A DNA stretch of 64,000 bases from Pseudomonadota bacterium. Lineage in GTDB: Bacteria; Pseudomonadota; Gammaproteobacteria; Steroidobacterales; Steroidobacteraceae. Where the stretch lies: NCBI GenBank assembly GCA_026398735.1, contig JAPLSH010000019.1, forward strand, positions 87,304 to 151,303. Direction: 5' to 3'. Position numbers and translations under genes: made by a program. The stretch's first letter is position 1, and each line of letters opens with the position of its first letter. Shown one piece after another: positions 1 to 64,000 of this stretch. The notes below the pieces were generated by a model. That model saw nothing but the letters and a program-made list of their open reading frames with translations, searched no databases and had not been told where the DNA came from.

Positions 1-558
1 GGTAATCGCATAGCCGTCTTCCCAGCGTTCGACCAACGAGGTCCACAACACTGCACCCGTGCGCTGATCCAACGCAGTGAGCTTCGCATCGGCCTGCGTC
101 AGATAGACCTTGCCATCACCCAAGGCTACGCCGCGATTGCCCCGACCAATGGGACTGCCTGCGCGCAGATCCGGATTGCCGTGATAGGTCCACAGGATCC
201 GACCTGACTCGACATCCATGGCAAAGACATCGTTGGCGCCGTTGCTGACGTACAGCACGCCTTCAAAAGACAGTATCTGGGTCTGACCCGAGTGCCCAGG
301 CGTGGTGCCGCTGTTCATGCTGGTGCGCCACAACGCACGCAGACCCGACACGTTGTCGCGATTGAGCAGCTTGAGGGGAGACCAGCGCTGGTTGTACAGC
401 GTGCCGCCGTTGGTGATCCAACTCTGCGTCGGTGGACTCAAGAGCTGACTGGCTGAGAAGGCCGGAGCCAGCGTCACCTGTGCAGGTGTCTGAGCTAGCC
501 CAGCAGTGGCCGTCAAAGACAGCACGACCAAGCAGACCAAAGAGGTAATACGGCGCAT
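1..558 (-). CDS. PQQ-dependent alcohol dehydrogenase-like protein, N-terminal part
   Basis: This gene starts at the ATG at 558 and runs off the left edge, so only 186 residues are visible. They begin with a signal peptide (MRRITSLVCLVVLSL, then AGLAQ), followed by quinoprotein beta-propeller sequence. The visible blades contain WITNGGTLYNQRWSPL, YVSNGANDVFAMDVESG and RILWTYHG, which match the first blades of type I PQQ alcohol/aldehyde dehydrogenases. Such enzymes oxidise alcohols in the periplasm and pass electrons to cytochrome c. It lies 77 bp downstream of the ankyrin gene on the same strand and is probably the distal gene of that operon. The PQQ and calcium ligands lie outside the window, so activity cannot be judged. 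The family is clear; the substrate is not. Confidence 0.85.
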   Translation of the reverse strand, partial: MRRITSLVCLVVLSLTATAGLAQTPAQVTLAPAFSASQLLSPPTQSWITNGGTLYNQRWSPLKLLNRDNVSGLRALWRTSMNSGTTPGHSGQTQILSFEGVLYVSNGANDVFAMDVESGRILWTYHGNPDLRAGSPIGRGNRGVALGDGKVYLTQADAKLTALDQRTGAVLWTSLVERWEDGYAIT

Positions 559-635
559 GTTTCCCCCGCCACCAACTGTTTTTCTGCAGGGACTATAGCC
601 CAAGCGCTTTGATTCCAACGCCAGCAAGCTGGAAA

Positions 636-2078
636 TCAATTTCCTGCAGCGTTACCGAGTTTGCGCAGTAGCGCTGCGGTGTCGGGGTGCACCTCGGCAC
701 CGGCCACGCCCGCACGGCCCGTACCACCTGCCTTGCCCTGCGCCACATCCAATGCTGTGGCACCGGCTTGGTCGCGAAGATCCAGCCACGCACCGACCTG
801 CGCCAGATAGCTGACAAACTCGTTCCAGCCCCATAAGGCGGCGCCATGCAATGCTGCTTGACCGTTGTCGCGCACCGCATTGGGGTTAGCCCCGGCTGCA
901 CGCAACAGTTTGGCGGTCTCGATGCTGCGCTGCTCATTGCGAAAACGCGCGCGGATGTCGATGGTGGTGGATCCAATTCCTGCCGCTGCCATGAACGGCG
1001 TAATACCCAACGAGTTGGGAAAATCAGCCTGGGCTTTGTAGCGGAGCAGTAGCGTTACTGCCTCCACGTCGCCGGCCTTGGCAGCGCGGATCAACGGCGT
1101 GGTGCCCACAGTCAGCATGCTGTCGCCACCACGGTCCTGTCCCAACGATCGATACGGGGGAAACAGCTTGAGCTGCATGTTGGGGTTGGCGCCCTTGTCC
1201 AGCAGCAGGCGCATCACATCCAGCGCCGTAGTGGCATCCCCAGAGGGTCGATCCGGACGCCCACCGCGCGGCGTGGTGTTGTAGTCCACAGCCGAATACA
1301 GCGGCGCTCTGCCCCATGTATCCCAGCGATTCACATCAGCGCCGGCCTTGATGAGGTAGGCCGCCGTGTCAAAGCGCGCGTTGAGCACCGCCATCAACAA
1401 AGGCGTGATGTTGTCTGGATCGGCCAGGTTGATTGCAGCGCCCCGCTCCACCAACGCCTTAGCGCAGTCGGTGCATCCCTCACGTGCTGCCAGCAGCAGC
1501 GCAGTAAAGCCACCGTTGGGACGATTCTGCGGCCGAGGCTCTGCAGACACTTTGCGCGGCCACTGCCGCACTGCCGAGCGCGCATCCACTTGTGCGCCGG
1601 CCTTGAGCAGCAAACGGACCATGTCGGGGTGACCCTGTGCAGAGGCCCACATAAGTGCGGTTTGCCCCCGCCACTGCTCCACTGCATTGACCTTGGCACC
1701 GGCAGCCAGCAACACTTTGGCGGCTTCTACACTGCCGGTCCGGGCCACCGTCATGAGCGCTGTTTGGCCCTCTGGGTTGGCCGACTCGACGTCCGCGCCA
1801 GCCTTGAGCAGGACGCGGATCAGCGTCGCATCACCGCGTTCGGCGGCCTCTGACAGCGGCGTGGCGCCGTAATCGTTGACGGCCTTCGGATCGGCACCGG
1901 CCTTGAGCAACTGCGTGACGCGCGCCATATCACCGTCGTGCACGGCCCAGTGCAACGGCGTCGTACCATCACCAGTGTCTGCAGGTGCAGCGCCGGGCAC
2001 GGCAGCAGCAGCCATCACTGCAACGGCGGACAACCCCAACAGGCCGGCAACCCGCCGCAATGAAAACATCCAAGGCAT
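636..2078 (-). CDS. Secreted ankyrin-repeat protein (locus 1)
   Basis: A 480-residue protein with an N-terminal signal peptide (about residues 1-30) followed by tandem ankyrin repeats. The repeats show the usual TPLHWAV and G-ADP/AANPN consensus pieces, for example DGTTPLHWAVHDGD and GQTALMWASAQGHP. Ankyrin repeats bind partner proteins and have no catalytic role by themselves. The signal peptide suggests a periplasmic or secreted protein. It starts 3 bp after the stop of the DUF1552 gene, so the two are surely cotranscribed. Closely similar proteins occur at 31159-32676 and 56937-58529, the latter again directly behind a DUF1552 gene. All three share a long spacer between repeats (the GGFTALLLAAREGC region and the LKLFPPYR region). 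The partner is unknown; a structural role with the neighbouring DUF1552/DUF1592 proteins is an inference. Confidence 0.88.
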   Translation of the reverse strand: MPWMFSLRRVAGLLGLSAVAVMAAAAVPGAAPADTGDGTTPLHWAVHDGDMARVTQLLKAGADPKAVNDYGATPLSEAAERGDATLIRVLLKAGADVESANPEGQTALMTVARTGSVEAAKVLLAAGAKVNAVEQWRGQTALMWASAQGHPDMVRLLLKAGAQVDARSAVRQWPRKVSAEPRPQNRPNGGFTALLLAAREGCTDCAKALVERGAAINLADPDNITPLLMAVLNARFDTAAYLIKAGADVNRWDTWGRAPLYSAVDYNTTPRGGRPDRPSGDATTALDVMRLLLDKGANPNMQLKLFPPYRSLGQDRGGDSMLTVGTTPLIRAAKAGDVEAVTLLLRYKAQADFPNSLGITPFMAAAGIGSTTIDIRARFRNEQRSIETAKLLRAAGANPNAVRDNGQAALHGAALWGWNEFVSYLAQVGAWLDLRDQAGATALDVAQGKAGGTGRAGVAGAEVHPDTAALLRKLGNAAGN

Positions 2079-2081
2079 GGG

Positions 2082-3401
2082 TCAGATGCCGGCAAATACG
2101 CCGGAACTGTCGCCGAGCTTGTCCATCTCAATGCCGGCGCGCGCCAACAGTGTGAGGTGCAGATTGGCCAGCGGCGTGCGATCGGGCACTCGCAAATGTG
2201 TATTGCCACGCAGCGCACCGCCACCCTTACCCAGCACCGCAGTGGGCAGCGGGAAATGGTTGTGCATGTTGCTGTCGCTCATGTTGCTGCCAAACAGGAT
2301 GATCGAGTTGTCGAGCATCGTGCCTTCACCATCGGGCATCTCGGACATCTTCTTGACGAAGCGCGCGAAGGCCTGAGTATTCCAAGCCTGCAGCTTCGCC
2401 AGCCGCTCGATCTTCTGCGGGTTGTTGGCGTGATGCGAAAGCGGATGGAAGGCATCGGCGATGCCCATGAAGTTATAAGGCTGATTACTGACCTCGGCAG
2501 CCATCATAAAGCTGGCTACGCGCGTGAGATTGGCTTGGAACGCCAAGGCCATCAGGTCAAACTGCAATTTGACGTGTTCATCAAAGTTAGCCGGAATACC
2601 CGAGGGCGCATCAGGCAAACCCAGCTTTGAATTATCGCGTTTGGACAACTGCTGAACGCGCCGCTCGATCTCGCGCACCGTATCCAGATAATCGGCCATC
2701 AGAGCCTGATCCCGCGCCCCCAGGCTGCGCTTAAGGTCGGCTGCATCGCGACTGACCAGATCCAGGAGGCTGGCGTCTTCGCGCATCAAGGCAACGCGCT
2801 CGCTGGCCGTATCGCCCTGACCAAACAACTGCTGGAACAACTTGCGCGGATTGTGCTCCATGGGCAGCGGCGTAGATGGGGTACTAAAGGCAATGGTCTT
2901 GCCATAGCTGCAGCCGTAATTGCGATCGCATGAGCCTTCGCCACCGCGCTCTTCAGTGGCGATTTCCAGTGATGGCAACGCCGTGTCCTGCGAGATGCGC
3001 TTGGCGGCGATCTGATCCACCGTAATGCCGCCCAGCGGATCATGGCTAATGCGCGGCTCAACACAGCTGAGCCAAGTGCCCGGCGTGATGGCGTGCACCG
3101 GCGCAGCGATCGCCGACTTGTTCTCCATGCCACTGATCACCGTCAGGTGCTGCTGGAACGGCTTAAGCGGAGCCAGAATGGGCGGCAGATCAACATCTGC
3201 GCCATCCTTGGCCGGCGTCCACTTGTCCATCACTGCGCCATGAGGGAAGTACACAAAGGCCATACGGGCCTTGGCGGCCGCCGCAGTTTTGGCCAGCGCC
3301 GTATGAGCCGGGATCATCGCGTCAAGTAAAGGCAACGCCATACCCACGCCGACGCCACGCAACATGGTGCGACGGGAGATGTGCTTGCGAGTGATGTACA
3401 T
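2082..3401 (-). CDS. DUF1552 (HXXSHH) family protein, Tat-type signal (locus 1)
   Basis: A 439-residue protein of the DUF1552 family, named for its HXXSHH motif, visible here as HPLSHH at about residues 319-324. The N-terminus (SRRTMLRGVGVGMALPLL) has a twin-arginine motif followed by a hydrophobic stretch, so folded export to the periplasm is likely. The family is common in planctomycetes and some proteobacteria and usually sits beside DUF1592-type cytochromes; no reaction is established for it. The sequence context (FVYFPHGAVMDKW, ILFGSNMSDSNMHN) resembles the sulfatase-like DUF1501 relatives. It lies 30 bp downstream of the DUF1592 gene and 3 bp upstream of the ankyrin gene. A paralogue in the same context is at 55637-56947. 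The family call is firm; the function is unknown. Confidence 0.9.
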   Translation of the reverse strand: MYITRKHISRRTMLRGVGVGMALPLLDAMIPAHTALAKTAAAAKARMAFVYFPHGAVMDKWTPAKDGADVDLPPILAPLKPFQQHLTVISGMENKSAIAAPVHAITPGTWLSCVEPRISHDPLGGITVDQIAAKRISQDTALPSLEIATEERGGEGSCDRNYGCSYGKTIAFSTPSTPLPMEHNPRKLFQQLFGQGDTASERVALMREDASLLDLVSRDAADLKRSLGARDQALMADYLDTVREIERRVQQLSKRDNSKLGLPDAPSGIPANFDEHVKLQFDLMALAFQANLTRVASFMMAAEVSNQPYNFMGIADAFHPLSHHANNPQKIERLAKLQAWNTQAFARFVKKMSEMPDGEGTMLDNSIILFGSNMSDSNMHNHFPLPTAVLGKGGGALRGNTHLRVPDRTPLANLHLTLLARAGIEMDKLGDSSGVFAGI

Positions 3402-3431
3402 GAGCGAGTCCTCGATCTAGAGGTTAAGCGC

Positions 3432-5882
3432 CTAGTGGCGCTGGGCAGTACGGGTTTGAGGGGCAGAGTCGACAGGCAGACGATCAGTCAGGAAGGCCGG
3501 ACTGTTCACGATACCCTCGATCAGCGCAGAAAGCCGCCATTGCTGGGGCTGCGCGTCGCGGACGATGGCGCGCAGCGTGGGCATGTCATGCCACGCCACT
3601 GGCCTGCCTAACGCGAACGTCATTAAATTCTCGGTGAAAGTGCCGACAAACTGCGGCGCGCGGGCCACGAGCGCCTCGCGCAGATCATCCGGGCCACGCA
3701 GCGCCGTGCCATCCACCAACTTGCCCGTGGCATCAATGCGCGCACCGGCATCAATGTCCTTGTCGCGCCATTGGCCCACGGCATTGAAGTTTTCCAGCGC
3801 CAACCCGAGCGGATCGATCACGCCATGGCAGGCATTGCAAGATTTGAGCGCACGATGCTGTTCCAGACGCGTGCGCACAGTGAGTTGCTCGGCCCCCTCC
3901 TGGTTTTCGGGAAAGGCCTCCACTGACGGCGGCGGTGCTGCGGGCGGCGTGCCCAGAAACTTTTCGAGCACATAAGCCCCACGCAACACCGGCGTGGTGC
4001 GATTGGCATAGGACGTAGCCATCAGAAAGGCGCCCTTGCCCAGCAGGCCATGGCGCCAGGACTGTTGCAGCTCAACGCGACGGAACTGGCCGCCACGCAC
4101 GTTGTGAAGACCGTAATGCAACGCCAGACGTTCGTTGACGTAGGTGTGCCGGGCAGTCAACAAGTCGAGCACGCTGCCATCGGCCTCGAAGACACTGGAC
4201 AAAAACAGTTCAAGCTCGCGGCGAAACGCTGGCACCAAGTCCTCAGTGTAATCCGGGAACAGATTAGGGTCGGGATTGACCAGATCAAGGCCATGTACGT
4301 TGAGCCATTGGAACGCAAAATTAGTGACCAGATTGTGCGCGCGCGGATCTGCCAACATGCGTTTGACCTGAGCTGAACGCACCTGAGGATTGTTCAACTT
4401 GCCCTGCTCGGCCAGCGCAATCAGCGTTTCATCGGGTGGGCCGGACCAGATAAAAAACGCCAACCTTGATGCCAAATCGATGTCACTCAATGCGAACACT
4501 TGCCCGGGTAGCGCATCGGCCGGCGGCACGTGAGCGCGATACAAAAAGCGCGGACTGGCAAGAATGGCTAACAGGCCCTTCTGGATGCCGGTGTCAAAAT
4601 CCGCCTGACGGCGGCCTTCTTCATAAAAATTGACGATGCCTTGCAACTCGGCATCGGTGACTGGCCGGCGAAATGCCTGTCGTGCCAACCGCGCCAGGAT
4701 GCTGCGCGCGCAAACGGGCTCTTCGGCTGCCGTCGAGGGATAGCAGCTGAACACTTTTTTGCGGCTGGCCGTAAGACTCAGCGCGCTACGGTTGATGGGC
4801 CCTTTGAGCTCGACATTGGTAATGCGCGGACCACCGGAATTGCCGTTGACCAACTGCGCCATGCCTTCAACCGGCACAAAGCCATGCAACAACTCGTTGG
4901 AGACTGCAGCAGTCTTCTGTCTGAACGTGACTCCGATGCGATGGGCACCGGCCGTGGCATGAAAGCGAATGTTGCGAAAGCGGTCATTGATAGCGCCCAC
5001 GCCTGCCGCCTGCTGCAGGTCGACGGCATCCAGATCTGCCGCATCGCCCAAGCCGGCTTGAAACACCCGGCGGCCATCGAGTGTGACCACTAGCGTCATC
5101 GGGTCCATCACGCCCCACAGATAGCCCCCGCCCACCAGACCATTGATGGTGACTTCATAGTCACCGTCCACCGGAAAAGCATGGTCGATGACCAAACCAC
5201 CGCGCGTACCCAGCGGCAGTCCCTCGATGTGCATGTACTGCAGGGCCTGCGCAGTACCTTGATAAATACGGCTGGTCAGGCGGGCAGATGGATTGCCTAT
5301 GGCCTGCACGCTGACTTGGCGAGCAGCGCTGAGATACTGATCCAAAAATGCCGGCGACACTTTAAGTACGGCAGCAGAGTTGTCGAAACCGGCGCTTTGG
5401 TCATCACGCGGCAGCAGCCCGTCGACGTCAATCTCCAGATCGAGCAATTGACGGATGGCGTTGGCGTATTCGGGCTTGTTGAGCCTATGCAAAGGCACGC
5501 TGCCCGGATTAACGGCAGCCGCCGACGCCGCATCCAGTCGCGTTTCCAGCGCCTGAGCAAACGCCGCAAGGGCGCTCTTGTCCGGCTGCAACTCACCTGG
5601 TGGCGGCATCAGCCGGCCACGCAATTTGCGCACCGCCTTTTCCCAGACCTCGGCATCACTGCCCACAGCCTGCGGTTGCAGCACATCGAATGCCACACCA
5701 CCGGCCCAGTCGGTCGCGTTGTGACACTTGCCACAATAGGTATCGACAAAGCTCCACTGCTGCTCCAACGGCACACCTGCAAGGCTGTCATGCGCAGCAG
5801 CGCCGGCAGGCGCCGCCACCAGCAACAGCGCTGTACTGCATAGCAGTGAGCGCCACAGCGCCGCCAGCTCAGCGCGTAACAC
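3432..5882 (-). CDS. DUF1587/DUF1592/DUF1588/DUF1585 dihaem protein (locus 1)
   Basis: I take the GTG at 5882 as the start. It gives 816 residues, exactly the length of the paralogue at 53180-55630, and puts a signal peptide (WRSLLCSTALLLVAAPAGA) at the N-terminus. The longer frame to 6029 would run deep into the upstream gene. Two c-type haem sites are visible, CGKCH at residues 50-54 and CNACH at 682-686. The region between matches the planctomycete-type block DUF1587 (NKPEYANAIRQLLDLE), DUF1595, DUF1592 (ASRLAFFIWSGPPDE), DUF1588 (TTPVLRGAYVLEKFLG) and DUF1585 at the end. A periplasmic redox role is inferred from the haem sites; the substrate is unknown. It overlaps the upstream MBL gene by 14 bp. 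Confidence 0.88.
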   Translation of the reverse strand: MLRAELAALWRSLLCSTALLLVAAPAGAAAHDSLAGVPLEQQWSFVDTYCGKCHNATDWAGGVAFDVLQPQAVGSDAEVWEKAVRKLRGRLMPPPGELQPDKSALAAFAQALETRLDAASAAAVNPGSVPLHRLNKPEYANAIRQLLDLEIDVDGLLPRDDQSAGFDNSAAVLKVSPAFLDQYLSAARQVSVQAIGNPSARLTSRIYQGTAQALQYMHIEGLPLGTRGGLVIDHAFPVDGDYEVTINGLVGGGYLWGVMDPMTLVVTLDGRRVFQAGLGDAADLDAVDLQQAAGVGAINDRFRNIRFHATAGAHRIGVTFRQKTAAVSNELLHGFVPVEGMAQLVNGNSGGPRITNVELKGPINRSALSLTASRKKVFSCYPSTAAEEPVCARSILARLARQAFRRPVTDAELQGIVNFYEEGRRQADFDTGIQKGLLAILASPRFLYRAHVPPADALPGQVFALSDIDLASRLAFFIWSGPPDETLIALAEQGKLNNPQVRSAQVKRMLADPRAHNLVTNFAFQWLNVHGLDLVNPDPNLFPDYTEDLVPAFRRELELFLSSVFEADGSVLDLLTARHTYVNERLALHYGLHNVRGGQFRRVELQQSWRHGLLGKGAFLMATSYANRTTPVLRGAYVLEKFLGTPPAAPPPSVEAFPENQEGAEQLTVRTRLEQHRALKSCNACHGVIDPLGLALENFNAVGQWRDKDIDAGARIDATGKLVDGTALRGPDDLREALVARAPQFVGTFTENLMTFALGRPVAWHDMPTLRAIVRDAQPQQWRLSALIEGIVNSPAFLTDRLPVDSAPQTRTAQRH

Positions 5883-6801
5883 GGCGGATCTCGTTGATAT
5901 GGGGCCAGGCGCTCTCGTAGGACTGCACCAGAAAGCCGGTGGGATCGCCGCGCAGTGCATCAAAATCCTTGCTGGGTTTGCTATCGAGAAACTGCTGGCG
6001 AGTCTCCCCCTTGTAGTAGCTCTCGGCAATGCGTTGCAGCACTGTGAAGCACAGATCTTGTTGGGCTTGAAGCTGCGCCTTACCGATCATCCTGCCATCA
6101 GCGTCCACAACGCGGGTTTGCGGACCGCAGCGCGCCATCAGCTGTTTGAGGCCACCGACCATGCCGCCGAGCCAGCCGTTCGTTGAATAGTCCACGATCG
6201 GATAACGGCTGGACACAGCCATAGCACCCGGTACCAGGACATCTTGAGATGGGAACCAGACATACAGATCACCATCGGTGAACCCATTGGGCAACACGCC
6301 GTATTCGACCTGCTGACCGCCAAAAGTCAGGGTACGACTACCGTAATGGAAAGTATCGGTGGGCAATGCGCGCGAGGGACGCGGCGCATACCGGCGCGAC
6401 TCCCAGGCACAGTGGATCTCGGTGCCCAACCACAGACGCGTGTTCTCGTGGGCGATAATACTGGCCCCAGCAGCCGCGGCGGTTTCGTTGTAACCGCTGC
6501 GATCCCAGCGCCAACTGGTGTTGATGAGACTGCGCAGGCGAGACCGGGGGAACTGCTGCGCCAAAAAGCCCGTGAGCGACTTGGCCGAGGCTGCCTCACC
6601 ACCGTCCACCAAGAGCAGCTGGCCGCCGTCTTCGGCCACCACCACCGGTGCGCCAAAACCAGTCAGCAGGTACAGCCCTTGGCCCAGCGGCATCAGCTGT
6701 GGCAAATCGGCACCGGCGTTGACAGGCAGGGGCACGCTTGCCTGGACGGCAAGCGCCAGCGAGCCAGCCAGCAGGCCACGACGCGTCAGACGATAAGACA
6801 A
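5869..6801 (-). CDS. Metallo-beta-lactamase-fold protein with degenerate metal site
   Basis: The protein has the MBL fold and a Tat-type leader (LTRRGLLAGSLALAVQA). I prefer the TTG start at 6801 because GGGGG lies just upstream, the leader then begins at residue 1, and the length (310 aa) matches the paralogue at 52115-53044 (309 aa). An upstream TTG at 6852 is possible. In the paralogue the metal motif is HWHGDR; here the same position reads SWRWDR. The later His in the paralogue stretch SQAHTDGDLYV is also replaced (PNGFTDGDLYV). Key zinc ligands are therefore missing, and the protein is probably not a hydrolase in the usual sense. It may be a binding or structural subunit. It sits between the ketoacyl synthase and DUF1592 genes of one operon. 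Confidence 0.8.
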   Translation of the reverse strand: MSYRLTRRGLLAGSLALAVQASVPLPVNAGADLPQLMPLGQGLYLLTGFGAPVVVAEDGGQLLLVDGGEAASAKSLTGFLAQQFPRSRLRSLINTSWRWDRSGYNETAAAAGASIIAHENTRLWLGTEIHCAWESRRYAPRPSRALPTDTFHYGSRTLTFGGQQVEYGVLPNGFTDGDLYVWFPSQDVLVPGAMAVSSRYPIVDYSTNGWLGGMVGGLKQLMARCGPQTRVVDADGRMIGKAQLQAQQDLCFTVLQRIAESYYKGETRQQFLDSKPSKDFDALRGDPTGFLVQSYESAWPHINEIRRVTR

Positions 6802-6835
6802 GAGACCCCCACTAACAGCAGCCAGACGATTGTAG

Positions 6836-7924
6836 TCAAACTGCAGTACCAACGGCAGCCGCGCGTCGCGATATCAGGCTTTTAACCAGTTCAAGGGCCG
6901 TGTGCTCACAGGGCGGCAGTTGAACCTCAGACTGCGCCAAGGGAAGAACTCGCGGCCCCCAGCGCAGCAGGTGCGCACACCAGGTCAGGCCGGCTCCAAA
7001 GGCGGGCAACAGCAACAGACCATTGGGGGGCACCCGACCTTCCTCCAAGGCCTCGACCAGCGCCACCGGCACGGTAGCTGCCGACATGTTGCCGTAGCGA
7101 TGCACATTGGTGAACACGCGTTCTGCGGGTAAGCCGGCTCGACGCGCTACGGCTTCGATAATGCGCAGGTTGGCCTGATGCGGCACTACCAGATCCAGAT
7201 CTGCTGCAGTCAAACCCTTGGCAGCCAACACCGCTGCACTGGCCTCCGACATCCCAACCACGGCGCGCTTGAAAATCTCCTGACCTTCAAACACCCAATC
7301 GGTCACGCCCAAGCGACGCTCAAAATCCGCATAGCGACTACCCATACCCTGAATCACCAGCGTGCCGCGTGCAGCGGCATCGCAGCCGAGCTTCTCAGCC
7401 AGCACGCCCTGCTCGGTGTCACTGGCTTCCAGTACCACGGCGGCACAGCCATCACCAAACAGCACCGCCACATTGCGATTGGTCCAGTCCATCAACGGAG
7501 TGATGACCTCGCCACCGACCACCAGTGCACGCTGCACCACACCGCTGCGGATCATTGCTGTGGCAGTGCTCAGCGCATACAAGAAACTGGTGCACGCCGT
7601 GTTCACATCCATGGCTGCAGCACTCATCGCACCCAAACGCAGCTGCAAGCCCGACGACTGATTGGGCACCTGATCATCAAAGCTACAGGTACCGAACACG
7701 ATCAGATCCAGGTCCGCAGCCTGTAAGCCCGCGGCAGCCAGCGCGCGACTGGCCGCGACATAGGCCAACTCTTCCAGCCGCACATGCGAGATGCGACGCT
7801 CTTTGATGCCTGTGCGGGACACGATCCACTCATCATCAGTGGGCAGCACAGTGGCAAGTTCGGCATTGGTCAGCACTGCGGGCGGCAGGCACTTGCCCCA
7901 CCCGGTTACAGCGGCATATTGCAT
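6836..7924 (-). CDS. 3-oxoacyl-ACP synthase III family protein
   Basis: A 362-residue thiolase-fold condensing enzyme of the FabH type. The catalytic triad is visible as Cys111 (NTACTSFL), His249 (VPHQANLR) and Asn279 (YGNMSAATVPVAL). FabH-type enzymes condense an acyl-CoA with malonyl-ACP or transfer acyl groups in specialised pathways. The start at 7924 is chosen because GGGGGA lies 6 bases upstream; the reading frame continues further upstream without FabH similarity. At 362 residues it is somewhat longer than housekeeping FabH (about 320), with an extra C-terminal tail. No fatty-acid genes are nearby. It heads the operon of MBL-fold, DUF1592, DUF1552, ankyrin and PQQ dehydrogenase genes, so an accessory role is more likely than general lipid synthesis. 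Confidence 0.87.
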   Translation of the reverse strand: MQYAAVTGWGKCLPPAVLTNAELATVLPTDDEWIVSRTGIKERRISHVRLEELAYVAASRALAAAGLQAADLDLIVFGTCSFDDQVPNQSSGLQLRLGAMSAAAMDVNTACTSFLYALSTATAMIRSGVVQRALVVGGEVITPLMDWTNRNVAVLFGDGCAAVVLEASDTEQGVLAEKLGCDAAARGTLVIQGMGSRYADFERRLGVTDWVFEGQEIFKRAVVGMSEASAAVLAAKGLTAADLDLVVPHQANLRIIEAVARRAGLPAERVFTNVHRYGNMSAATVPVALVEALEEGRVPPNGLLLLPAFGAGLTWCAHLLRWGPRVLPLAQSEVQLPPCEHTALELVKSLISRRAAAVGTAV

Positions 7925-8008
7925 GTGTTTCCCCCGGCACCAGTCACTGGGGCCAACTGTAGCAGCACAGGCTTGCCCGCCGGGCGCAACGAGTGCCACA
8001 GTGGGTGC

Positions 8009-8254
8009 ATGACCTCGACCATCAACACCCCCGCCCCCCGCCTCAATCCTCGCAAGCTGCTGCTGAGTAAGTGGACAGCCGTAGTGCCTCAACAGCGCGA
8101 AAAGCATTTCATGGTGGTGCGGCTGATAGAGCCGGCGCAGCCCGGCGGCCCCGTAGAGGACATCGAACTGGAGGCCGTCTTGTCGCGTCGCAGTCAAACA
8201 CTGCCTTGGCGCGAACTGACCAACACCCAGCACTGGCGGCAGGGCTGGAAATGA
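8009..8254 (+). CDS. Small Trp-rich protein (TIGR02450 family)
   Basis: An 81-residue protein with the family signature NPRKLLLSKWTAV, then REKHF and a C-terminal WRQGW. Proteins of the TIGR02450 family are short, tryptophan-rich and of unknown function. The ATG at 8009 fits the family length. Its stop overlaps the start of the next gene (ATGA), so the two are translationally coupled. It is transcribed divergently from the ketoacyl synthase operon with 84 bp between. Confidence 0.8.
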   Translation: MTSTINTPAPRLNPRKLLLSKWTAVVPQQREKHFMVVRLIEPAQPGGPVEDIELEAVLSRRSQTLPWRELTNTQHWRQGWK

Positions 8255-9192
8255 GCACCATGACGCGCGATATCGCCATTGTCGGTGCGGGCATCGCAGG
8301 CTTAGCTGCCGGGCGCGTCCTGCAGGACGCAGGACACCGGGTCCAGGTGTTCGACAAGAGCCGCAGTACTGGCGGGCGACTGTGCACACGACGCGGTGAG
8401 GACTGGCAGGCAGATCATGGTGCGCAGTGCTGGACTGAGGCAGGCGCTGCGGCGTTGTGGCAGCCGCGCTTGATCACACTGGGCGGCGACGGCCAACACA
8501 CCCTGAACCCTGCAGTGCAACGCTATGTCGGCGCGCCGCGCATGGGCGCACCGGCGAAGCTGCTGGGCACTGGGCTCACAGTACACACGCAATCCACCAT
8601 CAACTGCCTGCAACGTCTCAATGGCCTTTGGCAGTTGCAGAGCGCAGAACACGGGCTGTTGCCAACAGGCTTTGATGCCGTCCTGCTGGCGCAACCGGCA
8701 GCCCAAGCGGCCACATTACTTGCCACCACACAGTCACCGCTGGCGGCCTTGGCTCAAAGCGTGACGATGCGCGGCTGTTGGACATTAATGCTGCGCTTTT
8801 CAAAGCCAGTCGCCGTGGACTTCGACGCTGCCTTCATCAATAAGGGAGCACTGGGTTGGATGGCTCGCGACAGCCACAAGCCCGGGCGCAGTGGTCAAGA
8901 GACATGGGTTGCACAGGCCACTGCTGGATGGAGTGAGGCTCATATCGAGGCCACCGCTGAGGACGCACTGGCACTGCTGCTGCCCGAGTTCAGTGGGTGG
9001 ACTGGCGCAGTGCCAGACCAGACCAGTGCACATCGATGGCGTTATGCCGACTGCGAACAACCGGCCACTCTTGGTTGTATTTGGTCGTCCGACGAGCAAG
9101 TAGGACTGTGCGGCGACTGGCTCAACGGCGGCCGCATGGAGGGTGCTTGGCTCAGTGGTCGGCAGCTTGGCCTTGAGGTACTGGGCCGCTAA
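8251..9192 (+). CDS. FAD/NAD(P)-dependent oxidoreductase (amine-oxidase-like)
   Basis: A 313-residue flavoprotein that starts with a dinucleotide-binding motif (IAIVGAGIAGLAAGRVL) and the FAD-contacting SRSTGGRLCTRR stretch. This is typical of the small amine-oxidase/renalase-like oxidoreductases found in proteobacteria. The C-terminal CGDWLNGGRMEGAWLSG is the second FAD-binding motif. The start overlaps the preceding stop by 4 bp. The 3' end overlaps the convergent rutB gene by 41 bp. The substrate is unknown; relatives are annotated only as NAD(P)-binding or deoxyribodipyrimidine-photolyase-associated proteins. Confidence 0.85.
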   Translation: MSTMTRDIAIVGAGIAGLAAGRVLQDAGHRVQVFDKSRSTGGRLCTRRGEDWQADHGAQCWTEAGAAALWQPRLITLGGDGQHTLNPAVQRYVGAPRMGAPAKLLGTGLTVHTQSTINCLQRLNGLWQLQSAEHGLLPTGFDAVLLAQPAAQAATLLATTQSPLAALAQSVTMRGCWTLMLRFSKPVAVDFDAAFINKGALGWMARDSHKPGRSGQETWVAQATAGWSEAHIEATAEDALALLLPEFSGWTGAVPDQTSAHRWRYADCEQPATLGCIWSSDEQVGLCGDWLNGGRMEGAWLSGRQLGLEVLGR

Positions 9193-9853
9193 AAGCGCGC
9201 AACAAAGCCTCGGCAGTCAATGTCCAGCCAAAGAATGATTCCACATTGAAAATGGTTGCTGCGTGGGCCTCAGGCGGACCAGCCTGCATGGCGCCATCAG
9301 TCACCAGCAACGGCCAGTACTCCTGAAAATAGGCATCGCGCAGCGTGCTCTCGACGCAGACGTTGGTCGCAATGCCCACAAAGAATAGATACTGAATACC
9401 TCGCACGCGCAAAGTCGCATCCAGCGTCGTGCCGGCAAAACCGCTGTAACGCGTTTTAAGCACCACCACATCACCGGCTTGCGGCGCCAACTCGTCGACA
9501 ATCTGAAAGTCCCAAGTCCCTTCCACCAGCAACTGGCCGCGCAACTCGGGCCGTGCGCGCATCAGACACAACGCTGTTTCTTTGCGTGGGTTGGGTGAGC
9601 GCTCACCGCCACCATTGCTCAGGTCAGGCTTATAGCCCGTTTGCAGGTACACCACCGGCACGCCACAGGCACGCGCAGCAGGCAGCAACTGGCCGATGGT
9701 GCGGGTCACTGCAGCGGCACCACTGATGTCCACACCGGCCAAATCCAGTAATCCGCCTGGACTGGCAAACGCATTTTGCATATCCACGACCACCACTGCC
9801 GCTCGCGACAGGTCGATCTGCAAAGGCTCTGGCCGGGTTTCCAAGGTCAGCAT
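9152..9853 (-). CDS. rutB: Ureidoacrylate amidohydrolase RutB-like cysteine hydrolase
   Basis: A 233-residue isochorismatase-fold hydrolase. Asp24 (VVDMQNAF), Lys133 (VLKTRYSGF) and Cys166 (GIATNVCVES) fall at the positions I recall for the catalytic residues of E. coli RutB, and the run GIATNVCVESTLRD is shared with it. RutB hydrolyses ureidoacrylate to aminoacrylate and carbamate in uracil degradation. The ATG at 9853 follows a clear AGGAGA; the TTG at 9868 lies upstream of that ribosome-binding site and is unlikely. No other rut genes are in the window, so the gene may act alone or on a related ureido/carbamoyl substrate. The family call is firm; the exact substrate is inferred. Confidence 0.83.
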   Translation of the reverse strand: MLTLETRPEPLQIDLSRAAVVVVDMQNAFASPGGLLDLAGVDISGAAAVTRTIGQLLPAARACGVPVVYLQTGYKPDLSNGGGERSPNPRKETALCLMRARPELRGQLLVEGTWDFQIVDELAPQAGDVVVLKTRYSGFAGTTLDATLRVRGIQYLFFVGIATNVCVESTLRDAYFQEYWPLLVTDGAMQAGPPEAHAATIFNVESFFGWTLTAEALLRAFSGPVPQGQAADH

Positions 9854-9976
9854 GAGACTCTCCTGCAATGTCAGTCGATTGTGTAGGGCCGGCGGTTACC
9901 CGGCAAGCCGCGGCAAGCGACCAAAGCGGTAATTTTGCGCTACCCTGCGCGCCGAGCAGACCATTACTGGCGATCA

Positions 9977-11455
9977 ATGCAACAGGCCGATCCACAGAGC
10001 AGCACAGTCCCGGCTACGGGGCACTTCAGGAGACTGGCTGTCTGTCTGTTGGGTCTGCTGCCGGTCGGTACCAGTCTGTGGTCGCAGCAGATGTTCGGTG
10101 AAGTCTCGTTCGAACAGTTCATCTATCACCTGCGCTTCGGACGCCAAGGCCTACTCAAGACCGACACCGACAGCATTGAATCGTTTTTTCTGACCGGTGT
10201 GCTGCTACCAGTCGCTGCTGCGCTGCTGCTGACGCTGCTGCTGTGGATGGCGGACCGATGGCTGTCTGGCGGCAAGGCCTCGCAGGTTCTGCGACGCAAT
10301 GGCCACTGGCTGATCATGTTGACCGGCGTAGTGCTGTTCTTGGCGCACTTTAGCTTCGATGACTATCTGGAATCGCTGATCGGTCCTGACGTGTTCTCGG
10401 TGCACTACGTCAAACCAGATTCCGTGCAGCTGACGCCCAACGGCAGGCCGCGCAATCTGGTCATCATTTACGTGGAGTCGCTCGAGGGCACCTATCAGGA
10501 CAGCAGTCGTTTCGGCCGCGACCTGCTTGAGCCGCTGACGCGTATGCAACAACGCTACACGTCATTCGCCAACTATCCGCAATCCAAAGGCGCGCACTGG
10601 ACCATCGCGGGCATCGTGAGCACGCAATGCGGCGTACCACTCAAAGTTGCGCTGCTGCCCTCACCCGACGATCCGCGCGTGCGCCTGCGCCAGTTTCTTC
10701 CCGGCGCACTGTGTCTTGGCGATGTCCTGCGTCAACACGGCTATGAGAACGTGTTCATGAATGGGCCGGATCTGCAATTCGCAGATATGGGCCTGTTCCT
10801 ACGCAATCACGGCTTTGACCGCGTGTATGGAGCCCAGGAATGGATCGATGCAGGCGAACCCGCGACACGCATGCGTGCCTGGGGTCTGCGCGATGACCGG
10901 TTACTGGCACGCGCCCGGACAGAGCTTGATGGCCTGATGGCGGCTGGCAAGCCTTTCAATCTCACAATCCTGACTGTAGACACACACGGACCCAAAGGAT
11001 TGATGAGCGATGAATGCCGGCGGCGTGGCGCGCGCGACTTCCCCGACATCGTCACCTGCACAGCGGGCCAAATAGCCGAGTTCATCAACTACATCGAAAC
11101 CCGCGGTTGGCTCGATCGCATTGCAGTACTGGTGCAGGGCGATCATATCGCGATGGAAAACCCTATTCACGACACGCTCGAAGGCAGCGCAAACCGCGCG
11201 ATCTTCAACCTGATAGCAACGCGGCCGGCAGAGTTACCGCTGGGTAATGAAATCACCCACTTCGACGTGTATCCGACGCTGCTCGAACTGGCAGGTCTGC
11301 ATCCGGAGGGAGGTCGAATGGCGCTGGGCTGGTGCTTGCTGCAGCGCTGCAACACACCCGCCCCACCGGCTGATCGCATTGCGCAATTCAAGGAGGGACT
11401 GCTCAACCGCAGCCCCACCTACGAGACGCTGTGGCTGCCGCGCACTGCGCCCTGA
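9977..11455 (+). CDS. Membrane phosphoglycerol transferase / LTA-synthase-like sulfatase-fold protein
   Basis: A 492-residue protein of the alkaline-phosphatase superfamily, similar to OpgB/MdoB and LtaS. Two or three N-terminal hydrophobic segments (LAVCLLGLLPVG, VLLPVAAALLLTLLLW, LIMLTGVVLFLAHF) precede a periplasmic catalytic domain. The metal-site residues are visible: Glu in LVIIYVESLEG, the nucleophile Thr in GAHWTIAGIVSTQCG, and the pairs GDH and THFDVYPT near the C-terminus. OpgB-like enzymes move phosphoglycerol onto periplasmic glucans; this one is shorter than E. coli OpgB. I chose the ATG at 9977; a TTG at 9935 would add 14 residues. It is divergent from rutB. Confidence 0.82.
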   Translation: MQQADPQSSTVPATGHFRRLAVCLLGLLPVGTSLWSQQMFGEVSFEQFIYHLRFGRQGLLKTDTDSIESFFLTGVLLPVAAALLLTLLLWMADRWLSGGKASQVLRRNGHWLIMLTGVVLFLAHFSFDDYLESLIGPDVFSVHYVKPDSVQLTPNGRPRNLVIIYVESLEGTYQDSSRFGRDLLEPLTRMQQRYTSFANYPQSKGAHWTIAGIVSTQCGVPLKVALLPSPDDPRVRLRQFLPGALCLGDVLRQHGYENVFMNGPDLQFADMGLFLRNHGFDRVYGAQEWIDAGEPATRMRAWGLRDDRLLARARTELDGLMAAGKPFNLTILTVDTHGPKGLMSDECRRRGARDFPDIVTCTAGQIAEFINYIETRGWLDRIAVLVQGDHIAMENPIHDTLEGSANRAIFNLIATRPAELPLGNEITHFDVYPTLLELAGLHPEGGRMALGWCLLQRCNTPAPPADRIAQFKEGLLNRSPTYETLWLPRTAP

Positions 11456-11473
11456 AAACCCGCCAGCATAAGA

Positions 11474-12328
11474 CTAGCGTGCGCTGCCGCTGTTAGTGCC
11501 CTTGAATGCAGCCTGCAGCAAGTGCGTCAGCGTGTGCACATAGCGCAGCTTGCCGTTCTCAACACGGAACAAGTGCATGTCGGGTGCGCCACTGCCACCG
11601 TTGGGGCCACCGGCGCCAAAGGTGCAAAACACCATGACTGTCCCCATCACTTCGTCCACCACAAAACGGCGATTGGTGATGTTGACACCGCCCGGCACGC
11701 CGACCTCGCAACTGTCTGACGGCGTGCCCTTGCCCGTGTACGCACCGCCTTCGATACGGACGCAGGGAAAGCCCCAGGGCACAAGATCTATTTTCTTTTC
11801 AAGGAACGCGTCCAGATAAGCATTGGCAGCAGCCACTAGGGTGCCGCGGCTGTCACGACGCTCTGCGGCGATGGGCTCCCACTTTTCAGCGGAAGAGTAC
11901 TTGAGGTAAGCATCAGCGTTGAACAGCCAATAGCCAGTGGTGGTCCACAGCGATTCCACTTCAGAGATCTTGTCGTGATTGACGCGCAGACGTGTGCCCA
12001 GCACATAGGGCGCAGCCTTGTCGGTGACGATCACTTCCGTGTACGACTGGCAGGTGTCGGTATCAAACACACTGCGGTGAAAGTCGATCTTCATCGGTTT
12101 GGTCACAATGCCGGTCTTGATGTCGGCTGGTGCAATGTTTTCCCAGTAGCCAACGCCCGCCGCCAGCGGCAGACCAGACAGGTCGCCTTTGGTCTGCGCA
12201 GCGATGTATAGATTCACTGCCTGCTGCAGGCCACCACGCGTACAAGAGACCTCTGCCTGTGCTGGCTTGGCCGCAAACAACGCACCGGCCAGAGCCAGCG
12301 TCAAACCCACAATCAATGAATGCTTCAT
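11474..12328 (-). CDS. Secreted hypothetical protein, NTF2-like (DUF8021-type)
   Basis: A 284-residue protein with a clear signal peptide (MKHSLIVGLTLALAGALFAA, cleavage near AQA-EV). The remainder looks like two NTF2/SnoaL-type alpha-beta modules, with repeated features around YIAAQTKGDLSG and ANAYLDAFLEKK. Four or five cysteines (CTRGG, TCQSY, PCVRI, SCEVG, FCTFG) suggest disulfides in the periplasm. I recall similar architecture in DUF8021-type proteins, but no function is known. It is 15 bp downstream of the SDR gene on the same strand, so the two may be an operon. It ends 18 bp from the convergent phosphoglycerol-transferase gene. Confidence 0.72.
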   Translation of the reverse strand: MKHSLIVGLTLALAGALFAAKPAQAEVSCTRGGLQQAVNLYIAAQTKGDLSGLPLAAGVGYWENIAPADIKTGIVTKPMKIDFHRSVFDTDTCQSYTEVIVTDKAAPYVLGTRLRVNHDKISEVESLWTTTGYWLFNADAYLKYSSAEKWEPIAAERRDSRGTLVAAANAYLDAFLEKKIDLVPWGFPCVRIEGGAYTGKGTPSDSCEVGVPGGVNITNRRFVVDEVMGTVMVFCTFGAGGPNGGSGAPDMHLFRVENGKLRYVHTLTHLLQAAFKGTNSGSAR

Positions 12329-12343
12329 GCCTGTTCTCCTTAT

Positions 12344-13453
12344 TCAGACGCCGGGAATCACACGCTTGCGCGTGGCACGACGATGGGCAACTTCTTGCAC
12401 GTAGATGGGCGTGCGGTAATAACGGTCGTGACCTGCGGCAATGTGCTCCGGCATCGGCAGATAATCCACCATCGATTCGAGCATCGCATCACACCGAGCC
12501 TGCAGGCCCACGCGGTATTCCGGTGCCGGGAAGATCCACATGTCGTTGTTGATGATGCCATTGACCACCAAGCGCCCTGCCGTCAGTGCGGTCTGTGGTC
12601 GTGCCCACAGCGGCGGCGTACCGGCCGGCGGCTGCGGCATCGCCGGGCGTGGACCCGCTGGACGCGGCGCAGCAGCCACAGGCGGAGCCTCGTTCTTCAT
12701 CGTCTCGGGGCGGTAAGACTCTGTACGACCCAAGTTCGATGTCGTCATGCCCGGCACCAGATTGGACGTGCCGATGTTGGTGGCGCGCAGGTCATGGCGC
12801 ATCTGCTCCATCAATCCAGTGACAGCAAGCTTGGTCACGGCATAGATGCCGGCAGTGCCCAGCAGCACACCATCGGTAGAGGTCGTCGTGACAATATGGC
12901 TGCCCTGCTTGCCGGCCAACATGCGCGGCACAAAAGTGCGCACGCCATACAGCGGGCCCCAGAAATTGACACCCATCGCCCAATCCCAGTCCTTCATCGA
13001 CCCGGCCACCACTCCGGACATGACGCCCACACCGGCGTTGTTGACCAAGATGTTAACCGCGCCAAACTTCTTTTCGATTTCGTCGGCCTTACGCTCCCAG
13101 GCGTCGCGATCCATGACGTCATGCACCATGGTCTGCACGCGCTTGTCGCCTTCAGGAAATTGCTTAAGCGCCTCGGCAAACTGCTTATCGTCATAGTTGC
13201 CCAAGATGACGCGTGCACCGGCCTCGTGCAGCGCACGGGCAATGCCCAGTCCTATGCCACTTGAGCCACCGGTGATATAGGCCACCTTGTCGCGCACATC
13301 CGTGATCGGCGGAGGCTGCGACGGACCTAAATCGGGAGCGGCCGCCTCTGCAGCCTGCGCTGTACCGGCTACTGCCGTACCCAGCAGGCCTACACCGCCG
13401 GCAACCGCCAAACTGCCCAGCAACTGTCGACGATTAAAACTCTGCTCGTCCAT
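12344..13453 (-). CDS. Tat-exported short-chain dehydrogenase/reductase
   Basis: A 369-residue classical SDR preceded by a twin-arginine leader (NRRQLLGSLAVAGG). The NAD(P)-binding TGGSSGIGLGIA is at about residues 61-72, the NNAG motif near 138-141, the catalytic Ser near 192 and the YxxxK pair at Tyr204/Lys208 (GIYAVTKLA). An exported SDR is unusual because NAD(P) is cytoplasmic; Tat export would carry the folded holo-protein with its cofactor. The ATG at 13453 follows GGGGG; the longer open frame to 13555 lacks a leader. The C-terminus has a proline/alanine-rich insertion (PPVAAAPRPAGPRPAMP). Substrate unknown. Confidence 0.83.
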   Translation of the reverse strand: MDEQSFNRRQLLGSLAVAGGVGLLGTAVAGTAQAAEAAAPDLGPSQPPPITDVRDKVAYITGGSSGIGLGIARALHEAGARVILGNYDDKQFAEALKQFPEGDKRVQTMVHDVMDRDAWERKADEIEKKFGAVNILVNNAGVGVMSGVVAGSMKDWDWAMGVNFWGPLYGVRTFVPRMLAGKQGSHIVTTTSTDGVLLGTAGIYAVTKLAVTGLMEQMRHDLRATNIGTSNLVPGMTTSNLGRTESYRPETMKNEAPPVAAAPRPAGPRPAMPQPPAGTPPLWARPQTALTAGRLVVNGIINNDMWIFPAPEYRVGLQARCDAMLESMVDYLPMPEHIAAGHDRYYRTPIYVQEVAHRRATRKRVIPGV

Positions 13454-13708
13454 GACTACCCCCACGGCGATATTTTTATCCAACAGCCAGAGCATAGGCC
13501 AAGCGACAGCAATCCAATAAAAAAGCTCGTCTGTCGCCCTTCGATAACTCTGCAATTACATTGGAAGCGAGGGGCTTCGTTTGGTGTGCAGGCAGACCAA
13601 CTGGGCCTTGGCCAGTCCAAACATAGGTGTATAACAGTTTGAAACTTAGGCCAATAAAAGCATAAAGTGGGCTTTTTTGCGTTGTGGAATAGGAATCACT
13701 CACTAACC

Positions 13709-14998
13709 ATGCTCGACTCACTGGCAGACTTGGACAGCCTGATTCACTCCCAGTGTCAGTTCATCTATGCAGACTCTCTTGAGGAAAAACGCTTACTGGC
13801 GCATCTGCAAACACTAGCAGCCGGCGACCACTCCAGCGTCTTTCTTTGGACCGCCGCCTCTGGCCTCACAAACCTCAAAAACAACGCCAAGCTGTGGATC
13901 AACAGCAGCCTTACAGACGCCTTGCGGTATATCAAAGACCAGTCGGATGGCACCTACATTCTTGTAGATGCAAAGGAACTGCTCACCAGCGCAATCAACA
14001 CTCGTTTGCTAAAGGAAATTGCGTACGACCCCGCTCATGCCAAACGGACACTAATAATCATAGGCGCAGCGCTTGAGCTCCCTCCGGAATTGCAGCGGCT
14101 GGCAGTGGTCTATCGCCCTCCCTTACCCGATGAAGACGTTATTAGAGAAATCTATTACGAGGAGGTTTATCGCTGGCTGAGTGAAAAAACCGGAAACCAC
14201 TTTCTGCGTCCTGAGCAAATAGAGGACCGCTTAATCCAGCACTTGTCTGGCTTAACCGAGGAGGATGTGCGGCGTCTTATCACTCAGACCATCCGCAATG
14301 ACAAGCAACTCACAGAGTCAGACATCACTCGCATAGACACGTTTAAGCGTGAAAACCTAGGCAAGCAGGGGTTGGTTGAGTTTTCCACTGAGACCTTAGG
14401 TCTAGATAAGGTTGGAGGATTGAGCAACCTTAAGGCTTGGCTAAAGCTGCGCCGAACCACCTTTATGGACGACGAAGCGGCAACTGGAATTGACCCACCC
14501 AAGGGCATCCTATTGCTCGGTGTGCAGGGATCCGGCAAAAGCCTTGCGGCCAAGGCGGTTGCCGCCACCTGGAAAGTGCCACTGCTGCGGCTGGACTTTG
14601 GAAACTTGTATAACAAATGGATTGGCGAATCGGAGAACAACTTAAGGGTTGCGCTTCGACAAGCAGAGGCTATGGCGCCATGTGTTTTGTGGATCGATGA
14701 GATAGAAAAAGGTGTTGCAGGGGATTCAGACTCTGATGCGGACGGCGGACTTTCCAGACGCATATTGGGATCACTTCTTACGTGGATGTCTGAGCGTAAA
14801 ACTCACGTATTTCTTGTAGCGACAGCCAACAACGTCTCAAGACTGCCTCCGGAGTTGCTACGTAAAGGCCGATTTGATGAGATCTTTTTTGTCGATCTTC
14901 CCTCCGCTTCAGTGCGAAGAGAAATTTTCGCAATACACATCGCCAAGCGAAAACTAACCCCTGAAAATTTTAATATCGAGGAACTTGCGGTTGGGTAA
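13709..14998 (+). pseudogene. AAA-family ATPase (Ycf46-like), 3' truncated by IS
   Basis: The 429-residue product has an N-terminal domain (LDSLIHSQCQFIYADS) as in Ycf46/ARC-type AAA proteins. It is followed by a complete P-loop (GVQGSGKS, 271-278), Walker B (VLWIDEIE, 326-333) and arginine-finger region (LLRKGRFDEIF). It stops abruptly after FNIEELAVG, before the C-terminal helical lid (normally GFSGAEIE and beyond). The stop codon TAA at 14996 belongs to the end of the inserted IS3-family element. Around 60 residues are therefore missing, and the ATPase is probably inactive or altered. The base composition is visibly more AT-rich than the flanking genes, suggesting horizontal origin. Start ATG 13709; the 255-bp region upstream is AT-rich with no gene. 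Confidence 0.82.
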
Positions 14999-15036
14999 TC
15001 CCCCCATTTATAACGGGGATCAGAAGTGGAACACGG

Positions 15037-15845
15037 TCATGCGGTCATGGCCAGCTTCTGCCTGGGTGTGATGCCGCCTAGCGCCATATTGGGTCGTTCG
15101 TTGTTGTACGTCCAGAGCCAGCGTGTTGCGGCATCCTGAAGATCGACTGCGATAACCAGTCATAGCGCACGGTGCGGTTGAAGCGCTCCACATAGGCATT
15201 TTGCTGCGGTTGGCCTGGCTGGATGTAGTCGATGCGGATGCCTTTGCGCCTGGACCACTGCTGCAGGACACCGCTGAGATATTCGGGTCCGTTATCGCAT
15301 CGGATGGCCTTGGGTCTGCCGCGCCAGTCGATGATCTGCTCTAAAGATCTGATCACACGCGCTGCAGGCAGTGATAGATCCACCTCGATGCCAAGCCCTT
15401 CGCGGTTGAAGTCATCCAGCACGTTAAACAGTCGATAGGTTCGCCCATCACTGAGATTGTCGTGCATGAAGTCCATCGACCACACTTCATTGATCGACGC
15501 AGGAACCCTCAGCGGCTGGGGCGCCGCGCGTACCAGGCGCCGCCTCGGCTTGATACGCAGGTTCAACTCCAGCAGCTTGTAGATGCGATACACACGCTTG
15601 TGGTTCCACACGTAGCCCTTCACGTTGCGCAAAAACAGGTAACACAGCCCAAAGCCCCAGTTGCGCTGGTTGTCCGTCACGCGCAGCAACCACTGCGCAA
15701 TCTGCTCGTTCTCGCCCCACAGCTTGGGCCTGTAGCGATAGCAGGTTTGGCTCACGCCAAACAGCTCGCAGGCCCGGTTGATGCTGCTGCCTCTGACCTT
15801 GACCGCCCAACTGGCCATCTCACGACGCTGAGATGGCCTCACCAT
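15037..15845 (-). pseudogene. IS3-family transposase OrfB, frameshifted
   Basis: This is the integrase-core (DDE) transposase subunit. The first Asp is visible in VWSMDFMHD, the second in [11 protein letters not shown] and the Glu in YVERFNRT. The frame then breaks after YDWLSQ, at about 15148. The continuation [18 protein letters not shown], then GGITPRQKLAMTA, is present in another frame down to a stop at 15037. Compared with the usual family C-terminus about 6-7 residues are missing at the break, so a short deletion shifted the frame. The open frame itself ends at 15078. The element is therefore very likely unable to transpose by itself. Confidence 0.85.
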
Positions 15846-16105
15846 TTTTTTGCCAAGGCTTCCTTGAGGATCGACGCATCCATCTGCGACTCGGCATACA
15901 TCTTCTTCAACCGCCGGTTCTCTTCCTCAAGCTCCTTGACGCGCGACATCATCGACACGTCCATCCCGCCGTACTTGGCCCGCCACTTGTAAAACGTGGC
16001 CGAGCTGACGCCGGCCTCACGGCACAGCGCAGGCACCGCCTCACCAGCCTCGGCTCGCTTGATGTAACCCACAATCTGGCTGTCGCTGAACTTGGACTTC
16101 TTCAT
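15839..16105 (-). CDS. IS3-family transposase OrfA
   Basis: An 88-residue helix-turn-helix subunit ([17 protein letters not shown], then [16 protein letters not shown]) with a C-terminal leucine-zipper-like coiled coil ([17 protein letters not shown]). It recognises the element ends and is normally fused to OrfB by a -1 ribosomal frameshift. The last codons run over a string of seven A residues just before the stop, and OrfB begins in the -1 frame at 15845, consistent with that mechanism. OrfA itself is intact. Confidence 0.9.
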
Positions 16106-16175
16106 GGCAATCTCCTCGGTAAACAGTACGAGAAAATTCCACTTCTGACCTCAGCTACTTTTCGGGGGGATTACC

Positions 16176-16457
16176 ATGCACGGCGCCGAGAAGAGCCAAC
16201 GCATGCACGAGAATCTGGCGATCATCGAGGACTTTTGCAGTCGTCTCGAAGTGCTGCCCTATGGCGCAAAAGCCGCGCAGCATTACGGCGCCATCCGCGC
16301 AGCTCTTGAAAAACTCGGTCAACCTGTCGGCGTAAACGATCTGCATATAGCAGGCCATGCCCGAAGCGAAGGCTTGGTGCTGGTCACCAACAACCTAGCG
16401 GAGTTTGAGCGGGTGCCCGCCCTCGAACTCGAGAATTGGGTGGCTGCCTGCCAATAG
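16176..16457 (+). pseudogene. vapC: VapC (PIN-domain toxin), 5' truncated
   Basis: The 93 residues starting HGAEKSQRMHENLAIIEDF match the middle and end of tRNA(fMet)-type VapC. They include DLHIAGHARSEGLVLVTNN with the later acidic and Asn residues of the PIN site. The first 40 or so residues, with the essential first Asp (LDTN motif), are missing because the gene begins exactly at the IS edge. Without that Asp the toxin should be inactive. The vapB antitoxin that normally precedes it is also gone. Confidence 0.87.
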
Positions 16458-16518
16458 TTGGCATGGGTGGGGTTGCACCTCGCTACGTTTCGGCCTGCGG
16501 TAAACGGTTGCGACGGTG

Positions 16519-16860
16519 TTAAGCAATCTGTAGCAGTGCCTTGAGCTTGGCTCTGACGTGCAGCATGACCGCCTCACTGGCCGCACCTTTCTTTCTGGCT
16601 CGTCGCGCCTTCCAGTCCAGGGACTTGACCTGGTCTGAGAGCACGACGCTATCTACGCCGCTGACCCTTAGCATCACTTCAAACGGGTGCCCCTTGATCT
16701 GCGTGGTCATCGGGCAGCAGACCATAAGCCCCATTTTTTGGTTGTAGCTTGCAGGGCTGATGACTAGTGCAGGCCTGTGACCAGCCTGTTCATGCCCGGC
16801 CTGTGGATCAAACAGCAGCCAAATCACATCCCCGCTGTCGGGCACATAGCCGCGAGCCAT
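16519..16860 (-). CDS. mazF: MazF-type endoribonuclease toxin
   Basis: A 113-residue MazF/PemK-fold toxin with the family start YVPDSGDVIWLLFDPQAGHEQ, the HRPALVISPASYN core and CCPMTTQIKGHPFEV. MazF cleaves RNA at short sequence motifs and is held inactive by MazE. It overlaps the mazE stop by one base (TGATG), so translation is coupled. The usual length is about 110 residues, so it appears complete. Confidence 0.92.
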   Translation of the reverse strand: MARGYVPDSGDVIWLLFDPQAGHEQAGHRPALVISPASYNQKMGLMVCCPMTTQIKGHPFEVMLRVSGVDSVVLSDQVKSLDWKARRARKKGAASEAVMLHVRAKLKALLQIA

Positions 16861-17102
16861 CAGAGGGCCTCTTTGCCCACGGGCGCGCCAAAACTGGCCT
16901 CTTCATGGATGTTGCCGGCATTGATGCCGCTGACCAACGCGTCAAGGTCATATTCGACCTTGCTCGAGGGGCGGATGACTATGCTGCCCCGCGAAACCAC
17001 TAGGTCCACCGTTTGATCGAGCTGATAACCAGCTTCTTTGAGGACCGCTGTCGGCAGTCGAAGAGCAGGGCTGTTACCCCACTTACGGATGATTGCGTCC
17101 AT
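16860..17102 (-). CDS. mazE: MazE-type antitoxin
   Basis: An 80-residue AbrB-fold antitoxin with the typical IRKWGNSPALRLP N-terminus (DNA binding) and an acidic tail that would wrap MazF. A strong AGGAG lies 7 bases before the ATG at 17102. A perfect dyad upstream (17122-17138) is the likely autoregulatory site. The mazEF pair is one of the few complete TA systems in this island. Confidence 0.92.
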   Translation of the reverse strand: MDAIIRKWGNSPALRLPTAVLKEAGYQLDQTVDLVVSRGSIVIRPSSKVEYDLDALVSGINAGNIHEEASFGAPVGKEAL

Positions 17103-17121
17103 GCTAGAGCTCCTTTTTTCG

Positions 17122-17138
17122 TATCTACATTGTAGATA
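17122..17138. promoter_or_regulatory. Candidate mazEF operator dyad
   Basis: TATCTACA and TGTAGATA form perfect 8-bp arms around one base, 20 bp upstream of the mazE start. The position suits binding by the MazE/MazF complex for autorepression; this is inferred from position and symmetry. Confidence 0.6.
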
Positions 17139-17186
17139 TTCAGCCTATAAGGCTCAAGTGTTCCTGTGGCGCATTTCCGCCGCGTT

Positions 17187-17297
17187 TTAGAAGAAAGTCG
17201 CAAGACCCGCAGGAGGAGCGAAGGCGCCGCGCGTCAGGGCAAGTGCCGGCTCCAGCCAGAAGCGGTCGGGATCGATATGGATCTCGAAGTCAGCCAT
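17187..17297 (-). pseudogene. hipA: HipA kinase toxin, internally deleted remnant
   Basis: Only 36 codons remain: MADFEIHID, then PDRFWLEPALALTRGAFAPP, then AGLATFF and a stop. These pieces match the start and a segment near residues 50-75 of HipA proteins, joined by an in-frame deletion of the region between. The kinase domain (several hundred residues) is entirely missing. The ATG overlaps the hipB stop by 8 bases, which preserves the original hipBA coupling. The toxin is certainly non-functional. Confidence 0.8.
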
Positions 17298-17625
17298 CGC
17301 GGGACGATCCGGCCGGCCGCTTGAGATGGACGCGCTTGGGCAGAGCCGCGCTGGCCAGCGCCTGCCCGACACGGTCGTTGCTGATGTCTGCCACTTGGCT
17401 CAGGCCGTCGAGCAGGCCCAGCGCTTGAAGAACTCCGGCATAGATGCCGATGCTGACGCCGGTATCTCCAGCCTCGACCTTTTGCAGTGTCGATCGGGAA
17501 GTGAAGGCGCGTTCGGCGACGACCGCCATGGGCAGCCGCCTACGACGACGGGCATCCTGGATGTCCGCCCCGAGCTTGCGCAGTGCCCGCTGCACCGCGG
17601 CGGGAGGGGTGTGTGGAGTTGGCAT
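17290..17625 (-). CDS. hipB: HipB-like XRE-family antitoxin
   Basis: A 111-residue helix-turn-helix protein (LGADIQDARRRRRLPMAVVA, then AFTSRSTLQKVEAGDTGVSIG) of the type encoded directly upstream of HipA kinases. It binds operator DNA and the HipA toxin. It has an intact frame; the ATG at 17625 follows AAGGTG, and an extra upstream start at 17640 is possible. Its hipA partner is reduced to a short remnant, so this is now an orphan antitoxin or repressor. Confidence 0.8.
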   Translation of the reverse strand: MPTPHTPPAAVQRALRKLGADIQDARRRRRLPMAVVAERAFTSRSTLQKVEAGDTGVSIGIYAGVLQALGLLDGLSQVADISNDRVGQALASAALPKRVHLKRPAGSSRDG

Positions 17626-17749
17626 ATGACACCTTGGCACTACGTATTAGAGAGATATGTAGCACGAAGATTACAATATTTCTAGGCTCAAGCGGAGTCT
17701 AGAGAGTGGTTGTCCTGCCGACTGCCTCGAAGCCGGGGCATCGCAATGT

Positions 17750-17766
17750 ATACCCGTTTCGGGTAT
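17750..17766. promoter_or_regulatory. Candidate XRE operator dyad
   Basis: ATACCC and GGGTAT form perfect arms around five bases, 8 bp before the GTG start at 17775. Dyads of this form are typical binding sites of HigA/NadS-type antitoxins, so autoregulation of the following gene is likely. Confidence 0.6.
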
Positions 17767-17774
17767 GTTTGGGC

Positions 17775-18077
17775 GTGAGCAAAATCACTAAGTCATTGCG
17801 TACGGATGTGGCAACCCTGCACAAGGCAGGCGCAATCAGCAAAGTGACGATGCGTGATTTTGATTTGTTGTGTCCTCCGGCTGTCCGGGCATTTTCCGCA
17901 AGTGACATTAAGCAGCTACGCGAAGCGCTGCGATTCAGCCAACCTGTGTTTGCGCTGCATTTGCACACCACGGCCTCTACGGTGCGCAAATGGGAGCAGG
18001 GCGAAACCCATCCGACTGGACCAGCACTCAAACTGCTCAATATCATCGCTGATAAGGGACTGCAGGCTCTGCTTTGA
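17775..18077 (+). CDS. XRE-family antitoxin (HigA/NadS-like), orphan
   Basis: A 100-residue helix-turn-helix protein: an N-terminal extension (SKITKSLRTDVATLHKAGAI), FSASDIKQLREALRFSQPVF, then TTASTVRKWEQGETHPTGPA and LKLLNIIADKGLQALL. This is the antitoxin pattern that normally follows a RelE/HigB-type toxin gene. The GTG at 17775 fits the family N-terminus; a longer frame to 17706 has no similarity. No toxin frame is present between 17626 and 17775, and the operator now sits directly at the antitoxin start. It appears to be an orphan repressor. Confidence 0.8.
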   Translation: MSKITKSLRTDVATLHKAGAISKVTMRDFDLLCPPAVRAFSASDIKQLREALRFSQPVFALHLHTTASTVRKWEQGETHPTGPALKLLNIIADKGLQALL

Positions 18078-18114
18078 GAGCAGCAGCGATCCATAGCCCT
18101 TGAGGTCATAATTC

Positions 18115-18327
18115 ATGGCAACTGTAGTCATACGCAATCTTCCGGCCGAGGTGCATTTGGCCATCAAGCTGCAGGCTGCGCGGCACAACCGCAGCGCAGA
18201 GGCCCAGATCCGCGCCATTCTGGAATCCGCTGTTCGGCCCGTCGGGCGTCTGCAACTGGGAACGGCCTTGGCGGAGCGCAGTCGCGCACTCGGGTTGGTG
18301 GCGGGTGATGTCGAGGCGCTGGGTTGA
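18115..18327 (+). CDS. fitA: FitA-like ribbon-helix-helix antitoxin
   Basis: A 70-residue ribbon-helix-helix protein (MATVVIRNLPAEVHLAIKLQA, with HNRSAEAQIRAILESA) of the FitA/plasmid-stability type. It binds DNA and neutralises the PIN-domain toxin FitB encoded immediately downstream. The C-terminus (ALGLVAGDVEALG) does not end like known FitA tails, probably because a deletion joined it to the middle of fitB. A GAGG lies about 8 bases before the ATG. The toxin partner is broken, so the protein is probably an orphan. Confidence 0.8.
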   Translation: MATVVIRNLPAEVHLAIKLQAARHNRSAEAQIRAILESAVRPVGRLQLGTALAERSRALGLVAGDVEALG

Positions 18328-18436
18328 TGCCCAGCCTGCCGAGGCGCTGTATTTGTCCAGCGTCACACTTGGCGAGCTGTCCTTTTGAATGAGCAAGCTG
18401 CCTAAGGGCAAGCTCGAGCAGGGACTGACGCCTCAG
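18320..18436 (+). pseudogene. fitB: FitB/VapC-like PIN toxin remnant
   Basis: In the frame beginning inside the fitA stop region, WVDAQPAEALYLSSVTLGEL, then SF, a TGA at 18386, then MSKLPKGKLEQGLTPQ match residues about 27-65 of FitB toxins. The first 25 or so residues with the catalytic LDTN Asp are absent. A stop codon stands where a Gly is normal, and the second half of the domain is gone. This is a deletion remnant, not a functional toxin. Confidence 0.72.
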
Positions 18437-18531
18437 GTAAGTCAAATTCACACATTTGCGACAGGTTTGCCTGGGGGTCTTGGCGTGGCCGGTATCGCAA
18501 ACTCTCCCGATCGATAGCTGGCAACTTGAAG

Positions 18532-18550
18532 TAGTCCCGAATTGGGACTA
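18532..18550. promoter_or_regulatory. Candidate higBA operator dyad
   Basis: TAGTCCC and GGGACTA are perfect 7-bp arms around five bases, ending 9 bp before the GTG start of the higB toxin gene. The likely role is autorepression by the HigBA complex. Confidence 0.6.
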
Positions 18551-18559
18551 AGGTGCGAT

Positions 18560-18862
18560 GTGCGGGTAATCTCTTCGTCAACGCTGCGCGAGTTTTGGCA
18601 GACCCATACGGATGCGGAACAGGCTCTCAGAGCTTGGTACGCGGAGGTTGCCGCTGCAATTTGGACGCAGCCTTCCGAGATCAAGGCTAGTTATCGGACG
18701 GCTAGCTTGTTGGGGAACGGGCGCGTGGTGTTCAACATCAAGGGTAATCGCTATCGGCTTGTGGCGGCGATTCACTACGAGCATCAAATCGTCTATGTGA
18801 AATTTGTGGGCACACATTCGCAGTACGACCAGATTGATGCGGGATCAGTTGATTTGAAATGA
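18560..18862 (+). CDS. higB: HigB-type mRNA interferase toxin
   Basis: A 100-residue RelE-fold toxin of the HigB_toxin family, with RVISSSTLREFWQTHTDAEQ, then NGRVVFNIKGNRYRLVAAIH and the C-terminal FVGTHSQYDQIDA characteristic of the group. HigB cleaves mRNA on the translating ribosome. The GTG at 18560 is preceded by AAGG and fits the family N-terminus. The length is normal and all conserved segments are present, so it should be functional. The higA antitoxin follows 19 bp downstream. Confidence 0.9.
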   Translation: MRVISSSTLREFWQTHTDAEQALRAWYAEVAAAIWTQPSEIKASYRTASLLGNGRVVFNIKGNRYRLVAAIHYEHQIVYVKFVGTHSQYDQIDAGSVDLK

Positions 18863-18881
18863 GCTTAGCAGGAGCAAAAAC

Positions 18882-19247
18882 GTGGAAATCGCCCCAGTGA
18901 ATACTGAGTCAGCCTATCGGGCAGCGCTGGCAGAGGTGTCTGCTCTGGTCGATGCTGATCCCAAATTGGGTACAGCAGAGGCCGATCGACTCGATGTATT
19001 GGTAACGCTGGTACAGGCGTATGAGGCCAAGCATCACGCCATCGATCCACCGGATCCGATTGAGGCCATCAAGTTCCGCATGGAGCAGCAGGGCCTTTCG
19101 ATCAAGGATCTTGAGCAGATCATCGGCAAAAGCAATCGCGTTTATGAGGTGCTCAACCGCAAGCGTTCTTTGACGCTGGCGATGATTCGCCGTCTGCATG
19201 AGCAGTTGGGGATTCCCGCGCACGTGTTGATTGCAGAGGGGCTGTGA
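18882..19247 (+). CDS. higA: HigA-type antitoxin
   Basis: A 121-residue antitoxin with an N-terminal toxin-binding part and a C-terminal helix-turn-helix (MEQQGLSIKDLEQIIGKSNR, then VYEVLNRKRSLTLAMIRRLH). It starts at a GTG with AGGAG 8 bases upstream. The order toxin-then-antitoxin is normal for higBA. This pair is complete, in contrast to most neighbours. Confidence 0.9.
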   Translation: MEIAPVNTESAYRAALAEVSALVDADPKLGTAEADRLDVLVTLVQAYEAKHHAIDPPDPIEAIKFRMEQQGLSIKDLEQIIGKSNRVYEVLNRKRSLTLAMIRRLHEQLGIPAHVLIAEGL

Positions 19248-19266
19248 CCGCAGAGCGCTTTGCACG

Positions 19267-19476
19267 CCACCGCCTGTTTATACGGCGACCAAGGTCGTTC
19301 AGATCCGAACACGCAAGGCAAAGATGAGTCAGGCAGTGTTTGCTGGCTTTCTGAATGTCACGACTTCAACTGTTCAGAAGTGGGAATCCGCCAGTTCGGG
19401 TAAGCACCCCTGCGGGTCGGCGGCAAAGCTGCTTCAGCTCATCGAGAAAAAGGGCATAGAGGCACTTGCCGTATAG
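19267..19476 (+). pseudogene. XRE-family antitoxin fragment
   Basis: The frame reads PPPVYTATKVVQIRTRKAKM, SQAVFAGFLNVTTSTVQKWE and AAKLLQLIEKKGIEALAV, the C-terminal two thirds of a NadS/HigA-type antitoxin. The N-terminal 25-30 residues and a proper start are missing: the only in-frame starts are a TTG inside higA and an internal ATG at 19324. It lies directly after higA, apparently brought there by a deletion. No matching toxin is present. Confidence 0.65.
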
Positions 19477-19632
19477 AGGGCAGGGCAGGTCGGGTAAGCG
19501 CGCCCACTGCCACTAGTGTGGCTGCCTGACCGCTAGAAATTTGTGCGTTTGCACTACCTTTGGTGGTGGGTAGTCAGGTCAGCCGTATGTGAAGCTGAGG
19601 TGGACGGGAACCTGATTGGTTTCTCCATTCTG

Positions 19633-19647
19633 TATCAGCCGCTGATA
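19633..19647. promoter_or_regulatory. Candidate tumEA operator dyad
   Basis: TATCAGC and GCTGATA flank a single base, ending 8 bp before the ATG of the TumE-like gene. The 179 bp between the XRE fragment and this gene hold no other feature that I can support. Confidence 0.55.
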
Positions 19648-19655
19648 TACTCGCC

Positions 19656-20021
19656 ATGCTCGAAGAACTTGGTATCCAAACCCTTCTTGAACTGCACGAC
19701 CAGATCATCGATCAGGAAGATGGTTACTGGGTCAAAATTGAGGCATGGCGCGTACCGATTAGCCGCGGCATTCCGCACGGTGTTCGATACTCGCTGACCT
19801 TGCATGAACCTTTTGGCAAGCGAATTCTGGGTTACGACAACGCGCACTCGGTAAAACTACCCGGACGGTTCAATTTTGTCGGTAGTCGATTGCCCTATGA
19901 CCATCGACATGGGCATGCCAGTGAACGGCCGGTGCCATATGAGTTTCGGGATGCCCATCAACTGCTGGCAGATTTTTTTCGCGAAGTTGACCGAGTGTTG
20001 ATAGAAATCAGAAGACCATGA
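19656..20021 (+). CDS. tumE: TumE-like toxin (DUF6516)
   Basis: A 121-residue protein of the DUF6516 family, recently classed as the TumE toxin of TumE/TumA systems. Recognisable parts are GYWVKIEAWRVPISRGIPHG, then RYSLTLHEPFGKRILGYDN and the end FFREVDRVLIEIRR. TumE is thought to act as an RNase-like toxin. It overlaps the next gene by 4 bases (ATGA), as expected for a coupled TA pair. The frame is complete. Confidence 0.78.
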   Translation: MLEELGIQTLLELHDQIIDQEDGYWVKIEAWRVPISRGIPHGVRYSLTLHEPFGKRILGYDNAHSVKLPGRFNFVGSRLPYDHRHGHASERPVPYEFRDAHQLLADFFREVDRVLIEIRRP

Positions 20022-20365
20022 AAGCAATAGTCATAGGCATCCTTCCCCAAGAACGCATCCGCGAGCGATTGCTGGCCATTGCGCGCGGGCAGTACACACC
20101 TAAGCCATCAGAGCCGCGTATTTGGTTTACCTCCATGCGGTCTTTGGCAGAGGTGCTCAGTGATGAGAACCGCGCATTACTGAAGATCATCCAAGAGACC
20201 AAGCCTCAATCCATCTCGTCGCTGGCTCACATGACTGGCCGTAAGCCAGGCAACCTGTCGCGCACGCTCAAAACCATGTCCAATTATGGATTTGTCGAAA
20301 TGCGACGCGAGAGCCGCCAAGTGCGCCCCATCGCAAAAGCAACTGAGTTTCGAATAGTGGCTTGA
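20018..20365 (+). CDS. tumA: TumA-like winged-HTH antitoxin
   Basis: A 115-residue protein with a MarR-like winged helix (PQSISSLAHMTGRKPGNLSR, then TLKTMSNYGFVEMRR). It is the usual partner of DUF6516 toxins and would bind both the toxin and the dyad upstream of tumE. The N-terminal half (KAIVIGILPQERIRERLLAI) is the predicted toxin-binding part. Its start overlaps the tumE stop. The pair appears intact. Confidence 0.76.
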   Translation: MKAIVIGILPQERIRERLLAIARGQYTPKPSEPRIWFTSMRSLAEVLSDENRALLKIIQETKPQSISSLAHMTGRKPGNLSRTLKTMSNYGFVEMRRESRQVRPIAKATEFRIVA

Positions 20366-20519
20366 GTACTACTCAGCAGCACAGCCCCGCTCAAAAACGC
20401 CAGCGGGGTGTTTCGACCCTGGGCACCGGTCAATTGCCCCTAATTCCCTAGATTTCTATCTCTGCTTCGTTTGGCTGTGGTGGCACTTTATTGCTGCGCA
20501 TGGCCTTTGCACATCTTGT

Positions 20520-20535
20520 CATTTATATATAAATG
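20520..20535. promoter_or_regulatory. Candidate operator, 16-bp perfect palindrome
   Basis: CATTTATATATAAATG is a perfect palindrome just upstream of the deleted relE remnant. It is the likely autoregulatory site of the former toxin-antitoxin operon and may still control the surviving antitoxin. Apart from this, the 20366-20546 stretch shows nothing I can support. Confidence 0.55.
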
Positions 20536-20546
20536 AGTATAAATTC

Positions 20547-20666
20547 TTGCTGTCTGGTGAATGCAAAGAACTGCGCTGGGTTGGGTCCTTACAGCAGGAC
20601 ATGTCTTTAATTCGCGCCCGCTTGAAGAGTGCACAGGCACATGCCGCAGGAGTTGGTAATGACTGA
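20547..20666 (+). pseudogene. RelE/Gp49-like toxin with in-frame internal deletion
   Basis: One open frame joins KELRWVGSLQQD, the N-terminus typical of phage-Gp49-type RelE toxins, directly to MSLIRARLKSAQAHAAG, typical of their C-terminus. About 75-80 residues carrying the RNase core are absent, yet the frame is kept and its stop still overlaps the antitoxin start by 8 bases. The only plausible starts are non-ATG (TTG at 20547) or the internal ATG at 20601. The peptide cannot be a toxin, but its translation may still couple the antitoxin. Confidence 0.7.
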
Positions 20667-20979
20667 CATTGCCAAGGGTTCGACGAATGTTTACGAAGAC
20701 ATCGGCTTGTCCGATGCTGCCGGTATGCAGGTCAAGGCGGCCTTGGTTGCCAAGGTGGCCGAGATCATGAAAGGCCGTAACCTGACTCAAGTCCAAGCCG
20801 CTGTGATTTTGGGTATGTCCCAGCCGAAGCTGTCGGCCGTGCTGCGGGGTCAGTTCAGGGGTATCAGCGAGACCAAGTTGATCGACTGCATGAATCGCTT
20901 GGGTCGTGATGTGGAGATCGTTGTCCGCTCGCCCACGCGTCTGCGCCGTTCAGGTCGTACGCGCGTGGTGTTTGCCTGA
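20659..20979 (+). CDS. XRE-family antitoxin (HTH_37 type)
   Basis: A 106-residue protein with the N-terminus NVYEDIGLSDAAGMQVKAAL and a helix-turn-helix (NLTQVQAAVILGMSQPKLSA, then RGQFRGISETKLIDCMNRLG). It is the standard antitoxin partner of Gp49/RelE-type toxins. AGGAG lies 6 bases before the ATG at 20659. The toxin gene upstream is deleted internally, so this antitoxin is an orphan with its operator still in place. Confidence 0.85.
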   Translation: MTDIAKGSTNVYEDIGLSDAAGMQVKAALVAKVAEIMKGRNLTQVQAAVILGMSQPKLSAVLRGQFRGISETKLIDCMNRLGRDVEIVVRSPTRLRRSGRTRVVFA

Positions 20980-20997
20980 TTGCAGGCACGTACTGGT

Positions 20998-21954
20998 TCA
21001 GCGCGCCCACCGCCACCCGAACTGAAAGCTGACATCGGGTGAGTGGTTCACTTGGATGTCTTCGACCACGCTGGCTTCAAATACGCTGCCCGACTGCAGA
21101 TGCCAACGACCGCCGACAGTCAGCTGCACTGCTTCGCGCAGCATCGGTAGGTCTGAACCGCGCAGCAGTGCGCTATGGGCATCGACCTGCATCAGGGCCT
21201 CCAGTTGCCGTGTGCTGCGCCAACTTAATGTGGCACTGCCAAAGCCCACGTTACGCGCCAACGGCAGCAAGCCGTCGCCACCGCTGCGCGAGTAGCCGGC
21301 GCGGGCGTCCATAGTCCAGCGTGTTGCCAGTGTGTGCTGCCACGTCAGCCAAGCAGCGGCATCAACCGCGCCATTGCCCATCAGCTTGGTGCTGTCACCG
21401 GTGGGCAGCTCCACACCAGCCCACGCGCTAAGCATGGTCTGTGACGACGCCATCAACGTGCGACCGGCCTCCAGTTGCAGGTCGCCCAGTGCCGCACCGC
21501 TAGCCACCAACACTGGCGCGGACCCTAGGCGTTGATAGGTGAGGGCATAGGCATTGCGGGGCACAGTGGGCCGTGCGCCCTGCGGCAAGCCGAAGGCGCG
21601 GTGCCAGCCATCGATGAAGCCATCGAGCACGCCGGCACTGCGCTGCACCACCGGCACGCTGGCGCGTAGCTGCCATGCGCCTACGCGTCGCGAGGCCGAC
21701 AACGTGAGCTCGGTCGACTCTTCGTCGACCACCAAACGCTCTTGCGTGGTGGCACCCACGTTGACGGTATTGCTCCAGGCCAGCTGTGCATCGAGTTGCC
21801 ACGCGTTGTCGCTTTTAGTGGCAGCGCCTACTGGCAGGTACTGCGCACGCGTCAGCGGCGTTTGATCGCGTATCGCCAACGGGTCGGCGTTGGCTGCTGT
21901 TGCCAGCAGATAAGCGGTGCCGGCGGTCAGCAGCGTGTGCAGCGAGGAGTGCAT
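20998..21954 (-). CDS. DUF3187 family outer-membrane-type protein
   Basis: A 318-residue protein with a signal peptide (about 1-23) and the DUF3187 hallmarks IRDQTPLTRAQYLPVG, SNTVNVGATTQERLVVDEES, DGWHRAFGLPQGARPTVPRN and a terminal FQFGWRWAR ending in alternating aromatic/polar residues. It is probably a beta-barrel outer-membrane protein; no function is known. It is the only non-TA gene inside the TA run and is transcribed against the others. GC-rich codon use resembles the chromosome rather than the island. Confidence 0.82.
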   Translation of the reverse strand: MHSSLHTLLTAGTAYLLATAANADPLAIRDQTPLTRAQYLPVGAATKSDNAWQLDAQLAWSNTVNVGATTQERLVVDEESTELTLSASRRVGAWQLRASVPVVQRSAGVLDGFIDGWHRAFGLPQGARPTVPRNAYALTYQRLGSAPVLVASGAALGDLQLEAGRTLMASSQTMLSAWAGVELPTGDSTKLMGNGAVDAAAWLTWQHTLATRWTMDARAGYSRSGGDGLLPLARNVGFGSATLSWRSTRQLEALMQVDAHSALLRGSDLPMLREAVQLTVGGRWHLQSGSVFEASVVEDIQVNHSPDVSFQFGWRWAR

Positions 21955-22064
21955 GGGTGGCCTTGGTGCGGCGGGAGTCGCAGCAGTTTAGCGGTGGGAG
22001 GCTCAGACACGATTTGAAAAGCAGTCGTTCAATGAACTACTCTATACCGAGGAGGTTCAGCAGC

Positions 22065-22400
22065 ATGAAAACTGTTCGTATGAAAATTGACCTGCGTGCG
22101 CGGGGCGCAAAGCGTGTCGGTCGCATTGATGCCAAGCGCGTGGATGCCACGACAGAGGCCGACATCGCGAAGCACAAGGCCGCAGATGACGCCGATGCCA
22201 TGCGCGATGCGGGCCGGTATGCACGTCGCGTTCGCAGTCGACTGGGATTCAGTCAGGCCGAGTTTGCTAAGCGCATTGATGTGTCTTTGGACACCATTCG
22301 CAATTGGGAGCAAGGCAAACGCCGCCCGACAGGCGCAGCCAAGGCCTTGCTGCGAGTACTGGACAAGGCGCCGGAGGCCGCTCTGGCGGCGTTGAGCTGA
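22065..22400 (+). CDS. XRE-family antitoxin, orphan
   Basis: A 111-residue helix-turn-helix protein: VDATTEADIAKHKAADDADA, then VRSRLGFSQAEFAKRIDVSL, DTIRNWEQGKRRPTG and KALLRVLDKAPEAAL. This type often follows a BrnT- or RelE-like toxin. AGGAGG lies 9 bases upstream of the ATG at 22065, which I prefer to the ATG at 22032. The overlapping frame just upstream (ELLYTEEVQQHEN) faintly resembles a BrnT tail, but is too short to be sure. No toxin is present. Confidence 0.8.
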   Translation: MKTVRMKIDLRARGAKRVGRIDAKRVDATTEADIAKHKAADDADAMRDAGRYARRVRSRLGFSQAEFAKRIDVSLDTIRNWEQGKRRPTGAAKALLRVLDKAPEAALAALS

Positions 22401-22433
22401 GTCACCCAGCAACGCTAAAAAGGGTGGCTGTCT

Positions 22434-22453
22434 AGATAACATCTTTGTTATCT
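22434..22453. promoter_or_regulatory. Candidate operator dyad of XRE gene
   Basis: AGATAAC and GTTATCT are perfect 7-bp arms around six bases, ending 7 bp before the ATG at 22461. The position is typical of antitoxin autoregulation. Confidence 0.55.
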
Positions 22454-22460
22454 TTTACCC

Positions 22461-22748
22461 ATGCGATCGCACGACCAATTAATTCGTTCTCTGACCCGCA
22501 GGCCTGGCGTTAGATCAGCGCTGGAGCGCATAGAGCGCGAGGAGGGTGATCTTCTCGATGCGCTGCTCAAAGCCCGGGAAGATGCGGGTCTCACGCAGGC
22601 TCAGGTTGCTGCGCGGATGGGAACACAGGCGCCTGCTATTGCACGTCTGGAGCGTTCGCTGGCCACGGGCAAGCATTCACCAACAGTCGCGACATTACGT
22701 CGATATCTACAGGCCTGCGGAAAGCAGCTGCAATTGAAAGTGTGCTGA
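22461..22748 (+). CDS. XRE-family antitoxin, orphan
   Basis: A 95-residue helix-turn-helix protein (LLDALLKAREDAGLTQAQVA, then ARMGTQAPAIARLERSLATG and HSPTVATLRRYLQACGKQL). It matches antitoxins that normally accompany RelE/ParE-type toxins. The frame is complete, with an ATG start. No toxin gene lies within the 60 bp upstream, and the gene downstream has its own antitoxin. A 32-bp palindromic repeat follows its stop. Confidence 0.8.
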   Translation: MRSHDQLIRSLTRRPGVRSALERIEREEGDLLDALLKAREDAGLTQAQVAARMGTQAPAIARLERSLATGKHSPTVATLRRYLQACGKQLQLKVC

Positions 22749-22749
22749 A

Positions 22750-22781
22750 CCCTGCATCACCCACTGGTGGGTGATGCATCG
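22750..22781. repeat. Palindromic 32-bp repeat, copy 1
   Basis: CCCTGCATCACCCAC and GTGGGTGATGCATCG flank TG; the inner 26 bp form a perfect palindrome. The copy lies 2 bp behind the stop of the XRE gene at 22461-22748. A second copy (28 of 32 identical) lies at 23634-23665, behind the stop of the next XRE gene. No U-tract follows, so a simple terminator is less likely. Confidence 0.8.
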
Positions 22782-22897
22782 TGTGGCGCTTGTTTGGCAA
22801 GGACTCGCTCTTATTGGCTAATTGCCATCTATTTAACGCTCGGCGTCCCGGCTAGTTCCTGCAAAAATTTTCCCAGCGTGATTTTTTTATCACACCA

Positions 22898-22910
22898 AGT
22901 GTTATACACT
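22898..22910. promoter_or_regulatory. Candidate relE/XRE operator dyad
   Basis: AGTGT and ACACT flank TAT, ending 15 bp before the TTG start of the RelE-type gene. The TTATAC within it could also be part of a -10 box. Confidence 0.45.
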
Positions 22911-22925
22911 GCTGGAGCGGGTACG

Positions 22926-23393
22926 TTGAAAATCCTGATAAGTGGATGGTTCGCGCGCTTTGCGCGCAAGCAGGGACTGACTGCAGATGTACTCCGTGCT
23001 GCTGTAAGTAGGGCGGAGCATGGATTGATTGACGCTTCGCTGGGTGAGGGTGTCATCAAACAACGCATTGGTCGTAGCGGTTCGGGAAAGTCTGGCGGCT
23101 ATCGCGCCATTATTTTTTACAGCAAGCGACGCTGTGCCATTTTTGTTTTCGGCTATGCCAAAAGCGATCGCGCCAACATTCGCAGCGATGAATTGTTGCA
23201 GTTCAAGAAGGCTTCTAAGGTTATGCAGGGGCTGACCGACGATCAGTTGCAGACCTTGGTTCAAACGGGACAATTTGAGGAAGTACGCCATGGACACCAA
23301 GTACAAGACCGATGCAATGGCTGCCATCCACGAATCCATGGAGGCATTGCGCGATATCGGCGCTATCGATATTCAGACCATGCGGGAGTTTGA
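22926..23393 (+). CDS. RelE/HigB-type toxin with displaced stop
   Basis: The first 120 residues match the RelE-like addiction-module family: WFARFARKQGLTADVLRAAV, then GLIDASLGEGVIKQRIGRSG, SGKSGGYRAIIFYSKRRCAI and FGYAKSDRANIRSDELLQFK. The TTG start at 22926 is preceded by GGAGCGGG. The family usually ends near 120-130 residues, around FEEV. Here the frame continues for about 38 more residues (HGHQVQDRCNGCHPRIHGG and on), overlapping the antitoxin gene by about 100 bp. The extension is an out-of-frame reading of the antitoxin, so a small indel has probably destroyed the native stop. Activity is uncertain. Confidence 0.8.
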   Translation: MKILISGWFARFARKQGLTADVLRAAVSRAEHGLIDASLGEGVIKQRIGRSGSGKSGGYRAIIFYSKRRCAIFVFGYAKSDRANIRSDELLQFKKASKVMQGLTDDQLQTLVQTGQFEEVRHGHQVQDRCNGCHPRIHGGIARYRRYRYSDHAGV

Positions 23394-23607
23394 TGAGGCC
23401 TGTCTGACGCCGGTTCAGGTGCTGTCACCTGATCAAATCAAAGCTCTGCGGTTAAGAGAGCGCATCTCGCAGCCGGTCTTTGCGCGCTACCTGAACGTGT
23501 CGCGCAATTTGGTTTCTGATTGGGAGCGCGGTGTGAAGCGGCCTGGTGGGCCCGCGCTGCGTCTGCTGAGTGTGGTTCAGCGCAAGGGCTTGTCAGCCAT
23601 TGCCTAG
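23290..23607 (+). CDS. XRE-family antitoxin of the RelE pair
   Basis: A 105-residue protein (MDTKYKTDAMAAIHESMEAL, then FDEACLTPVQVLSPDQIKAL, RERISQPVFARYLNVSRNLV and SDWERGVKRPGGPAL) of the NadS/HigA type that normally follows this RelE family. The ATG at 23290 fits the family N-terminus; an upstream in-frame start at 23275 would add five residues. The start lies inside the extended toxin frame. Confidence 0.85.
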   Translation: MDTKYKTDAMAAIHESMEALRDIGAIDIQTMREFDEACLTPVQVLSPDQIKALRLRERISQPVFARYLNVSRNLVSDWERGVKRPGGPALRLLSVVQRKGLSAIA

Positions 23608-23633
23608 AAGAAATTAACGCTAGCCGCCAACCA

Positions 23634-23665
23634 CCCTGCACCACCCACTGGTGAGTGATGCAGGG
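23634..23665. repeat. Palindromic 32-bp repeat, copy 2
   Basis: This copy reads CCCTGCACCACCCAC, TG, GTGAGTGATGCAGGG: the same core as copy 1 at 22750-22781 with four changes, but its palindrome has two mismatches. It lies 26 bp behind the stop of the relE-linked XRE gene. The two copies bracket the relE/XRE pair. Confidence 0.8.
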
Positions 23666-23683
23666 CGCGGCAGTTGAACTACC

Positions 23684-26647
23684 TTAGAACGAGTAGTTGA
23701 CCCCCAACGTATAGGTGCGGCCAATGGTGTCGTACTGCAGGCTCGGCTGACCGGTGCCGCCAGTGCCCACGGTGGTGGGTGTCTGCGGCGGTGCGCGATC
23801 GAGCAGGTTGGTCACGTTGCCAAAGAACCGCAGCTTCTGCTCACCGACCAGGTGCTCATAGCTGATGTTCAGATCGGTGTAGAACACCGAGCTCACCGTG
23901 TTGTCCTCGATGGTTGCTGCGTTGGCAACGCCCGTGTTGAACAAACGGTTAAGGCCACGCTTGTCGATCCAGCGTCCCTGCACAAACGCACGCATCGGGC
24001 CGTTCTGGTACACCACGTTGGTGGTGAAGCGCCATTCCGGCTGCTCGAAGCTTAGATAGTCGCGCGCCAGGTCCAGCACCTGCGTGGAGTTCTCGTTGAT
24101 GCGATTGGCATAGAACCGCAGGCCCAGACGCTCTGCACCACCAAACAGCTCGATCGGCTTGCTGTACTGCATCTCAGCATCCAAACCACGGATGCGCTGG
24201 TTGGACAGGTTGAGGAACAGCACGTCGATGCGCACGATTTGGTTACTAGCATCGCGTTTGACGAACTGACACAGGTCGGTCGCACCGGCTGCGCAGCGAT
24301 CCACGATGCTCTGCTGCGGCAGTGTGCCCAGTGCACCCGAGATGTTGATGTCGTACCAGTCCACCGATGCCGAGAACCCTTGCAGCAGATCCGAGGGCTG
24401 CCACACCAAACCAAAGGTGGTGGTGTCTGCTTGCTCTGGATTTACGTTGGGGTTGCCGCCGGTAAAGCTGGTGGCACCGTTGACCTGCACGTTGTTGTTG
24501 AGCGGGTCACGCACGTTGGCACCACCGGCGGTGGCATCAAAACGCTCACGGATGTTGGCTGCACGCACGTCACGTGACTTGGTCGCGCGCAACCGCAATG
24601 AGTCCAGCGTCTGCCAGCTCAAGCCATACTTCCAAGACGAGATGGCACCGGAGCCGGTGTAGGTGGCCCAGCGATAGGCCAGGTCTGCTTCCAGTGCGCG
24701 CACAAAGGGCTTGTCTTTGAGCAGCGGCAGGCTCAACTCGGTGAACGCTTCCTTCACAGAGAAGTTGCCTTCAAGCACCGTGTCGGGCGTTTGGATGGAA
24801 CCGGTAAACAGCACGTTGGACAAGCTGGCATTGCCTTGGAATCCTGTTGGGATGCCACGCACGCCCACATAGCCGCCGGTCTGCGTTTCGTTGAGCAGAC
24901 CGCGCAGGCCGGTGCTCACGCCGTTGATGTACACAAACTCGTCAGTCAGATCGACCTTCCACTGACGCACCTGATCGCGACGATAAGACGCGCCCATTGC
25001 CATGCGGAACGGCCCGGCACCGACGCCGTCATATACCTTGCCGCTTAGAGCCATTTCGGCAAAGGTCTGGCTGTAGGTGGATTTGACGTTGGTGTTCTTG
25101 TCCACCAGATAGGCCTTGGCCGCCGGTGACACGCTGTCTACGCCACCAAACAGATTGACCGGTACGCAATCACCAAACTGCGTGGGGTTGAGCAGTGCAG
25201 CACGGCACACTGTTTGACCGTTGGCGGGGTTTACCACTGCGTCCAGTGCCAAGTACAAGCGGCTGGTGATCAGACCATCCTGAAAGTTCATGTCCTGATC
25301 GTTGCTGCCGTACTGCGCATAGCCGGTGAGCTTCCAGTCTTCCAGCACGCCACTGGTAAAGCGCTTCTCAAAGCCCACAGTGCCCGACGAGAGCTTGTTG
25401 CTCTGGTTCACAACGTATTGGCCCAAGCCGCCCTGACGATCGTTACGTGTTGCACCGGTGAGGCCCATGTTGAACGAGGCCACTTTGTTGTCGGTCATGA
25501 TCTGCTGCACGTTGGACGGCAGATACGGGTTGCCCGAGTAGATGGTGCCTTGCCACGTAGAGCCCACCATCACCGGTGAACTGAACCACGGGCCGCGCAC
25601 CTTGGACATGCCATAGATGCCTTGCAGATAGATGTTGGTGTCGTCCGACACGTCGTAGTCCAAATACACAAACGCACTGTGACGGCCGTTGGCCTGCTGC
25701 ACGGCGTTGTCGGCATCGATGCCCCAGGTCGGATCTTGCTGCGGGTCTGCATAGCAGTTGCAGCCGCCGTTCAAGCGGCCCACGCCCGAGAAGTTGAGCT
25801 TCTGCGCGGTGACCGAACTGCCGCTGCGAATGAACTCGAGCTTGTCCAGCAGGGCGTTGGTGGAGTTGATGACGCCGCCCACAGACGTGTTGCTGGGCTT
25901 TACGTAGTCCCGACGCAGATAGGTGTACTGACCGCTGGGATCGGTGACCAGTGCGTTCTGCTTCATCCAAGGACGCGATTGCAACGCCTCGAGTGACCAG
26001 ATGGGGTCTTGGTCAAAGTAGTCGGCCGAGACCAGCAGGTGAGCGCGATCGCCCAGCTTAGTGCCATAGGTGCCGCTGAAGGTTTGGTTAGCGCCGTCGT
26101 TGCGCGATGTTTGGCCCGTGGCAACACGGCCGGTAAAGCCATTGAACTTGGTGTTGAGCACAAAGTTCACCACACCGGCCACAGCATCGGTGCCATAGAC
26201 AGCCGACGCACCACCGGTGACGGTTTCGATGTTGCTGATAGCCCCTTCGGGCAGCGTGCTGACATCGACCGCGCCATAGCGGTTGCCGCTGGGCACGCGA
26301 CGGCCGTTGAGCAGCACCAGCGTGCGGGCAGGGCCGGCACCACGCAGGTCCAGGTTCGAGCCACCCGAGAACAAGGGCGCATTGCCTTGCGGACGGCGGT
26401 TGTTGAAGAACTGCGGCAGTTGGCTCAGTGCTTCGATGAGCTGCCTTGGGTTCATGTCCTGCAGTTCGGTTTTCTCGACTGCTGTTACCGGGGTGGGTGT
26501 TTCAAGGCCGGTGCGCGCGATGCGCGAGCCGGTGACTACAACCTCTGACAAATCGGCTTCTGCCGCGGTGGCAGACAGACTGATGATGGCCGATCCACAA
26601 ATGGCAGCCAGCCGCCTGCCTGCCTTCTTCGAATGACGTGAGCGCAT
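23684..26647 (-). CDS. TonB-dependent receptor
   Basis: A 987-residue outer-membrane receptor. A signal peptide is followed by a TonB-box-like ADLSEVVVTGSRIAR, a plug domain (QLIEALSQLPQFFNNRRPQG, then VLLNGRRVPSGNRYGAVDVS and GGASAVYGTDAVAGVVNF) and a 22-strand-type barrel ending in LGVNYSF with the terminal Phe. Such receptors import bulky substrates using the TonB-ExbBD energy system. No transport or catabolic genes adjoin it, so the ligand is unknown; the family resembles receptors common in carbohydrate and aromatic users. It ends 18 bp from the palindromic repeat that closes the TA island. Confidence 0.93.
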   Translation of the reverse strand: MRSRHSKKAGRRLAAICGSAIISLSATAAEADLSEVVVTGSRIARTGLETPTPVTAVEKTELQDMNPRQLIEALSQLPQFFNNRRPQGNAPLFSGGSNLDLRGAGPARTLVLLNGRRVPSGNRYGAVDVSTLPEGAISNIETVTGGASAVYGTDAVAGVVNFVLNTKFNGFTGRVATGQTSRNDGANQTFSGTYGTKLGDRAHLLVSADYFDQDPIWSLEALQSRPWMKQNALVTDPSGQYTYLRRDYVKPSNTSVGGVINSTNALLDKLEFIRSGSSVTAQKLNFSGVGRLNGGCNCYADPQQDPTWGIDADNAVQQANGRHSAFVYLDYDVSDDTNIYLQGIYGMSKVRGPWFSSPVMVGSTWQGTIYSGNPYLPSNVQQIMTDNKVASFNMGLTGATRNDRQGGLGQYVVNQSNKLSSGTVGFEKRFTSGVLEDWKLTGYAQYGSNDQDMNFQDGLITSRLYLALDAVVNPANGQTVCRAALLNPTQFGDCVPVNLFGGVDSVSPAAKAYLVDKNTNVKSTYSQTFAEMALSGKVYDGVGAGPFRMAMGASYRRDQVRQWKVDLTDEFVYINGVSTGLRGLLNETQTGGYVGVRGIPTGFQGNASLSNVLFTGSIQTPDTVLEGNFSVKEAFTELSLPLLKDKPFVRALEADLAYRWATYTGSGAISSWKYGLSWQTLDSLRLRATKSRDVRAANIRERFDATAGGANVRDPLNNNVQVNGATSFTGGNPNVNPEQADTTTFGLVWQPSDLLQGFSASVDWYDINISGALGTLPQQSIVDRCAAGATDLCQFVKRDASNQIVRIDVLFLNLSNQRIRGLDAEMQYSKPIELFGGAERLGLRFYANRINENSTQVLDLARDYLSFEQPEWRFTTNVVYQNGPMRAFVQGRWIDKRGLNRLFNTGVANAATIEDNTVSSVFYTDLNISYEHLVGEQKLRFFGNVTNLLDRAPPQTPTTVGTGGTGQPSLQYDTIGRTYTLGVNYSF

Positions 26648-26828
26648 GAATCCCCCAAAACATATTTTTTAATTATCAACTGGCGATCTTTGTCGCCAGC
26701 AACTCGAACTTAGGCCGTGCGGTGCCGGAGTACAAGATGCACGTGTAAGCGCTGCCCAATGAGGTAGTGGCAGTACTAGTTTGGATTCGCTTTGAATATC
26801 GTCCGCGGGCAGAACGCCGGGCGGAAAA

Positions 26829-26852
26829 TCACCGGCCCCGTAGGGCCGGTGA
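26829..26852 (-). terminator. Rho-independent terminator of the H-NS gene
   Basis: Read on the minus strand, a hairpin with 10-bp arms (TCACCGGCCC and GGGCCGGTGA, loop of four) is followed by TTTT. It lies 16 bp after the stop of the H-NS-like gene. The rest of 26648-26867 is the leader region of the TonB receptor gene. Confidence 0.7.
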
Positions 26853-26867
26853 CACTCGGTCAATCAA

Positions 26868-27200
26868 TTAACCGATAAGGAACTGAGCGCGGCTGTGGCC
26901 GTTGGTCTCTGCCTCGACCAGCCAGCGCGGCGTCTTGCCACGACCGGTCCAAGTGTTGCCGTTGCTGTCTTTGTATTTGATGGCGACCGTTCCGGTGCTC
27001 TTGGCCTTGGCGGAACCAGGCTTGCGACCGCGACGCGGTGCTGTAGCACTGCCCTTGAGATCATCGAGCGAAACACCCAACTTCTCCATCAGCGCTTTGA
27101 CCTTGCGAATAGCAGGTTCGCGCTTGCTTTGGGCCTTATCGAGGGCCTTTTGCAGTTTGGCGATTTGGGTCTGGATTGCGTTGATGTCGGATTTTGCCAT
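26868..27200 (-). CDS. H-NS-family nucleoid protein
   Basis: A 110-residue H-NS-like protein. An N-terminal coiled coil (INAIQTQIAKLQKALDKAQS) for oligomerisation is followed by a basic linker (PRRGRKPGSAKAKSTG) and the C-terminal DNA-binding motif TWTGRGKTPRWL. Such proteins bind AT-rich DNA and silence foreign genes. It sits 3 kb from the AT-rich island with the AAA ATPase and TA genes, which would be natural targets. A dyad (27222-27238) upstream may serve in its own regulation. Confidence 0.92.
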   Translation of the reverse strand: MAKSDINAIQTQIAKLQKALDKAQSKREPAIRKVKALMEKLGVSLDDLKGSATAPRRGRKPGSAKAKSTGTVAIKYKDSNGNTWTGRGKTPRWLVEAETNGHSRAQFLIG

Positions 27201-27221
27201 GTGCTTTTATTAACTAGTTTT

Positions 27222-27238
27222 GTTATCCAATTGATAAC
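27222..27238. promoter_or_regulatory. Dyad upstream of the H-NS gene
   Basis: GTTATC and GATAAC are perfect arms around five bases, 21 bp upstream of the H-NS start, in an AT-rich stretch with several A/T tracts. Possible regulator site or autoregulation; the role is inferred. Confidence 0.4.
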
Positions 27239-27313
27239 ACCGTGTAATTTACACAAAATCTACATATTTGCAAATTAAATGGCCTTAATTGCTTTCCAAA
27301 ATGGTTTTGATAC

Positions 27314-27607
27314 TCAGGCTGTGGTCAGTTTGAGCTTGCGTACGTTGCGTAAATCAACGTTTTGTCGCGCTTTCCACAGTCCGTGCTGTTGCTGCATGTT
27401 CAGCCAGCTCTCTGCGGTGCGTCCCAGACATTTGGCAAGTCGCAGCGCCATTTCCGGCGTGACATCGCCTCTGCCGGCAATAATTCGATTGATGGTGGAG
27501 GGCGCGATAGCCAGTTTGCCAGCCAGCGCGCGGCCGCTGATTCCCAGCGGCTGCAAATAGACCTCGTTGATATACTCGCCTGGATGCATTGGATTGTGCA
27601 TTGGCAT
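27314..27607 (-). CDS. higA: HigA-type antitoxin
   Basis: A 97-residue helix-turn-helix protein of the HigA/VapI type (HPGEYINEVYLQPLGISGRA, then LAGKLAIAPSTINRIIAGRG and MALRLAKCLGRTAESWLNMQ). The start overlaps the toxin stop by one base (TGATG). It binds HigB and the common promoter. Complete. Confidence 0.93.
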   Translation of the reverse strand: MPMHNPMHPGEYINEVYLQPLGISGRALAGKLAIAPSTINRIIAGRGDVTPEMALRLAKCLGRTAESWLNMQQQHGLWKARQNVDLRNVRKLKLTTA

Positions 27608-27885
27608 CAGTGATAGTCCTCGTAATCGATCTTGAAGGCATCACCGTCGAAAAACTCGAAGGTGATTCTCCAGCTTGCGCTGACCCAGACGGACCAGCGT
27701 CCAGTTTGATTGCCCTTCAGCGGATGCAGCCGAAAGCCCGGTTCTGCCATGTCTTGTACAACTGTGGCAGTTTCTAAGGCGGTCAGCAACATGCGCAGCC
27801 GCCTGGAATGGTGGGGCTGAATGCCTCCCAAGCTGCCGTACTCAAAATAGAGTTGCAGGCCCTTATGTCGGAACGATTGGATCAC
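27607..27885 (-). CDS. higB: HigB-type RelE-fold toxin
   Basis: A 92-residue toxin (IQSFRHKGLQLYFEYGSLGG, then IQPHHSRRLRMLLTALETAT, GNQTGRWSVWVSASWRITFE and the end KIDYEDYH) of the classical HigB/RelE family, which cleaves ribosome-bound mRNA. It starts at a GTG. All conserved segments and the normal length are present, so this TA pair should be functional, unlike most in the island to the left. Confidence 0.92.
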   Translation of the reverse strand: MIQSFRHKGLQLYFEYGSLGGIQPHHSRRLRMLLTALETATVVQDMAEPGFRLHPLKGNQTGRWSVWVSASWRITFEFFDGDAFKIDYEDYH

Positions 27886-27959
27886 CCATGCAGCGTGATC
27901 TTAAAAACTATTCAGCCCAAGCGTTGGCAGCCGTCAAATAGGGTGGGAATGCCCAGTAA

Positions 27960-29414
27960 TCAGCCAATACCCCCAAAGCACAGGTATTTGATCTCCAGGT
28001 AATCCTCGATGCCGTATTTGGAGCCTTCACGCCCCAAACCGCTTTCTTTGATTCCGCCAAACGGTGCCACTTCGGTGGAGATAAGCCCTTCGTTAATGCC
28101 AACGATGCCGCACTCCAACGCCTCTGCCACACGCCACACGCGGCCGATATCGCGTGAATAGAAATATGAGGCCAACCCAACTTCGCTGGCATTGGCCAGC
28201 GCAATGGCCTCTGCTTCCGTCTCGAATTTGAACAGCGGTGCCAGCGGGCCAAAGGTTTCTTCGCTAGCCACTTTCATGCTGGCCGTTACGCCGGTCACGA
28301 TAGTCGGTTCGAAAAACGTGCCGCCCAATGCATGGCGCTTGCCACCCAGCGCGATGTGCGCGCCATGCGCCACAGCATCGGCAATATGTTCCTCAATCTT
28401 GGCCACTGCGTTGGCGTCGATCAGCGGACCGATTTGCACGCCAGCATCGGTGCCAGGGCCAATACCCAATGCAGCCACAGCCTTGACCAGTTTCTGAGTA
28501 AACGCCTCGTAGACGCCTGCTTGTACTAACAGGCGGTTGGCGCACACGCAGGTTTGGCCAGCGTTTCGAAACTTACTGGCTAGCGCGCCTTGCACGGCCG
28601 CATCCAAATCCGCGTCGTCAAACACGATGAACGGTGCGTTACCGCCTAATTCCATAGAAATCTTTTTCATGGTGCCGGCGCACTGGGTAGCCAGCAATTT
28701 GCCAATCTCTGTTGAGCCGGTGAAGCTGAGTTTGCGCACGGCAGGGTGGGCGGTAAGTTCGCCGCCGATGGCGCCGGCACTGCCGGTAATGCAATGGATA
28801 GCGCCGGCTGGCACGCCGGCCTCTAACGCCAAATGGACCAGAGCCAATGCAGATAAGGGCGTTTGACTGGCGGGTTTGATAACCACGGTGCAGCCGGCGG
28901 CCAGTGCAGGGCCCACCTTGCGGGTAATCATGGCCGCCGGGAAATTCCACGGGGTAATGGCCGCGCACACGCCAATGGGCTGCTTGAGCACGACGATGCG
29001 CTTATCGCGTGCGTGTGCGGGAATGGTATCGCCATACACGCGCTTGGCTTCTTCGCCAAACCATTCGATAAAACTGGCGGCATAGGCGATTTCGCCGCGG
29101 GACTCGGTCAAGGGTTTGCCTTGCTCGGCGGTCATGATCTGCGCCAGATCTTCTTGGTTGGCCATAATCAGCTCGAACCAGCGGCGCAAAATAACGGCCC
29201 GTTCTTTGCCGGTGCGGGCACGCCACTCAGGCAGTGCGCGCTCTGCAGCCTCGATGGCCCGGCGCGTTTCTGCCGCACCTGCTTTGGGCACCGTGCCCAC
29301 AAGCGCACCGGTGGCCGGGTTGGTCACTGCCAAAGTGGTGCCGTTGTCGGCATCGACCCAGGCTCCGTCGATGGCGCACTGCGTACGCAGCAAGCTGGTA
29401 TTGGTGAGTTTCAT
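27960..29414 (-). CDS. gabD: NAD(P)-dependent succinate-semialdehyde dehydrogenase
   Basis: A 484-residue aldehyde dehydrogenase that runs closely parallel to E. coli GabD, with the same numbering at the N-terminus. The catalytic Glu (SMELGGNAPF, near 254) and Cys (NAGQTCVCANR, near 288) and the FTGSTEIGK coenzyme motif are visible. It oxidises succinate semialdehyde to succinate at the end of GABA degradation. No gabT is nearby. It is divergent from the amidohydrolase gene, with 90 bp between for both promoters. Confidence 0.93.
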   Translation of the reverse strand: MKLTNTSLLRTQCAIDGAWVDADNGTTLAVTNPATGALVGTVPKAGAAETRRAIEAAERALPEWRARTGKERAVILRRWFELIMANQEDLAQIMTAEQGKPLTESRGEIAYAASFIEWFGEEAKRVYGDTIPAHARDKRIVVLKQPIGVCAAITPWNFPAAMITRKVGPALAAGCTVVIKPASQTPLSALALVHLALEAGVPAGAIHCITGSAGAIGGELTAHPAVRKLSFTGSTEIGKLLATQCAGTMKKISMELGGNAPFIVFDDADLDAAVQGALASKFRNAGQTCVCANRLLVQAGVYEAFTQKLVKAVAALGIGPGTDAGVQIGPLIDANAVAKIEEHIADAVAHGAHIALGGKRHALGGTFFEPTIVTGVTASMKVASEETFGPLAPLFKFETEAEAIALANASEVGLASYFYSRDIGRVWRVAEALECGIVGINEGLISTEVAPFGGIKESGLGREGSKYGIEDYLEIKYLCFGGIG

Positions 29415-29504
29415 GATCCAAATACTGCCTTAAAAATGCGGTCAAAAGAGGGATGCGACTGGGTCTGTGGCAAACTGCAGCCACTCTAGCTTGAGAGCCC
29501 CGCA

Positions 29505-30368
29505 ATGAATGTAGATGAATTGATCGCGATCGACGTACATACACACGCCGAGATTTCGTGCCGCGAACCGGAAGACGACTACGCCAACGAGATCGAAGAG
29601 CAGAAGAAGAAATACTTCAAGTCTGGCTCGCCGCCCACTATTCAGGAAACTTGCGACTACTACCGCGAGCGCAAGATCGGCTTGGTGATGTTCACAGTCG
29701 ATACCGAATTTGAAATCGGTCGCCGCCGCATCCCCAATGAAGAAGTGCTGGATGCGGCCAAAGCCAACAGCGACATCATGATCGCCTTTGGCAGTGTTGA
29801 TCCGCACAAGGGCAAGATGGGGCTGCGTGAAGTGCGCAAGCTGATCGATGCGGGCGTGGGCGGATTCAAATTTCATCCGACCTGCCAGGGCTTTTATCCC
29901 AACGACCGCATGGCCTATCCGTATTACGAGGCAATGGCCGAGGCCAAGCTGCCGGTTATCTTCCATAGTGGCCACTCGGGCATGGGCTCGGGCTTGCGCG
30001 GCGGTGGCGGTATGCGCCTCAAATATTCCAACCCCATGCACCTAGATGACGTGGCGGCCGACTTCCCCGACATGACGATCATCATTGCCCACCCGTCGTG
30101 GCCGTGGCAGGACGAGGCGCTGTCGGTGTGTCTGCACAAGCCCAATGTCTATATTGATCTGTCGGGCTGGAGCCCCAAGTACTTCCCGCCGCAGCTCATT
30201 CATTACGCCAACACGCAGCTCAAGACCAAGATGCTGTTTGGCACGGACTATCCGCTGATCACGCCAGAGCGTTGGATGAAGGACTATGAGGCGGCAGGCT
30301 TTCGCGAAGAAGTGAAGCCGCTGATCATGAAGCTAAACGCCATCAAGGCATTGGGCTTGGATCGCTAA
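29505..30368 (+). CDS. Amidohydrolase/decarboxylase family TIM-barrel protein
   Basis: A 287-residue metal-dependent TIM barrel of the ACMSD/gamma-resorcylate decarboxylase branch. Metal ligands are visible in IDVHTHAEIS (HxH), VIFHSGHSG, IIAHPSWPW and LFGTDYPL. Members decarboxylate aromatic or related acids or hydrolyse lactones. The EEQKKKYFKSGSPPTIQETC stretch is an insertion seen in a hypothetical subgroup. It is followed by an NAD(P)-binding protein and an ankyrin protein, apparently one operon. Substrate unknown. Confidence 0.85.
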   Translation: MNVDELIAIDVHTHAEISCREPEDDYANEIEEQKKKYFKSGSPPTIQETCDYYRERKIGLVMFTVDTEFEIGRRRIPNEEVLDAAKANSDIMIAFGSVDPHKGKMGLREVRKLIDAGVGGFKFHPTCQGFYPNDRMAYPYYEAMAEAKLPVIFHSGHSGMGSGLRGGGGMRLKYSNPMHLDDVAADFPDMTIIIAHPSWPWQDEALSVCLHKPNVYIDLSGWSPKYFPPQLIHYANTQLKTKMLFGTDYPLITPERWMKDYEAAGFREEVKPLIMKLNAIKALGLDR

Positions 30369-30397
30369 GGCACTGTGCATTGCACCGGGGGGGTGAC

Positions 30398-31141
30398 ATG
30401 AACACACGTCGTATCGTGTTGGCACTGGCGGTAACGCTGGCCACTGTGGTGTTTGCGCCGGCAGCACTGTCACAAACCAAAGCTGCCAAGCCGCTCAAGA
30501 TCACCGTCTATGGCGGCAGTGGCGCCATTGGCAGTCGCATCGTTGCAGAGGCCGTGGCGCGTGGTCATGGGGTCACTGTCGTTGATCGCAGCCCCAAGGC
30601 TGACTCGGCCCCGGCCGGCGTCAAAGTGGTGCAGGGCGATGTGTTTGATGTGGCCGATATCGGTCGCAACATCGCTGGTCAAGACGTGGTCATTACCGCC
30701 GTGGCGGCACGCCCGGTGCCCACGCGCGATTTCTATGTGCGGCTGGTTAAGGGCGTGGTCGAGGCACAGCGTGCTCAGAAGGGCGCCAAGACGCGCTATC
30801 TGGTGGTAGGTGGCGCTAGCAGCCTGGAGGTTGCGCCGGGCAAACGCCTGGCAGACACGTTGCCTGCCACGCTGCCCGAGGGCACCAAGAACGAGATCTT
30901 TTCGATGGTCGACGCATTGGACTGGATGCGCACGGTCAGCGATGTACCGTGGACGTTCTTTAGTCCCGCAGGGACTATTGCTGCAGGCACGCGCACCGCT
31001 AAGTTTCGGGTGGGTGGCGATCAGCTGCTCAAAGACGACAAGGGCGACAGCCGCATCAGCTATGAAGACTACGCGGTAGCTATGCTCGATGAAGTTGAAG
31101 CACCGCGCTTTGCCAACAAGCGCTTTACTGTTGCGTACTGA
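30398..31141 (+). CDS. Exported NAD(P)-binding protein (NmrA/SDR-like)
   Basis: A 247-residue atypical SDR with a Rossmann motif (ITVYGGSGAIGSRIVAEAV) but preceded by a typical signal peptide (TRRIVLALAVTLATVVFAP, cleavage near LSQT). It begins 29 bp after the amidohydrolase with a GGGGGGG ribosome-binding site. NmrA-like proteins sense or reduce with NAD(P)H; export would be unusual because periplasm lacks these cofactors, unless Tat-dependent (an RR is present). The role is unknown. Confidence 0.82.
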   Translation: MNTRRIVLALAVTLATVVFAPAALSQTKAAKPLKITVYGGSGAIGSRIVAEAVARGHGVTVVDRSPKADSAPAGVKVVQGDVFDVADIGRNIAGQDVVITAVAARPVPTRDFYVRLVKGVVEAQRAQKGAKTRYLVVGGASSLEVAPGKRLADTLPATLPEGTKNEIFSMVDALDWMRTVSDVPWTFFSPAGTIAAGTRTAKFRVGGDQLLKDDKGDSRISYEDYAVAMLDEVEAPRFANKRFTVAY

Positions 31142-31158
31142 TCCGTAGAGGCCAGGCA

Positions 31159-32676
31159 ATGCGTGCAGCTCTAACGTGGATGGCTTGTGGCCTGTTGCTG
31201 TGTGCAGCAGCGTCCGCTGGTGCGCAGAGCGCTGCTAAGGCAGTAGAAGCCGATGGCACCACAGCATTACATCGCGCTGTGTATGCCGGTGATCTGCCGC
31301 AGGCGCAGCAGTTAATTGCCGCTGGTGCCGATGTGCGCGCGGTCAATCGCTTCGGGGCCAATGCCATGCAGCTGGCTGCAGTGCGCGGTGATGCCGCGCT
31401 GCTGCGTGCGCTGCTCAAGGCCGGTGCTGATGTCGATTCGACCACTGCCGAAGGCCAAACAGCGCTGATGGCGGTGGCACGCACCGGCAACGTGGAGGCC
31501 GCGCAGGTGCTGCTAAAAGCCGGCGCTTCGCTGCATGCCCGGGAGAACTGGGGTGGGCAGACGGCACTGATGTGGGCCGCAGCGCAGTCGCAACCTGAGA
31601 TGGTGCGTTTGCTGGTGTCGCAGGGTGCGCGTGTGAACGAACGCTCTGCAGTGCGCGACTGGCAACGTCGAGTGACGGCCGAGGGTCGCCCCAAAGACAT
31701 GTATCGCGGTGGCCTGACGCCGCTGCTGTTTGCCGCGCGTGAAGGCTGCATGCCTTGTATTGATGTGCTGCTCAAGGCGCGTGCTGATATCAACTTGGCA
31801 GACCCGGATGGCACGACGCCGCTGATCATGGCGCTGCTCAATGTGCACTGGGATACCGCGCTGCACCTCATCGAGCGCGGTGCCGACGTACAGCAATGGG
31901 ATCGGTATGGCCAAACACCACTGTATGTAGCGGTGGATCTCAACACGCTGCCGATCGGCCGTCGCGTGGAGTTGCCTGCAGACGATGTGAATACCGGTGA
32001 GGATATGGTGCGTGTGCTGCTGCAGCGTGGTGCCAATGCCAATGCGCAGCTCAAACTGCGTCCGCGCTATCGCAACATTCCCAACGATCGCTACATGGAC
32101 CCCATGATTGTGTGGGGAACCACGCCCTTGCTGCGTGCGGCCAAGGCCGGTGATGTGCCAGTGCTCAAGCTGCTGCTGCAACATGGCGCGCTGGCCAACT
32201 TGGCCAATGCCCAGGGCGTTACACCGTTGATGGCCGCCGTGGGCGATGGCCACATTCATGACCCCACACGCGGCCGGTTTCGCACCGAAGAAGACGCGCT
32301 GCAATGCTATGACCTGCTGCGCGCAGCTGGGGCCGACGCCGACGCGCGCACATTGCTGGGCTACGCCGATGCGGATCTAAAGATCATCACCGCCGCCAAT
32401 CGCACTGCGGTACATGCCGCCGCATCGCGCGGCTGGAACACCGTGGTTAAACGCTTGGTGGCTGATGGCGCCAAGCTGGATGTGATCGACAGCAATGGCT
32501 TGTCGGCTATCGACTATGCGCTGGGACGCTTTCGCAAAGAGTTCAACGCCAAGCAACCCGAGCAGTACACCGACACCGTGGCCTTGCTGAGGCAGCTGGG
32601 GGCCAGTGCCGAAAACCCCACTGCGACGTTCGCACCTTCATCGGTGCCGCGCATTACTGCGGTAGTGCCGCAGTAA
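31159..32676 (+). CDS. Secreted ankyrin-repeat protein (third copy)
   Basis: A 505-residue protein with a signal peptide (MRAALTWMACGLLLCAAASA) and about ten ankyrin repeats (DGTTALHRAVYAGDLPQAQQ, EGQTALMAVARTGNVEAAQV and others). It shares the same spacers (GGLTPLLFAAREGC; LKLRPRYRNIPNDR) as the ankyrin proteins at 636-2078 and 56937-58529, so the three are paralogues. Unlike them it follows an amidohydrolase and an NAD(P)-binding gene, with no DUF1552 or DUF1592 gene nearby. Probably a periplasmic binding or scaffold protein. Confidence 0.88.
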   Translation: MRAALTWMACGLLLCAAASAGAQSAAKAVEADGTTALHRAVYAGDLPQAQQLIAAGADVRAVNRFGANAMQLAAVRGDAALLRALLKAGADVDSTTAEGQTALMAVARTGNVEAAQVLLKAGASLHARENWGGQTALMWAAAQSQPEMVRLLVSQGARVNERSAVRDWQRRVTAEGRPKDMYRGGLTPLLFAAREGCMPCIDVLLKARADINLADPDGTTPLIMALLNVHWDTALHLIERGADVQQWDRYGQTPLYVAVDLNTLPIGRRVELPADDVNTGEDMVRVLLQRGANANAQLKLRPRYRNIPNDRYMDPMIVWGTTPLLRAAKAGDVPVLKLLLQHGALANLANAQGVTPLMAAVGDGHIHDPTRGRFRTEEDALQCYDLLRAAGADADARTLLGYADADLKIITAANRTAVHAAASRGWNTVVKRLVADGAKLDVIDSNGLSAIDYALGRFRKEFNAKQPEQYTDTVALLRQLGASAENPTATFAPSSVPRITAVVPQ

Positions 32677-32685
32677 TCCTGCAAC

Positions 32686-32705
32686 AGGCCGGCAGCTGCC
32701 GGCCT
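32686..32705 (+). terminator. Possible terminator hairpin after the ankyrin gene
   Basis: AGGCCGGCAG and CTGCCGGCCT form a perfect 20-bp palindrome 10 bp after the stop. There is no clear U-tract, so termination is tentative. Confidence 0.4.
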
Positions 32706-32779
32706 ATCCCTGTGTTTACGTGACTTTCAGCGCTGGGCTCACAAGCCAGCCGTGGCCACACTGCTGCCTGCATTGATTT

Positions 32780-32800
32780 TGTATATTGGAGAAATATACA
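32780..32800. promoter_or_regulatory. brnTA operator dyad that encloses the ribosome-binding site
   Basis: TGTATATT and AATATACA are perfect 8-bp arms. The five bases between them are GGAGA, the ribosome-binding site of brnT, and the second arm ends exactly at the ATG. As DNA it is a candidate BrnA operator; as RNA it would form a hairpin with the ribosome-binding site in the loop. Confidence 0.65.
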
Positions 32801-33127
32801 ATGCTGGCACTGTTTGAATCAGTGGTCGGCTTTGACTGGGACGACGGAAACCTGCAAAAAAACGAGAGGCATGCGGTGCACTTTCGTGAGGCAGAGGAAG
32901 TCTTTCTCTGTGCCAAGCCGCTGGTAGCCCAAGATCATGAGCACAGCAGCGTAGAACCTCGGTTCCACGCTCTGGGGATCACGTCGGCAGGCCGGCTGTT
33001 GCACGTGACCTTTACCCTGCGCTCTGCCGGTGCACTGATTCGGGTGATATCTGCCCGCGACATGAGTCGCAAGGAACGCGTGATCTATGGCCAAGCCGCT
33101 CAAGAAGACGCCCAAGTTCGCCACTGA
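32801..33127 (+). CDS. brnT: BrnT-type ribonuclease toxin
   Basis: A 108-residue RelE-fold toxin with the BrnT signature FDWDDGNLQKNERHAVHFRE, then VFLCAKPLVAQDHE and RVISARDMSRKERVIYG at the end. BrnT blocks translation by RNA cleavage and is countered by BrnA. It overlaps brnA by 41 bases, as in other brnTA loci. Its ribosome-binding site sits in the loop of an inverted repeat. Complete. Confidence 0.9.
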   Translation: MLALFESVVGFDWDDGNLQKNERHAVHFREAEEVFLCAKPLVAQDHEHSSVEPRFHALGITSAGRLLHVTFTLRSAGALIRVISARDMSRKERVIYGQAAQEDAQVRH

Positions 33128-33356
33128 AAAAGCCGAGCGACAGTTTTGGCGTACGCAAGACTCGTCTGACCATGTCGATTGGTCGCAGGCTAAGCGCGTG
33201 GAGTTTTCTGGACTTAAGCCGTCCACCAAAACCATATCACTGCGGCTGCCGCAGGCCTTGCTAGAGGGTATTCGCGCAGCTGCCGCCGAGCGCGATGTGC
33301 CGTATCAGTCGTTGATGAAAGTATGGCTGCACGAAAAGCTGCACAGCCTCAAGTAA
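33087..33356 (+). CDS. brnA: BrnA-type antitoxin
   Basis: An 89-residue antitoxin with an N-terminal toxin-wrapping segment (FATEKAERQFWRTQDSSDHV, DWSQAKR) and a C-terminal ribbon-helix-helix (TISLRLPQALLEGIRAAAAE, RDVPYQSLMKVWL). BrnA represses the brnTA promoter together with BrnT, as shown for Brucella. Complete pair. Confidence 0.9.
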   Translation: MAKPLKKTPKFATEKAERQFWRTQDSSDHVDWSQAKRVEFSGLKPSTKTISLRLPQALLEGIRAAAAERDVPYQSLMKVWLHEKLHSLK

Positions 33357-33369
33357 CCTAGGCCCGGCA

Positions 33370-34254
33370 TTACCCGCCACGTAGTCGCGCGTCGAACCGC
33401 GCCAGCATGCGCTCGGCATCGGGCTTGAGCCCACTGAATAGCTCAAAGGCCATCACGGCCTGAAACACTGCCATGCCGCCGCCATCGAGCGTGTGGCAAC
33501 CGGCAGCGCGCGCGACGCGCAGCAGTTCGGTTTCCAGTGGCACATACACCACCTCGGCCACCCACAGGGGCGGGCGCAGGCATTCAGCCGGCACCGGGAG
33601 GCCTGGCAGCTTGGCCATGCCGGTGGGTGAGGCATGAATGAGGCCGTCGGCCGTTGCCAGTGCCTCATGCAGATCGCTCACCACCGACACACTGCGATCG
33701 GGAAACTGTGCAGCCAAGCGCGCCGCAAGCGTAGCGGCGCGTGCAGGGTCGCTGTCGTGTACTTGCAGGGCCTGAGCGCCTAATTGCAGCGCGGCGTAGC
33801 CCACTGCAGAACCTGCACCGCCGGTCCCCACCAGCACCACGCGCTCGCGAGCGACATCGGCCATGCCGCGGCGGAAGTTCTCGGCAAAGCCCCACCAATC
33901 TGTGTTGTGACCTTCGCGGCGGCCGTTGCGAAACACCACCGTGTTGACCGACTGCAGTGACTGCGCATCGGCCGACAACTCATGCAGCAGCGGCATGACT
34001 TTCTGCTTGCAGGGGAAGGTGATGTTGAGGCCGGCAAATCCCTGGGCCTCGGCCTGGTCGAGCAATCGGGGAAGCGCGCTGGCACCGCCATCAATGAGGT
34101 CGATGTCGAGCAGCTCATAGCGGTAATCGAGCCCCAACGCCGCGCCTTCGTCCATGTGCAGCGCCGGGCTGCCGGATTTTTGGATGCCGGCGCCGATCAA
34201 ACCGACGCGAACCTGAGGGAGGGGAGCCGGGTGTTGGCGTTGCGAGTGGGGCAT
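33370..34254 (-). CDS. Shikimate/quinate dehydrogenase (AroE/YdiB type)
   Basis: A 294-residue AroE-family protein. The substrate-binding KSGSPALH, the catalytic Lys in NITFPCKQK and the Asp in HNTDWWGF are visible, followed by a Rossmann motif (VVLVGTGGAGSAVGYAAL). Members interconvert shikimate and 3-dehydroshikimate, some also quinate and dehydroquinate. The ATG at 34254 is preferred; a GTG two codons upstream is possible. Its neighbours (PQQ dehydrogenase, dehydroquinase, dehydroshikimate dehydratase) point to a catabolic rather than biosynthetic role. It is divergent from the TonB receptor gene across a probable TetR operator. Confidence 0.88.
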   Translation of the reverse strand: MPHSQRQHPAPLPQVRVGLIGAGIQKSGSPALHMDEGAALGLDYRYELLDIDLIDGGASALPRLLDQAEAQGFAGLNITFPCKQKVMPLLHELSADAQSLQSVNTVVFRNGRREGHNTDWWGFAENFRRGMADVARERVVLVGTGGAGSAVGYAALQLGAQALQVHDSDPARAATLAARLAAQFPDRSVSVVSDLHEALATADGLIHASPTGMAKLPGLPVPAECLRPPLWVAEVVYVPLETELLRVARAAGCHTLDGGGMAVFQAVMAFELFSGLKPDAERMLARFDARLRGG

Positions 34255-34292
34255 GGACACGAAACCTATCTGAACCGCAATAAAGTTGACAT

Positions 34293-34309
34293 GAACTAAC
34301 TGGTACGTT
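34293..34309. promoter_or_regulatory. Candidate TetR operator in TonB-receptor promoter
   Basis: GAACTAACTGGTACGTT lies between a TTGACA -35 box (34286) and a TTTATC -10-like box, upstream of the receptor gene. It resembles the site at 44098-44114 (GTACTAACCAGTTCGTC): both have ACTAAC, two central bases, then GT and CGT. The site is therefore probably bound by the TetR protein encoded in this cluster. Confidence 0.55.
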
Positions 34310-34375
34310 TATCGTCCGCCGCAGATTAGCCTTAACGGCTGTGTCTTAACAAGAACCAATGCAGGGGCCTGCGCA

Positions 34376-37252
34376 ATGAGCAACAAATCTTTCCGTCTTG
34401 AGTGGCTGCGCTTCCGCGCGTCACAGATGATTGCTGTGGGTGCCGCAGTGTCGCTGCCGCTGATGGCTGGTGCGGCCTTTGCCGCTGATGCAGCCGATGT
34501 CCTCGAAGAAGTGGTCGTGACGGGTTCGAGCATCAAGGGCGCAGCGCCCGTGGGCTCCAATGTCATCACCGTGGGCCGTGAGCAGCTTGAAGAGATCGGT
34601 GCACAGACGGTGCAGCAGGTCCTCAAGACCGTGCCGGCAGTGGTCGGCTTGAACAGCGCAGGGCAGGGCTCCTACGGCAGCTTCGACGGTGCCGGCACCA
34701 ACGCTCCGACCATTCATGGTCTGGGTGCTTCGGCTTCCAACAGCACGCTGGTGCTGATCAACGGCCATCGCTTGCCGCTGTCGGGTCTCAATCACACGTT
34801 GGGCGATCCTAACATCCTGGCACCGGCCGCGCTGGAGCGCGTCGAAGTGCTCACCGATGGCGCATCGTCGGTCTATGGCTCTGACGCTGTTGCCGGTGTG
34901 GTCAACTTCATCACTCGCCGCAAGTACCAAGGCGTTGAGGTGTCGGGCCAAGCAGGTTTCGGCAAGAACTACGACACCAAGTCGGTCAGCACGCTGGCTG
35001 GCACGCGCTGGGATACGGGCTCGGTGCTGGCGTCTTATGCCTTCTCTGACCGTTCGAGCCTCAGCACAGGCAACCGTGGCTTCACCGCGCTCAATCACAC
35101 GGCTCAGGGCGGTACCGACCAGCGCTCTATCCTGTGCTCGCCGGCCACCATCATCATCGGCACCAATAACTACTACGCGCCCTACAGCGCAGCCTCGACC
35201 ACCAACAACTGCGACTACTCGGGCCTCACCGACCTGCTGCCTGCAGAGCGTCGCCACAGCGTGTTCGTATCGGGTGAGCAGAACTTCGGTGATAGCGTCA
35301 ACGTATCGGCCGACCTCATCTACTCGCTGCGCCAGAACCGTCAGAACGTCGCACGCGGTTCGGTACGCGCCACCATCTTTGGCACCGGCGCTGCCAATGC
35401 CACGCAGATCAACCCGTTCTTCCAGTTGCCTGCGGGTGTGACCGGTTCGTCGACTACGGTGGGTTTCCAGGCCGATGACCTGCTGGGCCCCGGTGCTCAC
35501 ATCGACAGCAGCGCCGAGACCACCTATGCCTCGATCAAGGGTCAGTACCGTATCAGCGACAGCTGGAATGCGACGCTCGGCACTGTGCTGGGTCGCGACC
35601 AGGCCAAGCAGCAGAACAACGGCCAGCTGTGCGTCAGCTGCGCTTACCTCGCGCTCAACGGCACCACCAATGCCTCGGGCAACATCACCACGCCGTCGAT
35701 TCCGGGCACCACCGTGGCTGTGCTGGGTCTGCCGCTGACCACTGCCAACGCGCTCGATGTGTTTGGCGTGGGCACGGCCAACAAGACCTCTGCCGCCACG
35801 CTGGCCCGTCTGACCGACAGCCTGCAGACGGCAGTGGGTTCACAGACGCTGCGCAACTTCTATCTGACCTTCAACGGCTCGCTGTTTGCGCTGCCGGCCG
35901 GCGACGTGCGCGCTGCCATCGGCGGTGAGTACCTGGCCTACACCCTGGGTCAGGACATCACCCGCCCGACCAACTCCGGTCCGTCGTCGATCGCTTCAGC
36001 GCACCTGCGCTTGGACTACGATCGCAGCGTGAAGTCGGCCTTCGTCGAAGTGCTGGTTCCGATCGTGGCAGCGTCGCAGGGCATCACCGGCGTGCACAGC
36101 CTCGAGGTCAACGTCTCGGGCCGTACCGATGATTACAGCGACTTTGGCAACACCAGCAATCCCAAGATCGCTGCCAACTGGGAAGTCATCGAAGGCTTCA
36201 AGCTGCGCGGCAACTGGGCCAAGTCGTTCGTGGCTCCTGCGCTGACCAGCCGCGGCAGCAATGCCGTTGGTCTGACTGGTGAGTCGGGCTTTACGCAGTA
36301 CGGTCTGGGCGCGATGAATGTGCCGGTCTCAACCTTCCCCACGGTCACCTCGATCCCGGGCTGCGCCACAGCGACTATCACCTGCACCTTGGGCACCACC
36401 ATCACTGGCATCCAGTTGAACGGCGGTAACGGCAACCTCAAGCCGCAGACGGGCAAGTCGATGGGCTTTGGCTTTGATTGGAAGCCGAACTTCGTGAACG
36501 GTCTGCAGCTGTCGGCCACGTGGTGGAGCAACGAACTGCGCGGCGGCATCACGTCGCCGGTACCGGCGCTGGCACTCAACACGGCTGCGTTGAGCAGTCT
36601 GCTGACCATCCTGCCGACGCCCGCGCAGGTTGCGGCGGCCACTGCGGGTCTGCCGCAGACCGGCGCGCTGCCGGGCAACGTGTACTTCATCTACAACTAT
36701 CAGCAGCGCAACGTGCTGAACCTGGATGTGGCTGGTATCGACTTTGATGCTCGCTACGCCGTCAACACCTCGCTGGGCCGCTTCAACGGCGGTTTTGGTG
36801 TGACGCGCAAGACCAAGTTCGATCAGTCGATTGGTGAGGGCGCTGACGCCTTCAGTGTGCTGGGCACGGCTGGCTTCAACACCACCTTCCCGTCACTCAA
36901 GCTCGAAGGTCGTGCGAACTTGGGTTGGCAACAGGGTCCGATCGACGCCAACGTGTACGTCAACTACACGGATAGCTACGTAAACTGGAGCGGTGGTTCG
37001 CAGGTTGCGGTGACCAAGGTCAATGGCGTGCCGACCGGTGGCGGTGCTGAAGTGGCCTCGAACACCACGGTTGATTTGAACGTCAGCTATCGCTTTGAGA
37101 CCAGTTCATTGGGCAAGACGCAGGTCTTCCTCGATGCCACCAACCTCTTTGACGTGTCACCGCCGTTCTACAACTCGGCTAGCGGCTACGACAACATCAA
37201 CGCGAGCCCGATGGGTCGCGTGGTGACGGTGGGCTTCCGGTCCAAGTTCTGA
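34376..37252 (+). CDS. TonB-dependent receptor of the quinate/shikimate cluster
   Basis: A 958-residue outer-membrane receptor: signal region (AVSLPLMAGAAFAAD), TonB-box-like DVLEEVVVTGSSIKG, plug (TVQQVLKTVPAVVGLNSAGQ, then VLINGHRLPLSGLNHTLGDP and DGASSVYGSDAVAGVVNF) and a barrel ending in VVTVGFRSKF. Quinate and shikimate are small enough for porins, so a dedicated receptor suggests uptake of a larger ester such as chlorogenate, or a scarce substrate; this is inference from position. The PQQ dehydrogenase gene follows 18 bp downstream, so they form an operon. Confidence 0.92.
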   Translation: MSNKSFRLEWLRFRASQMIAVGAAVSLPLMAGAAFAADAADVLEEVVVTGSSIKGAAPVGSNVITVGREQLEEIGAQTVQQVLKTVPAVVGLNSAGQGSYGSFDGAGTNAPTIHGLGASASNSTLVLINGHRLPLSGLNHTLGDPNILAPAALERVEVLTDGASSVYGSDAVAGVVNFITRRKYQGVEVSGQAGFGKNYDTKSVSTLAGTRWDTGSVLASYAFSDRSSLSTGNRGFTALNHTAQGGTDQRSILCSPATIIIGTNNYYAPYSAASTTNNCDYSGLTDLLPAERRHSVFVSGEQNFGDSVNVSADLIYSLRQNRQNVARGSVRATIFGTGAANATQINPFFQLPAGVTGSSTTVGFQADDLLGPGAHIDSSAETTYASIKGQYRISDSWNATLGTVLGRDQAKQQNNGQLCVSCAYLALNGTTNASGNITTPSIPGTTVAVLGLPLTTANALDVFGVGTANKTSAATLARLTDSLQTAVGSQTLRNFYLTFNGSLFALPAGDVRAAIGGEYLAYTLGQDITRPTNSGPSSIASAHLRLDYDRSVKSAFVEVLVPIVAASQGITGVHSLEVNVSGRTDDYSDFGNTSNPKIAANWEVIEGFKLRGNWAKSFVAPALTSRGSNAVGLTGESGFTQYGLGAMNVPVSTFPTVTSIPGCATATITCTLGTTITGIQLNGGNGNLKPQTGKSMGFGFDWKPNFVNGLQLSATWWSNELRGGITSPVPALALNTAALSSLLTILPTPAQVAAATAGLPQTGALPGNVYFIYNYQQRNVLNLDVAGIDFDARYAVNTSLGRFNGGFGVTRKTKFDQSIGEGADAFSVLGTAGFNTTFPSLKLEGRANLGWQQGPIDANVYVNYTDSYVNWSGGSQVAVTKVNGVPTGGGAEVASNTTVDLNVSYRFETSSLGKTQVFLDATNLFDVSPPFYNSASGYDNINASPMGRVVTVGFRSKF

Positions 37253-37270
37253 TCAAGATGTAACTAGAAC

Positions 37271-39226
37271 ATGAGCATCGCGTCCCCCCTGCGATGGCTC
37301 GTGGTCGGGACAGCAGCGGCCTTCGTGCCGCTGTTGTCTTTTTCGGCCCCTGCCAACAGCGACTGGCCCACCTACGGACATGATCCCGGTGGCATGCGGC
37401 ATTCGCCGCTCACACAGATCACACCCGCCAATGTGTCGACGTTGCAGCCTGCATGGACTTATCACATGCGCCCGGCCAATGCCGATGCTGCAGCACCCAG
37501 TGCTGCCGATACCGCGCAACGTGCGGCAGAGGGCGTAGGTCCGCCGCGTCGCAGAGCGAGTCGTTTTTCAGCATCACAAGCCACGCCGTTGGTAGTGGGT
37601 GGTGTGATGTATCTCAGCACGCCTTACCGCAAGGTGGTGGCGCTGCAACCTGAGACGGGAAAAGAACTGTGGTCTTATGACGTGCCAGGTCCTGGCCAGC
37701 CGTCATTGCGTGGTGTGGAGTATTGGCCCGGTGATGCCAAAGCTGCTGCCCGTGTTGTCTTTGGCACGCGCGACGGCCGGCTCATTGCATTGGATGCTGC
37801 CAGCGGCAAGCCTGCGGCAGGCTTTGGTGCCCAAGGCATCATCGACCTGAAGACTCAAGATCTGGTCGAGGGTGATGCCGCACTTAAGGTGAGTGCTCAA
37901 TATGGTCTGACCTCCCCACCGATTGTCTGGCGCGATCTGGTCATCACCGGCTCTGCGACACAGGAATATCCGCAGCGCGGCGCTTATGGTGATGTGCGCG
38001 CGTGGGACATCCACACTGGGGCTTTGCGCTGGAGCTTCCACACGGTGCCGCGTCCGGGTGAACCGGGTCATGACACATGGCAAGGCGATAGTTGGCAGAA
38101 CCGCTCGGGCGTCAACGTCTGGGGCTTCATGACGGTGGATGCGGCGCGTGGCATGGTGTATCTGCCGGTGGCTGCACCGGCCTGGGATCGCTATGGCGGT
38201 GATCGCGTCGGTGCCAATCTGTATGGCACCAGCATCGTTGCGCTCGATGCGCGCACAGGCCGTCATCTGTGGCACTTCCAGGTGGTGCATCACGATATTT
38301 GGGATTTCGATACGCAGGCGCCGCCGCTGTTGTTCGACTGGAAGGGCAAGGGTGGCAGCGTGCCGGCTGTGGCCATCGTCTCCAAGTCGGGCATGCTGTT
38401 CATGCTCGACCGTCGCAATGGCAAACCGCTTATTCCGATCGAAGAGCGCGCCGTGGCGGCCAGTGATGTACCTGGTGAACAAGCCTGGCCCACGCAACCC
38501 ATGCCGGTGCGACCTGCGCCGTTTGCGCGCACCACGTTCTCGATGACGGATGTGGCCACGGTCACGCCCGAGCTGGAGCAGTACTGCCGCAATTGGATTT
38601 CCAGTCTCGACATGCGCATGGGCGGCCCTTTCCTGCCTGTCGGTTGGCACAAGCCCACCATCAATTTCCCCGGCCGCTTGGGCGGTGCCAATTGGGGTGG
38701 TGCGTCATACAACCCGGCCTTGGGTCTGCTGTTCGTTAACTCCAGTGACTTTGGTCATGTGGAGCAGTTGGGTCAGCGCGAGGACGGCAGCTTCACCACG
38801 GCCGACCCCTCGACAGGCCGCTTTCAGGAACGCGACAAGCGCTGGCCCTGTCAGCAGCCGCCCTGGGGCAGCCTGACGGCCATCGATGTGCACAAAGGAC
38901 AGATCGTCTGGCGCAGCAATCTCGGCGTGACCGACAACCTGCCGGCTGCGCTGCAGGACACCGGTCGGCCCAACATAGGTGGCTCCATCTCTACGGCCAG
39001 TGGGCTGATATTTGTGGCAGCAACCGATGACGCACGACTGCGCGCCTTTGATGCACGCAGCGGTCAGTCACTGTGGACTTGGAAACTGGAGGCTTCAGCC
39101 CATGCAACGCCCATCACCTATCAAGGGCGCGACGGTCGTCAATACGTCGCCATTGTCGCCACCGGCGGCAGCTTCCTCGACAGCCCCATCGACAGCGATG
39201 CGCTTACTGTCTTTGCGTTGCCGTAG
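37271..39226 (+). CDS. PQQ-dependent dehydrogenase, quinate/glucose dehydrogenase type
   Basis: A 651-residue periplasmic quinoprotein. A signal peptide is followed by an eight-bladed propeller (DWPTYGHDPGGMRHSPLTQI, WSYDVPGPGQPSLRGVEYWP, LGGANWGGASYNPALGLLFV). It is the glucose/quinate dehydrogenase (QuiA/Gcd) type, but lacks the usual N-terminal transmembrane domain, so electrons probably pass to a soluble cytochrome c. In this gene context quinate or shikimate oxidation to dehydroquinate or dehydroshikimate is the likely reaction. It overlaps the ThuA-like gene by 29 bases. Confidence 0.87.
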   Translation: MSIASPLRWLVVGTAAAFVPLLSFSAPANSDWPTYGHDPGGMRHSPLTQITPANVSTLQPAWTYHMRPANADAAAPSAADTAQRAAEGVGPPRRRASRFSASQATPLVVGGVMYLSTPYRKVVALQPETGKELWSYDVPGPGQPSLRGVEYWPGDAKAAARVVFGTRDGRLIALDAASGKPAAGFGAQGIIDLKTQDLVEGDAALKVSAQYGLTSPPIVWRDLVITGSATQEYPQRGAYGDVRAWDIHTGALRWSFHTVPRPGEPGHDTWQGDSWQNRSGVNVWGFMTVDAARGMVYLPVAAPAWDRYGGDRVGANLYGTSIVALDARTGRHLWHFQVVHHDIWDFDTQAPPLLFDWKGKGGSVPAVAIVSKSGMLFMLDRRNGKPLIPIEERAVAASDVPGEQAWPTQPMPVRPAPFARTTFSMTDVATVTPELEQYCRNWISSLDMRMGGPFLPVGWHKPTINFPGRLGGANWGGASYNPALGLLFVNSSDFGHVEQLGQREDGSFTTADPSTGRFQERDKRWPCQQPPWGSLTAIDVHKGQIVWRSNLGVTDNLPAALQDTGRPNIGGSISTASGLIFVAATDDARLRAFDARSGQSLWTWKLEASAHATPITYQGRDGRQYVAIVATGGSFLDSPIDSDALTVFALP

Positions 39227-40115
39227 CGCAGCGGCCGCGCTGGCGGCGCTGCTGCTGTGTGGCACTGCATTGGCTCAGGCGCCTGCAGAACCGCGCGGCC
39301 CGCCGCCGCCGGGCTATGGCGATGCCTATGCCGGCAAGAAGAAGGTGCTGGTGATAGGCGATCTGCATACGGGCAATCAGAACGCCCACGATGCGCTCAG
39401 CCATGCCATTGCCACCATCGAGCAACTGGGCCGCAGCAGCGGTGCTTATGTGAGCTTTCTGCGCACCGATACGCAGTGGATCACCAAGGATGAAGTCTGG
39501 GGCATGGGCGACTATGCCAAGGGTGGGCCGCGTCAGGCGCGTGGCCGCAACCTCGATTCGTTTGATGCCGTGGTGTTCTATACCAATGGCGAGACCGAGA
39601 TGACCGCGGTGCAGAAGCAGGCACTGTTGGCGTATGTGCGCGATGAGGGTAAGGGCTTTGTGGCCATCCACACGGCCAACATTCCATATCCGTCTTGGCA
39701 GGACTACGCGCGGATGATCAGTGCCAACTGGGACAATCATCCGTGGGGCATTGTCGAGGCACGCCTGCGGGTCGAGCGGCCCGACTTCCCGGGCCTTGCA
39801 GCACTGCCGCGCAGTTTTATTGCACGCGATGAGTTCTATCAGTACACAGCGCCCTTCACCCGCGATGATGTGGACGTGTTGGTGAGCATCGACACCAGCA
39901 GCGTTGATCTGACCAATCGCAACGTGCACCGCGCTGATCACGACTTTCCGCAGGTGTGGGCCAAGCGCTATGGCAAGGGCAGGGTGTTCTCATCGGCCTT
40001 GGGTCATACCGATGCGTCGTGGGATGACCCGAATGTGCAGCGCATCGTGCTTGAAGGCATCAAGTGGGCCATCGGCAGCAGCAGCTACGAGCCCAAGCCC
40101 CACGCAGCTCCCTAG
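39198..40115 (+). CDS. Exported ThuA-like protein
   Basis: A 305-residue protein with a signal peptide (LRCRSAAAALAALLLCG, cleavage near LAQA) and a ThuA/glutamine-amidotransferase-like fold: KKVLVIGDLHTGNQNAHDAL, FDAVVFYTNGETEMTAVQKQ, GKGFVAIHTANIPYPSW and GRVFSSALGHTDASW. ThuA-like proteins are often coupled to sugar catabolism; the function here is unknown. The ATG at 39198 lies inside the end of the PQQ dehydrogenase gene and is in frame with the signal peptide. Confidence 0.82.
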   Translation: MRLLSLRCRSAAAALAALLLCGTALAQAPAEPRGPPPPGYGDAYAGKKKVLVIGDLHTGNQNAHDALSHAIATIEQLGRSSGAYVSFLRTDTQWITKDEVWGMGDYAKGGPRQARGRNLDSFDAVVFYTNGETEMTAVQKQALLAYVRDEGKGFVAIHTANIPYPSWQDYARMISANWDNHPWGIVEARLRVERPDFPGLAALPRSFIARDEFYQYTAPFTRDDVDVLVSIDTSSVDLTNRNVHRADHDFPQVWAKRYGKGRVFSSALGHTDASWDDPNVQRIVLEGIKWAIGSSSYEPKPHAAP

Positions 40116-40133
40116 GCTGCGTATTGCGACGCA

Positions 40134-40451
40134 TCAGGGCGACTGGCTGAACCAGCGCTCCAGATAATCGATGATGCGGTCTTGTTCGGCTTCGGAGGCC
40201 ACGGCCCCGAAGCCGACCATGCGCGCCACTTGGCGCTCCCACTCCTCAACCGGCCGCTTGCGCTGCACCACCATTTCGATGGGGTGGCAGACCGCACAGG
40301 CGCGCAGCAGCAGCGGTTTGTTGGCGTCGTCGGGTAGTGTCACAGGCTTGAGCGGTACAGCCGGTATCGTTGCCGGCGGCGGCGCATCGGCCGCGTGGAC
40401 ACCACAGCTCAGCAACAGCGTTGCCAGCAACGCCACGGTGCGTGTCTGCAT
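40134..40451 (-). CDS. Small periplasmic cytochrome c
   Basis: A 105-residue protein with a signal peptide (RTVALLATLLLSCGVHAAD) and a single haem motif CAVCH; a C-terminal amphipathic helix (EAEQDRIIDYLERWF) and the Met ligand in VARMVGFG are visible. It is the last gene of the quiC-aroQ-permease operon and is convergent with the ThuA-like gene. It is a natural electron acceptor for the PQQ dehydrogenase (inference). Confidence 0.85.
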   Translation of the reverse strand: MQTRTVALLATLLLSCGVHAADAPPPATIPAVPLKPVTLPDDANKPLLLRACAVCHPIEMVVQRKRPVEEWERQVARMVGFGAVASEAEQDRIIDYLERWFSQSP

Positions 40452-40459
40452 CGCGCGGC

Positions 40460-41743
40460 TCAGCCTGCAGGCGGCGTGAACACCACGCGCTTCACATCGC
40501 CCACCACAAACACATAAGACAGCACGCCCAATGCCGCCAGCGTGGCGATATAGGCCAGTGCCCAATAGAACGAGCCTGTGTAAGCGACGATGAAGCCAAT
40601 GACCAAGGGCGTGACCACGCCGGCCACGTTGGCGCACAGATTGAACAGGCCTGCCGTCAGTCCTATTAGCTCGCGCGGGGCGACATCGCTGATCAGCGTC
40701 CAGCCCAGGTTGCACATGCCCTGGCCAAAGAACGCCACCGACATCACGGCGATGACCAGTACGTCGTCGTCGACAAAATTAGCCGTAACGATGGTAGATG
40801 CAAGCAGCAGGCCGGCGACGATGGGTAGCTTGCGCGCTACGTTGGCAGAGCCGCTGCGCTTGAGCAGCAGGTCTGAGAGGGCGCCACCGGCCAGCACACC
40901 GACTGCTGCAGCGATGTATGGCATGACGGAGAAGAAGCCGACCTTGATCCAGCCCATGTGGCGCTCGGTGGCCAGATAGGTGGGAAACCACGTGAGGAAG
41001 AACACCAGCGTGGAGTTGCTGGTGAACTGGCCGATGGAGGCGCCCAGCACCTGACGCTGCTTGAAAAGGAAGCTGATGTTGGACCAGCTGAAGGCGATAG
41101 GCGCAGCAGGTGCCTCAATGGCTCCGCCTGCAGTGATGTAGTCGCGCTCCGCCTGGTTGATGCGCGTGCTCTGCGACGGATCGCGATACAGCCACCACCA
41201 CACCAGCGCAAACAACAGGCCAGCCACACCGGCGCTGATGAACAGCATGCGCCAGCCGAAGGTGGCCACAATCCAAAACAGCAGCGGGCTCAAAAACGCG
41301 AGGCCCGCATATTGGCCGACTGAATACACACCCGTGGCGCGCGCACGTTCGGACTGCGGAAACCAGCTGTTGAGCACACGGCTGTTGCACGGATAGGCTG
41401 GTGCTTCCGCCACACCAAGACCCAGCCGGTAACCCAGCAGCGATGCAAGGCCGGTGGTGAAGCCCTGCAGCAGCGTAAACGCCGACCACAGGCTCACCGA
41501 CAGAAAATAGGCCAGCCGCACACCGATGCGATCGATGAGCAGACCGCCGGGAATCTGCGAGGCGGCGTAGGTCCACGAGAACGCCGAAAATACCACGCCC
41601 ATGACGGCCGCATCAAGGCCCAGCTCCTCACGCATCGGCAGCGCCGCTACGCTGATGACCGTGCGATCCAGGTAATTGATAAGCGTGCCGACGAACAGCA
41701 GCGCAAGAATGAGCAGGCGCGCGCGCGTCGGCCGTGTGCTCAT
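40460..41743 (-). CDS. MFS permease (anion:cation symporter family)
   Basis: A 427-residue transporter with 12 hydrophobic segments and the ACS-family signature near helix 1 (FVGTLINYLDRTVISVAALP) and helix 4 (RLGLGVAEAPAYPCNSRVLN). ACS permeases take up organic acids such as phthalate, galactonate and aromatic acids with protons. The ATG at 41743 overlaps the aroQ stop by 4 bases. In this cluster a quinate, shikimate or protocatechuate uptake role is likely. Confidence 0.87.
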   Translation of the reverse strand: MSTRPTRARLLILALLFVGTLINYLDRTVISVAALPMREELGLDAAVMGVVFSAFSWTYAASQIPGGLLIDRIGVRLAYFLSVSLWSAFTLLQGFTTGLASLLGYRLGLGVAEAPAYPCNSRVLNSWFPQSERARATGVYSVGQYAGLAFLSPLLFWIVATFGWRMLFISAGVAGLLFALVWWWLYRDPSQSTRINQAERDYITAGGAIEAPAAPIAFSWSNISFLFKQRQVLGASIGQFTSNSTLVFFLTWFPTYLATERHMGWIKVGFFSVMPYIAAAVGVLAGGALSDLLLKRSGSANVARKLPIVAGLLLASTIVTANFVDDDVLVIAVMSVAFFGQGMCNLGWTLISDVAPRELIGLTAGLFNLCANVAGVVTPLVIGFIVAYTGSFYWALAYIATLAALGVLSYVFVVGDVKRVVFTPPAG

Positions 41744-42189
41744 CGTGCTGTGCCTGCAATGCGTGCGGCCAGGAACTCTATGCCATAGCGATAGCCTTCG
41801 ATGCCCAGGCCGCTGATGACGCCGGTAGCAGCCACGGTAGTGATGGTATGCGAACGCCATTCGGCTTCACGGCGGTGCACGTTGCTGATGTGCACCTCGA
41901 CGATGGGGCACTCGACCATCTTGAGCGCATCGAGCACTGGCACATGGTGATAAGAAAAGCCTGCCGGGTTGATGACCACACCGGCGTCTTTGCGCGCCGC
42001 CTGCAGCCATTCGATCATCTGGTGTTCGGCATTGGTCTGATGGCAGACCAACTCCAAGCCGTGGCGCGCAGCCACTTCCTGGCACATCGCCTCTACATCG
42101 GCGAGGGTGGCGTGACCGTAGATGTGGGGTTCGCGCTGGCCCAGCAAGTTCAGGTTGGGGCCATTGAGCAGCCAGATTCGCTTGGTCAT
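41740..42189 (-). CDS. aroQ: Type II 3-dehydroquinate dehydratase
   Basis: A 149-residue dodecameric-type dehydroquinase with the family start IWLLNGPNLNLLGQREPHIY (catalytic Tyr at the end), the Arg-rich loop, NPAGFSYHHVPVLDAL and EVHISNVHRREAEWRSHT with the catalytic His. It converts 3-dehydroquinate to 3-dehydroshikimate. It sits between quiC and the permease, with overlap or a 12-bp gap, so it is cotranscribed and serves catabolism. Confidence 0.95.
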   Translation of the reverse strand: MTKRIWLLNGPNLNLLGQREPHIYGHATLADVEAMCQEVAARHGLELVCHQTNAEHQMIEWLQAARKDAGVVINPAGFSYHHVPVLDALKMVECPIVEVHISNVHRREAEWRSHTITTVAATGVISGLGIEGYRYGIEFLAARIAGTAR

Positions 42190-42201
42190 CGTCGTGCGTC
42201 C

Positions 42202-44058
42202 TTATTGTTCGGTACGAAAGCGCGCTTGAGCGGCAAGCCGCACCGGCGCATTGGGCGCACCATACCCTTGGTAGCCGCGTCTTTCGACCACCTCGAAGAA
42301 GAAGCGCTTGTCGAAGGCGCGGGTGAAGTACTGGAAGTACTCACCGCTGGCATCGCGGTCATAGAGGATGTGGGCGGTGGCCAGCTTTTCGACCAAGGCA
42401 TGGTCGAGTCCCAGCCGCGCTTCCAGATCCACGTAATAGTTCTGCGGGATGGGCAACAGGTCAATGCCCTGGCGGCGCATGCGCGCTGCAGAGTCGAAGA
42501 TGTCGGCAGTGCGGAAGGTCAGGTGCTGCACACCGGCACCCATGTACTTGTCGAGGAAGCGCGACGACAGCGTCTGGTGCGCAGCAGACGCATTGAGCAG
42601 GATGCGCAGCTGCAGGTCGGGTGATTCCATGGCTTGGCTCTGCACCAGGCCCAGCGGATCCGCCACTTCGATCAGTGGCGTTTTGTGCAGGTCCAGCAGC
42701 GAGCCATAGAACAGCAGCCACGACAGCATTTCCTCGAAAGGCATGACCTGCGAGATGTAGTCGACGGCCTGCAGCGCGCCGTCTTCGGTATCCGGGTCTG
42801 TTCGCAGTGGCTCGAACTCGCTGTCCCAGATGGCTTGGCCGCCGTCGCTCTCTACCAGGTACAGCAGGCTGCCACCGACGCCACGCAGTGCGGGGATCGC
42901 ATGCTCGCCGGCACCCACGGGCTGCGAGTAGGTGCCGATGCGCAGCGCCTGTGCGCGCTGCAATGCGGCAGGCACGTTGTCGACGCGCAGTCCGACGGCA
43001 CACACCGAGGCGCCATGCGCCATGTCATGGGTGTGCGCAAAGCCCTCGATCTCGCTGTTGATGACGATGTTTACATCGCCCTGGCTCCAGCGCGTGACGG
43101 CCTTGCGCAGGTGTTTGTCGCTCCTGCGAAAGCCCAGCGTTGAGAGCATGCGACCGAGCCGGGGCGCTTCGGCCTCGTTGGCTGCAAACTCCACGAACTC
43201 TATACCGCTGCAGCGCACGCGCGGCGCCGGCACATCGGCACTGCGTGCGCGGGCGATCTGATCCTGCAGATAGGTGAGCGAGCGCATGCCATCGACCGCG
43301 ACGGTGGCCGTGTTGGCTGCGCGGAACCGGTCGTTGAAGGTCTCCAGCGAGAAGATGCCGCGATAGCCGATGTCCTGCAGCGTGCCGACATAGTCAACCA
43401 GCGGAAAATCGCCCTGGCCAGGCATGGTGCGGTAGTGACGGCTCCACGACAGCTCGTCCATGTACAGCTGCGGCGCATCGGCCAGCTGCACGATGCAGAT
43501 CTTGGCCGGGTCGATGTCGCGCAGGCTCTCCAATGGCACCTTGCGTGCAAAGCTGTGGAAGCTGTCGAGCACGAGACCTATGGCCGGGTGATCGGTGCGG
43601 CGCACGATGTCCCAGGCGTCGCGGTGATCCCACACATGACGGCCCCAGGCCAGTGCCTCATAGCCGACCTGCAGGCCACGCCGTGCCGCCCGCTCGCCCA
43701 GTTCCTGGAAGTCGGCCACGATGCGGTCGCGATCGCCGACGCAGTCGGGGTGCACGTTGCTGCAGATCAGCAGACGGCTGGAGCCCAGCTCCTGGGTGAT
43801 GTCGAACTTGCGTTCGATGCGGTCAAAGGTGCGTTGGCGCAGTGCGCCCGTCATCCCCTCAAAGTCGCGAAACGGCTGGTAGGCAGTGCAGGCCAGCCCG
43901 TGCGAGCGCAGCATGGCGCCTATTTGGCGCGGCGAGGCTGCGCAACTGATGAGGTCGCTCTCCATGATCTCAGCGCCCCAGTAACCGGCGGCGGCGATGG
44001 CTGCGATCTTGGATTCAAGGCTGCCGCTGATCGACACGGTGGCGATCGAGGTGAGCAT
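42202..44058 (-). CDS. quiC: 3-Dehydroshikimate dehydratase, fused to HPPD-like domain
   Basis: A 618-residue two-domain protein. The N-terminal half is an AP-endonuclease-2-type TIM barrel (SIATVSISGSLESKIAAIAA, RLLICSNVHPDCVGDRDRIV, ALAWGRHVWDHRDAWDIVRR, GLVLDSFHSFARKVPLESLR). The C-terminal half is a 4-hydroxyphenylpyruvate-dioxygenase-like VOC domain (LRVDNVPAALQRAQALRIGT, VQHLTFRTADIFDSAARMRR, FFFEVVERRGYQGYGAPNAP). This matches the fused QuiC enzymes of pseudomonads, which dehydrate 3-dehydroshikimate to protocatechuate. It is the first gene of the operon with aroQ, the permease and cytochrome c. Confidence 0.9.
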   Translation of the reverse strand: MLTSIATVSISGSLESKIAAIAAAGYWGAEIMESDLISCAASPRQIGAMLRSHGLACTAYQPFRDFEGMTGALRQRTFDRIERKFDITQELGSSRLLICSNVHPDCVGDRDRIVADFQELGERAARRGLQVGYEALAWGRHVWDHRDAWDIVRRTDHPAIGLVLDSFHSFARKVPLESLRDIDPAKICIVQLADAPQLYMDELSWSRHYRTMPGQGDFPLVDYVGTLQDIGYRGIFSLETFNDRFRAANTATVAVDGMRSLTYLQDQIARARSADVPAPRVRCSGIEFVEFAANEAEAPRLGRMLSTLGFRRSDKHLRKAVTRWSQGDVNIVINSEIEGFAHTHDMAHGASVCAVGLRVDNVPAALQRAQALRIGTYSQPVGAGEHAIPALRGVGGSLLYLVESDGGQAIWDSEFEPLRTDPDTEDGALQAVDYISQVMPFEEMLSWLLFYGSLLDLHKTPLIEVADPLGLVQSQAMESPDLQLRILLNASAAHQTLSSRFLDKYMGAGVQHLTFRTADIFDSAARMRRQGIDLLPIPQNYYVDLEARLGLDHALVEKLATAHILYDRDASGEYFQYFTRAFDKRFFFEVVERRGYQGYGAPNAPVRLAAQARFRTEQ

Positions 44059-44097
44059 GGGGGCCTCTGGGGTGGAAATTCCCGTCGAGGCTAGCGT

Positions 44098-44114
44098 GTA
44101 CTAACCAGTTCGTC
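44098..44114. promoter_or_regulatory. Candidate TetR operator in the quiC promoter
   Basis: On the minus strand, TTGACG (-35) overlaps the tetR stop codon and is followed by AACTGGTTAGTACACGC before a TAGCCT -10-like box. The dyad AACTGGTTAGT resembles the one in the TonB-receptor promoter at 34293-34309. Repression of quiC and its operon by the adjacent TetR protein is inferred. Confidence 0.55.
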
Positions 44115-44805
44115 AATTTCTCCGGCGGGGAGTTGCGACGCCATCTGCACGGCACCAGCGCAGCACGGTGTCGATCACCACCTCGCGACGGGCACACAGC
44201 ACTTTGGCTGCGCTCATGTCGTGCTCAAAGATGCGGGAGAACGTATGTCGGTTAGAAACGTTGTAGAACGATAGCGCGCTGATCGTCATGTGCAGGTCGA
44301 GCGGATCCAGCCCTTTGCGAAAGTCGCCGGACTTCTCGCCGCGCTGCAGCAGCTTTTGAAGCAAGTCGAGGATGCTGCGGCGGCGCGTAAGGAGGATATC
44401 CAGCGCTCCGATGTGCTGGGCCCGGTGGATGTTCTCGTTCATGACCAGACGCACGAAGTCCGGGTGGTCGTTATGCCAGTCATAGGTGGCACCGACCAGT
44501 TCGCGCAGAGCCTCGACCGGTGGCAGTTGGTCGGTGGTGACATCACCCTCTATGCGGCGGATCTGTTCATAGGCCTTTTCCAGCACGGCACGGTATAGCC
44601 CTTCCTTGCTCTCGAAGTAGTAATAGATCATCCGTTTGCTGGTGTTGGTGCGTTCGGCAATCTCGTCGACACGCGCGCCGGCCAAGCCCTTTTCCGAGAA
44701 TTCGTGGGTGGCGACCTCCAGGATGTTGGCGCGGGTGCGCTCTGCGGCGCTTTGGGCGGTGTCGTCGGCGGCAGTGGCTGTCGCGTGCTTCTTCTTGCTG
44801 GCCAT
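44113..44805 (-). CDS. TetR/AcrR-family regulator of the quinate cluster
   Basis: A 230-residue regulator with an N-terminal helix-turn-helix (RTRANILEVATHEFSEKGLA, then ARVDEIAERTNTSKRMIYYY and FESKEGLYRAVLEKAY) and a TetR_C-like ligand domain. It is encoded just upstream of quiC and divergent from the pcaC-like gene. It probably represses the cluster until quinate, shikimate or protocatechuate binds. Two candidate operators lie at 34293 and 44098. Confidence 0.88.
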   Translation of the reverse strand: MASKKKHATATAADDTAQSAAERTRANILEVATHEFSEKGLAGARVDEIAERTNTSKRMIYYYFESKEGLYRAVLEKAYEQIRRIEGDVTTDQLPPVEALRELVGATYDWHNDHPDFVRLVMNENIHRAQHIGALDILLTRRRSILDLLQKLLQRGEKSGDFRKGLDPLDLHMTISALSFYNVSNRHTFSRIFEHDMSAAKVLCARREVVIDTVLRWCRADGVATPRRRN

Positions 44806-44921
44806 GCGGTCTCCAATCGGCTGTGCAGATGATAGCTGGACTCGTTGTTGCCGGCTGCATTGCGGTCTGGAGCGTTTCGGGAGAAAGTGCGCCCTGCCGA
44901 TCCGGTATTGGGGGTTAAACA

Positions 44922-45329
44922 GTGGCCGATAAGCTCGACGATGCGTTTGCCGCAGGGCTCAAGCTGCGACGGGACATGTTTGGTCCGGCCGGTGCCGAGG
45001 ACCGCCTCGCCGCGGCCACTGACTTTAATCGCCCCTTTGAAGAGATCGTCACGCAGTACTGCTTTGGCCAGACTTGGATGCGTCCCGGCCTGGACCTTAA
45101 AACGCGCAGTCTGTTGACCCTGGCTGCGCTGACGGCGCTGTGCCGGCCTAATCAGCTCAAAGTGCATGTCGCCGGTGCACTGGCCAATGGTGTCTCGCGT
45201 GAAGAGATCCGCGAGGTCATCTTGCATACAGCGGTTTATTCCGGCATACCCACCGGCGTCGAAGCCTTTAATGCAGCGGCCGAAACCTTCGCCCGCATCG
45301 ATGCCACAGCCCCTTCGTCACAAGTTTGA
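44922..45329 (+). CDS. pcaC: 4-Carboxymuconolactone decarboxylase family protein
   Basis: A 135-residue protein of the CMD family: AGLKLRRDMFGPAGAEDRLA, FGQTWMRPGLDLKTRSLLTL and REEIREVILHTAVYSGIPTG, which carries the conserved His of PcaC. PcaC decarboxylates 4-carboxymuconolactone in protocatechuate degradation, the pathway fed by QuiC. The GTG start follows GGGGG. Other pca genes are not in the window, so the name rests on similarity and context; a CMD-like protein with another role is possible. Confidence 0.8.
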   Translation: MADKLDDAFAAGLKLRRDMFGPAGAEDRLAAATDFNRPFEEIVTQYCFGQTWMRPGLDLKTRSLLTLAALTALCRPNQLKVHVAGALANGVSREEIREVILHTAVYSGIPTGVEAFNAAAETFARIDATAPSSQV

Positions 45330-45356
45330 ATTCTCGGTAAAGGACATCTGCCAGTC

Positions 45357-46751
45357 ATGAGCAACAACAACAAAAAACTCGTCGATGTCGCCGCCGTCAT
45401 CGATGCGGCACCGTACTTCTGGATGCCTTTCTTCATCACGCTGATGATGATCCTCATCATGCTGTCGGACGGTTACGACCTGTTCCTGATGGGGCATGTG
45501 GGTAATTATTTTGTGAGTGACTGGAAAGTCAGCCGTGCCGATCTGGGGCCCATCAACACCGCAGGTCTGGTGGGTATGGCAGTCGGTTCTGTTGCGCTGG
45601 GCTGGCTGGGCGATCGCATCGGTCGCAAGAAGTCCTATTTCACTTGCTTGGTGTTTCTGTTCATCGGTTCGGTGCTCTGCTACCTGACCGCCAAGGCCGG
45701 TACGCCCGAGACAGCGGCCGAGTCCATCAAGACCATGACCTTGTGGCGCTTTGTCACGGGTCTTGGCATGGGTGGCATCACTCCGTTGGCCACGACGCTC
45801 ATCTCCGAATGGACGAGCAAGAAGGTGCGCAGTGTGGTGGTGGCAGCGGTTATCTCGTCTGTGCCGGTGGGCGGTTCACTGGGCGGCTGGGCCATCCAGC
45901 ACGTGGAATGGCAGCAGATGTTTTTGATTGGCGGCTTGGTGCCGCTGGCCTTGTTCTTTGCGTTCGGCTTTCTGTTGCCCGAGTCGCCCAAGTACATGGC
46001 GCAGCATGTGCACTTGCATGCTCGTCTGGCCAAGATGCTCAACCGTCTGGTGGGTGAGCAGCGCTTTGATGGCACCGAAGAGTTTCGGGTCCAGGAAGAG
46101 GGCAAGCGTTCCAGCCACTGGGTGGCCACGTTGTGGAACAGCGACTATCGCCGCGCCACGCTCTTCATCTGGATCGCGTTCTCGTTCAATAGCTTTGTGC
46201 TGTACATGTACACCAACTACCTCAAGGTGCTGATGCCGGTGGATCGCGTTGCGGTCGAGGTTGCCGGCGCAGCATTGACCTATTTCAGCTATGGCGCCTT
46301 CTTGGGTTCCATTGGCGGTGCCTTCCTTATCCGCTGGTTCGGCTCGCGTCATGTCGGCTCGGCGCTGGCCTTTGTGGGCGTGGTGGCCACCACTGCCATC
46401 GGTGTCTACCTGGTGGGTACGGGCAGCCCCACGCCGTTTAGCATCGTGGCCTCCAGCTTCATTGCCGGTGCGTCGATCAATGGCATGCAGGCTTTCATGT
46501 ATGCAGTCAGTGCGAACTCTTATCCGACCGATATCCGCGGCTCGGCAGTGGGTATGGCACAGACCATTTCGCGCATCGGTGCAGTGGCCAGTCCGTTGGT
46601 GGCTTCGGCCTACCTTGCAATGAAGCCGCTGCCGGATGTGAACCTGTTCTTCTGGTTCGTAGCCGCCTGCGCATTGGTCACGACGATCAGCTTCTTTCTG
46701 ATCCCGTCGCATATCGAGTCCAGCAGCCATCAGGCCAAGGCGGGCAGCTGA
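45357..46751 (+). CDS. MFS permease (aromatic acid:H+ symporter type)
   Basis: A 464-residue transporter with 12 hydrophobic segments and the MFS motif GWLGDRIGRKKSYFTC between helices 2 and 3, plus SDGYDLFLMGHVGNYFVSDW in helix 1, typical of aromatic-acid and sugar-acid symporters (AAHS and relatives). It follows pcaC by 27 bp in an apparent operon. It is likely a second uptake route for quinate, shikimate or a hydroxybenzoate. Substrate not determined. Confidence 0.87.
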   Translation: MSNNNKKLVDVAAVIDAAPYFWMPFFITLMMILIMLSDGYDLFLMGHVGNYFVSDWKVSRADLGPINTAGLVGMAVGSVALGWLGDRIGRKKSYFTCLVFLFIGSVLCYLTAKAGTPETAAESIKTMTLWRFVTGLGMGGITPLATTLISEWTSKKVRSVVVAAVISSVPVGGSLGGWAIQHVEWQQMFLIGGLVPLALFFAFGFLLPESPKYMAQHVHLHARLAKMLNRLVGEQRFDGTEEFRVQEEGKRSSHWVATLWNSDYRRATLFIWIAFSFNSFVLYMYTNYLKVLMPVDRVAVEVAGAALTYFSYGAFLGSIGGAFLIRWFGSRHVGSALAFVGVVATTAIGVYLVGTGSPTPFSIVASSFIAGASINGMQAFMYAVSANSYPTDIRGSAVGMAQTISRIGAVASPLVASAYLAMKPLPDVNLFFWFVAACALVTTISFFLIPSHIESSSHQAKAGS

Positions 46752-46764
46752 GGCCCTTCGGGGC

Positions 46765-47790
46765 ATGATGCAGATCGCAGCGCTGCAAGAGCATCTGCGG
46801 GGGCAGGGCGGCAATGCCGCCCATGTTTCCAGGGTGCTGCGGCAGTGGCTCAACGCGCTGCCGCAGGATGCGGGTAAGCGGCGCATCGAGGACTACCTGC
46901 CGCTGCGTCTGCGGCAGGACTTGCCACTGTTTGAACAGCACCTGCACTCACTGGTCACAGTGCACTCGCGCCACAGCGCCGAGGACGGTTCACAGCGACT
47001 GTTGCTATCGCTGACTGACGGTCAGCAAATTGAAGCGGTGCTGTTGCCACGCGGCGGCCTGTGCGTTTCCACGCAAGTGGGCTGCGCCGTGGGGTGCGTG
47101 TTCTGTATGACCGGCCGCGGTGGACTGGTACGGCAGGTCGGCAGTGCCGAGATCGTGGCGCAGGTGGCGCTGGCGAGGCAGATACAGCCAGTGCGTCGCG
47201 TGGTGTTCATGGGTATGGGTGAGCCGGCTCATAACCTTGAGGCCGTCATGGAAGCCATCACGCTGCTGGGTAACGAGGGCAACATCGGTCACAAAGACTT
47301 GGTGTTCTCGACGGTGGGTGATGCGCGCGTGTTTGAGCGGCTGCCGCAAGGGCCGGTGCGTCCGGCGCTGGCACTGTCGCTGCACAGTTGCTTTGATGAG
47401 CGGCGGCGTCAGTTGTTGCCCAAAGCCCCGCCGCTTTCCGTAGCCGAGTTGATTGCAGCGGCCGAACTCTATGCGCGCAGCACAGGCTATCCGGTGCAAT
47501 ACCAGTGGACGCTGCTGCAGGGCATCAACGACGGCGATGACGAGCTCGAAGCCCTTGCCACGTTGTTGGCTGGCAAGCACGCGATGATGAACTTCATCCC
47601 TTGGAACGCCATCGACGGGATGCCTTATCAGCGGCCCTCGTGGGAACGCGCTGCGCAGATGGCCAATGTTCTCAACCGGCGTGGCATTCTCACCCGACTG
47701 CGCCGCTCTGCTGGCCAGGATGTAGATGGGGGGTGCGGGCAGTTGCGTGCGCGCGCCGAGCCACACCGCAAACACCGGAATGCGCCATGA
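46765..47790 (+). CDS. RlmN-like radical-SAM RNA methyltransferase
   Basis: A 341-residue RlmN/Cfr-family protein. The radical-SAM cysteines are C107, C111 and C114 (GCAVGCVFCMTGRGG). The methyl-carrying Cys lies near residue 324 (GGCGQLRAR), and MGMGEPAHNLEAVMEA and FIPWNAIDG are family motifs. RlmN methylates A2503 of 23S rRNA and A37 of some tRNAs. It is shorter than E. coli RlmN (384) and divergent, so it may be an accessory paralogue with another RNA target. Its stop overlaps the next start (ATGA). A second ATG at 46768 is equally possible. Confidence 0.86.
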   Translation: MMQIAALQEHLRGQGGNAAHVSRVLRQWLNALPQDAGKRRIEDYLPLRLRQDLPLFEQHLHSLVTVHSRHSAEDGSQRLLLSLTDGQQIEAVLLPRGGLCVSTQVGCAVGCVFCMTGRGGLVRQVGSAEIVAQVALARQIQPVRRVVFMGMGEPAHNLEAVMEAITLLGNEGNIGHKDLVFSTVGDARVFERLPQGPVRPALALSLHSCFDERRRQLLPKAPPLSVAELIAAAELYARSTGYPVQYQWTLLQGINDGDDELEALATLLAGKHAMMNFIPWNAIDGMPYQRPSWERAAQMANVLNRRGILTRLRRSAGQDVDGGCGQLRARAEPHRKHRNAP

Positions 47791-48479
47791 CCGAATCAAC
47801 CTATCAAGCGCTTAAAGATCGCCATCGCGCCGAGCGTGAGGCGTGGAATAACGAGAACCTGAGTCTGCGCATACACCGGTCCCTGAGTTGGCTGGGCAGG
47901 GCAGAGCAGTTGCAACAGGAAGATGGCAGTGATGACCCGGACACGCGCTTTATCCTGACGTGGATCGCCTTCAACGCGGCCTATGCCAGCGACATCAAGT
48001 CGCATGCAGGCGAGTCTGAGCGCGAGCAGTTCATTGATTTCATCAAAGACCTGCATTCGATCGATACCAAGCGTCGATTGCACGATCTCATCTGGACGTC
48101 TTTCTCGGGCGTGATCCGCACGCTGCTCGATAACCGCTATTTGTTTGAAGGCTTCTGGCGTCATCACCGCGGTGACCGTGATGGCTATGGTGTGATCCGG
48201 GATTGGCAGGAGCCTTTTGAGCGCGCCAACATTGCGGCACGGCGTGCATTGGAGCAGCAGGACACGGTTGAGGTGCTGAGCATTGCTCTGAGTCGTGTGT
48301 ATATGCTGCGCAATCAGATCGTGCATGGCGGTGCCACGTGGAATAGCGCTAAGAACCGTCAACAGGTGCGCGATGGCGCGGCATTGATGGGCCGTCTGGT
48401 GCCGGCGATGTTGCAGATCATGATGGACCGGCCCGCGCACTATTGGCCCGCTGCGTCCTTTCCTGTTGTGGGCGACTGA
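47787..48479 (+). CDS. HEPN-domain protein (Apea-like)
   Basis: A 230-residue protein with a C-terminal HEPN motif R-x4-H at 175-180 (LRNQIVHGG), followed by the conserved RQQVRDGAALMGRLVPAML. HEPN domains of this kind are often RNA-cleaving and occur in toxin and defence proteins, but many Apea-like members are uncharacterised. It is translationally coupled to the RlmN-like gene (ATGA overlap), so a functional link to RNA modification is plausible. Function unknown. Confidence 0.75.
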   Translation: MTESTYQALKDRHRAEREAWNNENLSLRIHRSLSWLGRAEQLQQEDGSDDPDTRFILTWIAFNAAYASDIKSHAGESEREQFIDFIKDLHSIDTKRRLHDLIWTSFSGVIRTLLDNRYLFEGFWRHHRGDRDGYGVIRDWQEPFERANIAARRALEQQDTVEVLSIALSRVYMLRNQIVHGGATWNSAKNRQQVRDGAALMGRLVPAMLQIMMDRPAHYWPAASFPVVGD

Positions 48480-48501
48480 ACAACTCCCGGAGAACGTGCG
48501 C

Positions 48502-49176
48502 ATGAAGATGCTGTTTGCGATGCTGGCAGTGGTGCTCGCGCTCAACACCGCGCAGGCTCAGCTGCCCAAGTTTGATGACAAGACCGGCATCGCCGGCATC
48601 AAGGAAACACTGGCCGTCGGTACCCGCAACGCGGTCAAGAGTCTTGCCAAGCCCGATGGCTTCTTTGCCAACGAGGCAGTCAAGATCCTGATGCCCGAGA
48701 AGGTGCGGCGCATAACCGATCTGGCTTCCAAGGCCGGCTACGGTAAGCAGGTCGATGAACTGGTGCTCACCATGAATCGTGCGGCTGAGGCTGCTGCACC
48801 GGTGGCTGCAGATTATTTTGCGACGGCCATCCGCGAGATGAGCGTCGAGGATGCACGCGGCATCCTGACTGGCGGTAACACCGCAGCCACTGATTTCTTT
48901 CGCACCAAGACTCGCGACAAACTCTATAACGCACTCAAGCCCATCGTCTCGCGCAAAGTAGGCGAGGTGGGCACTGCCAAGGCCTACCAGTCGCTGGCCG
49001 GCAAGGTGAAGGACATTCCCTTTGTGGGCGGCAGCATCAACCTCGATCTGGAAGACTACGTCACCAATAAATCACTCGACGGCCTTTACACGATGGTGGG
49101 TCAGGAAGAGCAGAAGATCCGCGCCAATCCGGTGGCGCGCACTACCGACCTGCTCAAGGCTGTGTTCGGCAAGTGA
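48502..49176 (+). CDS. DUF4197 periplasmic protein
   Basis: A 224-residue protein with a signal peptide (LFAMLAVVLALNTAQA) and the DUF4197 body (IKETLAVGTRNAVKSLAKPD, ILMPEKVRRITDLASKAGYG, NRAAEAAAPVAADYFATAIR, LEDYVTNKSLDGLYTMVGQE). The family has no known function. It overlaps the next gene (GTGA) and is preceded by GGAG. Widespread in gammaproteobacteria. Confidence 0.88.
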   Translation: MKMLFAMLAVVLALNTAQAQLPKFDDKTGIAGIKETLAVGTRNAVKSLAKPDGFFANEAVKILMPEKVRRITDLASKAGYGKQVDELVLTMNRAAEAAAPVAADYFATAIREMSVEDARGILTGGNTAATDFFRTKTRDKLYNALKPIVSRKVGEVGTAKAYQSLAGKVKDIPFVGGSINLDLEDYVTNKSLDGLYTMVGQEEQKIRANPVARTTDLLKAVFGK

Positions 49177-50195
49177 GTGACGGTCGCAGCAGGCGGCTGC
49201 GGGTACTGGTGGCTGGAGCCACCGGTACCATCGGTGAGGCCACGGTGCGTGAGCTGCAGCAGCAGGGTCACGAAGTGGTCTGTCTGCTTCGCCACCAGTC
49301 AGCCGAGTCACTGCAGCGTTGGGTGCTGCGCCTGCCCGGCGCTCTGCTGCGTCAGGTCGATATGTGCAGTGCACAGTCATTGCAGCGCGATGGCTTCTGC
49401 GGTGAACACTTTGATGCGGTGGTGTCGTGTCTGGCCTCGCGCAGTGGCGTGCCGGCCGATGCCTGGGCCATTGATCATCACGCGCAGTCGCTGCTGTTGC
49501 AGGCGGCGCAGGCCGGTGGCGTGAAGCAGTTTGTGTTGCTCTCTGCCATCTGTGTGCAAAAGCCTTTGTTGGCCTTCCAGCACGCCAAGCTGGCCTTTGA
49601 GCGCGAACTGATGGCCTCTGCTCTGCAGTGGTCCATCGTGCGACCCACAGCGTTTTTCAAATCGCTGTCCGGGCAGATCGCGCGCGTGCGCAGCGGCAAA
49701 CCGTTTCTGGTGTTTGGGGATGGTCTGTTGACGGCCTGCAAGCCGATCAGCGATGCAGATCTGGCCCGTTATCTGGCCGATTGCCTGCACGATCCGAGTC
49801 GAGCCTGTCGTGTGTTACCCATCGGCGGTCCAGGGCCTGCCATCACGCCGCTGCAGCAGGGGCAAATGCTATTTGACGCTGTAGGCAAACCCGCGCGTTA
49901 CAAGCAGGTGCCGGTGGCATTGCTCGATGTGATCGTCGCGGTGCTGAGCGTGTTGGGCAGGGTGGTGCCGGCGCTGGCAGCCAAGGCAGAGCTGGCGCGC
50001 ATAGGCCGCTATTACGCCACCGAGTCGATGTTGGTGTGGGATGCGGCTGCGGGCCGCTATGACGCCGATGCCACGCCTTCGACCGGCACACAGACGCTGG
50101 CCCAGCACTACGCTGCCGTGCTGCGTGGCGACGCACAGGTGACGCTGGGGGACCATGCGGTGTTTGGGAAGGATGGTGGGCGGTACAGGGATTGA
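49173..50195 (+). CDS. BciA-like NAD(P)H-dependent reductase (SDR)
   Basis: A 340-residue atypical SDR with VLVAGATGTIGEATVRELQQ, DAVVSCLASRSGVPADAWAI and IVRPTAFFKSLSGQIARVRS. It is most like BciA, the divinyl chlorophyllide 8-vinyl reductase, and its plant homologue. No bacteriochlorophyll genes are in the window, so the role here is uncertain and may concern another reduction. The GTG start overlaps the DUF4197 stop. Its last 22 bp lie inside the antisense tRNA-Val gene, so the C-terminus GGRYRD is encoded by the tRNA sequence. Confidence 0.78.
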   Translation: MSDGRSRRLRVLVAGATGTIGEATVRELQQQGHEVVCLLRHQSAESLQRWVLRLPGALLRQVDMCSAQSLQRDGFCGEHFDAVVSCLASRSGVPADAWAIDHHAQSLLLQAAQAGGVKQFVLLSAICVQKPLLAFQHAKLAFERELMASALQWSIVRPTAFFKSLSGQIARVRSGKPFLVFGDGLLTACKPISDADLARYLADCLHDPSRACRVLPIGGPGPAITPLQQGQMLFDAVGKPARYKQVPVALLDVIVAVLSVLGRVVPALAAKAELARIGRYYATESMLVWDAAAGRYDADATPSTGTQTLAQHYAAVLRGDAQVTLGDHAVFGKDGGRYRD

Positions 50196-50248
50196 ACCTG
50201 TGACCCTTGCCGTGTGAAAGCAATGCTCTACCGCTGAGCTAACCGCCC
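50174..50248 (-). tRNA. tRNA-Val (anticodon CAC)
   Basis: The minus strand folds as a full cloverleaf. The acceptor is GGGCGGT paired with ACCGCCC, the D arm GCTC/GAGC, the anticodon arm TTGCT/GGCAA with loop TTCACAC (anticodon CAC), and the T arm ACAGG/CCTGT with TTCAATC. CCA is encoded (50174-50176). The BciA-like gene on the other strand ends inside it. Confidence 0.95.
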
Positions 50249-50538
50249 GCCGTGGGCCGGCTTGGATCCGGCTCATCAACAGGGGGCGAAGTCTAATCTG
50301 GCAGCACCGCCGACGCAATTGCATCGGCGGGGAGCAAATTGGTGCTGCCGGCGGCGAGACCTGTCTCGCCTTGCTCGGCAATCGCCTGGCTCATCTTGCA
50401 CTCTGCGGGCCTGGCGACTCCTGGTGCAGCGCACCGGCAGCTGAGATCGAGACTGCGCCGCGCCCTGCGCAAAAGCATTGAACCTAATGCAGCAGCTGCG
50501 TCGGCGGGCGCACAGATCTGCGATAAACTGGCCCGATC

Positions 50539-51921
50539 ATGACTGTCGTTACCCGATTTGCCCCCAGTCCCACCGGTCTTTTGCACATCGGTGGCGTGCG
50601 CACTGCGCTGTTCTCGTGGCTCTATGCCCGTCGCCACGGCGGCAAGTTCATCTTGCGTGTCGAGGACACCGACCGCGAGCGGTCTACCGACGAAGCGGTG
50701 CGCGTCATCCTGGATGGCATGCGCTGGCTGGGCCTAAACGAAGACGAAGGTCCGTTCTTCCAGACGCAACGCTATGACCGTTATCGGCAGGTCATCCAGC
50801 AGATGATCGATGCGGGCCAAGCCTATTACTGCTACAGCTCCAAAGAAGAGCTGGAGGCGCTGCGCGAAGGGCAGTTGGCGCGCAAGGAAAAGCCGCGCTA
50901 TGACGGCCGTTGGCGCGACAGCACGGCCACGCCGCCGGCGGGCATCACGCCTGTCATCCGCTTCAAGAACCCGCAGCACGGTGACGTGATCGTCAACGAT
51001 CTGGTGCACGGGCCGACGGTGTTTCAAAACGCAGAGCTGGATGACCTGATCATTCAGCGCTCTGATGGCAACCCGACCTACAACTTCTGTGTGGTGGTCG
51101 ATGACCACGACATGGGCGTGACGCATGTCATCCGTGGTGATGATCACCTCAACAACACACCGCGCCAGATCAACATGCTGTTGGCACTGGGTGCCACGCC
51201 GCCGGCCTATGCGCATGTGCCCATGATTCTGGGTGCCGATGGTGCCAAGTTGTCCAAGCGCCATGGCGCTGTCAGCGTGCTGCAGTATCAGGAAGAGGGC
51301 TATTTGCCCGATGCGCTGCTCAACTATCTGGTGCGCTTGGGCTGGTCCCATGGCGATCAAGAGTTCTTTACGCGCGAGCAGATGATCGCTGCCTTCGACA
51401 TCGCCGATGTGAACAAGGCTGCGTCGGCCTTCAATGCCGACAAGCTGCTGTGGCTCAATCAGCAGCACATCATGCAGGCGCCGGTGGCCACGCTGGTGGC
51501 AGCCCTGCGCGAACAGCTGGCCATGCAAGGCGTGGTCAGCGATGACGCTGCGCTGCTGGCCGGTGTGGTCGAGGCCCAGCGTGAACGCGCCAAGACGATG
51601 AAAGAGATGGCCACGGCCAGTCTGTTTTTCTTCCGCGAGCCGGTGGCCGACGAAAAGGCCCATGCCAAGCATCTGACGCCCGAGACGCGCACGTTACTGG
51701 CGGCCTTGCGTGATGACTTGGCTGCGCTGGCGGACTGGAACACACCGGCAATTCACGAGCTGCTCAATGCCTTTGCCACGGCACGTGGGTTGGGGCTGGG
51801 CAAGGTGGCCCAGCCGCTGCGCGTGGCGCTGTCGGGTGGCACGGTGTCGCCGCCTATTGATGCCACAGCCACGCTTTTGGGCCGTGAGACTGTGTTGGCG
51901 CGTTTGCAGCGGGTCATTTAA
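50539..51921 (+). CDS. gltX: Glutamyl-tRNA synthetase
   Basis: A 460-residue class I synthetase with the HIGH-type motif (PSPTGLLHIGGVRTALFSWL), the KMSKS-type loop GAKLSKRHGAV, and the anticodon-binding C-terminal domain. It charges tRNA-Glu with glutamate. The ATG at 50539 fits the normal N-terminus TVVTRFAPSPTG. tRNA-Val lies upstream and tRNA-Ala downstream. Housekeeping gene. Confidence 0.96.
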   Translation: MTVVTRFAPSPTGLLHIGGVRTALFSWLYARRHGGKFILRVEDTDRERSTDEAVRVILDGMRWLGLNEDEGPFFQTQRYDRYRQVIQQMIDAGQAYYCYSSKEELEALREGQLARKEKPRYDGRWRDSTATPPAGITPVIRFKNPQHGDVIVNDLVHGPTVFQNAELDDLIIQRSDGNPTYNFCVVVDDHDMGVTHVIRGDDHLNNTPRQINMLLALGATPPAYAHVPMILGADGAKLSKRHGAVSVLQYQEEGYLPDALLNYLVRLGWSHGDQEFFTREQMIAAFDIADVNKAASAFNADKLLWLNQQHIMQAPVATLVAALREQLAMQGVVSDDAALLAGVVEAQRERAKTMKEMATASLFFFREPVADEKAHAKHLTPETRTLLAALRDDLAALADWNTPAIHELLNAFATARGLGLGKVAQPLRVALSGGTVSPPIDATATLLGRETVLARLQRVI

Positions 51922-51987
51922 CGCGCCGGCTCAGTTCAAACCTTGACAGGGTAGCGCGGCCTAAGTACTGTGCCGCCCTCCCGCTGT

Positions 51988-52063
<76 letters not shown>

Positions 52064-52114
52064 TCTCTTCACGCGGGTTTGAAGGGCAGGTCCTGAACCT
52101 GCCCAGACGCAGAT

Positions 52115-53044
52115 TCAGGCGTCGGGGGCCATGCGTGGCCACAAACTCTTAAACGATTCGGTCAGAAACTGCGTGGAATCACCGAGCTTGTCTTCATAGT
52201 CTTTGGCCGGTGTGGCCGCCAACATGTCCGCCGGCGCAAAGCCTTTGCGCAGCATCTTGGTCAACTGATCGGCAATGTTAGCCAGCATGGCCTGTTCGCT
52301 GACCAGCGCGGCCTTGTTCCACAGTGCAGTGCCGTTGGCGGTGACCACGCGCGTGGCGTCGTCGCACTGGTCGATGAGTGTCTTGTAGCCGTTGACTGTG
52401 CCGGTGATCCAGCCGCCGGTTACCCAGTCGGCAGTGGGCCAACCGTTGCCGGCCACCACACCGCCAGTCACCAGCACGTTGGCCTTGGCAAACTTCACAT
52501 ACAGATCGCCATCGGTGTGCGCCTGCGACAGATAGCCATAGCGCACGGTCTCGTCGCCCAGTTGCAGCTCACCGCTGCCATAGGTGCTGGCGTTGGGCCG
52601 TGCTTTGGGTGGCAGTCGGCGGATCGGCGTGGCATCGGGTGTCATGCGTACATCGGTCGAGAGCCACAGCTTGGTGTTCTCGTGGGCGATGATCTTGCAG
52701 CCCTCGCGGCCCAATACGTCATTGAGCCCGGTGCGATCGCCATGCCAGTGCGTGTTGATCAGCGTATGGACCTTGCGGGCGCCTAGTTCACGCTGGATCA
52801 GCTTTAACGCCGCCGGACCGCTTGCGGCATCGCCGCCATCGACCAACAGCAACCCTGTGGTATCGCGCGCGGCGACGATGTTGCCGCCCGCACCGGTGAT
52901 CAGCAGCAGTGAATCTGAAAGACGCTGGCTCGACAGTGCACCGGCGGGTGTCGAAGCACTGAAGCCCAGGCGGCTGAAGACCAGCGCCGCAGCGCCGGTG
53001 AGTGTGGCGCCCAGAAAGTGGCGTCGCGTGTTGTGGCTGCTCAT
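52115..53044 (-). CDS. Metallo-beta-lactamase-fold hydrolase, Tat-exported (locus 2)
   Basis: A 309-residue MBL-fold protein with a twin-arginine leader (TRRHFLGATLTGAAALVFS). The metal motif is HWHGDR at 99-104, with another His in SQAHTDGDLY. Unlike its paralogue at 5869-6801, which has SWRWDR in this place, it keeps these His ligands; both have Arg where many MBL enzymes have the last His of HxHxDH. The substrate is unknown; nothing indicates an antibiotic-resistance role. It is divergent from the second DUF1592/DUF1552/ankyrin operon, whereas the paralogue is inside the first. Confidence 0.87.
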   Translation of the reverse strand: MSSHNTRRHFLGATLTGAAALVFSRLGFSASTPAGALSSQRLSDSLLLITGAGGNIVAARDTTGLLLVDGGDAASGPAALKLIQRELGARKVHTLINTHWHGDRTGLNDVLGREGCKIIAHENTKLWLSTDVRMTPDATPIRRLPPKARPNASTYGSGELQLGDETVRYGYLSQAHTDGDLYVKFAKANVLVTGGVVAGNGWPTADWVTGGWITGTVNGYKTLIDQCDDATRVVTANGTALWNKAALVSEQAMLANIADQLTKMLRKGFAPADMLAATPAKDYEDKLGDSTQFLTESFKSLWPRMAPDA

Positions 53045-53179
53045 GGCGGGGCACTCTAGCGCACTTGGACAACTGTGGCGCAGTCGCCAAATTGCGGGCG
53101 AAGCGCGGGCACTTCAGGCTTAGAATCGGGTCAATGACCGCAGGGTGCTTGTGCATCCTGGAGTGGGGGATCGACCGAC

Positions 53180-55630
53180 ATGCGAATCAGGAAAATGGTG
53201 CTGCTGAGCTTGGCTTTGGCCTGCGGGTCTACGGCCTGGGCTGCACCTGCGGCCACCAAGCCCGATGCCAAAGCAGCCGAGGGGCACTTTGCCACGTTGG
53301 GCAAATACTGCGGCGACTGCCACAACGCCACCGATTGGGCTGGCGGCTTGGCGTTTGACACGCTGGCTGCCGACAGCGTGCCGGCCGATGCCAAGATCTG
53401 GGAAAAGGTCCTCAATCGCACCCGCGGTGGTTTGATGCCGCCGCCGGGTCAACCGCGTCCTCCCGCAGCTCAGCTTCAGGGCTTAGTCAGCTGGCTCGAA
53501 GGCAGCATCGACAAAGCTGCGCTACCGCATGTGGATCCGGGTCAGGTGTCGCTACATCGGTTGAACCGCCGTGAATATGCCAATGCAGTGCGCTACCTGC
53601 TCAACCTCGAACTAGACCCCGCCTCGCTGTTGCCGCAGGACGATTACAGCGACGGCTTCGACAACATCGCCAAAGTGCTGCAGGTGTCGCCTTCGTTCCT
53701 CGATCAATACTTGGCCGCAGCCCGCAATGTGGCGGTCATGGCCGTGGGCAATCCGGCTGCACGGCCTGTGGGCACGCCCTACGTCAACAACGAAGGTGGC
53801 AAGCAGCTTGGCTACGTGCAGGGCCTGCCGCTGGGCACGCGCGGCGGTATGGCGGTCGAGCACGTGTTCCCGGCCGACGGTGAATATGAGATCAATGTGG
53901 CCGACATGGCCCATGCGCTGTGGGTTGAGGGCATGGAGTTCAACAACACGCTGGTGGTGTTGGTGGATGGCCGCAAGGTCTATGAGACTTCGCTAGGCGG
54001 TGATCAGGATCAGCGTTCCATCGACCAGAAGGGCGATCCTTCCGTCGATGCCATCAACAAGCGGCTTAAGAACATCCGCTTTCAGGCCAAGGCCGGTCAG
54101 CGCAAGGTGGCTGTCACCTTCAAAGCACTCACTGCTGCCGAAAGCGATGCGCGTTTGATGCCGCTGTTGCCTGGTGGCGGTGAAGAGCGTGTGCTGCGTG
54201 TGCGCGGCTTTGAAGTGCGCGGCCCGTTTAGTACTAAGGGCGTAAGCCAAACTATTAGCCGCGAGCGCATCTTTGTGTGCCAACCGGCAACGGCTGCAGA
54301 CGAGCAGCCCTGCGCTAAGCAGATTCTGGGCACCATTGCCCGGCGCGCCTACCGTCGGCCGCTGGTCGATGCGGATGTGCAGACCTTGATGGGTGCATAT
54401 AACACGGCACGTCAGGGCCGCAGCTTTGACGAGGGCATTCGGGCAGGCCTCACGCGCATTCTGGCCAGCCCAGACTTTTTGTTTCGTGCCGAAGCACCGC
54501 CGGTCGGTGTGCAGCCTGGCGAGAGCTATCGCCTGAACGATCTGCAACTGGCCTCGCGCCTGTCGTTCTTCTTGTGGAGCAACCTGCCCGACGACGAGCT
54601 ACTCGATGTGGCAGTGCGTGGGGATTTGCACAAGCCCGAGGTGCTCGAGAAGCAGGTGCAGCGAATGCTGGCCGATGCGCGTGCACAGACGCTGGCAGCC
54701 GACTTTGCGTTTCAGTGGCTGGGCATGAAGAAGCTGGCAGACATCGAGCCTGATGTGGCGGTGTTTCCTTATGCCGCCAATCATCGCGACATTGATGGTG
54801 ACATCCGCAAAGACTTCCGTGAGGAACTGCGACTGTTCATCGACAGCGTGTTTCGCGAGAACCGCCCAGCCACCGAGCTGCTGACGGCCAACTACAGTTT
54901 CCTCAACGAACCGCTGGCGCTGCACTACGACATCAAGGACGTGAAGGGCAGTCAGTACCGTCGCGTGACGCTGCCCGAGTCCGAGCGCAACGGCTTGCTG
55001 GGTAAGGCTGCCGTGCTGATGGTCACTAGCTACCCCAATCGCACCGCACCGGTGCTGCGCGGCGCGTGGATACTCGAAAACTTGCTGGGCGCCACGCCCA
55101 CGCCACCACCGCCCAATGTGGAGGCCCTCAAAGAGCCTTTGCCTGGCGCCAAACTGCTCACAGTGCGCGAACTGATGGCGCAGCACAGCGTGCAAAAGAG
55201 CTGCCATGCCTGTCATGGCGTGATGGACCCGTTGGGTTTTGCGCTGGAAGGCTTTGATGGTGTGGGCCGCTCGCGTGAGCGCGATCGCTTGGCTGGCACG
55301 CTGATCGACACGTCATCGGCCTTGCCCGATGGCACACCGGTCAATGGTCCGGACGAACTGCGCAAGGCGCTTTCTGCGCGCTCTGGCCAGTTTGTGCAGA
55401 CACTCACCCAGAAGCTGATGACCTATGGCACCGGCCGGGTCATGGAATGGCATGACATGCCCACCGTGCGCGCCATCGTCAGTGATGTTGCGCGCCAGGA
55501 CTACCGCATGTTGCCGTTGTTCATGGCCGTCATCCGCAGTCCCCAGTTCCAGATGCAGCGCTTGCCGTCCGACAATGCTTTGGCCCAGCCCAAGCAAGCC
55601 GCGCTGTTGCCCAACGAGTCGCAGAGGTAA
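53180..55630 (+). CDS. DUF1587/DUF1592/DUF1588/DUF1585 dihaem protein (locus 2)
   Basis: An 816-residue protein, the same length as the paralogue at 3432-5882. A signal peptide is followed by haem motifs CGDCH (44-48) and CHACH (675-679), with the same internal order: DUF1587 (NRREYANAVRYLLNLELDPA), DUF1595 (AYRRPLVDADVQTLMGAYNT), DUF1592 (ASRLSFFLWSNLPDDELLDV), DUF1588 (TAPVLRGAWILENLLGATPT) and DUF1585 near the end. A periplasmic redox role is inferred. The DUF1552 gene follows 6 bp downstream. Confidence 0.9.
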   Translation: MRIRKMVLLSLALACGSTAWAAPAATKPDAKAAEGHFATLGKYCGDCHNATDWAGGLAFDTLAADSVPADAKIWEKVLNRTRGGLMPPPGQPRPPAAQLQGLVSWLEGSIDKAALPHVDPGQVSLHRLNRREYANAVRYLLNLELDPASLLPQDDYSDGFDNIAKVLQVSPSFLDQYLAAARNVAVMAVGNPAARPVGTPYVNNEGGKQLGYVQGLPLGTRGGMAVEHVFPADGEYEINVADMAHALWVEGMEFNNTLVVLVDGRKVYETSLGGDQDQRSIDQKGDPSVDAINKRLKNIRFQAKAGQRKVAVTFKALTAAESDARLMPLLPGGGEERVLRVRGFEVRGPFSTKGVSQTISRERIFVCQPATAADEQPCAKQILGTIARRAYRRPLVDADVQTLMGAYNTARQGRSFDEGIRAGLTRILASPDFLFRAEAPPVGVQPGESYRLNDLQLASRLSFFLWSNLPDDELLDVAVRGDLHKPEVLEKQVQRMLADARAQTLAADFAFQWLGMKKLADIEPDVAVFPYAANHRDIDGDIRKDFREELRLFIDSVFRENRPATELLTANYSFLNEPLALHYDIKDVKGSQYRRVTLPESERNGLLGKAAVLMVTSYPNRTAPVLRGAWILENLLGATPTPPPPNVEALKEPLPGAKLLTVRELMAQHSVQKSCHACHGVMDPLGFALEGFDGVGRSRERDRLAGTLIDTSSALPDGTPVNGPDELRKALSARSGQFVQTLTQKLMTYGTGRVMEWHDMPTVRAIVSDVARQDYRMLPLFMAVIRSPQFQMQRLPSDNALAQPKQAALLPNESQR

Positions 55631-55636
55631 GCCGTC

Positions 55637-56947
55637 ATGTTCATCACCAAGAAGCATCTCGACCGTCGTACCGTGTTGCGTGGGGCCGGTGTCAGCGTTG
55701 CGCTGCCGCTGCTCGACGCCATGATTCCGGCGCGCACGGCACTGGCTGCTACTGCGGCTCGACCCTTGCCCAAGCTGGGCTTTGTGTACTTCCCGCATGG
55801 CGCGGTGATGTCGGAGTGGACGCCTAAGACCACCGGCAAGAACTTTGAGATCCCCAAGATCCTCGAGCCCGCAGCCAAGTACAAAGACTATCTGACCATC
55901 GTCAGTGGTCTGCGTAACCGCGGCGGCGAGAGCAACACGCCGCACGCGATCATTGCCGGTACTTGGCTTGGGTGTGTAGCGCCTGCGGTCAGCCACGATC
56001 CGCGCGCCGGCACGACGGTGGATCAGATGGCCGCGCGCGTTATCAGCAACGACACGCCGTTTCCCTCGCTAGAGCTGTCGACCGAAGCGGGCACGGTGTG
56101 TGATCCGGGCTATGGCTGCAGCTATGGCAACACCATTTCGTTTCGCTCGCCCACGCAGCCGCTGCCGATGGAGTTCAACCCGCGCAAGGTGTTCTACCGT
56201 CTGTTTGGTCAGGGCGACACCGCTGACGAGCGCGTGGCTATCGTTCAAGAGACCGGCAGCATTCTCGATTCGGTTGCGGGCGATGCCAATGCACTGCGTC
56301 AGCGTTTGGCTGCGCACGATCAGGTGATGGTGTCCGACTATCTGGAATCGGTGCGCGAGATCGAGCGTCGCATTCAGAAGATGCGCACTCAGGGCACCGG
56401 TGGCATAGAGCTGCCCGACACACCGGCAGGTGTGCCGGCAGACTTCGAAGAGCACCTGCGCTTGATGTTCGAGATGATGGCGCTGGCCTATCAGGCCAAT
56501 CTGACACGCGTGGCCTCGATGATGATGGCGCGCGAAGTCAGCATGCGCACCTACAACAACCTGGGCATCTCCGATGCATTCCATCCGTTGTCGCACCATC
56601 AGAACAACCCCGACAAGTTGGTCAAGCTCATCAAGGTGCAGAACTTCCACACCAAGGTGTTCAACGGCTTCCTGGATCGCTTGGCCAAAACCCCCGATGG
56701 CGATGGGTCGCTGCTGGATCATTCGTTGATTTTGTTCGGCAGCAACATGAGCAACAGCGACATGCACAACAACAATCCGCTGCCGGCGGCGTTGTTTGGC
56801 AAAGCCTATGGCCGGGTGAAGGGCGGACAACATTTGGCACAACCTGCAGATGCACCGCTGGCTAATCTGATGCTCACCATCCTGGATCGCGCCGGGGCAC
56901 CAGTCGAAAAGTTTGCCGACAGCACAGGGCTCATCAGTGAAGTGTGA
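55637..56947 (+). CDS. DUF1552 (HXXSHH) family protein (locus 2)
   Basis: A 436-residue protein with the motif HPLSHH at about 316-321 (SDAFHPLSHHQNN) and a twin-arginine-like leader (RRTVLRGAGVSVALPLLDAM). It is strongly similar throughout to the paralogue at 2082-3401: AFVYFPHGAVM versus GFVYFPHGAVM, HPLSHH in both, and ILFGSNMS in both. The function is unknown. Its stop overlaps the ankyrin start by 11 bases, so it is cotranscribed. Confidence 0.9.
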   Translation: MFITKKHLDRRTVLRGAGVSVALPLLDAMIPARTALAATAARPLPKLGFVYFPHGAVMSEWTPKTTGKNFEIPKILEPAAKYKDYLTIVSGLRNRGGESNTPHAIIAGTWLGCVAPAVSHDPRAGTTVDQMAARVISNDTPFPSLELSTEAGTVCDPGYGCSYGNTISFRSPTQPLPMEFNPRKVFYRLFGQGDTADERVAIVQETGSILDSVAGDANALRQRLAAHDQVMVSDYLESVREIERRIQKMRTQGTGGIELPDTPAGVPADFEEHLRLMFEMMALAYQANLTRVASMMMAREVSMRTYNNLGISDAFHPLSHHQNNPDKLVKLIKVQNFHTKVFNGFLDRLAKTPDGDGSLLDHSLILFGSNMSNSDMHNNNPLPAALFGKAYGRVKGGQHLAQPADAPLANLMLTILDRAGAPVEKFADSTGLISEV

Positions 56948-58529
56948 TCGGCTACAAGCGGGCAGGGCGCTGGTCGCCGCCTGCGTGCTGGCATTGAGCT
57001 GCAACACGGCTTGGGCCACACCGCAGCAGGATGTGCAGTTGTTGCAGGCAGCAGCAGCACAAGACCCAGAGACCGCGCTGTATGCGCTATCGGCTGGTGC
57101 GGATGCTCGCGCCACCGAAGCCGATGGCACGACAGCGCTGCACTATGCGGCGCATTTTGGCGATCTGCTGCTGACTCAAGCGTTGCTTAAGGCCAAGGCC
57201 GATCCCAATGCCCGCAATGAGTTTGCCTCGACACCGCTGGCTGAGGCGGCTGTGCTGGGCGATGCCAAGCTGATCGCGCTGCTGCTCAAGGCAGGCGCAG
57301 ACCCAGAGTCGGCCAATGCAGAAGGCCAGACTGCACTGATGACCGTGGCACGTGCGGGCAAGCTTGAGGCCGCCAAGTTGCTGCTCAAGGCCGGTGCCAA
57401 GGTCGATGCGCGCGAACAGTGGGCAGGTCAGACGGCGCTGATGTGGGCCTCGGCGCAGGGCCATCCGGCCATGATTAAGCTGCTACTGGCTAATGGCGCT
57501 AACCCCAACCTACGCGGCGCTATCCGCGATTGGCAGCGTCGCTTAACCGCAGAGCCCCGCCCCAAGGGTATGAACCGGGGTGGCTTCACGCCGCTGCTGT
57601 ATGCCGCTCGTGAAGGCTGTGTGGAGTGCGCACGTGAGCTGCTGGCAGGTAAGGCCGACATCAACCTGGCTGACCCGGAGCGCAGTTCACCGTTGCTGGT
57701 TGCCTTGATGAATCTGCATTTTGATTTTGCGGCGACGCTCATCAAAGCCGGCGCCGATGTGGATATGTGGGACCTGTACGGCCAAACGCCGCTGTATGTG
57801 GCCATCGACATGAATACGTTGCCGCGCGGCGGCCGGCCGGATTTGCTCAGCGAAGACAAGCTCACGGGTTTGGACGTGGCCGGGTTGCTGCTCAAGGCCG
57901 GCGCCAATCCCAACATCCAGCTCAAACTGCGTCCGCCGTATCGCAATTACATCTTCGATCGCGGTGGTGATCAGGTGCTCTCAACCGGCGCCACGGCGCT
58001 GATGCGCGCGGCCAAGGGCGGCGATGCGGCAGCGATCAAACTGCTGCTAGCCCACAAAGCCAACATCGAGCTGCCCAACGACGACGGCATTACACCGCTG
58101 ATGGTTGCTGCCGGCATGGGCCATGGCGCCAATCCCACGCGCGGTCGCTACAAGACCGATGCTGATGCGGCGGAGTGCACCCGTTTGTTGCTCGAGGCGG
58201 GCGGCCTGATTGATGCGCGCGCACGTTCGCAGCAGACCGCGCTGCACAGCGCCGCTCAGCACGGCTGGAGTGAGACGGTAAAGCTGCTGGTGGCGCGAGG
58301 CGCTGCGCTGCAGCCGGAAGACTCGCGGGGGCTGACGCCCATCGACTTTGCGGCAGGCCGGTATCAGCGTGCGTTTTTAGAGCCCGAGCCCAAGACCTGG
58401 ACAGAAACGGTGGGCCTGCTGCGCGGCTATATCGTGGCTGCGACAGGCCAGGAGCCCAAAGAAAGCAAGGGCCCCAAGCCGGCCCCGACCCGGGGCACAG
58501 GCAATACTGAGCAGGCACAGGCAAAGTAG
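56937..58529 (+). CDS. Secreted ankyrin-repeat protein (locus 2)
   Basis: A 530-residue protein starting at a GTG inside the end of the DUF1552 gene; signal peptide about 1-27 (RALVAACVLALSCNTAWA). About ten ankyrin repeats follow (DGTTALHYAAHFGDLLLTQA, EGQTALMTVARAGKLEAAKL, AGQTALMWASAQGHPAMIKL), with the same spacers as the other two ankyrin proteins (GGFTPLLYAAREGC; LKLRPPYRNYIFDRGGDQ). The C-terminal tail is a Pro/Lys-rich extension. It is the third gene of the second DUF1592/DUF1552/ankyrin module. A TTG 8 codons upstream is unlikely. Confidence 0.88.
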   Translation: MKCDRLQAGRALVAACVLALSCNTAWATPQQDVQLLQAAAAQDPETALYALSAGADARATEADGTTALHYAAHFGDLLLTQALLKAKADPNARNEFASTPLAEAAVLGDAKLIALLLKAGADPESANAEGQTALMTVARAGKLEAAKLLLKAGAKVDAREQWAGQTALMWASAQGHPAMIKLLLANGANPNLRGAIRDWQRRLTAEPRPKGMNRGGFTPLLYAAREGCVECARELLAGKADINLADPERSSPLLVALMNLHFDFAATLIKAGADVDMWDLYGQTPLYVAIDMNTLPRGGRPDLLSEDKLTGLDVAGLLLKAGANPNIQLKLRPPYRNYIFDRGGDQVLSTGATALMRAAKGGDAAAIKLLLAHKANIELPNDDGITPLMVAAGMGHGANPTRGRYKTDADAAECTRLLLEAGGLIDARARSQQTALHSAAQHGWSETVKLLVARGAALQPEDSRGLTPIDFAAGRYQRAFLEPEPKTWTETVGLLRGYIVAATGQEPKESKGPKPAPTRGTGNTEQAQAK

Positions 58530-58558
58530 GTTTCGTTAGCGCGCAGGTCATGTAGAAT

Positions 58559-58605
58559 GCCCTTTCACGGCGGCGACAGGGGTTCGAATCCCCTTGGGGA
58601 CGCCA
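58559..58605 (+). pseudogene. tRNA-Glu 3' fragment (possible att site)
   Basis: The 47 bases from the anticodon stem to CCA match tRNA-Glu(TTC): loop CTTTCAC, then GGCGG, CGACAGGGGTTCGAATCCCC and TTGGGGACGCCA. The 5' half upstream does not supply the GTCCCC acceptor strand, so this is not a working tRNA. A 3' fragment of exactly this kind is what integration into a tRNA gene leaves at the far end of an island. The intact tRNA-Glu is not in the window. Confidence 0.75.
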
Positions 58606-58767
58606 ATTTTTAGGCGACGTTAGCGTCATCAGTAACGTCCCCTTGGGGACGCCAATTTTTAGGCGACGTTAGCGTCATCAGTAACGTCCCCTTGGGGACG
58701 CCAATTCAGGCTCGGCGGTTACGTCATCAGTGACCTCCGCTCAAAGACGCCATTTCAGGCTCGGCGG
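58590..58767. repeat. 49-bp-period tandem array derived from tRNA-Glu ends
   Basis: CCCCTTGGGGACGCC occurs at 58590, 58639 and 58688, a strict 49-bp period. Each unit also holds the inverted GACG/CGTC pair and TCATCAGTAA. The last units (TTCAGGCTCGGCGG) are diverged but keep the 49-bp spacing, giving about 3.6 copies. In the units, GTCCCCTT (5' end of tRNA-Glu) is joined to GGGGACGCCA (its 3' end), so they look like collapsed tRNA copies or repeated integration scars. There are no unique spacers, so it is not a CRISPR. Confidence 0.8.
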
Positions 58768-59061
58768 CTATTCGGTGTATCCAGCCTCCCGCTGGTGACG
58801 CACCGCCAGAATCATCACGACATCTTCCTTGGGCAGCCATCTGTACTTGGCGATATAGCCATAGCGACCCCGCGACAGTATCAATTCACGGCGGCCGTCT
58901 TCTGCGTCCCGGCCCAACAGCGGATGGTCTGCAAGCAGTTCCAAAGCGCGTCGGACGCTGCGCACTTGATTGGCTGCACGCTCCGGGCTTTCGGCGGCAA
59001 TAAAATCGAATAAGCGCTCTAGGTCGCGCAGTGCGGCAACGGTTATTTGGACGCGCGCCAT
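58768..59061 (-). CDS. RelE/ParE-family toxin
   Basis: A 97-residue toxin (ITVAALRDLERLFDFIAAES, then ANQVRSVRRALELLADHPLL, LILSRGRYGYIAKYRWLPKE and the end ILAVRHQREAGY) of the RelE/ParE family. It would act on ribosomal mRNA or DNA gyrase. The antitoxin overlaps it upstream. The gene ends at the tandem array beside the tRNA-Glu fragment, a typical place for an island-borne stabilisation module. Confidence 0.88.
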   Translation of the reverse strand: MARVQITVAALRDLERLFDFIAAESPERAANQVRSVRRALELLADHPLLGRDAEDGRRELILSRGRYGYIAKYRWLPKEDVVMILAVRHQREAGYTE

Positions 59062-59333
59062 GACTTGGCCAGAGGCGGGCGGACTTTCTTGCCGGCAACA
59101 CGAGCTTCGAGGTAATCGAATGCTGCGTCCAATGAGTGGGCTTTGCCCGACGCCACAGTCTGTAATTCAGATCGTTCGGCATCAGCGGCAAATTGCGCCT
59201 GTAATTCGCCCCGCCGGGCTTCTCGTTCCAGAGCATCAATCATGAAGGCGTGCGGCGTTTGCCCGGCATTGGCTGCCAACTGAGCCAAGCGTTGTTTGAG
59301 TTCTAGCGTCAGCTTGAGACTGGTTGCAGACAT
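59043..59333 (-). CDS. ParD/CopG-like antitoxin
   Basis: A 96-residue antitoxin with a ribbon-helix-helix N-terminus (SLKLTLELKQRLAQLAANAG, QTPHAFMIDALEREA) and a C-terminal toxin-binding helix. It overlaps the toxin gene by 19 bases. The ATG at 59333 follows GGAG. The dyad at 59357-59377 is the likely operator. Confidence 0.82.
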   Translation of the reverse strand: MSATSLKLTLELKQRLAQLAANAGQTPHAFMIDALEREARRGELQAQFAADAERSELQTVASGKAHSLDAAFDYLEARVAGKKVRPPLAKSWRASK

Positions 59334-59356
59334 GACTTGCTCCATCGAGTAGTCAG

Positions 59357-59377
59357 AAAGTAATACCGAGTTACTTT
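59357..59377. promoter_or_regulatory. Candidate operator of the relE/parD pair
   Basis: AAAGTAA and TTACTTT are perfect 7-bp arms around seven bases, 24 bp upstream of the antitoxin ATG. The likely role is autorepression. Confidence 0.6.
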
Positions 59378-59398
59378 GCGGTCAACAGCAGTTACAAG

Positions 59399-59427
59399 AC
59401 AAAAAAAGGCCCTCTTGCGAGGGCCTT
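59399..59427 (-). terminator. Rho-independent terminator of the iorAB operon
   Basis: On the minus strand, AAGGCCCTC and GAGGGCCTT pair around a four-base loop and are followed by TTTTT. The hairpin lies about 50 bp after the stop of the molybdoenzyme gene. Confidence 0.8.
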
Positions 59428-59477
59428 GATGCGTTGCGCTGTGCCAGGCGGGTTGAGCCGCCTGGCAGTGGGCCGGA

Positions 59478-61694
59478 TCAGGCGAACTTCACGCCCGACT
59501 GGCTGAACGGCAGCACATGCGTGGGCTTGCCCGTGAGCACAGCGATGGCGTTGGCCACAGCCGGTGCGATGGGCGGCAGACCCGGCTCACCGATGCCGGT
59601 GGGCTTGGCGTCTGACGGCACGATGTGCACTTCAACCGACGGCATCTGGTGCATGCGCAGCACCTGATAATCGTGGAAGTTGGACTGCTCGACGACACCG
59701 TCCTTGAGCGTGACGGCGCCGCTGATGGCAGCACCCAGACCCAAGCCGATGGACGACTCGACCTGCATGGCCACGATCTGCGGGTTGATGGCGCGACCGC
59801 AGCTGATGCCACTGACCACACGCTCTACCTTGAAGCTGCCATCGGCTGCCTGTGACACCTCTACGACGTGCGCGGCAATGCTGCCGAAGCACTCGTGCAC
59901 GGCCACGCCGCGAGCACGACCGGCCGGCAGCGCGCTGCCCCAGCCTGACTTCTCGACGGCCAGGTTGAGTGCAGCCAGATGGTGCGGCTGGTTGGCGAGC
60001 AACTTGCGACGCAGCTCGACCGGGTCCTGCTTGGTGCCGCGGGCGATGTCATCGAGGAAGCACTCGATGGCATAGGCGGTGTGGGTGGAACCCACCGAAC
60101 GCCACCACTGCACGGTCACCGGGGAGGTGGGCGAGTGCAGATCGACCAAGCGGTTGGCGATGGCATAGGGGAAGTTGGCGCCCGTGCCTTCGACCGACAG
60201 CGGGTCAATCTTGCTCTTGCCCATCATGGCGGCCATCGGCGTACCGGCCAGCAGTGACTGACCCACGACGCGCTGTTGCCAGCCGGTGATGTTGCCCTGT
60301 GCGTCCACACCGGCCTTGATGCTGTGCAGGAACATGGGGCGATAGAAACCGCCATGTACGTCGTCTTCACGCGACCAGATCATCTTGACCGGCTTGCCGT
60401 TGCCGCCAACCTTGGCGATGACTGCGGCCTCTTGAGTGAAGTCGGCCATCGGGTTGGAGCGACGGCCGAAGCTGCCACCGGCATACAGCGTGTTGATCTT
60501 GACCTGCTCGGGCTTGATGCCCAATGCACCGGCCACCATGGCCTGGTCGATGGTCTGCAGCTGAGCGCCAAACCACATTTCGCAACCGGCCTCGGTGACC
60601 TGTGCAACGCAGTTGAGCGGCTCCATCGGCGCATGCGACAGATAGGGGAACTCGTACGTGGCTTCAAACTGCGTAGTTGCTGCAGCCAATGCCTTGGGGG
60701 CATTACCAGCCTTGAAGACTTCATCACCAGGCTTGGTGGCCAGTGTCTTATAGGCGGCCATGATCTGCGCACTGCTGCGCTTCTCGGCCTTGCTGTCGTC
60801 CCAGACAACCTTGACTGCTTCGCGAGCCTTCTTGGCAGTCCAGTAGTCTTTGGCCAATACAGCCACGCCTTCGCGCACCGAGGTCTTGAACTTCACCACA
60901 TCACTGACGCCCGGGATGGCCTTGGCGGCCTCGGCATCGAATGACTTCAGGGTGCTGCCAAAACGCGGCGGCCCGATAACCACAGCGACCAGCATGTCCG
61001 GCAGTTTGACGTCCTGCGTGTAGGTGGCCGCAGCCGACGACTTGGCCTTGGCGTCGACGCGCTGCAGGTCGGCCTTGCCGATCAGCGTGAACTTGGCCGG
61101 ATCCTTGAGCGTGACGTTGGCCGGCACTTCGAGCTTGGCAGCATCGGCCACCAGTTCGCCAAAGCCTGCTTTGTTGCTGCCGCTGCTGACAACGCCGTTG
61201 CTGACGCTGATGCTGTCTGCAGCAACCTTCCACTTGGCTGCAGCAGCTGCAACCAGCATGGCGCGGGCGGTGGCACCGACCTTGCGCATTTCTTCGTAGC
61301 TGCTGGCAATGGAGTTGCTGCCGCCGGTGCCCTGCATGCCAAAGCCCGGGTTGGCATAGCGGGTGGGGTCTGCCGGAGCAGCCTCGACCACAACCTTGCT
61401 CCAGTCGGCATCAAGCTCTTCGGCAATGATGGTGGCGATACCGGTGAAAACGCCTTGGCCGATCTCTGCGTTGCGGCAGATGACGGTGACGATGCCGTCA
61501 TCGCCCAGGCGCAGGAAGTTGCCAGAGACAAACTGTGCGCCGGTGGGCTTGAAGTTGTTGCCCGCGCAGGCGGTGAGCAGCGGGCCGGTCATGACGGCCA
61601 AGCTGAGGCCGGCGCTGGTCTTGAGCAGCGTGCGGCGGGTGGCGTCGGGCAGTGCGTCAGTTTTGACGATGCTGATCTGCGTAGTGTCGTTCAT
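59478..61694 (-). CDS. iorB: Isoquinoline 1-oxidoreductase-type molybdoenzyme, large subunit
   Basis: A 738-residue molybdopterin-binding subunit of the xanthine-oxidase family, IorB branch. A twin-arginine leader with a lipobox ([18 protein letters not shown], then LLTACAG) suggests export. Family blocks include [58 protein letters not shown] and [16 protein letters not shown]. Such enzymes hydroxylate N-heterocycles or oxidise aldehydes with a Mo-cytosine dinucleotide cofactor. The start is at the ATG 61694; the longer open frame is artefactual. IorA is encoded 11 bp upstream. Confidence 0.9.
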
Positions 61695-61705
61695 GTGCTG
61701 TTCCT

Positions 61706-62164
61706 TCAGGCCAGGGCCGCAGAGGCGCGCTTGATGGCGGCGCGGATGCGAACGTAGGTGGCGCAGCGGCAGATGTTGCCGGTCATGGCCGCATCGATGT
61801 CTGCATCGGTGGGCTTGCTGTTTTGAGACAGCAGAGCGGTTGCGCTCATGATCTGGCCGGACTGGCAGTAGCCGCACTGGGCGACGTTCTCTGCAATCCA
61901 GGCGTCTTGCACGGCCTTGCCGACCTTCTCTGCACCGATGTTTTCGATGGTGGTGATCTTCTTGCCGGCGACAGCCGACAACGGCAGCACGCAGCTGCGC
62001 GTGGCCACGCCATCGACGTGCACGGTGCAGGCGCCGCACTGCGCCATACCGCAACCGAATTTGGTGCCCGTGAGGTTCAGGCTGTCGCGAAGCACCCACA
62101 GCAAGGGGGTGTCATCGGTGGCATCGGTCTCAAGCTTCTTGCCGTTGACGTCTAGCGTGGTCAT
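61706..62164 (-). CDS. iorA: [2Fe-2S] small subunit of the molybdoenzyme
   Basis: A 152-residue two-cluster iron-sulfur subunit with the plant-ferredoxin-type cluster ([20 protein letters not shown], then SC) and the second cluster ([11 protein letters not shown] and [13 protein letters not shown]). It relays electrons from the Mo centre in IorB. The two genes are one operon. It is divergent from xdhC with 97 bp between. Confidence 0.93.
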
Positions 62165-62261
62165 GGGATCCTCGAAAGCTGTGTGAGTCTAGGCGGGCAG
62201 TATGGCCGGCCGCGGCGCATATTATGGGACTTGCGCTGTGGCAACGGTAGACTTCTGACGC

Positions 62262-63293
62262 ATGCAAAACTCGCTCCGAAACGACCCGGATGACCTGCTC
62301 GGTGTCGCCCTGCAATGGCAGGCGGCTGGCAGCGCTGTCGCGTTGGCCACCGTGGTCGAAACCTGGGGCTCTGCGCCGCGTCCGGCCGGCAGCCAACTGG
62401 TCTGCAATGCGGCGGGTGAGTTTGTCGGCTCGGTGTCGGGTGGCTGCGTAGAGGTGGCGGTCATCGAGGCCGCCGCGCAGGTGATGACCAGCGGCCAAAC
62501 GCAGCTGCTGTCGTTTGGTGTCAGCGACGAGCAGGCCTGGTCCGTGGGCTTGGCCTGTGGCGGGCGCATCCGGGTGTTTGTTGAGCCGGTGGCAGAGCTG
62601 TCGCGTTGCGAAGGCTTGCAGGCGCTGCGCGCGGCACGGGCTGATGCGCGTGCCGTGGTGCGGGTAACGCCTTTAGATGGCGCGCTGCCGCAGGTGCTGG
62701 ATCCGCAGTCCTTGCCGATCCACCTGTCTGCAGAGTTGAGCGCTGCCGTGAACACAGTGCTGGTCACAGATCGTGCCCAAGTGATTACCGAGAATGGCAT
62801 CGAGAGTTTGGTAGCACCGTGCAATCCGCCGCTGCGCATGGTGATAGTGGGTGCTGTGCACATCAGCGAATCGCTGTGCCGCCTGGCACTAGAGCTGGGC
62901 TATCGCGTCACGGTCATCGATCCGCGCGCCGGCTTTGCCCGTGAGAGTTTGTTCAGTGGCGTGCAGCTGATTAACCAGTGGCCGCAAGAAGCTTTTGCCG
63001 GCTTGCAAGTTGATGCACGCACGGCGGTGGTGCTGCTGACTCACGATCCAAAGATCGATGATCCTGCCTTGGAGTGCGTGTTGAGCTCGCCGGTGTTCTA
63101 CATCGGCGCGCTTGGGTCCACACGCACGCATGCGCGGCGCTTGCAGCGCCTGGCAGAGCGCGGTTGGACGGATGCGCAGCTGGCACGCATCAACGGGCCT
63201 GCGGGGCTTGCCATTGGTGCGCGCACACCGGCAGAGATTGCCTTGTCGGTGTTGGCACAGGCCACGCAGTGCCTGCGACAGGCGCGTTCATGA
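62262..63293 (+). CDS. XdhC/CoxI-family molybdenum cofactor insertion factor
   Basis: A 343-residue XdhC-like protein with the conserved GSAPRPAGSQLVCN, VGSVSGGCVEVAV and a C-terminal Rossmann-like domain (MVIVGAVHISESLCRLALEL). XdhC/CoxI proteins bind the Mo cofactor and insert it into xanthine-oxidase-type enzymes. The neighbouring IorAB is the obvious client. It is coupled to the next gene by an ATGA overlap. Confidence 0.88.
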   Translation: MQNSLRNDPDDLLGVALQWQAAGSAVALATVVETWGSAPRPAGSQLVCNAAGEFVGSVSGGCVEVAVIEAAAQVMTSGQTQLLSFGVSDEQAWSVGLACGGRIRVFVEPVAELSRCEGLQALRAARADARAVVRVTPLDGALPQVLDPQSLPIHLSAELSAAVNTVLVTDRAQVITENGIESLVAPCNPPLRMVIVGAVHISESLCRLALELGYRVTVIDPRAGFARESLFSGVQLINQWPQEAFAGLQVDARTAVVLLTHDPKIDDPALECVLSSPVFYIGALGSTRTHARRLQRLAERGWTDAQLARINGPAGLAIGARTPAEIALSVLAQATQCLRQARS

Positions 63294-64000
63294 AGTTTGG
63301 TGAGGTACCGGTCGCTGCTGCTGCCGGCTGCTTGCTGGCACATGGCCTGAAGCAGGGCGCGGTGGTGTTTCGCAAAGGACGCTTGTTGTCTGCAGCTGAT
63401 GTGTTCGCGTTACAAGCAGAGGGTGTAGATAAAGTAATCGTCGCGCAGCTGGATGGCGACGATGTACCCGAAGATGTTGCAGCGCAGGCGCTGGCTGATG
63501 CGCTGTGCGGCGCCGGTGCGCACAGCACGAAGGCCAACACCGGTCGTGCCAATCTGCTGGCTGATGCGCACGGTCTTGCGGTGGTGGATGCTGGGCGCAT
63601 TCATGCAATCAATGCCGTGCATGAGTCGTTGACCGTGGCGACAGTGCCGCCCTTCGAGCCGATCGCCTCAGGGCAGATGTTGGCCACCATCAAGATTATT
63701 CCTTATGCCGTGCCGCGCGCTGCGTTGCAGCAGGCATTGGCGCTGGCACAGGGCGCTACGCCTGCGCTTAGTGTCGCGGCGTTTGTGCCGCGACGTGTTG
63801 CCCTGGCCATGACCCGTTTGGCCGATACGCGCGCAGCAGTCTTGGCCAAGATGCGCGAGGCAGTGGCCAAGCGCCTGCAGCCGCTGAGCTCTCCGCTGCA
63901 ATGTGAAGCAGTGGTGCAACACGACGTGCAGGCACTGGCCAGCGTGCTGCGTGCATGGGCCGATGCCGACGCAGCCGATGTGCTGTTGATCAGCGGTATT
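63290..64000 (+). CDS. Molybdopterin-binding protein, 5' part (MoeA-like/NTP-transferase fusion type)
   Basis: The 237 visible residues begin KFGEVPVAAAAGCLLAHGLK and continue with VFRKGRLLSAADVFALQAEG and KIIPYAVPRAALQQAL. This matches the N-terminal part of proteins that fuse a MoaB/MoeA-like molybdopterin-binding domain to a MobA-like nucleotidyltransferase; that second part lies beyond the window. Such proteins make the cytosine dinucleotide form of the cofactor. It is probably cotranscribed with xdhC and serves IorAB. Confidence 0.8.
   Translation, partial: MKFGEVPVAAAAGCLLAHGLKQGAVVFRKGRLLSAADVFALQAEGVDKVIVAQLDGDDVPEDVAAQALADALCGAGAHSTKANTGRANLLADAHGLAVVDAGRIHAINAVHESLTVATVPPFEPIASGQMLATIKIIPYAVPRAALQQALALAQGATPALSVAAFVPRRVALAMTRLADTRAAVLAKMREAVAKRLQPLSSPLQCEAVVQHDVQALASVLRAWADADAADVLLISGI

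Follow-up and report, generated by a model that had tools for sequence, protein, structure and literature searches.

Genes for a DUF1592 protein, a DUF1552 protein and an ankyrin protein are inherited and duplicated together as a unit, and sequence comparison suggests a looser attachment for the MBL-fold gene that often adjoins them. Eight such gene sets occur in the genome analysed here and 7 to 14 in several relatives. This arrangement was originally noticed as a repeated trio of genes in a single stretch of DNA. The gene trees reported below agree both across loci and among the paralogs of individual genomes. The genes of the two window copies are listed in Table 1.

Results

Two modules in one window

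The window is a stretch of 64,000 nucleotides from a Steroidobacteraceae genome. The original prediction placed a second complete DUF1592-DUF1552-ankyrin set at 52115-58529, with the same three genes in the same order as in the first set, and the open reading frames and Pfam families bear this out in both modules. The first module spans 636-6852 on the (-) strand, with the gene order MBL, DUF1592, DUF1552, ankyrin. Identity between the two modules is 53% for the ankyrin proteins, 47% for DUF1592, 55% for DUF1552 and 37% for MBL, which is far from chance. An MBL gene does adjoin each module as had been described, divergently in the second; in the first it lies upstream, on the strand of the other genes. 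The HPLSHH motif is likewise present in both DUF1552 copies and fits the motif for which PF07586 is named.

The two DUF1592 proteins had also been said to be equal in length. Both are 816 aa if the first, whose open reading frame gives 865 aa from a TTG codon, is counted from the GTG at 5882. This equality is not a family constant, because the DUF1592 reading frames range from 795 to 971 aa among the eight copies in the genome. In the second module, all six Pfam domains of the DUF1592 protein (the DUF1587-DUF1595-DUF1592-DUF1588-DUF1585 series and PSCyt1) exceed their cut-offs, and the DUF1552 protein scores 285.7 bits against a PF07586 cut-off of 30. The likelier start of the second-module ankyrin gene is the GTG at 56937, which yields 530 aa (56937-58529) and an overlap of 11 nt with the end of the DUF1552 gene. 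The window carries a third ankyrin gene of the module type that lacks the DUF1552-DUF1592 pair, and hence the role of these ankyrin proteins need not be tied to DUF1552.

Table 1. Genes of the two modules, and a related ankyrin gene, in the window
Feature	Position	Strand	Basis
Second module, MBL-fold gene	52115-53044	(-)	309 aa; Lactamase_B PF00753, E 4.6e-13; divergent from operon
Second module, DUF1592 gene	53180-55630	(+)	816 aa; Pfam PSCyt1, DUF1587, DUF1595, DUF1592, DUF1588, DUF1585
Second module, DUF1552 (HXXSHH) gene	55637-56947	(+)	436 aa; PF07586, E 7e-85
Second module, ankyrin gene	56913-58529 (ORF from TTG)	(+)	538 aa; Ank_2, E 2.4e-60 on this ORF
First module, ankyrin gene	636-2078	(-)	Pfam ankyrin and pairwise comparison with second module
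First module, DUF1552 gene	2082-3401	(-)	PF07586, E 2.1e-88
First module, DUF1592 gene	3432-5882	(-)	816 aa from GTG at 5882
First module, MBL-family gene	5869-6852	(-)	BLAST, 36.5% identity to second-module MBL
Third ankyrin gene of module type	31159-32676	(+)	53% identical to module ankyrin; no DUF1552 or DUF1592 alongside

Eight modules in the genome

The repeated unit is real, but the count of two copies did not survive a genome survey. Profile searches of the 2.77-Mb genome find DUF1592 at eight places and DUF1552 at eight, always as pairs. An ankyrin gene directly follows the pair in the seven modules with sequence room, and the eighth module is cut off where its contig ends. Another contig has a start that overlaps this end over 388 bp (96.9% identity) and holds the remainder of an MBL gene with an ankyrin gene after it; on that reading, the overlap would complete the eighth module with its ankyrin. 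Ank_2 matches occur at nine places in the genome, eight of which belong to modules if the contigs are joined. An MBL-family gene adjoins 8/8 modules, two of these being doubtful (one, at L017, is split over two frames, and one is distant and convergent).

Co-inheritance of the module genes

Trees were drawn from 96 modules which, after length limits, supplied 76 DUF1592, 96 DUF1552, 74 ankyrin and 58 MBL proteins. The original prediction held that the three genes form one unit and would be undermined by separate gene histories. Such separate histories were sought with the trees and did not appear. Across loci, tree distances correlate for DUF1592 and DUF1552 (r 0.90, n=76; 0/1000 permutations as high), for DUF1552 and ankyrin (r 0.88, n=74; 0/1000) and for DUF1552 and MBL (r 0.80, n=58; 0/1000). 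Among the paralogs within each of four genomes, r is 0.86-0.94 for DUF1592 and DUF1552 (0/3000 permutations as high) and 0.85-0.95 for DUF1552 and ankyrin. Congruence is weaker for MBL: r is 0.64 for DUF1592 and MBL in genome G012 (91/3000 permutations) and 0.55 for ankyrin and MBL in the window's own genome (114/3000). Moreover, MBL is missing from many modules elsewhere, for example in genome G055, where it is found in 2/14.

Adjacency by chance or hitch-hiking, without a common function, would be in line with the position of MBL and sometimes of ankyrin, which varies among loci (upstream, between, downstream or divergent). However, the same four genes recur in records from Gammaproteobacteria, Alphaproteobacteria and Acidobacteriota (L029 and L030 are examples), and chance adjacency is rejected, as an extremely improbable account, because the paralog trees are congruent within four genomes.

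Presence was counted only for modules with enough sequence on the side concerned. A scripted count places DUF1592 beside DUF1552 in 78/85 cases; three of the seven misses (L026, L073 and L091) do have a match, and there is no DUF1592 match beside DUF1552 at L034, L042, L077 and L103. The same holds for L116. The script missed ankyrin ten times. An ankyrin match lies elsewhere nearby in four of these cases (L032, L083, L094 and L099). Ankyrin is also absent despite sequence room at L140 and L151. More distant DUF1552-DUF1592 pairs are mostly without ankyrin and MBL. The expectation that each DUF1552 has a cognate ankyrin holds for one subfamily but not in general, with an ankyrin match in 1/10 modules outside the four multi-copy genomes.

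Gene neighborhood

Of 136 neighbors selected, the 124 that fit the residue limit were scanned, and no pathway dominates among them (the top family has 8 members). In the window's own genome, the neighbors include an RPE65-type oxygenase, thiamine-diphosphate enzymes, a FAD_binding_3 protein, a GMC oxidoreductase, a P450, MFS transporters and esterase-type proteins. Judged by their sequence families, the module neighbors are redox and catabolic.

A ketoacyl synthase and a PQQ dehydrogenase had been regarded as optional additions to the core, and both appear to be so. The ketoacyl synthase looks incidental: its reading frame falls in 0/22 neighbor clusters common to at least three loci (10 of the 22 cluster medoids were examined with Pfam), and no ketoacyl-synthase family ranks in the top 25 of the 124 families found in the 124 scanned neighbors. 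PQQ dehydrogenase is a recurrent neighbor, found at 13/87 loci within the fetched flanks. Its genes are numerous in the window's own genome (35 matches, several per frame), and its vicinity to modules may therefore reflect abundance.

Protein features

The predicted model of DUF1552 (pLDDT 87) has the alkaline-phosphatase/sulfatase fold. It matches sulfatase 7stt (Z 16.9, rmsd 4.0, 267 residues aligned), the best 50 entries include sulfatases and nucleotide phosphodiesterases at Z 16.9-15.8, and the best Foldseek match has E 4.7e-6 at a TM-score of 0.38. DUF1501 proteins probably share this fold. H103, H316, H320 and H377 are found in 96/96 aligned DUF1552 proteins, and S319 and H321 in 95/96. 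The usual nucleophile site, placed by topology rather than by residue-level superposition, would fall in residues 92-111, where no Ser, Thr or Cys is conserved (the best is T109, in 77/96). A hydrolytic nucleophile may lie elsewhere in the protein, given that S319 is nearly invariant. At E up to 1, the Tat signal is the sole Pfam family besides DUF1552 that is matched by more than 4 of 81 DUF1552 proteins, and none of the 25 families listed, of 36 matched, is the sulfatase family. One DUF1552 alignment consists of the window protein together with 80 of the 86 listed references.

The DUF1592 protein carries two CxxCH motifs for putative haem binding (C44-H48 and C675-H679). Two such motifs per protein occur in 61/61 aligned sequences (the window protein and all 60 references), and M86 is likely an axial ligand. 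In its predicted model (pLDDT 89), residues of about 197-350 resemble CBM35/36 domains at Z 7.5, a middling value. No Foldseek match was obtained at E up to 0.001, and this CBM-like domain alone was found in the fold search, the comparison resting mainly on residues 192-354. Sequence searches against solved structures gave best E values of 0.44 for DUF1552 and 0.68 for DUF1592, which we take for noise.

The same search with the MBL protein retrieved 109 MBL-fold chains at E up to 0.001. The second-module MBL has a Tat-like signal (TRRHFLG) and keeps the putative metal ligands H99, H101 and H176. The three histidines of the first metal site are kept in 53/58 MBL proteins, and at least one is lost in 5/58. 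In the first-module MBL, for which a Pfam search at E up to 0.001 gave no hit, alignment shows that the three histidines at the metal-binding positions are replaced by S, R and F. The last histidine of the second metal site (aligned position 237) is found in 7/58 proteins, and we therefore do not claim a dinuclear hydrolase. Scores for the quinoprotein relay zinc metallohydrolases TIGR04558 and TIGR04559 fell below the NCBIfam cut-offs (32.6 bits versus 300 and 47.9 versus 280).

A crude Tat-like pattern is present in 95/96 DUF1552, 48/58 MBL, 14/76 DUF1592 and 11/74 ankyrin proteins. The second-module DUF1552 protein carries a Tat-like signal, and the ankyrin protein of that module has a hydrophobic N-terminus that looks signal-like by eye. 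A Dot/Icm secreted effector was considered for the ankyrin protein and rejected, as its best score of 134.8 bits, against an NCBIfam cut-off of 600, amounts to generic ankyrin similarity. Anti-phage defense was also rejected, since PADLOC gives no matches for MBL, DUF1592 or DUF1552. The ankyrin protein matches three PADLOC models (PDC-M72A, Ankyrin and MzaA), and we take these to reflect shared ankyrin repeats.

Discussion

The original observation is confirmed, and its interpretation is partly supported. The eight gene sets, whose proteins are apparently exported judging from their sequences, point to a multi-protein machine outside the inner membrane. Our best reading, largely inferred and given a probability of about 0.42, is a redox module that acts on organic substrates in the periplasm and that was duplicated as a unit, specialized and equipped with a dedicated ankyrin partner. 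Small organic compounds in the periplasm would be what the module proteins jointly act on. DUF1552 would fold in the cytoplasm before Tat export, and could be an enzyme that depends on a metal and has an alkaline-phosphatase fold in which a histidine-rich center replaces the usual nucleophile site. Either DUF1552 or a dehydrogenase beside it would oxidize or activate the substrate. With its CBM-like domain, the DUF1592 dihaem cytochrome might bind either a glycan or the substrate, and its two haems would pass electrons to the respiratory chain. Where its histidines are kept, the MBL protein may hydrolyze an intermediate that is an ester or a lactone. The ankyrin protein would be dedicated to docking or maturing the DUF1552/DUF1592 pair of its own module. 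Such a role would account for the retention of separate ankyrins in the different copies, and paralogs within one genome would be substrate-specialized versions. A bolder form of this proposal, which we consider quite unlikely, envisages parallel, insulated periplasmic redox machines, each pairing its own dihaem cytochrome with a new kind of metallo-oxidoreductase that has the alkaline-phosphatase fold and a histidine center instead of the nucleophile, where the co-evolving ankyrin would be the address that prevents cross-assembly of eight to fourteen sets.

It is also conceivable, if unlikely, that DUF1552 belongs to the ordinary hydrolases of the alkaline-phosphatase superfamily, similar to sulfatases or phosphodiesterases, and cleaves a group off a glycan or lipid. 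DUF1592 with its CBM-like domain would then serve mainly for positioning, and the haems for regulation or another step. The structural matches of the DUF1552 model, the near-invariant S319 and the CBM35/36-like domain would all suit such an enzyme, as would the sulfatase genes often found near PSCyt genes in some Verrucomicrobia (PMC5615132). However, the region where topology would put the usual nucleophile has no conserved Ser, Thr or Cys, the sulfatase family is missing from the listed Pfam matches, and hydrolysis alone does not readily account for two haem motifs in every aligned DUF1592 partner.

The haem motifs invite comparison with better-known systems. In the excerpted text of PMC7567364, the periplasmic ankyrin protein AnkB of Pseudomonas aeruginosa is thought to help load haem into the catalase KatB, and Cj1386 likewise assists KatA. 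Here, too, an ankyrin-type protein might assist a haem protein, but in those systems this is a catalase and DUF1552, DUF1592 and MBL are lacking. By this analogy, the module could be a unit for peroxide handling or haem maturation, whose ankyrin loads haem into a DUF1592 dihaem peroxidase. The glutathione-peroxidase-family gene after the module at L021 and the cytochrome b561 and cytochrome c'-cluster genes beside L017 are in keeping with this idea, which is nevertheless decidedly unlikely: distant DUF1592-DUF1552 pairs occur without ankyrin (L129-L134), none of the 25 commonest families in the scanned neighbors is a peroxidase family, and neither DUF1552 nor MBL nor the eight copies would be explained. 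A further analogy is Cbp2D of Cellvibrio japonicus, which, according to excerpts of PMC8981238, combines DUF1587, a c-type cytochrome domain and a carbohydrate-binding module and reduces lytic polysaccharide monooxygenases (LPMOs) in vitro. DUF1592, with its DUF1587 domain, haem motifs and CBM-like domain, might similarly be an electron donor to LPMOs. However, the Cbp2D/Cbp2E proteins have CBM2 and YceI-like domains and are linked to LPMOs, whereas the genome with eight modules has 0 matches to LPMO_10, the family searched, and we reject this very improbable reading on that basis.

Among systems of related composition, PSCyt3 genes usually adjoin a family of unknown genes according to a 2017 paper, which states that nothing was known about what PSCyt genes and these neighbors do (PMC5615132). 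This family is probably DUF1552. A redox role has been suggested for the related PSD1/PSC2 proteins (excerpts of PMC2754498). What distinguishes the modules described here from the PSCyt3-DUF1592 and DUF1552 genes of Planctomycetes and Verrucomicrobia is the co-inherited ankyrin, the frequent MBL and the high copy number in several genomes. The DUF1501-DUF1800 pair similarly unites a Tat-motif protein with its conserved neighbor in the operon, and neither protein has a known function, but these belong to other Pfam families, and the excerpted text of PMC5122149 describes no ankyrin or MBL with them. In searches of the open-access PMC literature, we found no description of the DUF1552-DUF1592-ankyrin/MBL module and no paper that names DUF1552 and DUF1592 together.

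Both families are still listed in Pfam as proteins of unknown function. The co-inherited ankyrin and MBL genes now provide a concrete list of partners for joint purification, and the paralogs within each genome supply natural matched and mismatched pairs, such that partner specificity is directly testable. If DUF1552 proves to be a redox or non-nucleophilic enzyme, it would represent new chemistry for the large and well-studied alkaline-phosphatase superfamily.

Results

The DUF1592-DUF1552-ankyrin module is a unit and has been duplicated as one. Pfam places all four genes of the second module, including a divergent gene of the metallo-beta-lactamase (MBL) fold, at 52115-58529, as had been predicted from the sequence alone, and the HPLSHH motif noticed there matches the signature that gives Pfam PF07586 its name. 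The two modules of the window are both real but are not the total, since eight DUF1592 and eight DUF1552 places, every one paired, occur in the genome (2.77 Mb, 98% complete). The equal DUF1592 length of 816 aa holds for both modules when GTG 5882 is taken as the start in the first, but not as a family constant, the ORFs spanning 795-971 aa among the eight copies.

Modules and neighboring features (window positions unless a locus is named)
Feature	Position	Strand	Remark
First module	636-6852	-	
MBL-family gene, first module	5869-6852	-	
Amidohydrolase gene	29505		
NAD-binding gene	30380		
Third ankyrin gene	31159-32676	+	
TonB-dependent receptor, PQQ dehydrogenase, ThuA-family genes	34376-40115	+	Consecutive, between both modules
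MBL-fold gene, second module	52115-53044	-	Pfam
DUF1592, DUF1552, ankyrin genes, second module	53180-58529	+	Pfam; divergent from MBL
Repeat, three copies	58589-58755		49-nt spacing
Two small overlapping ORFs	58768-59345	-	
MBL gene, locus L017 (own genome)	12573-13450	-	Split across two frames
Conserved pair with weak PSD2 match, locus L112	1924-5622		
Conserved pair with weak PSD2 match, locus L113	1806-5432		
DUF1592-DUF1552 pair, locus L114	4453-9585		

Seven of the eight modules of this genome have an ankyrin gene after DUF1552. The eighth breaks off within its MBL gene at the end of one contig (C12), which the start of another (C19) overlaps by 388 bp at 96.9% identity; C19 then carries the rest of an MBL gene and an ankyrin gene, and it is therefore most likely that all eight modules have every gene, the junction being inferred from the overlap. 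Eight of the nine genome places with Ank_2 matches are modules. An MBL-family gene adjoins all eight modules, three of these genes being flawed. The split gene at L017 reflects either a frameshift or an assembly error, and the MBL gene at the second module of locus L019, convergent and only 20% identical to that of the window, may belong elsewhere. In the first module, the MBL-family protein has S, R and F in place of the three metal-site histidines; its counterparts at L047 and L060 also lack all three.

Other features of the window were also seen. The third ankyrin gene shares 53% identity and similar spacers with the module ankyrin; it stands in line with the amidohydrolase and NAD-binding genes, without DUF1552 or DUF1592 beside it. 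Just 3′ of the second-module ankyrin gene, the repeats (third copy 74% alike) contain by eye a stretch like a tRNA 3′ end, and no tRNA was found there by ARAGORN or Rfam. The small ORFs resemble by eye a toxin-antitoxin pair (RelE/ParE-like plus antitoxin).

Differing histories of the three genes would contradict a single unit; in FastTree trees, patristic distances agree instead, both across loci and within genomes. Across loci, r was 0.90 for DUF1592/DUF1552 (n=76), 0.88 for DUF1552/ankyrin (n=74), 0.86 for DUF1592/ankyrin (n=58) and 0.80 for DUF1552/MBL (n=58), with 0/1000 permutations as high in each case. Among paralogs of the own genome and of three other multi-copy genomes (G055, G029 and G012, in that order), r was 0.94, 0.86, 0.93 and 0.92 for DUF1592/DUF1552 (0/3000 each), 0.94, 0.85, 0.93 and 0.95 for DUF1552/ankyrin (at most 9/3000), and 0.88, 0.75, 0.87 and 0.86 for DUF1592/ankyrin (at most 10/3000). 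Species history cannot account for congruence among paralogs of a single genome. Congruence of the MBL gene is weaker (DUF1592/MBL 0.64, 91/3000, and DUF1552/MBL 0.80, 42/3000, in G012; ankyrin/MBL 0.55, 114/3000, in the own genome), G055 having too few MBL genes for this comparison.

DUF1552 occurs in 19 of the 60 nearest genomes and in 6 of 299 sampled genomes of the phylum, the own genome included in both counts. All eight other members of the genus have it (1 to 10 copies each), and beyond the genus it is patchy, with a maximum of 14 copies. Counts of PSD2-domain (DUF1592) and DUF1552 matches are identical in 14 of the 19 bearing genomes, although some of the former are weak and fall in frames of about 400 aa; such a weak PSD2 match also occurs, once each, in 16 genomes that lack DUF1552. 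At L112 and L113 the weak matches lie in proteins of 390-399 aa that carry a single CxxCH; at both loci the next gene encodes a protein of 813-832 aa with CxxCH motifs. This other conserved pair is found in G019, which has no DUF1552, and in G006, which has eight.

The scan of named genomes kept 80 loci with 88 modules (Gammaproteobacteria, Alphaproteobacteria, Acidobacteriota and a few others), a sample biased toward the best matches to the query. Among modules with room in this set, a script found DUF1592 directly upstream of DUF1552 in 78/85 (missing three more) and an ankyrin gene 3′ on the same strand in 66/76; with room on both sides, an MBL gene lay within about 4.5 kb in 30/43 and the complete four-gene set was present in 27/43. 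No DUF1592 match was seen beside DUF1552 at L034, L042, L077 and L103.

A less biased set comprised the modules of G055, G029 and G012 and several single-copy loci. In these three genomes, respectively, the script found DUF1592 in 13/14, 9/9 and 12/13 modules, ankyrin in 12/14, 7/9 and 10/13, and MBL in 2/14, 7/9 and 7/13, some misses falling at contig ends; ankyrin was absent at L140 and L151 despite room. Outside the four multi-copy genomes, ankyrin was matched in one of ten modules (L115, 136 bits) and MBL in none, eight of the ten being distant low-scoring pairs and some having little room. Given these counts and the few MBL genes in G055, ankyrin is a mark of one DUF1552-DUF1592 subfamily, and MBL is a frequent yet losable member. 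The expectation of cognate partners for each DUF1552 thus holds in the own genome (DUF1592 8/8, ankyrin 7/8 plus the inferred eighth) but not for ankyrin in the distant pairs. The pair at L114, from a genome with a single DUF1552, has no ankyrin or MBL match, and the protein beside it resembles cytochrome b561 by eye.

A Tat-like motif is present in 95 of 96 DUF1552 proteins. The AlphaFold model (pLDDT 87) resembles sulfatases and nucleotide phosphodiesterases in fold, with Z falling from 16.9 to 15.8 over the 50 entries listed. Twelve polar residues are invariant in all 96 (H103, D129, Q130, E146, R199, D211, D228, R240, E243, H316, H320, H377), and E300, S319 and H321 are kept in 95. Residues 92-111 are probably the stretch for the superfamily nucleophile, as placed by topology rather than residue superposition; no conserved Ser, Thr or Cys occurs there among the 96 proteins. 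DUF1592 keeps two CxxCH motifs, M86 and H669 in 61/61 proteins; in its model (pLDDT 89), residues ~197-350 form a predicted jelly-roll nearest CBM36 and CBM35 at a middling Z of 7.5, and Foldseek gave no match to the model at E up to 0.001; the remainder of the protein is predicted to be helical. Ankyrin and DUF1592 signal sequences were judged by eye. The three histidines of the first MBL metal site are present in 53/58 proteins, and the last histidine of the second in only 7/58.

Discussion

PSCyt3 genes adjoining a family of unknown genes, with functions called not known in the relevant passage, are already in print (PMC5615132), as are, in passages of other papers, a part in redox reactions proposed for related proteins, PSD1/PSC2 (PMC2754498), and a DUF1501-DUF1800 pair (PMC5122149) that parallels DUF1592-DUF1552. 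Searches of the open-access literature in PMC found no description of the added ankyrin/MBL module.

Within fetched flanks of up to 10 kb, PQQ dehydrogenases neighbor 13 and MFS transporters 8 of 87 loci; the largest neighbor cluster, drawn from 19 loci, has a medoid that Pfam did not match. Among 124 scanned neighbors, the PQQ families are the commonest (7 to 8 members), followed by MFS_1 (4) and cytochrome b561 (3). Near modules of the own genome are RPE65-type oxygenases, thiamine-diphosphate enzymes, a FAD_binding_3 protein, GMC, P450, and esterase-, mandelate-racemase- and isochorismatase-type proteins, and a gene for a molybdopterin-binding protein is found downstream of the window's second module. 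Such redox and catabolic surroundings suggest peripheral catabolism of organic compounds, although PQQ genes are abundant in this genome anyway, and their vicinity may reflect that abundance. The genome has two sulfatases above cut-off and no LPMO_10 match.

The mechanism that we propose is tentative as a whole (probability roughly 0.4); the unit with its duplication, the Tat-like signals, haem motifs and predicted fold count as its established parts. DUF1552 would hold a metal centre, electrons would pass to the respiratory chain, and the MBL protein may perform a hydrolytic step. By analogy with AnkB/KatB, the ankyrin protein could be a partner-specific docking or maturation factor, and the paralogs would then be substrate variants.
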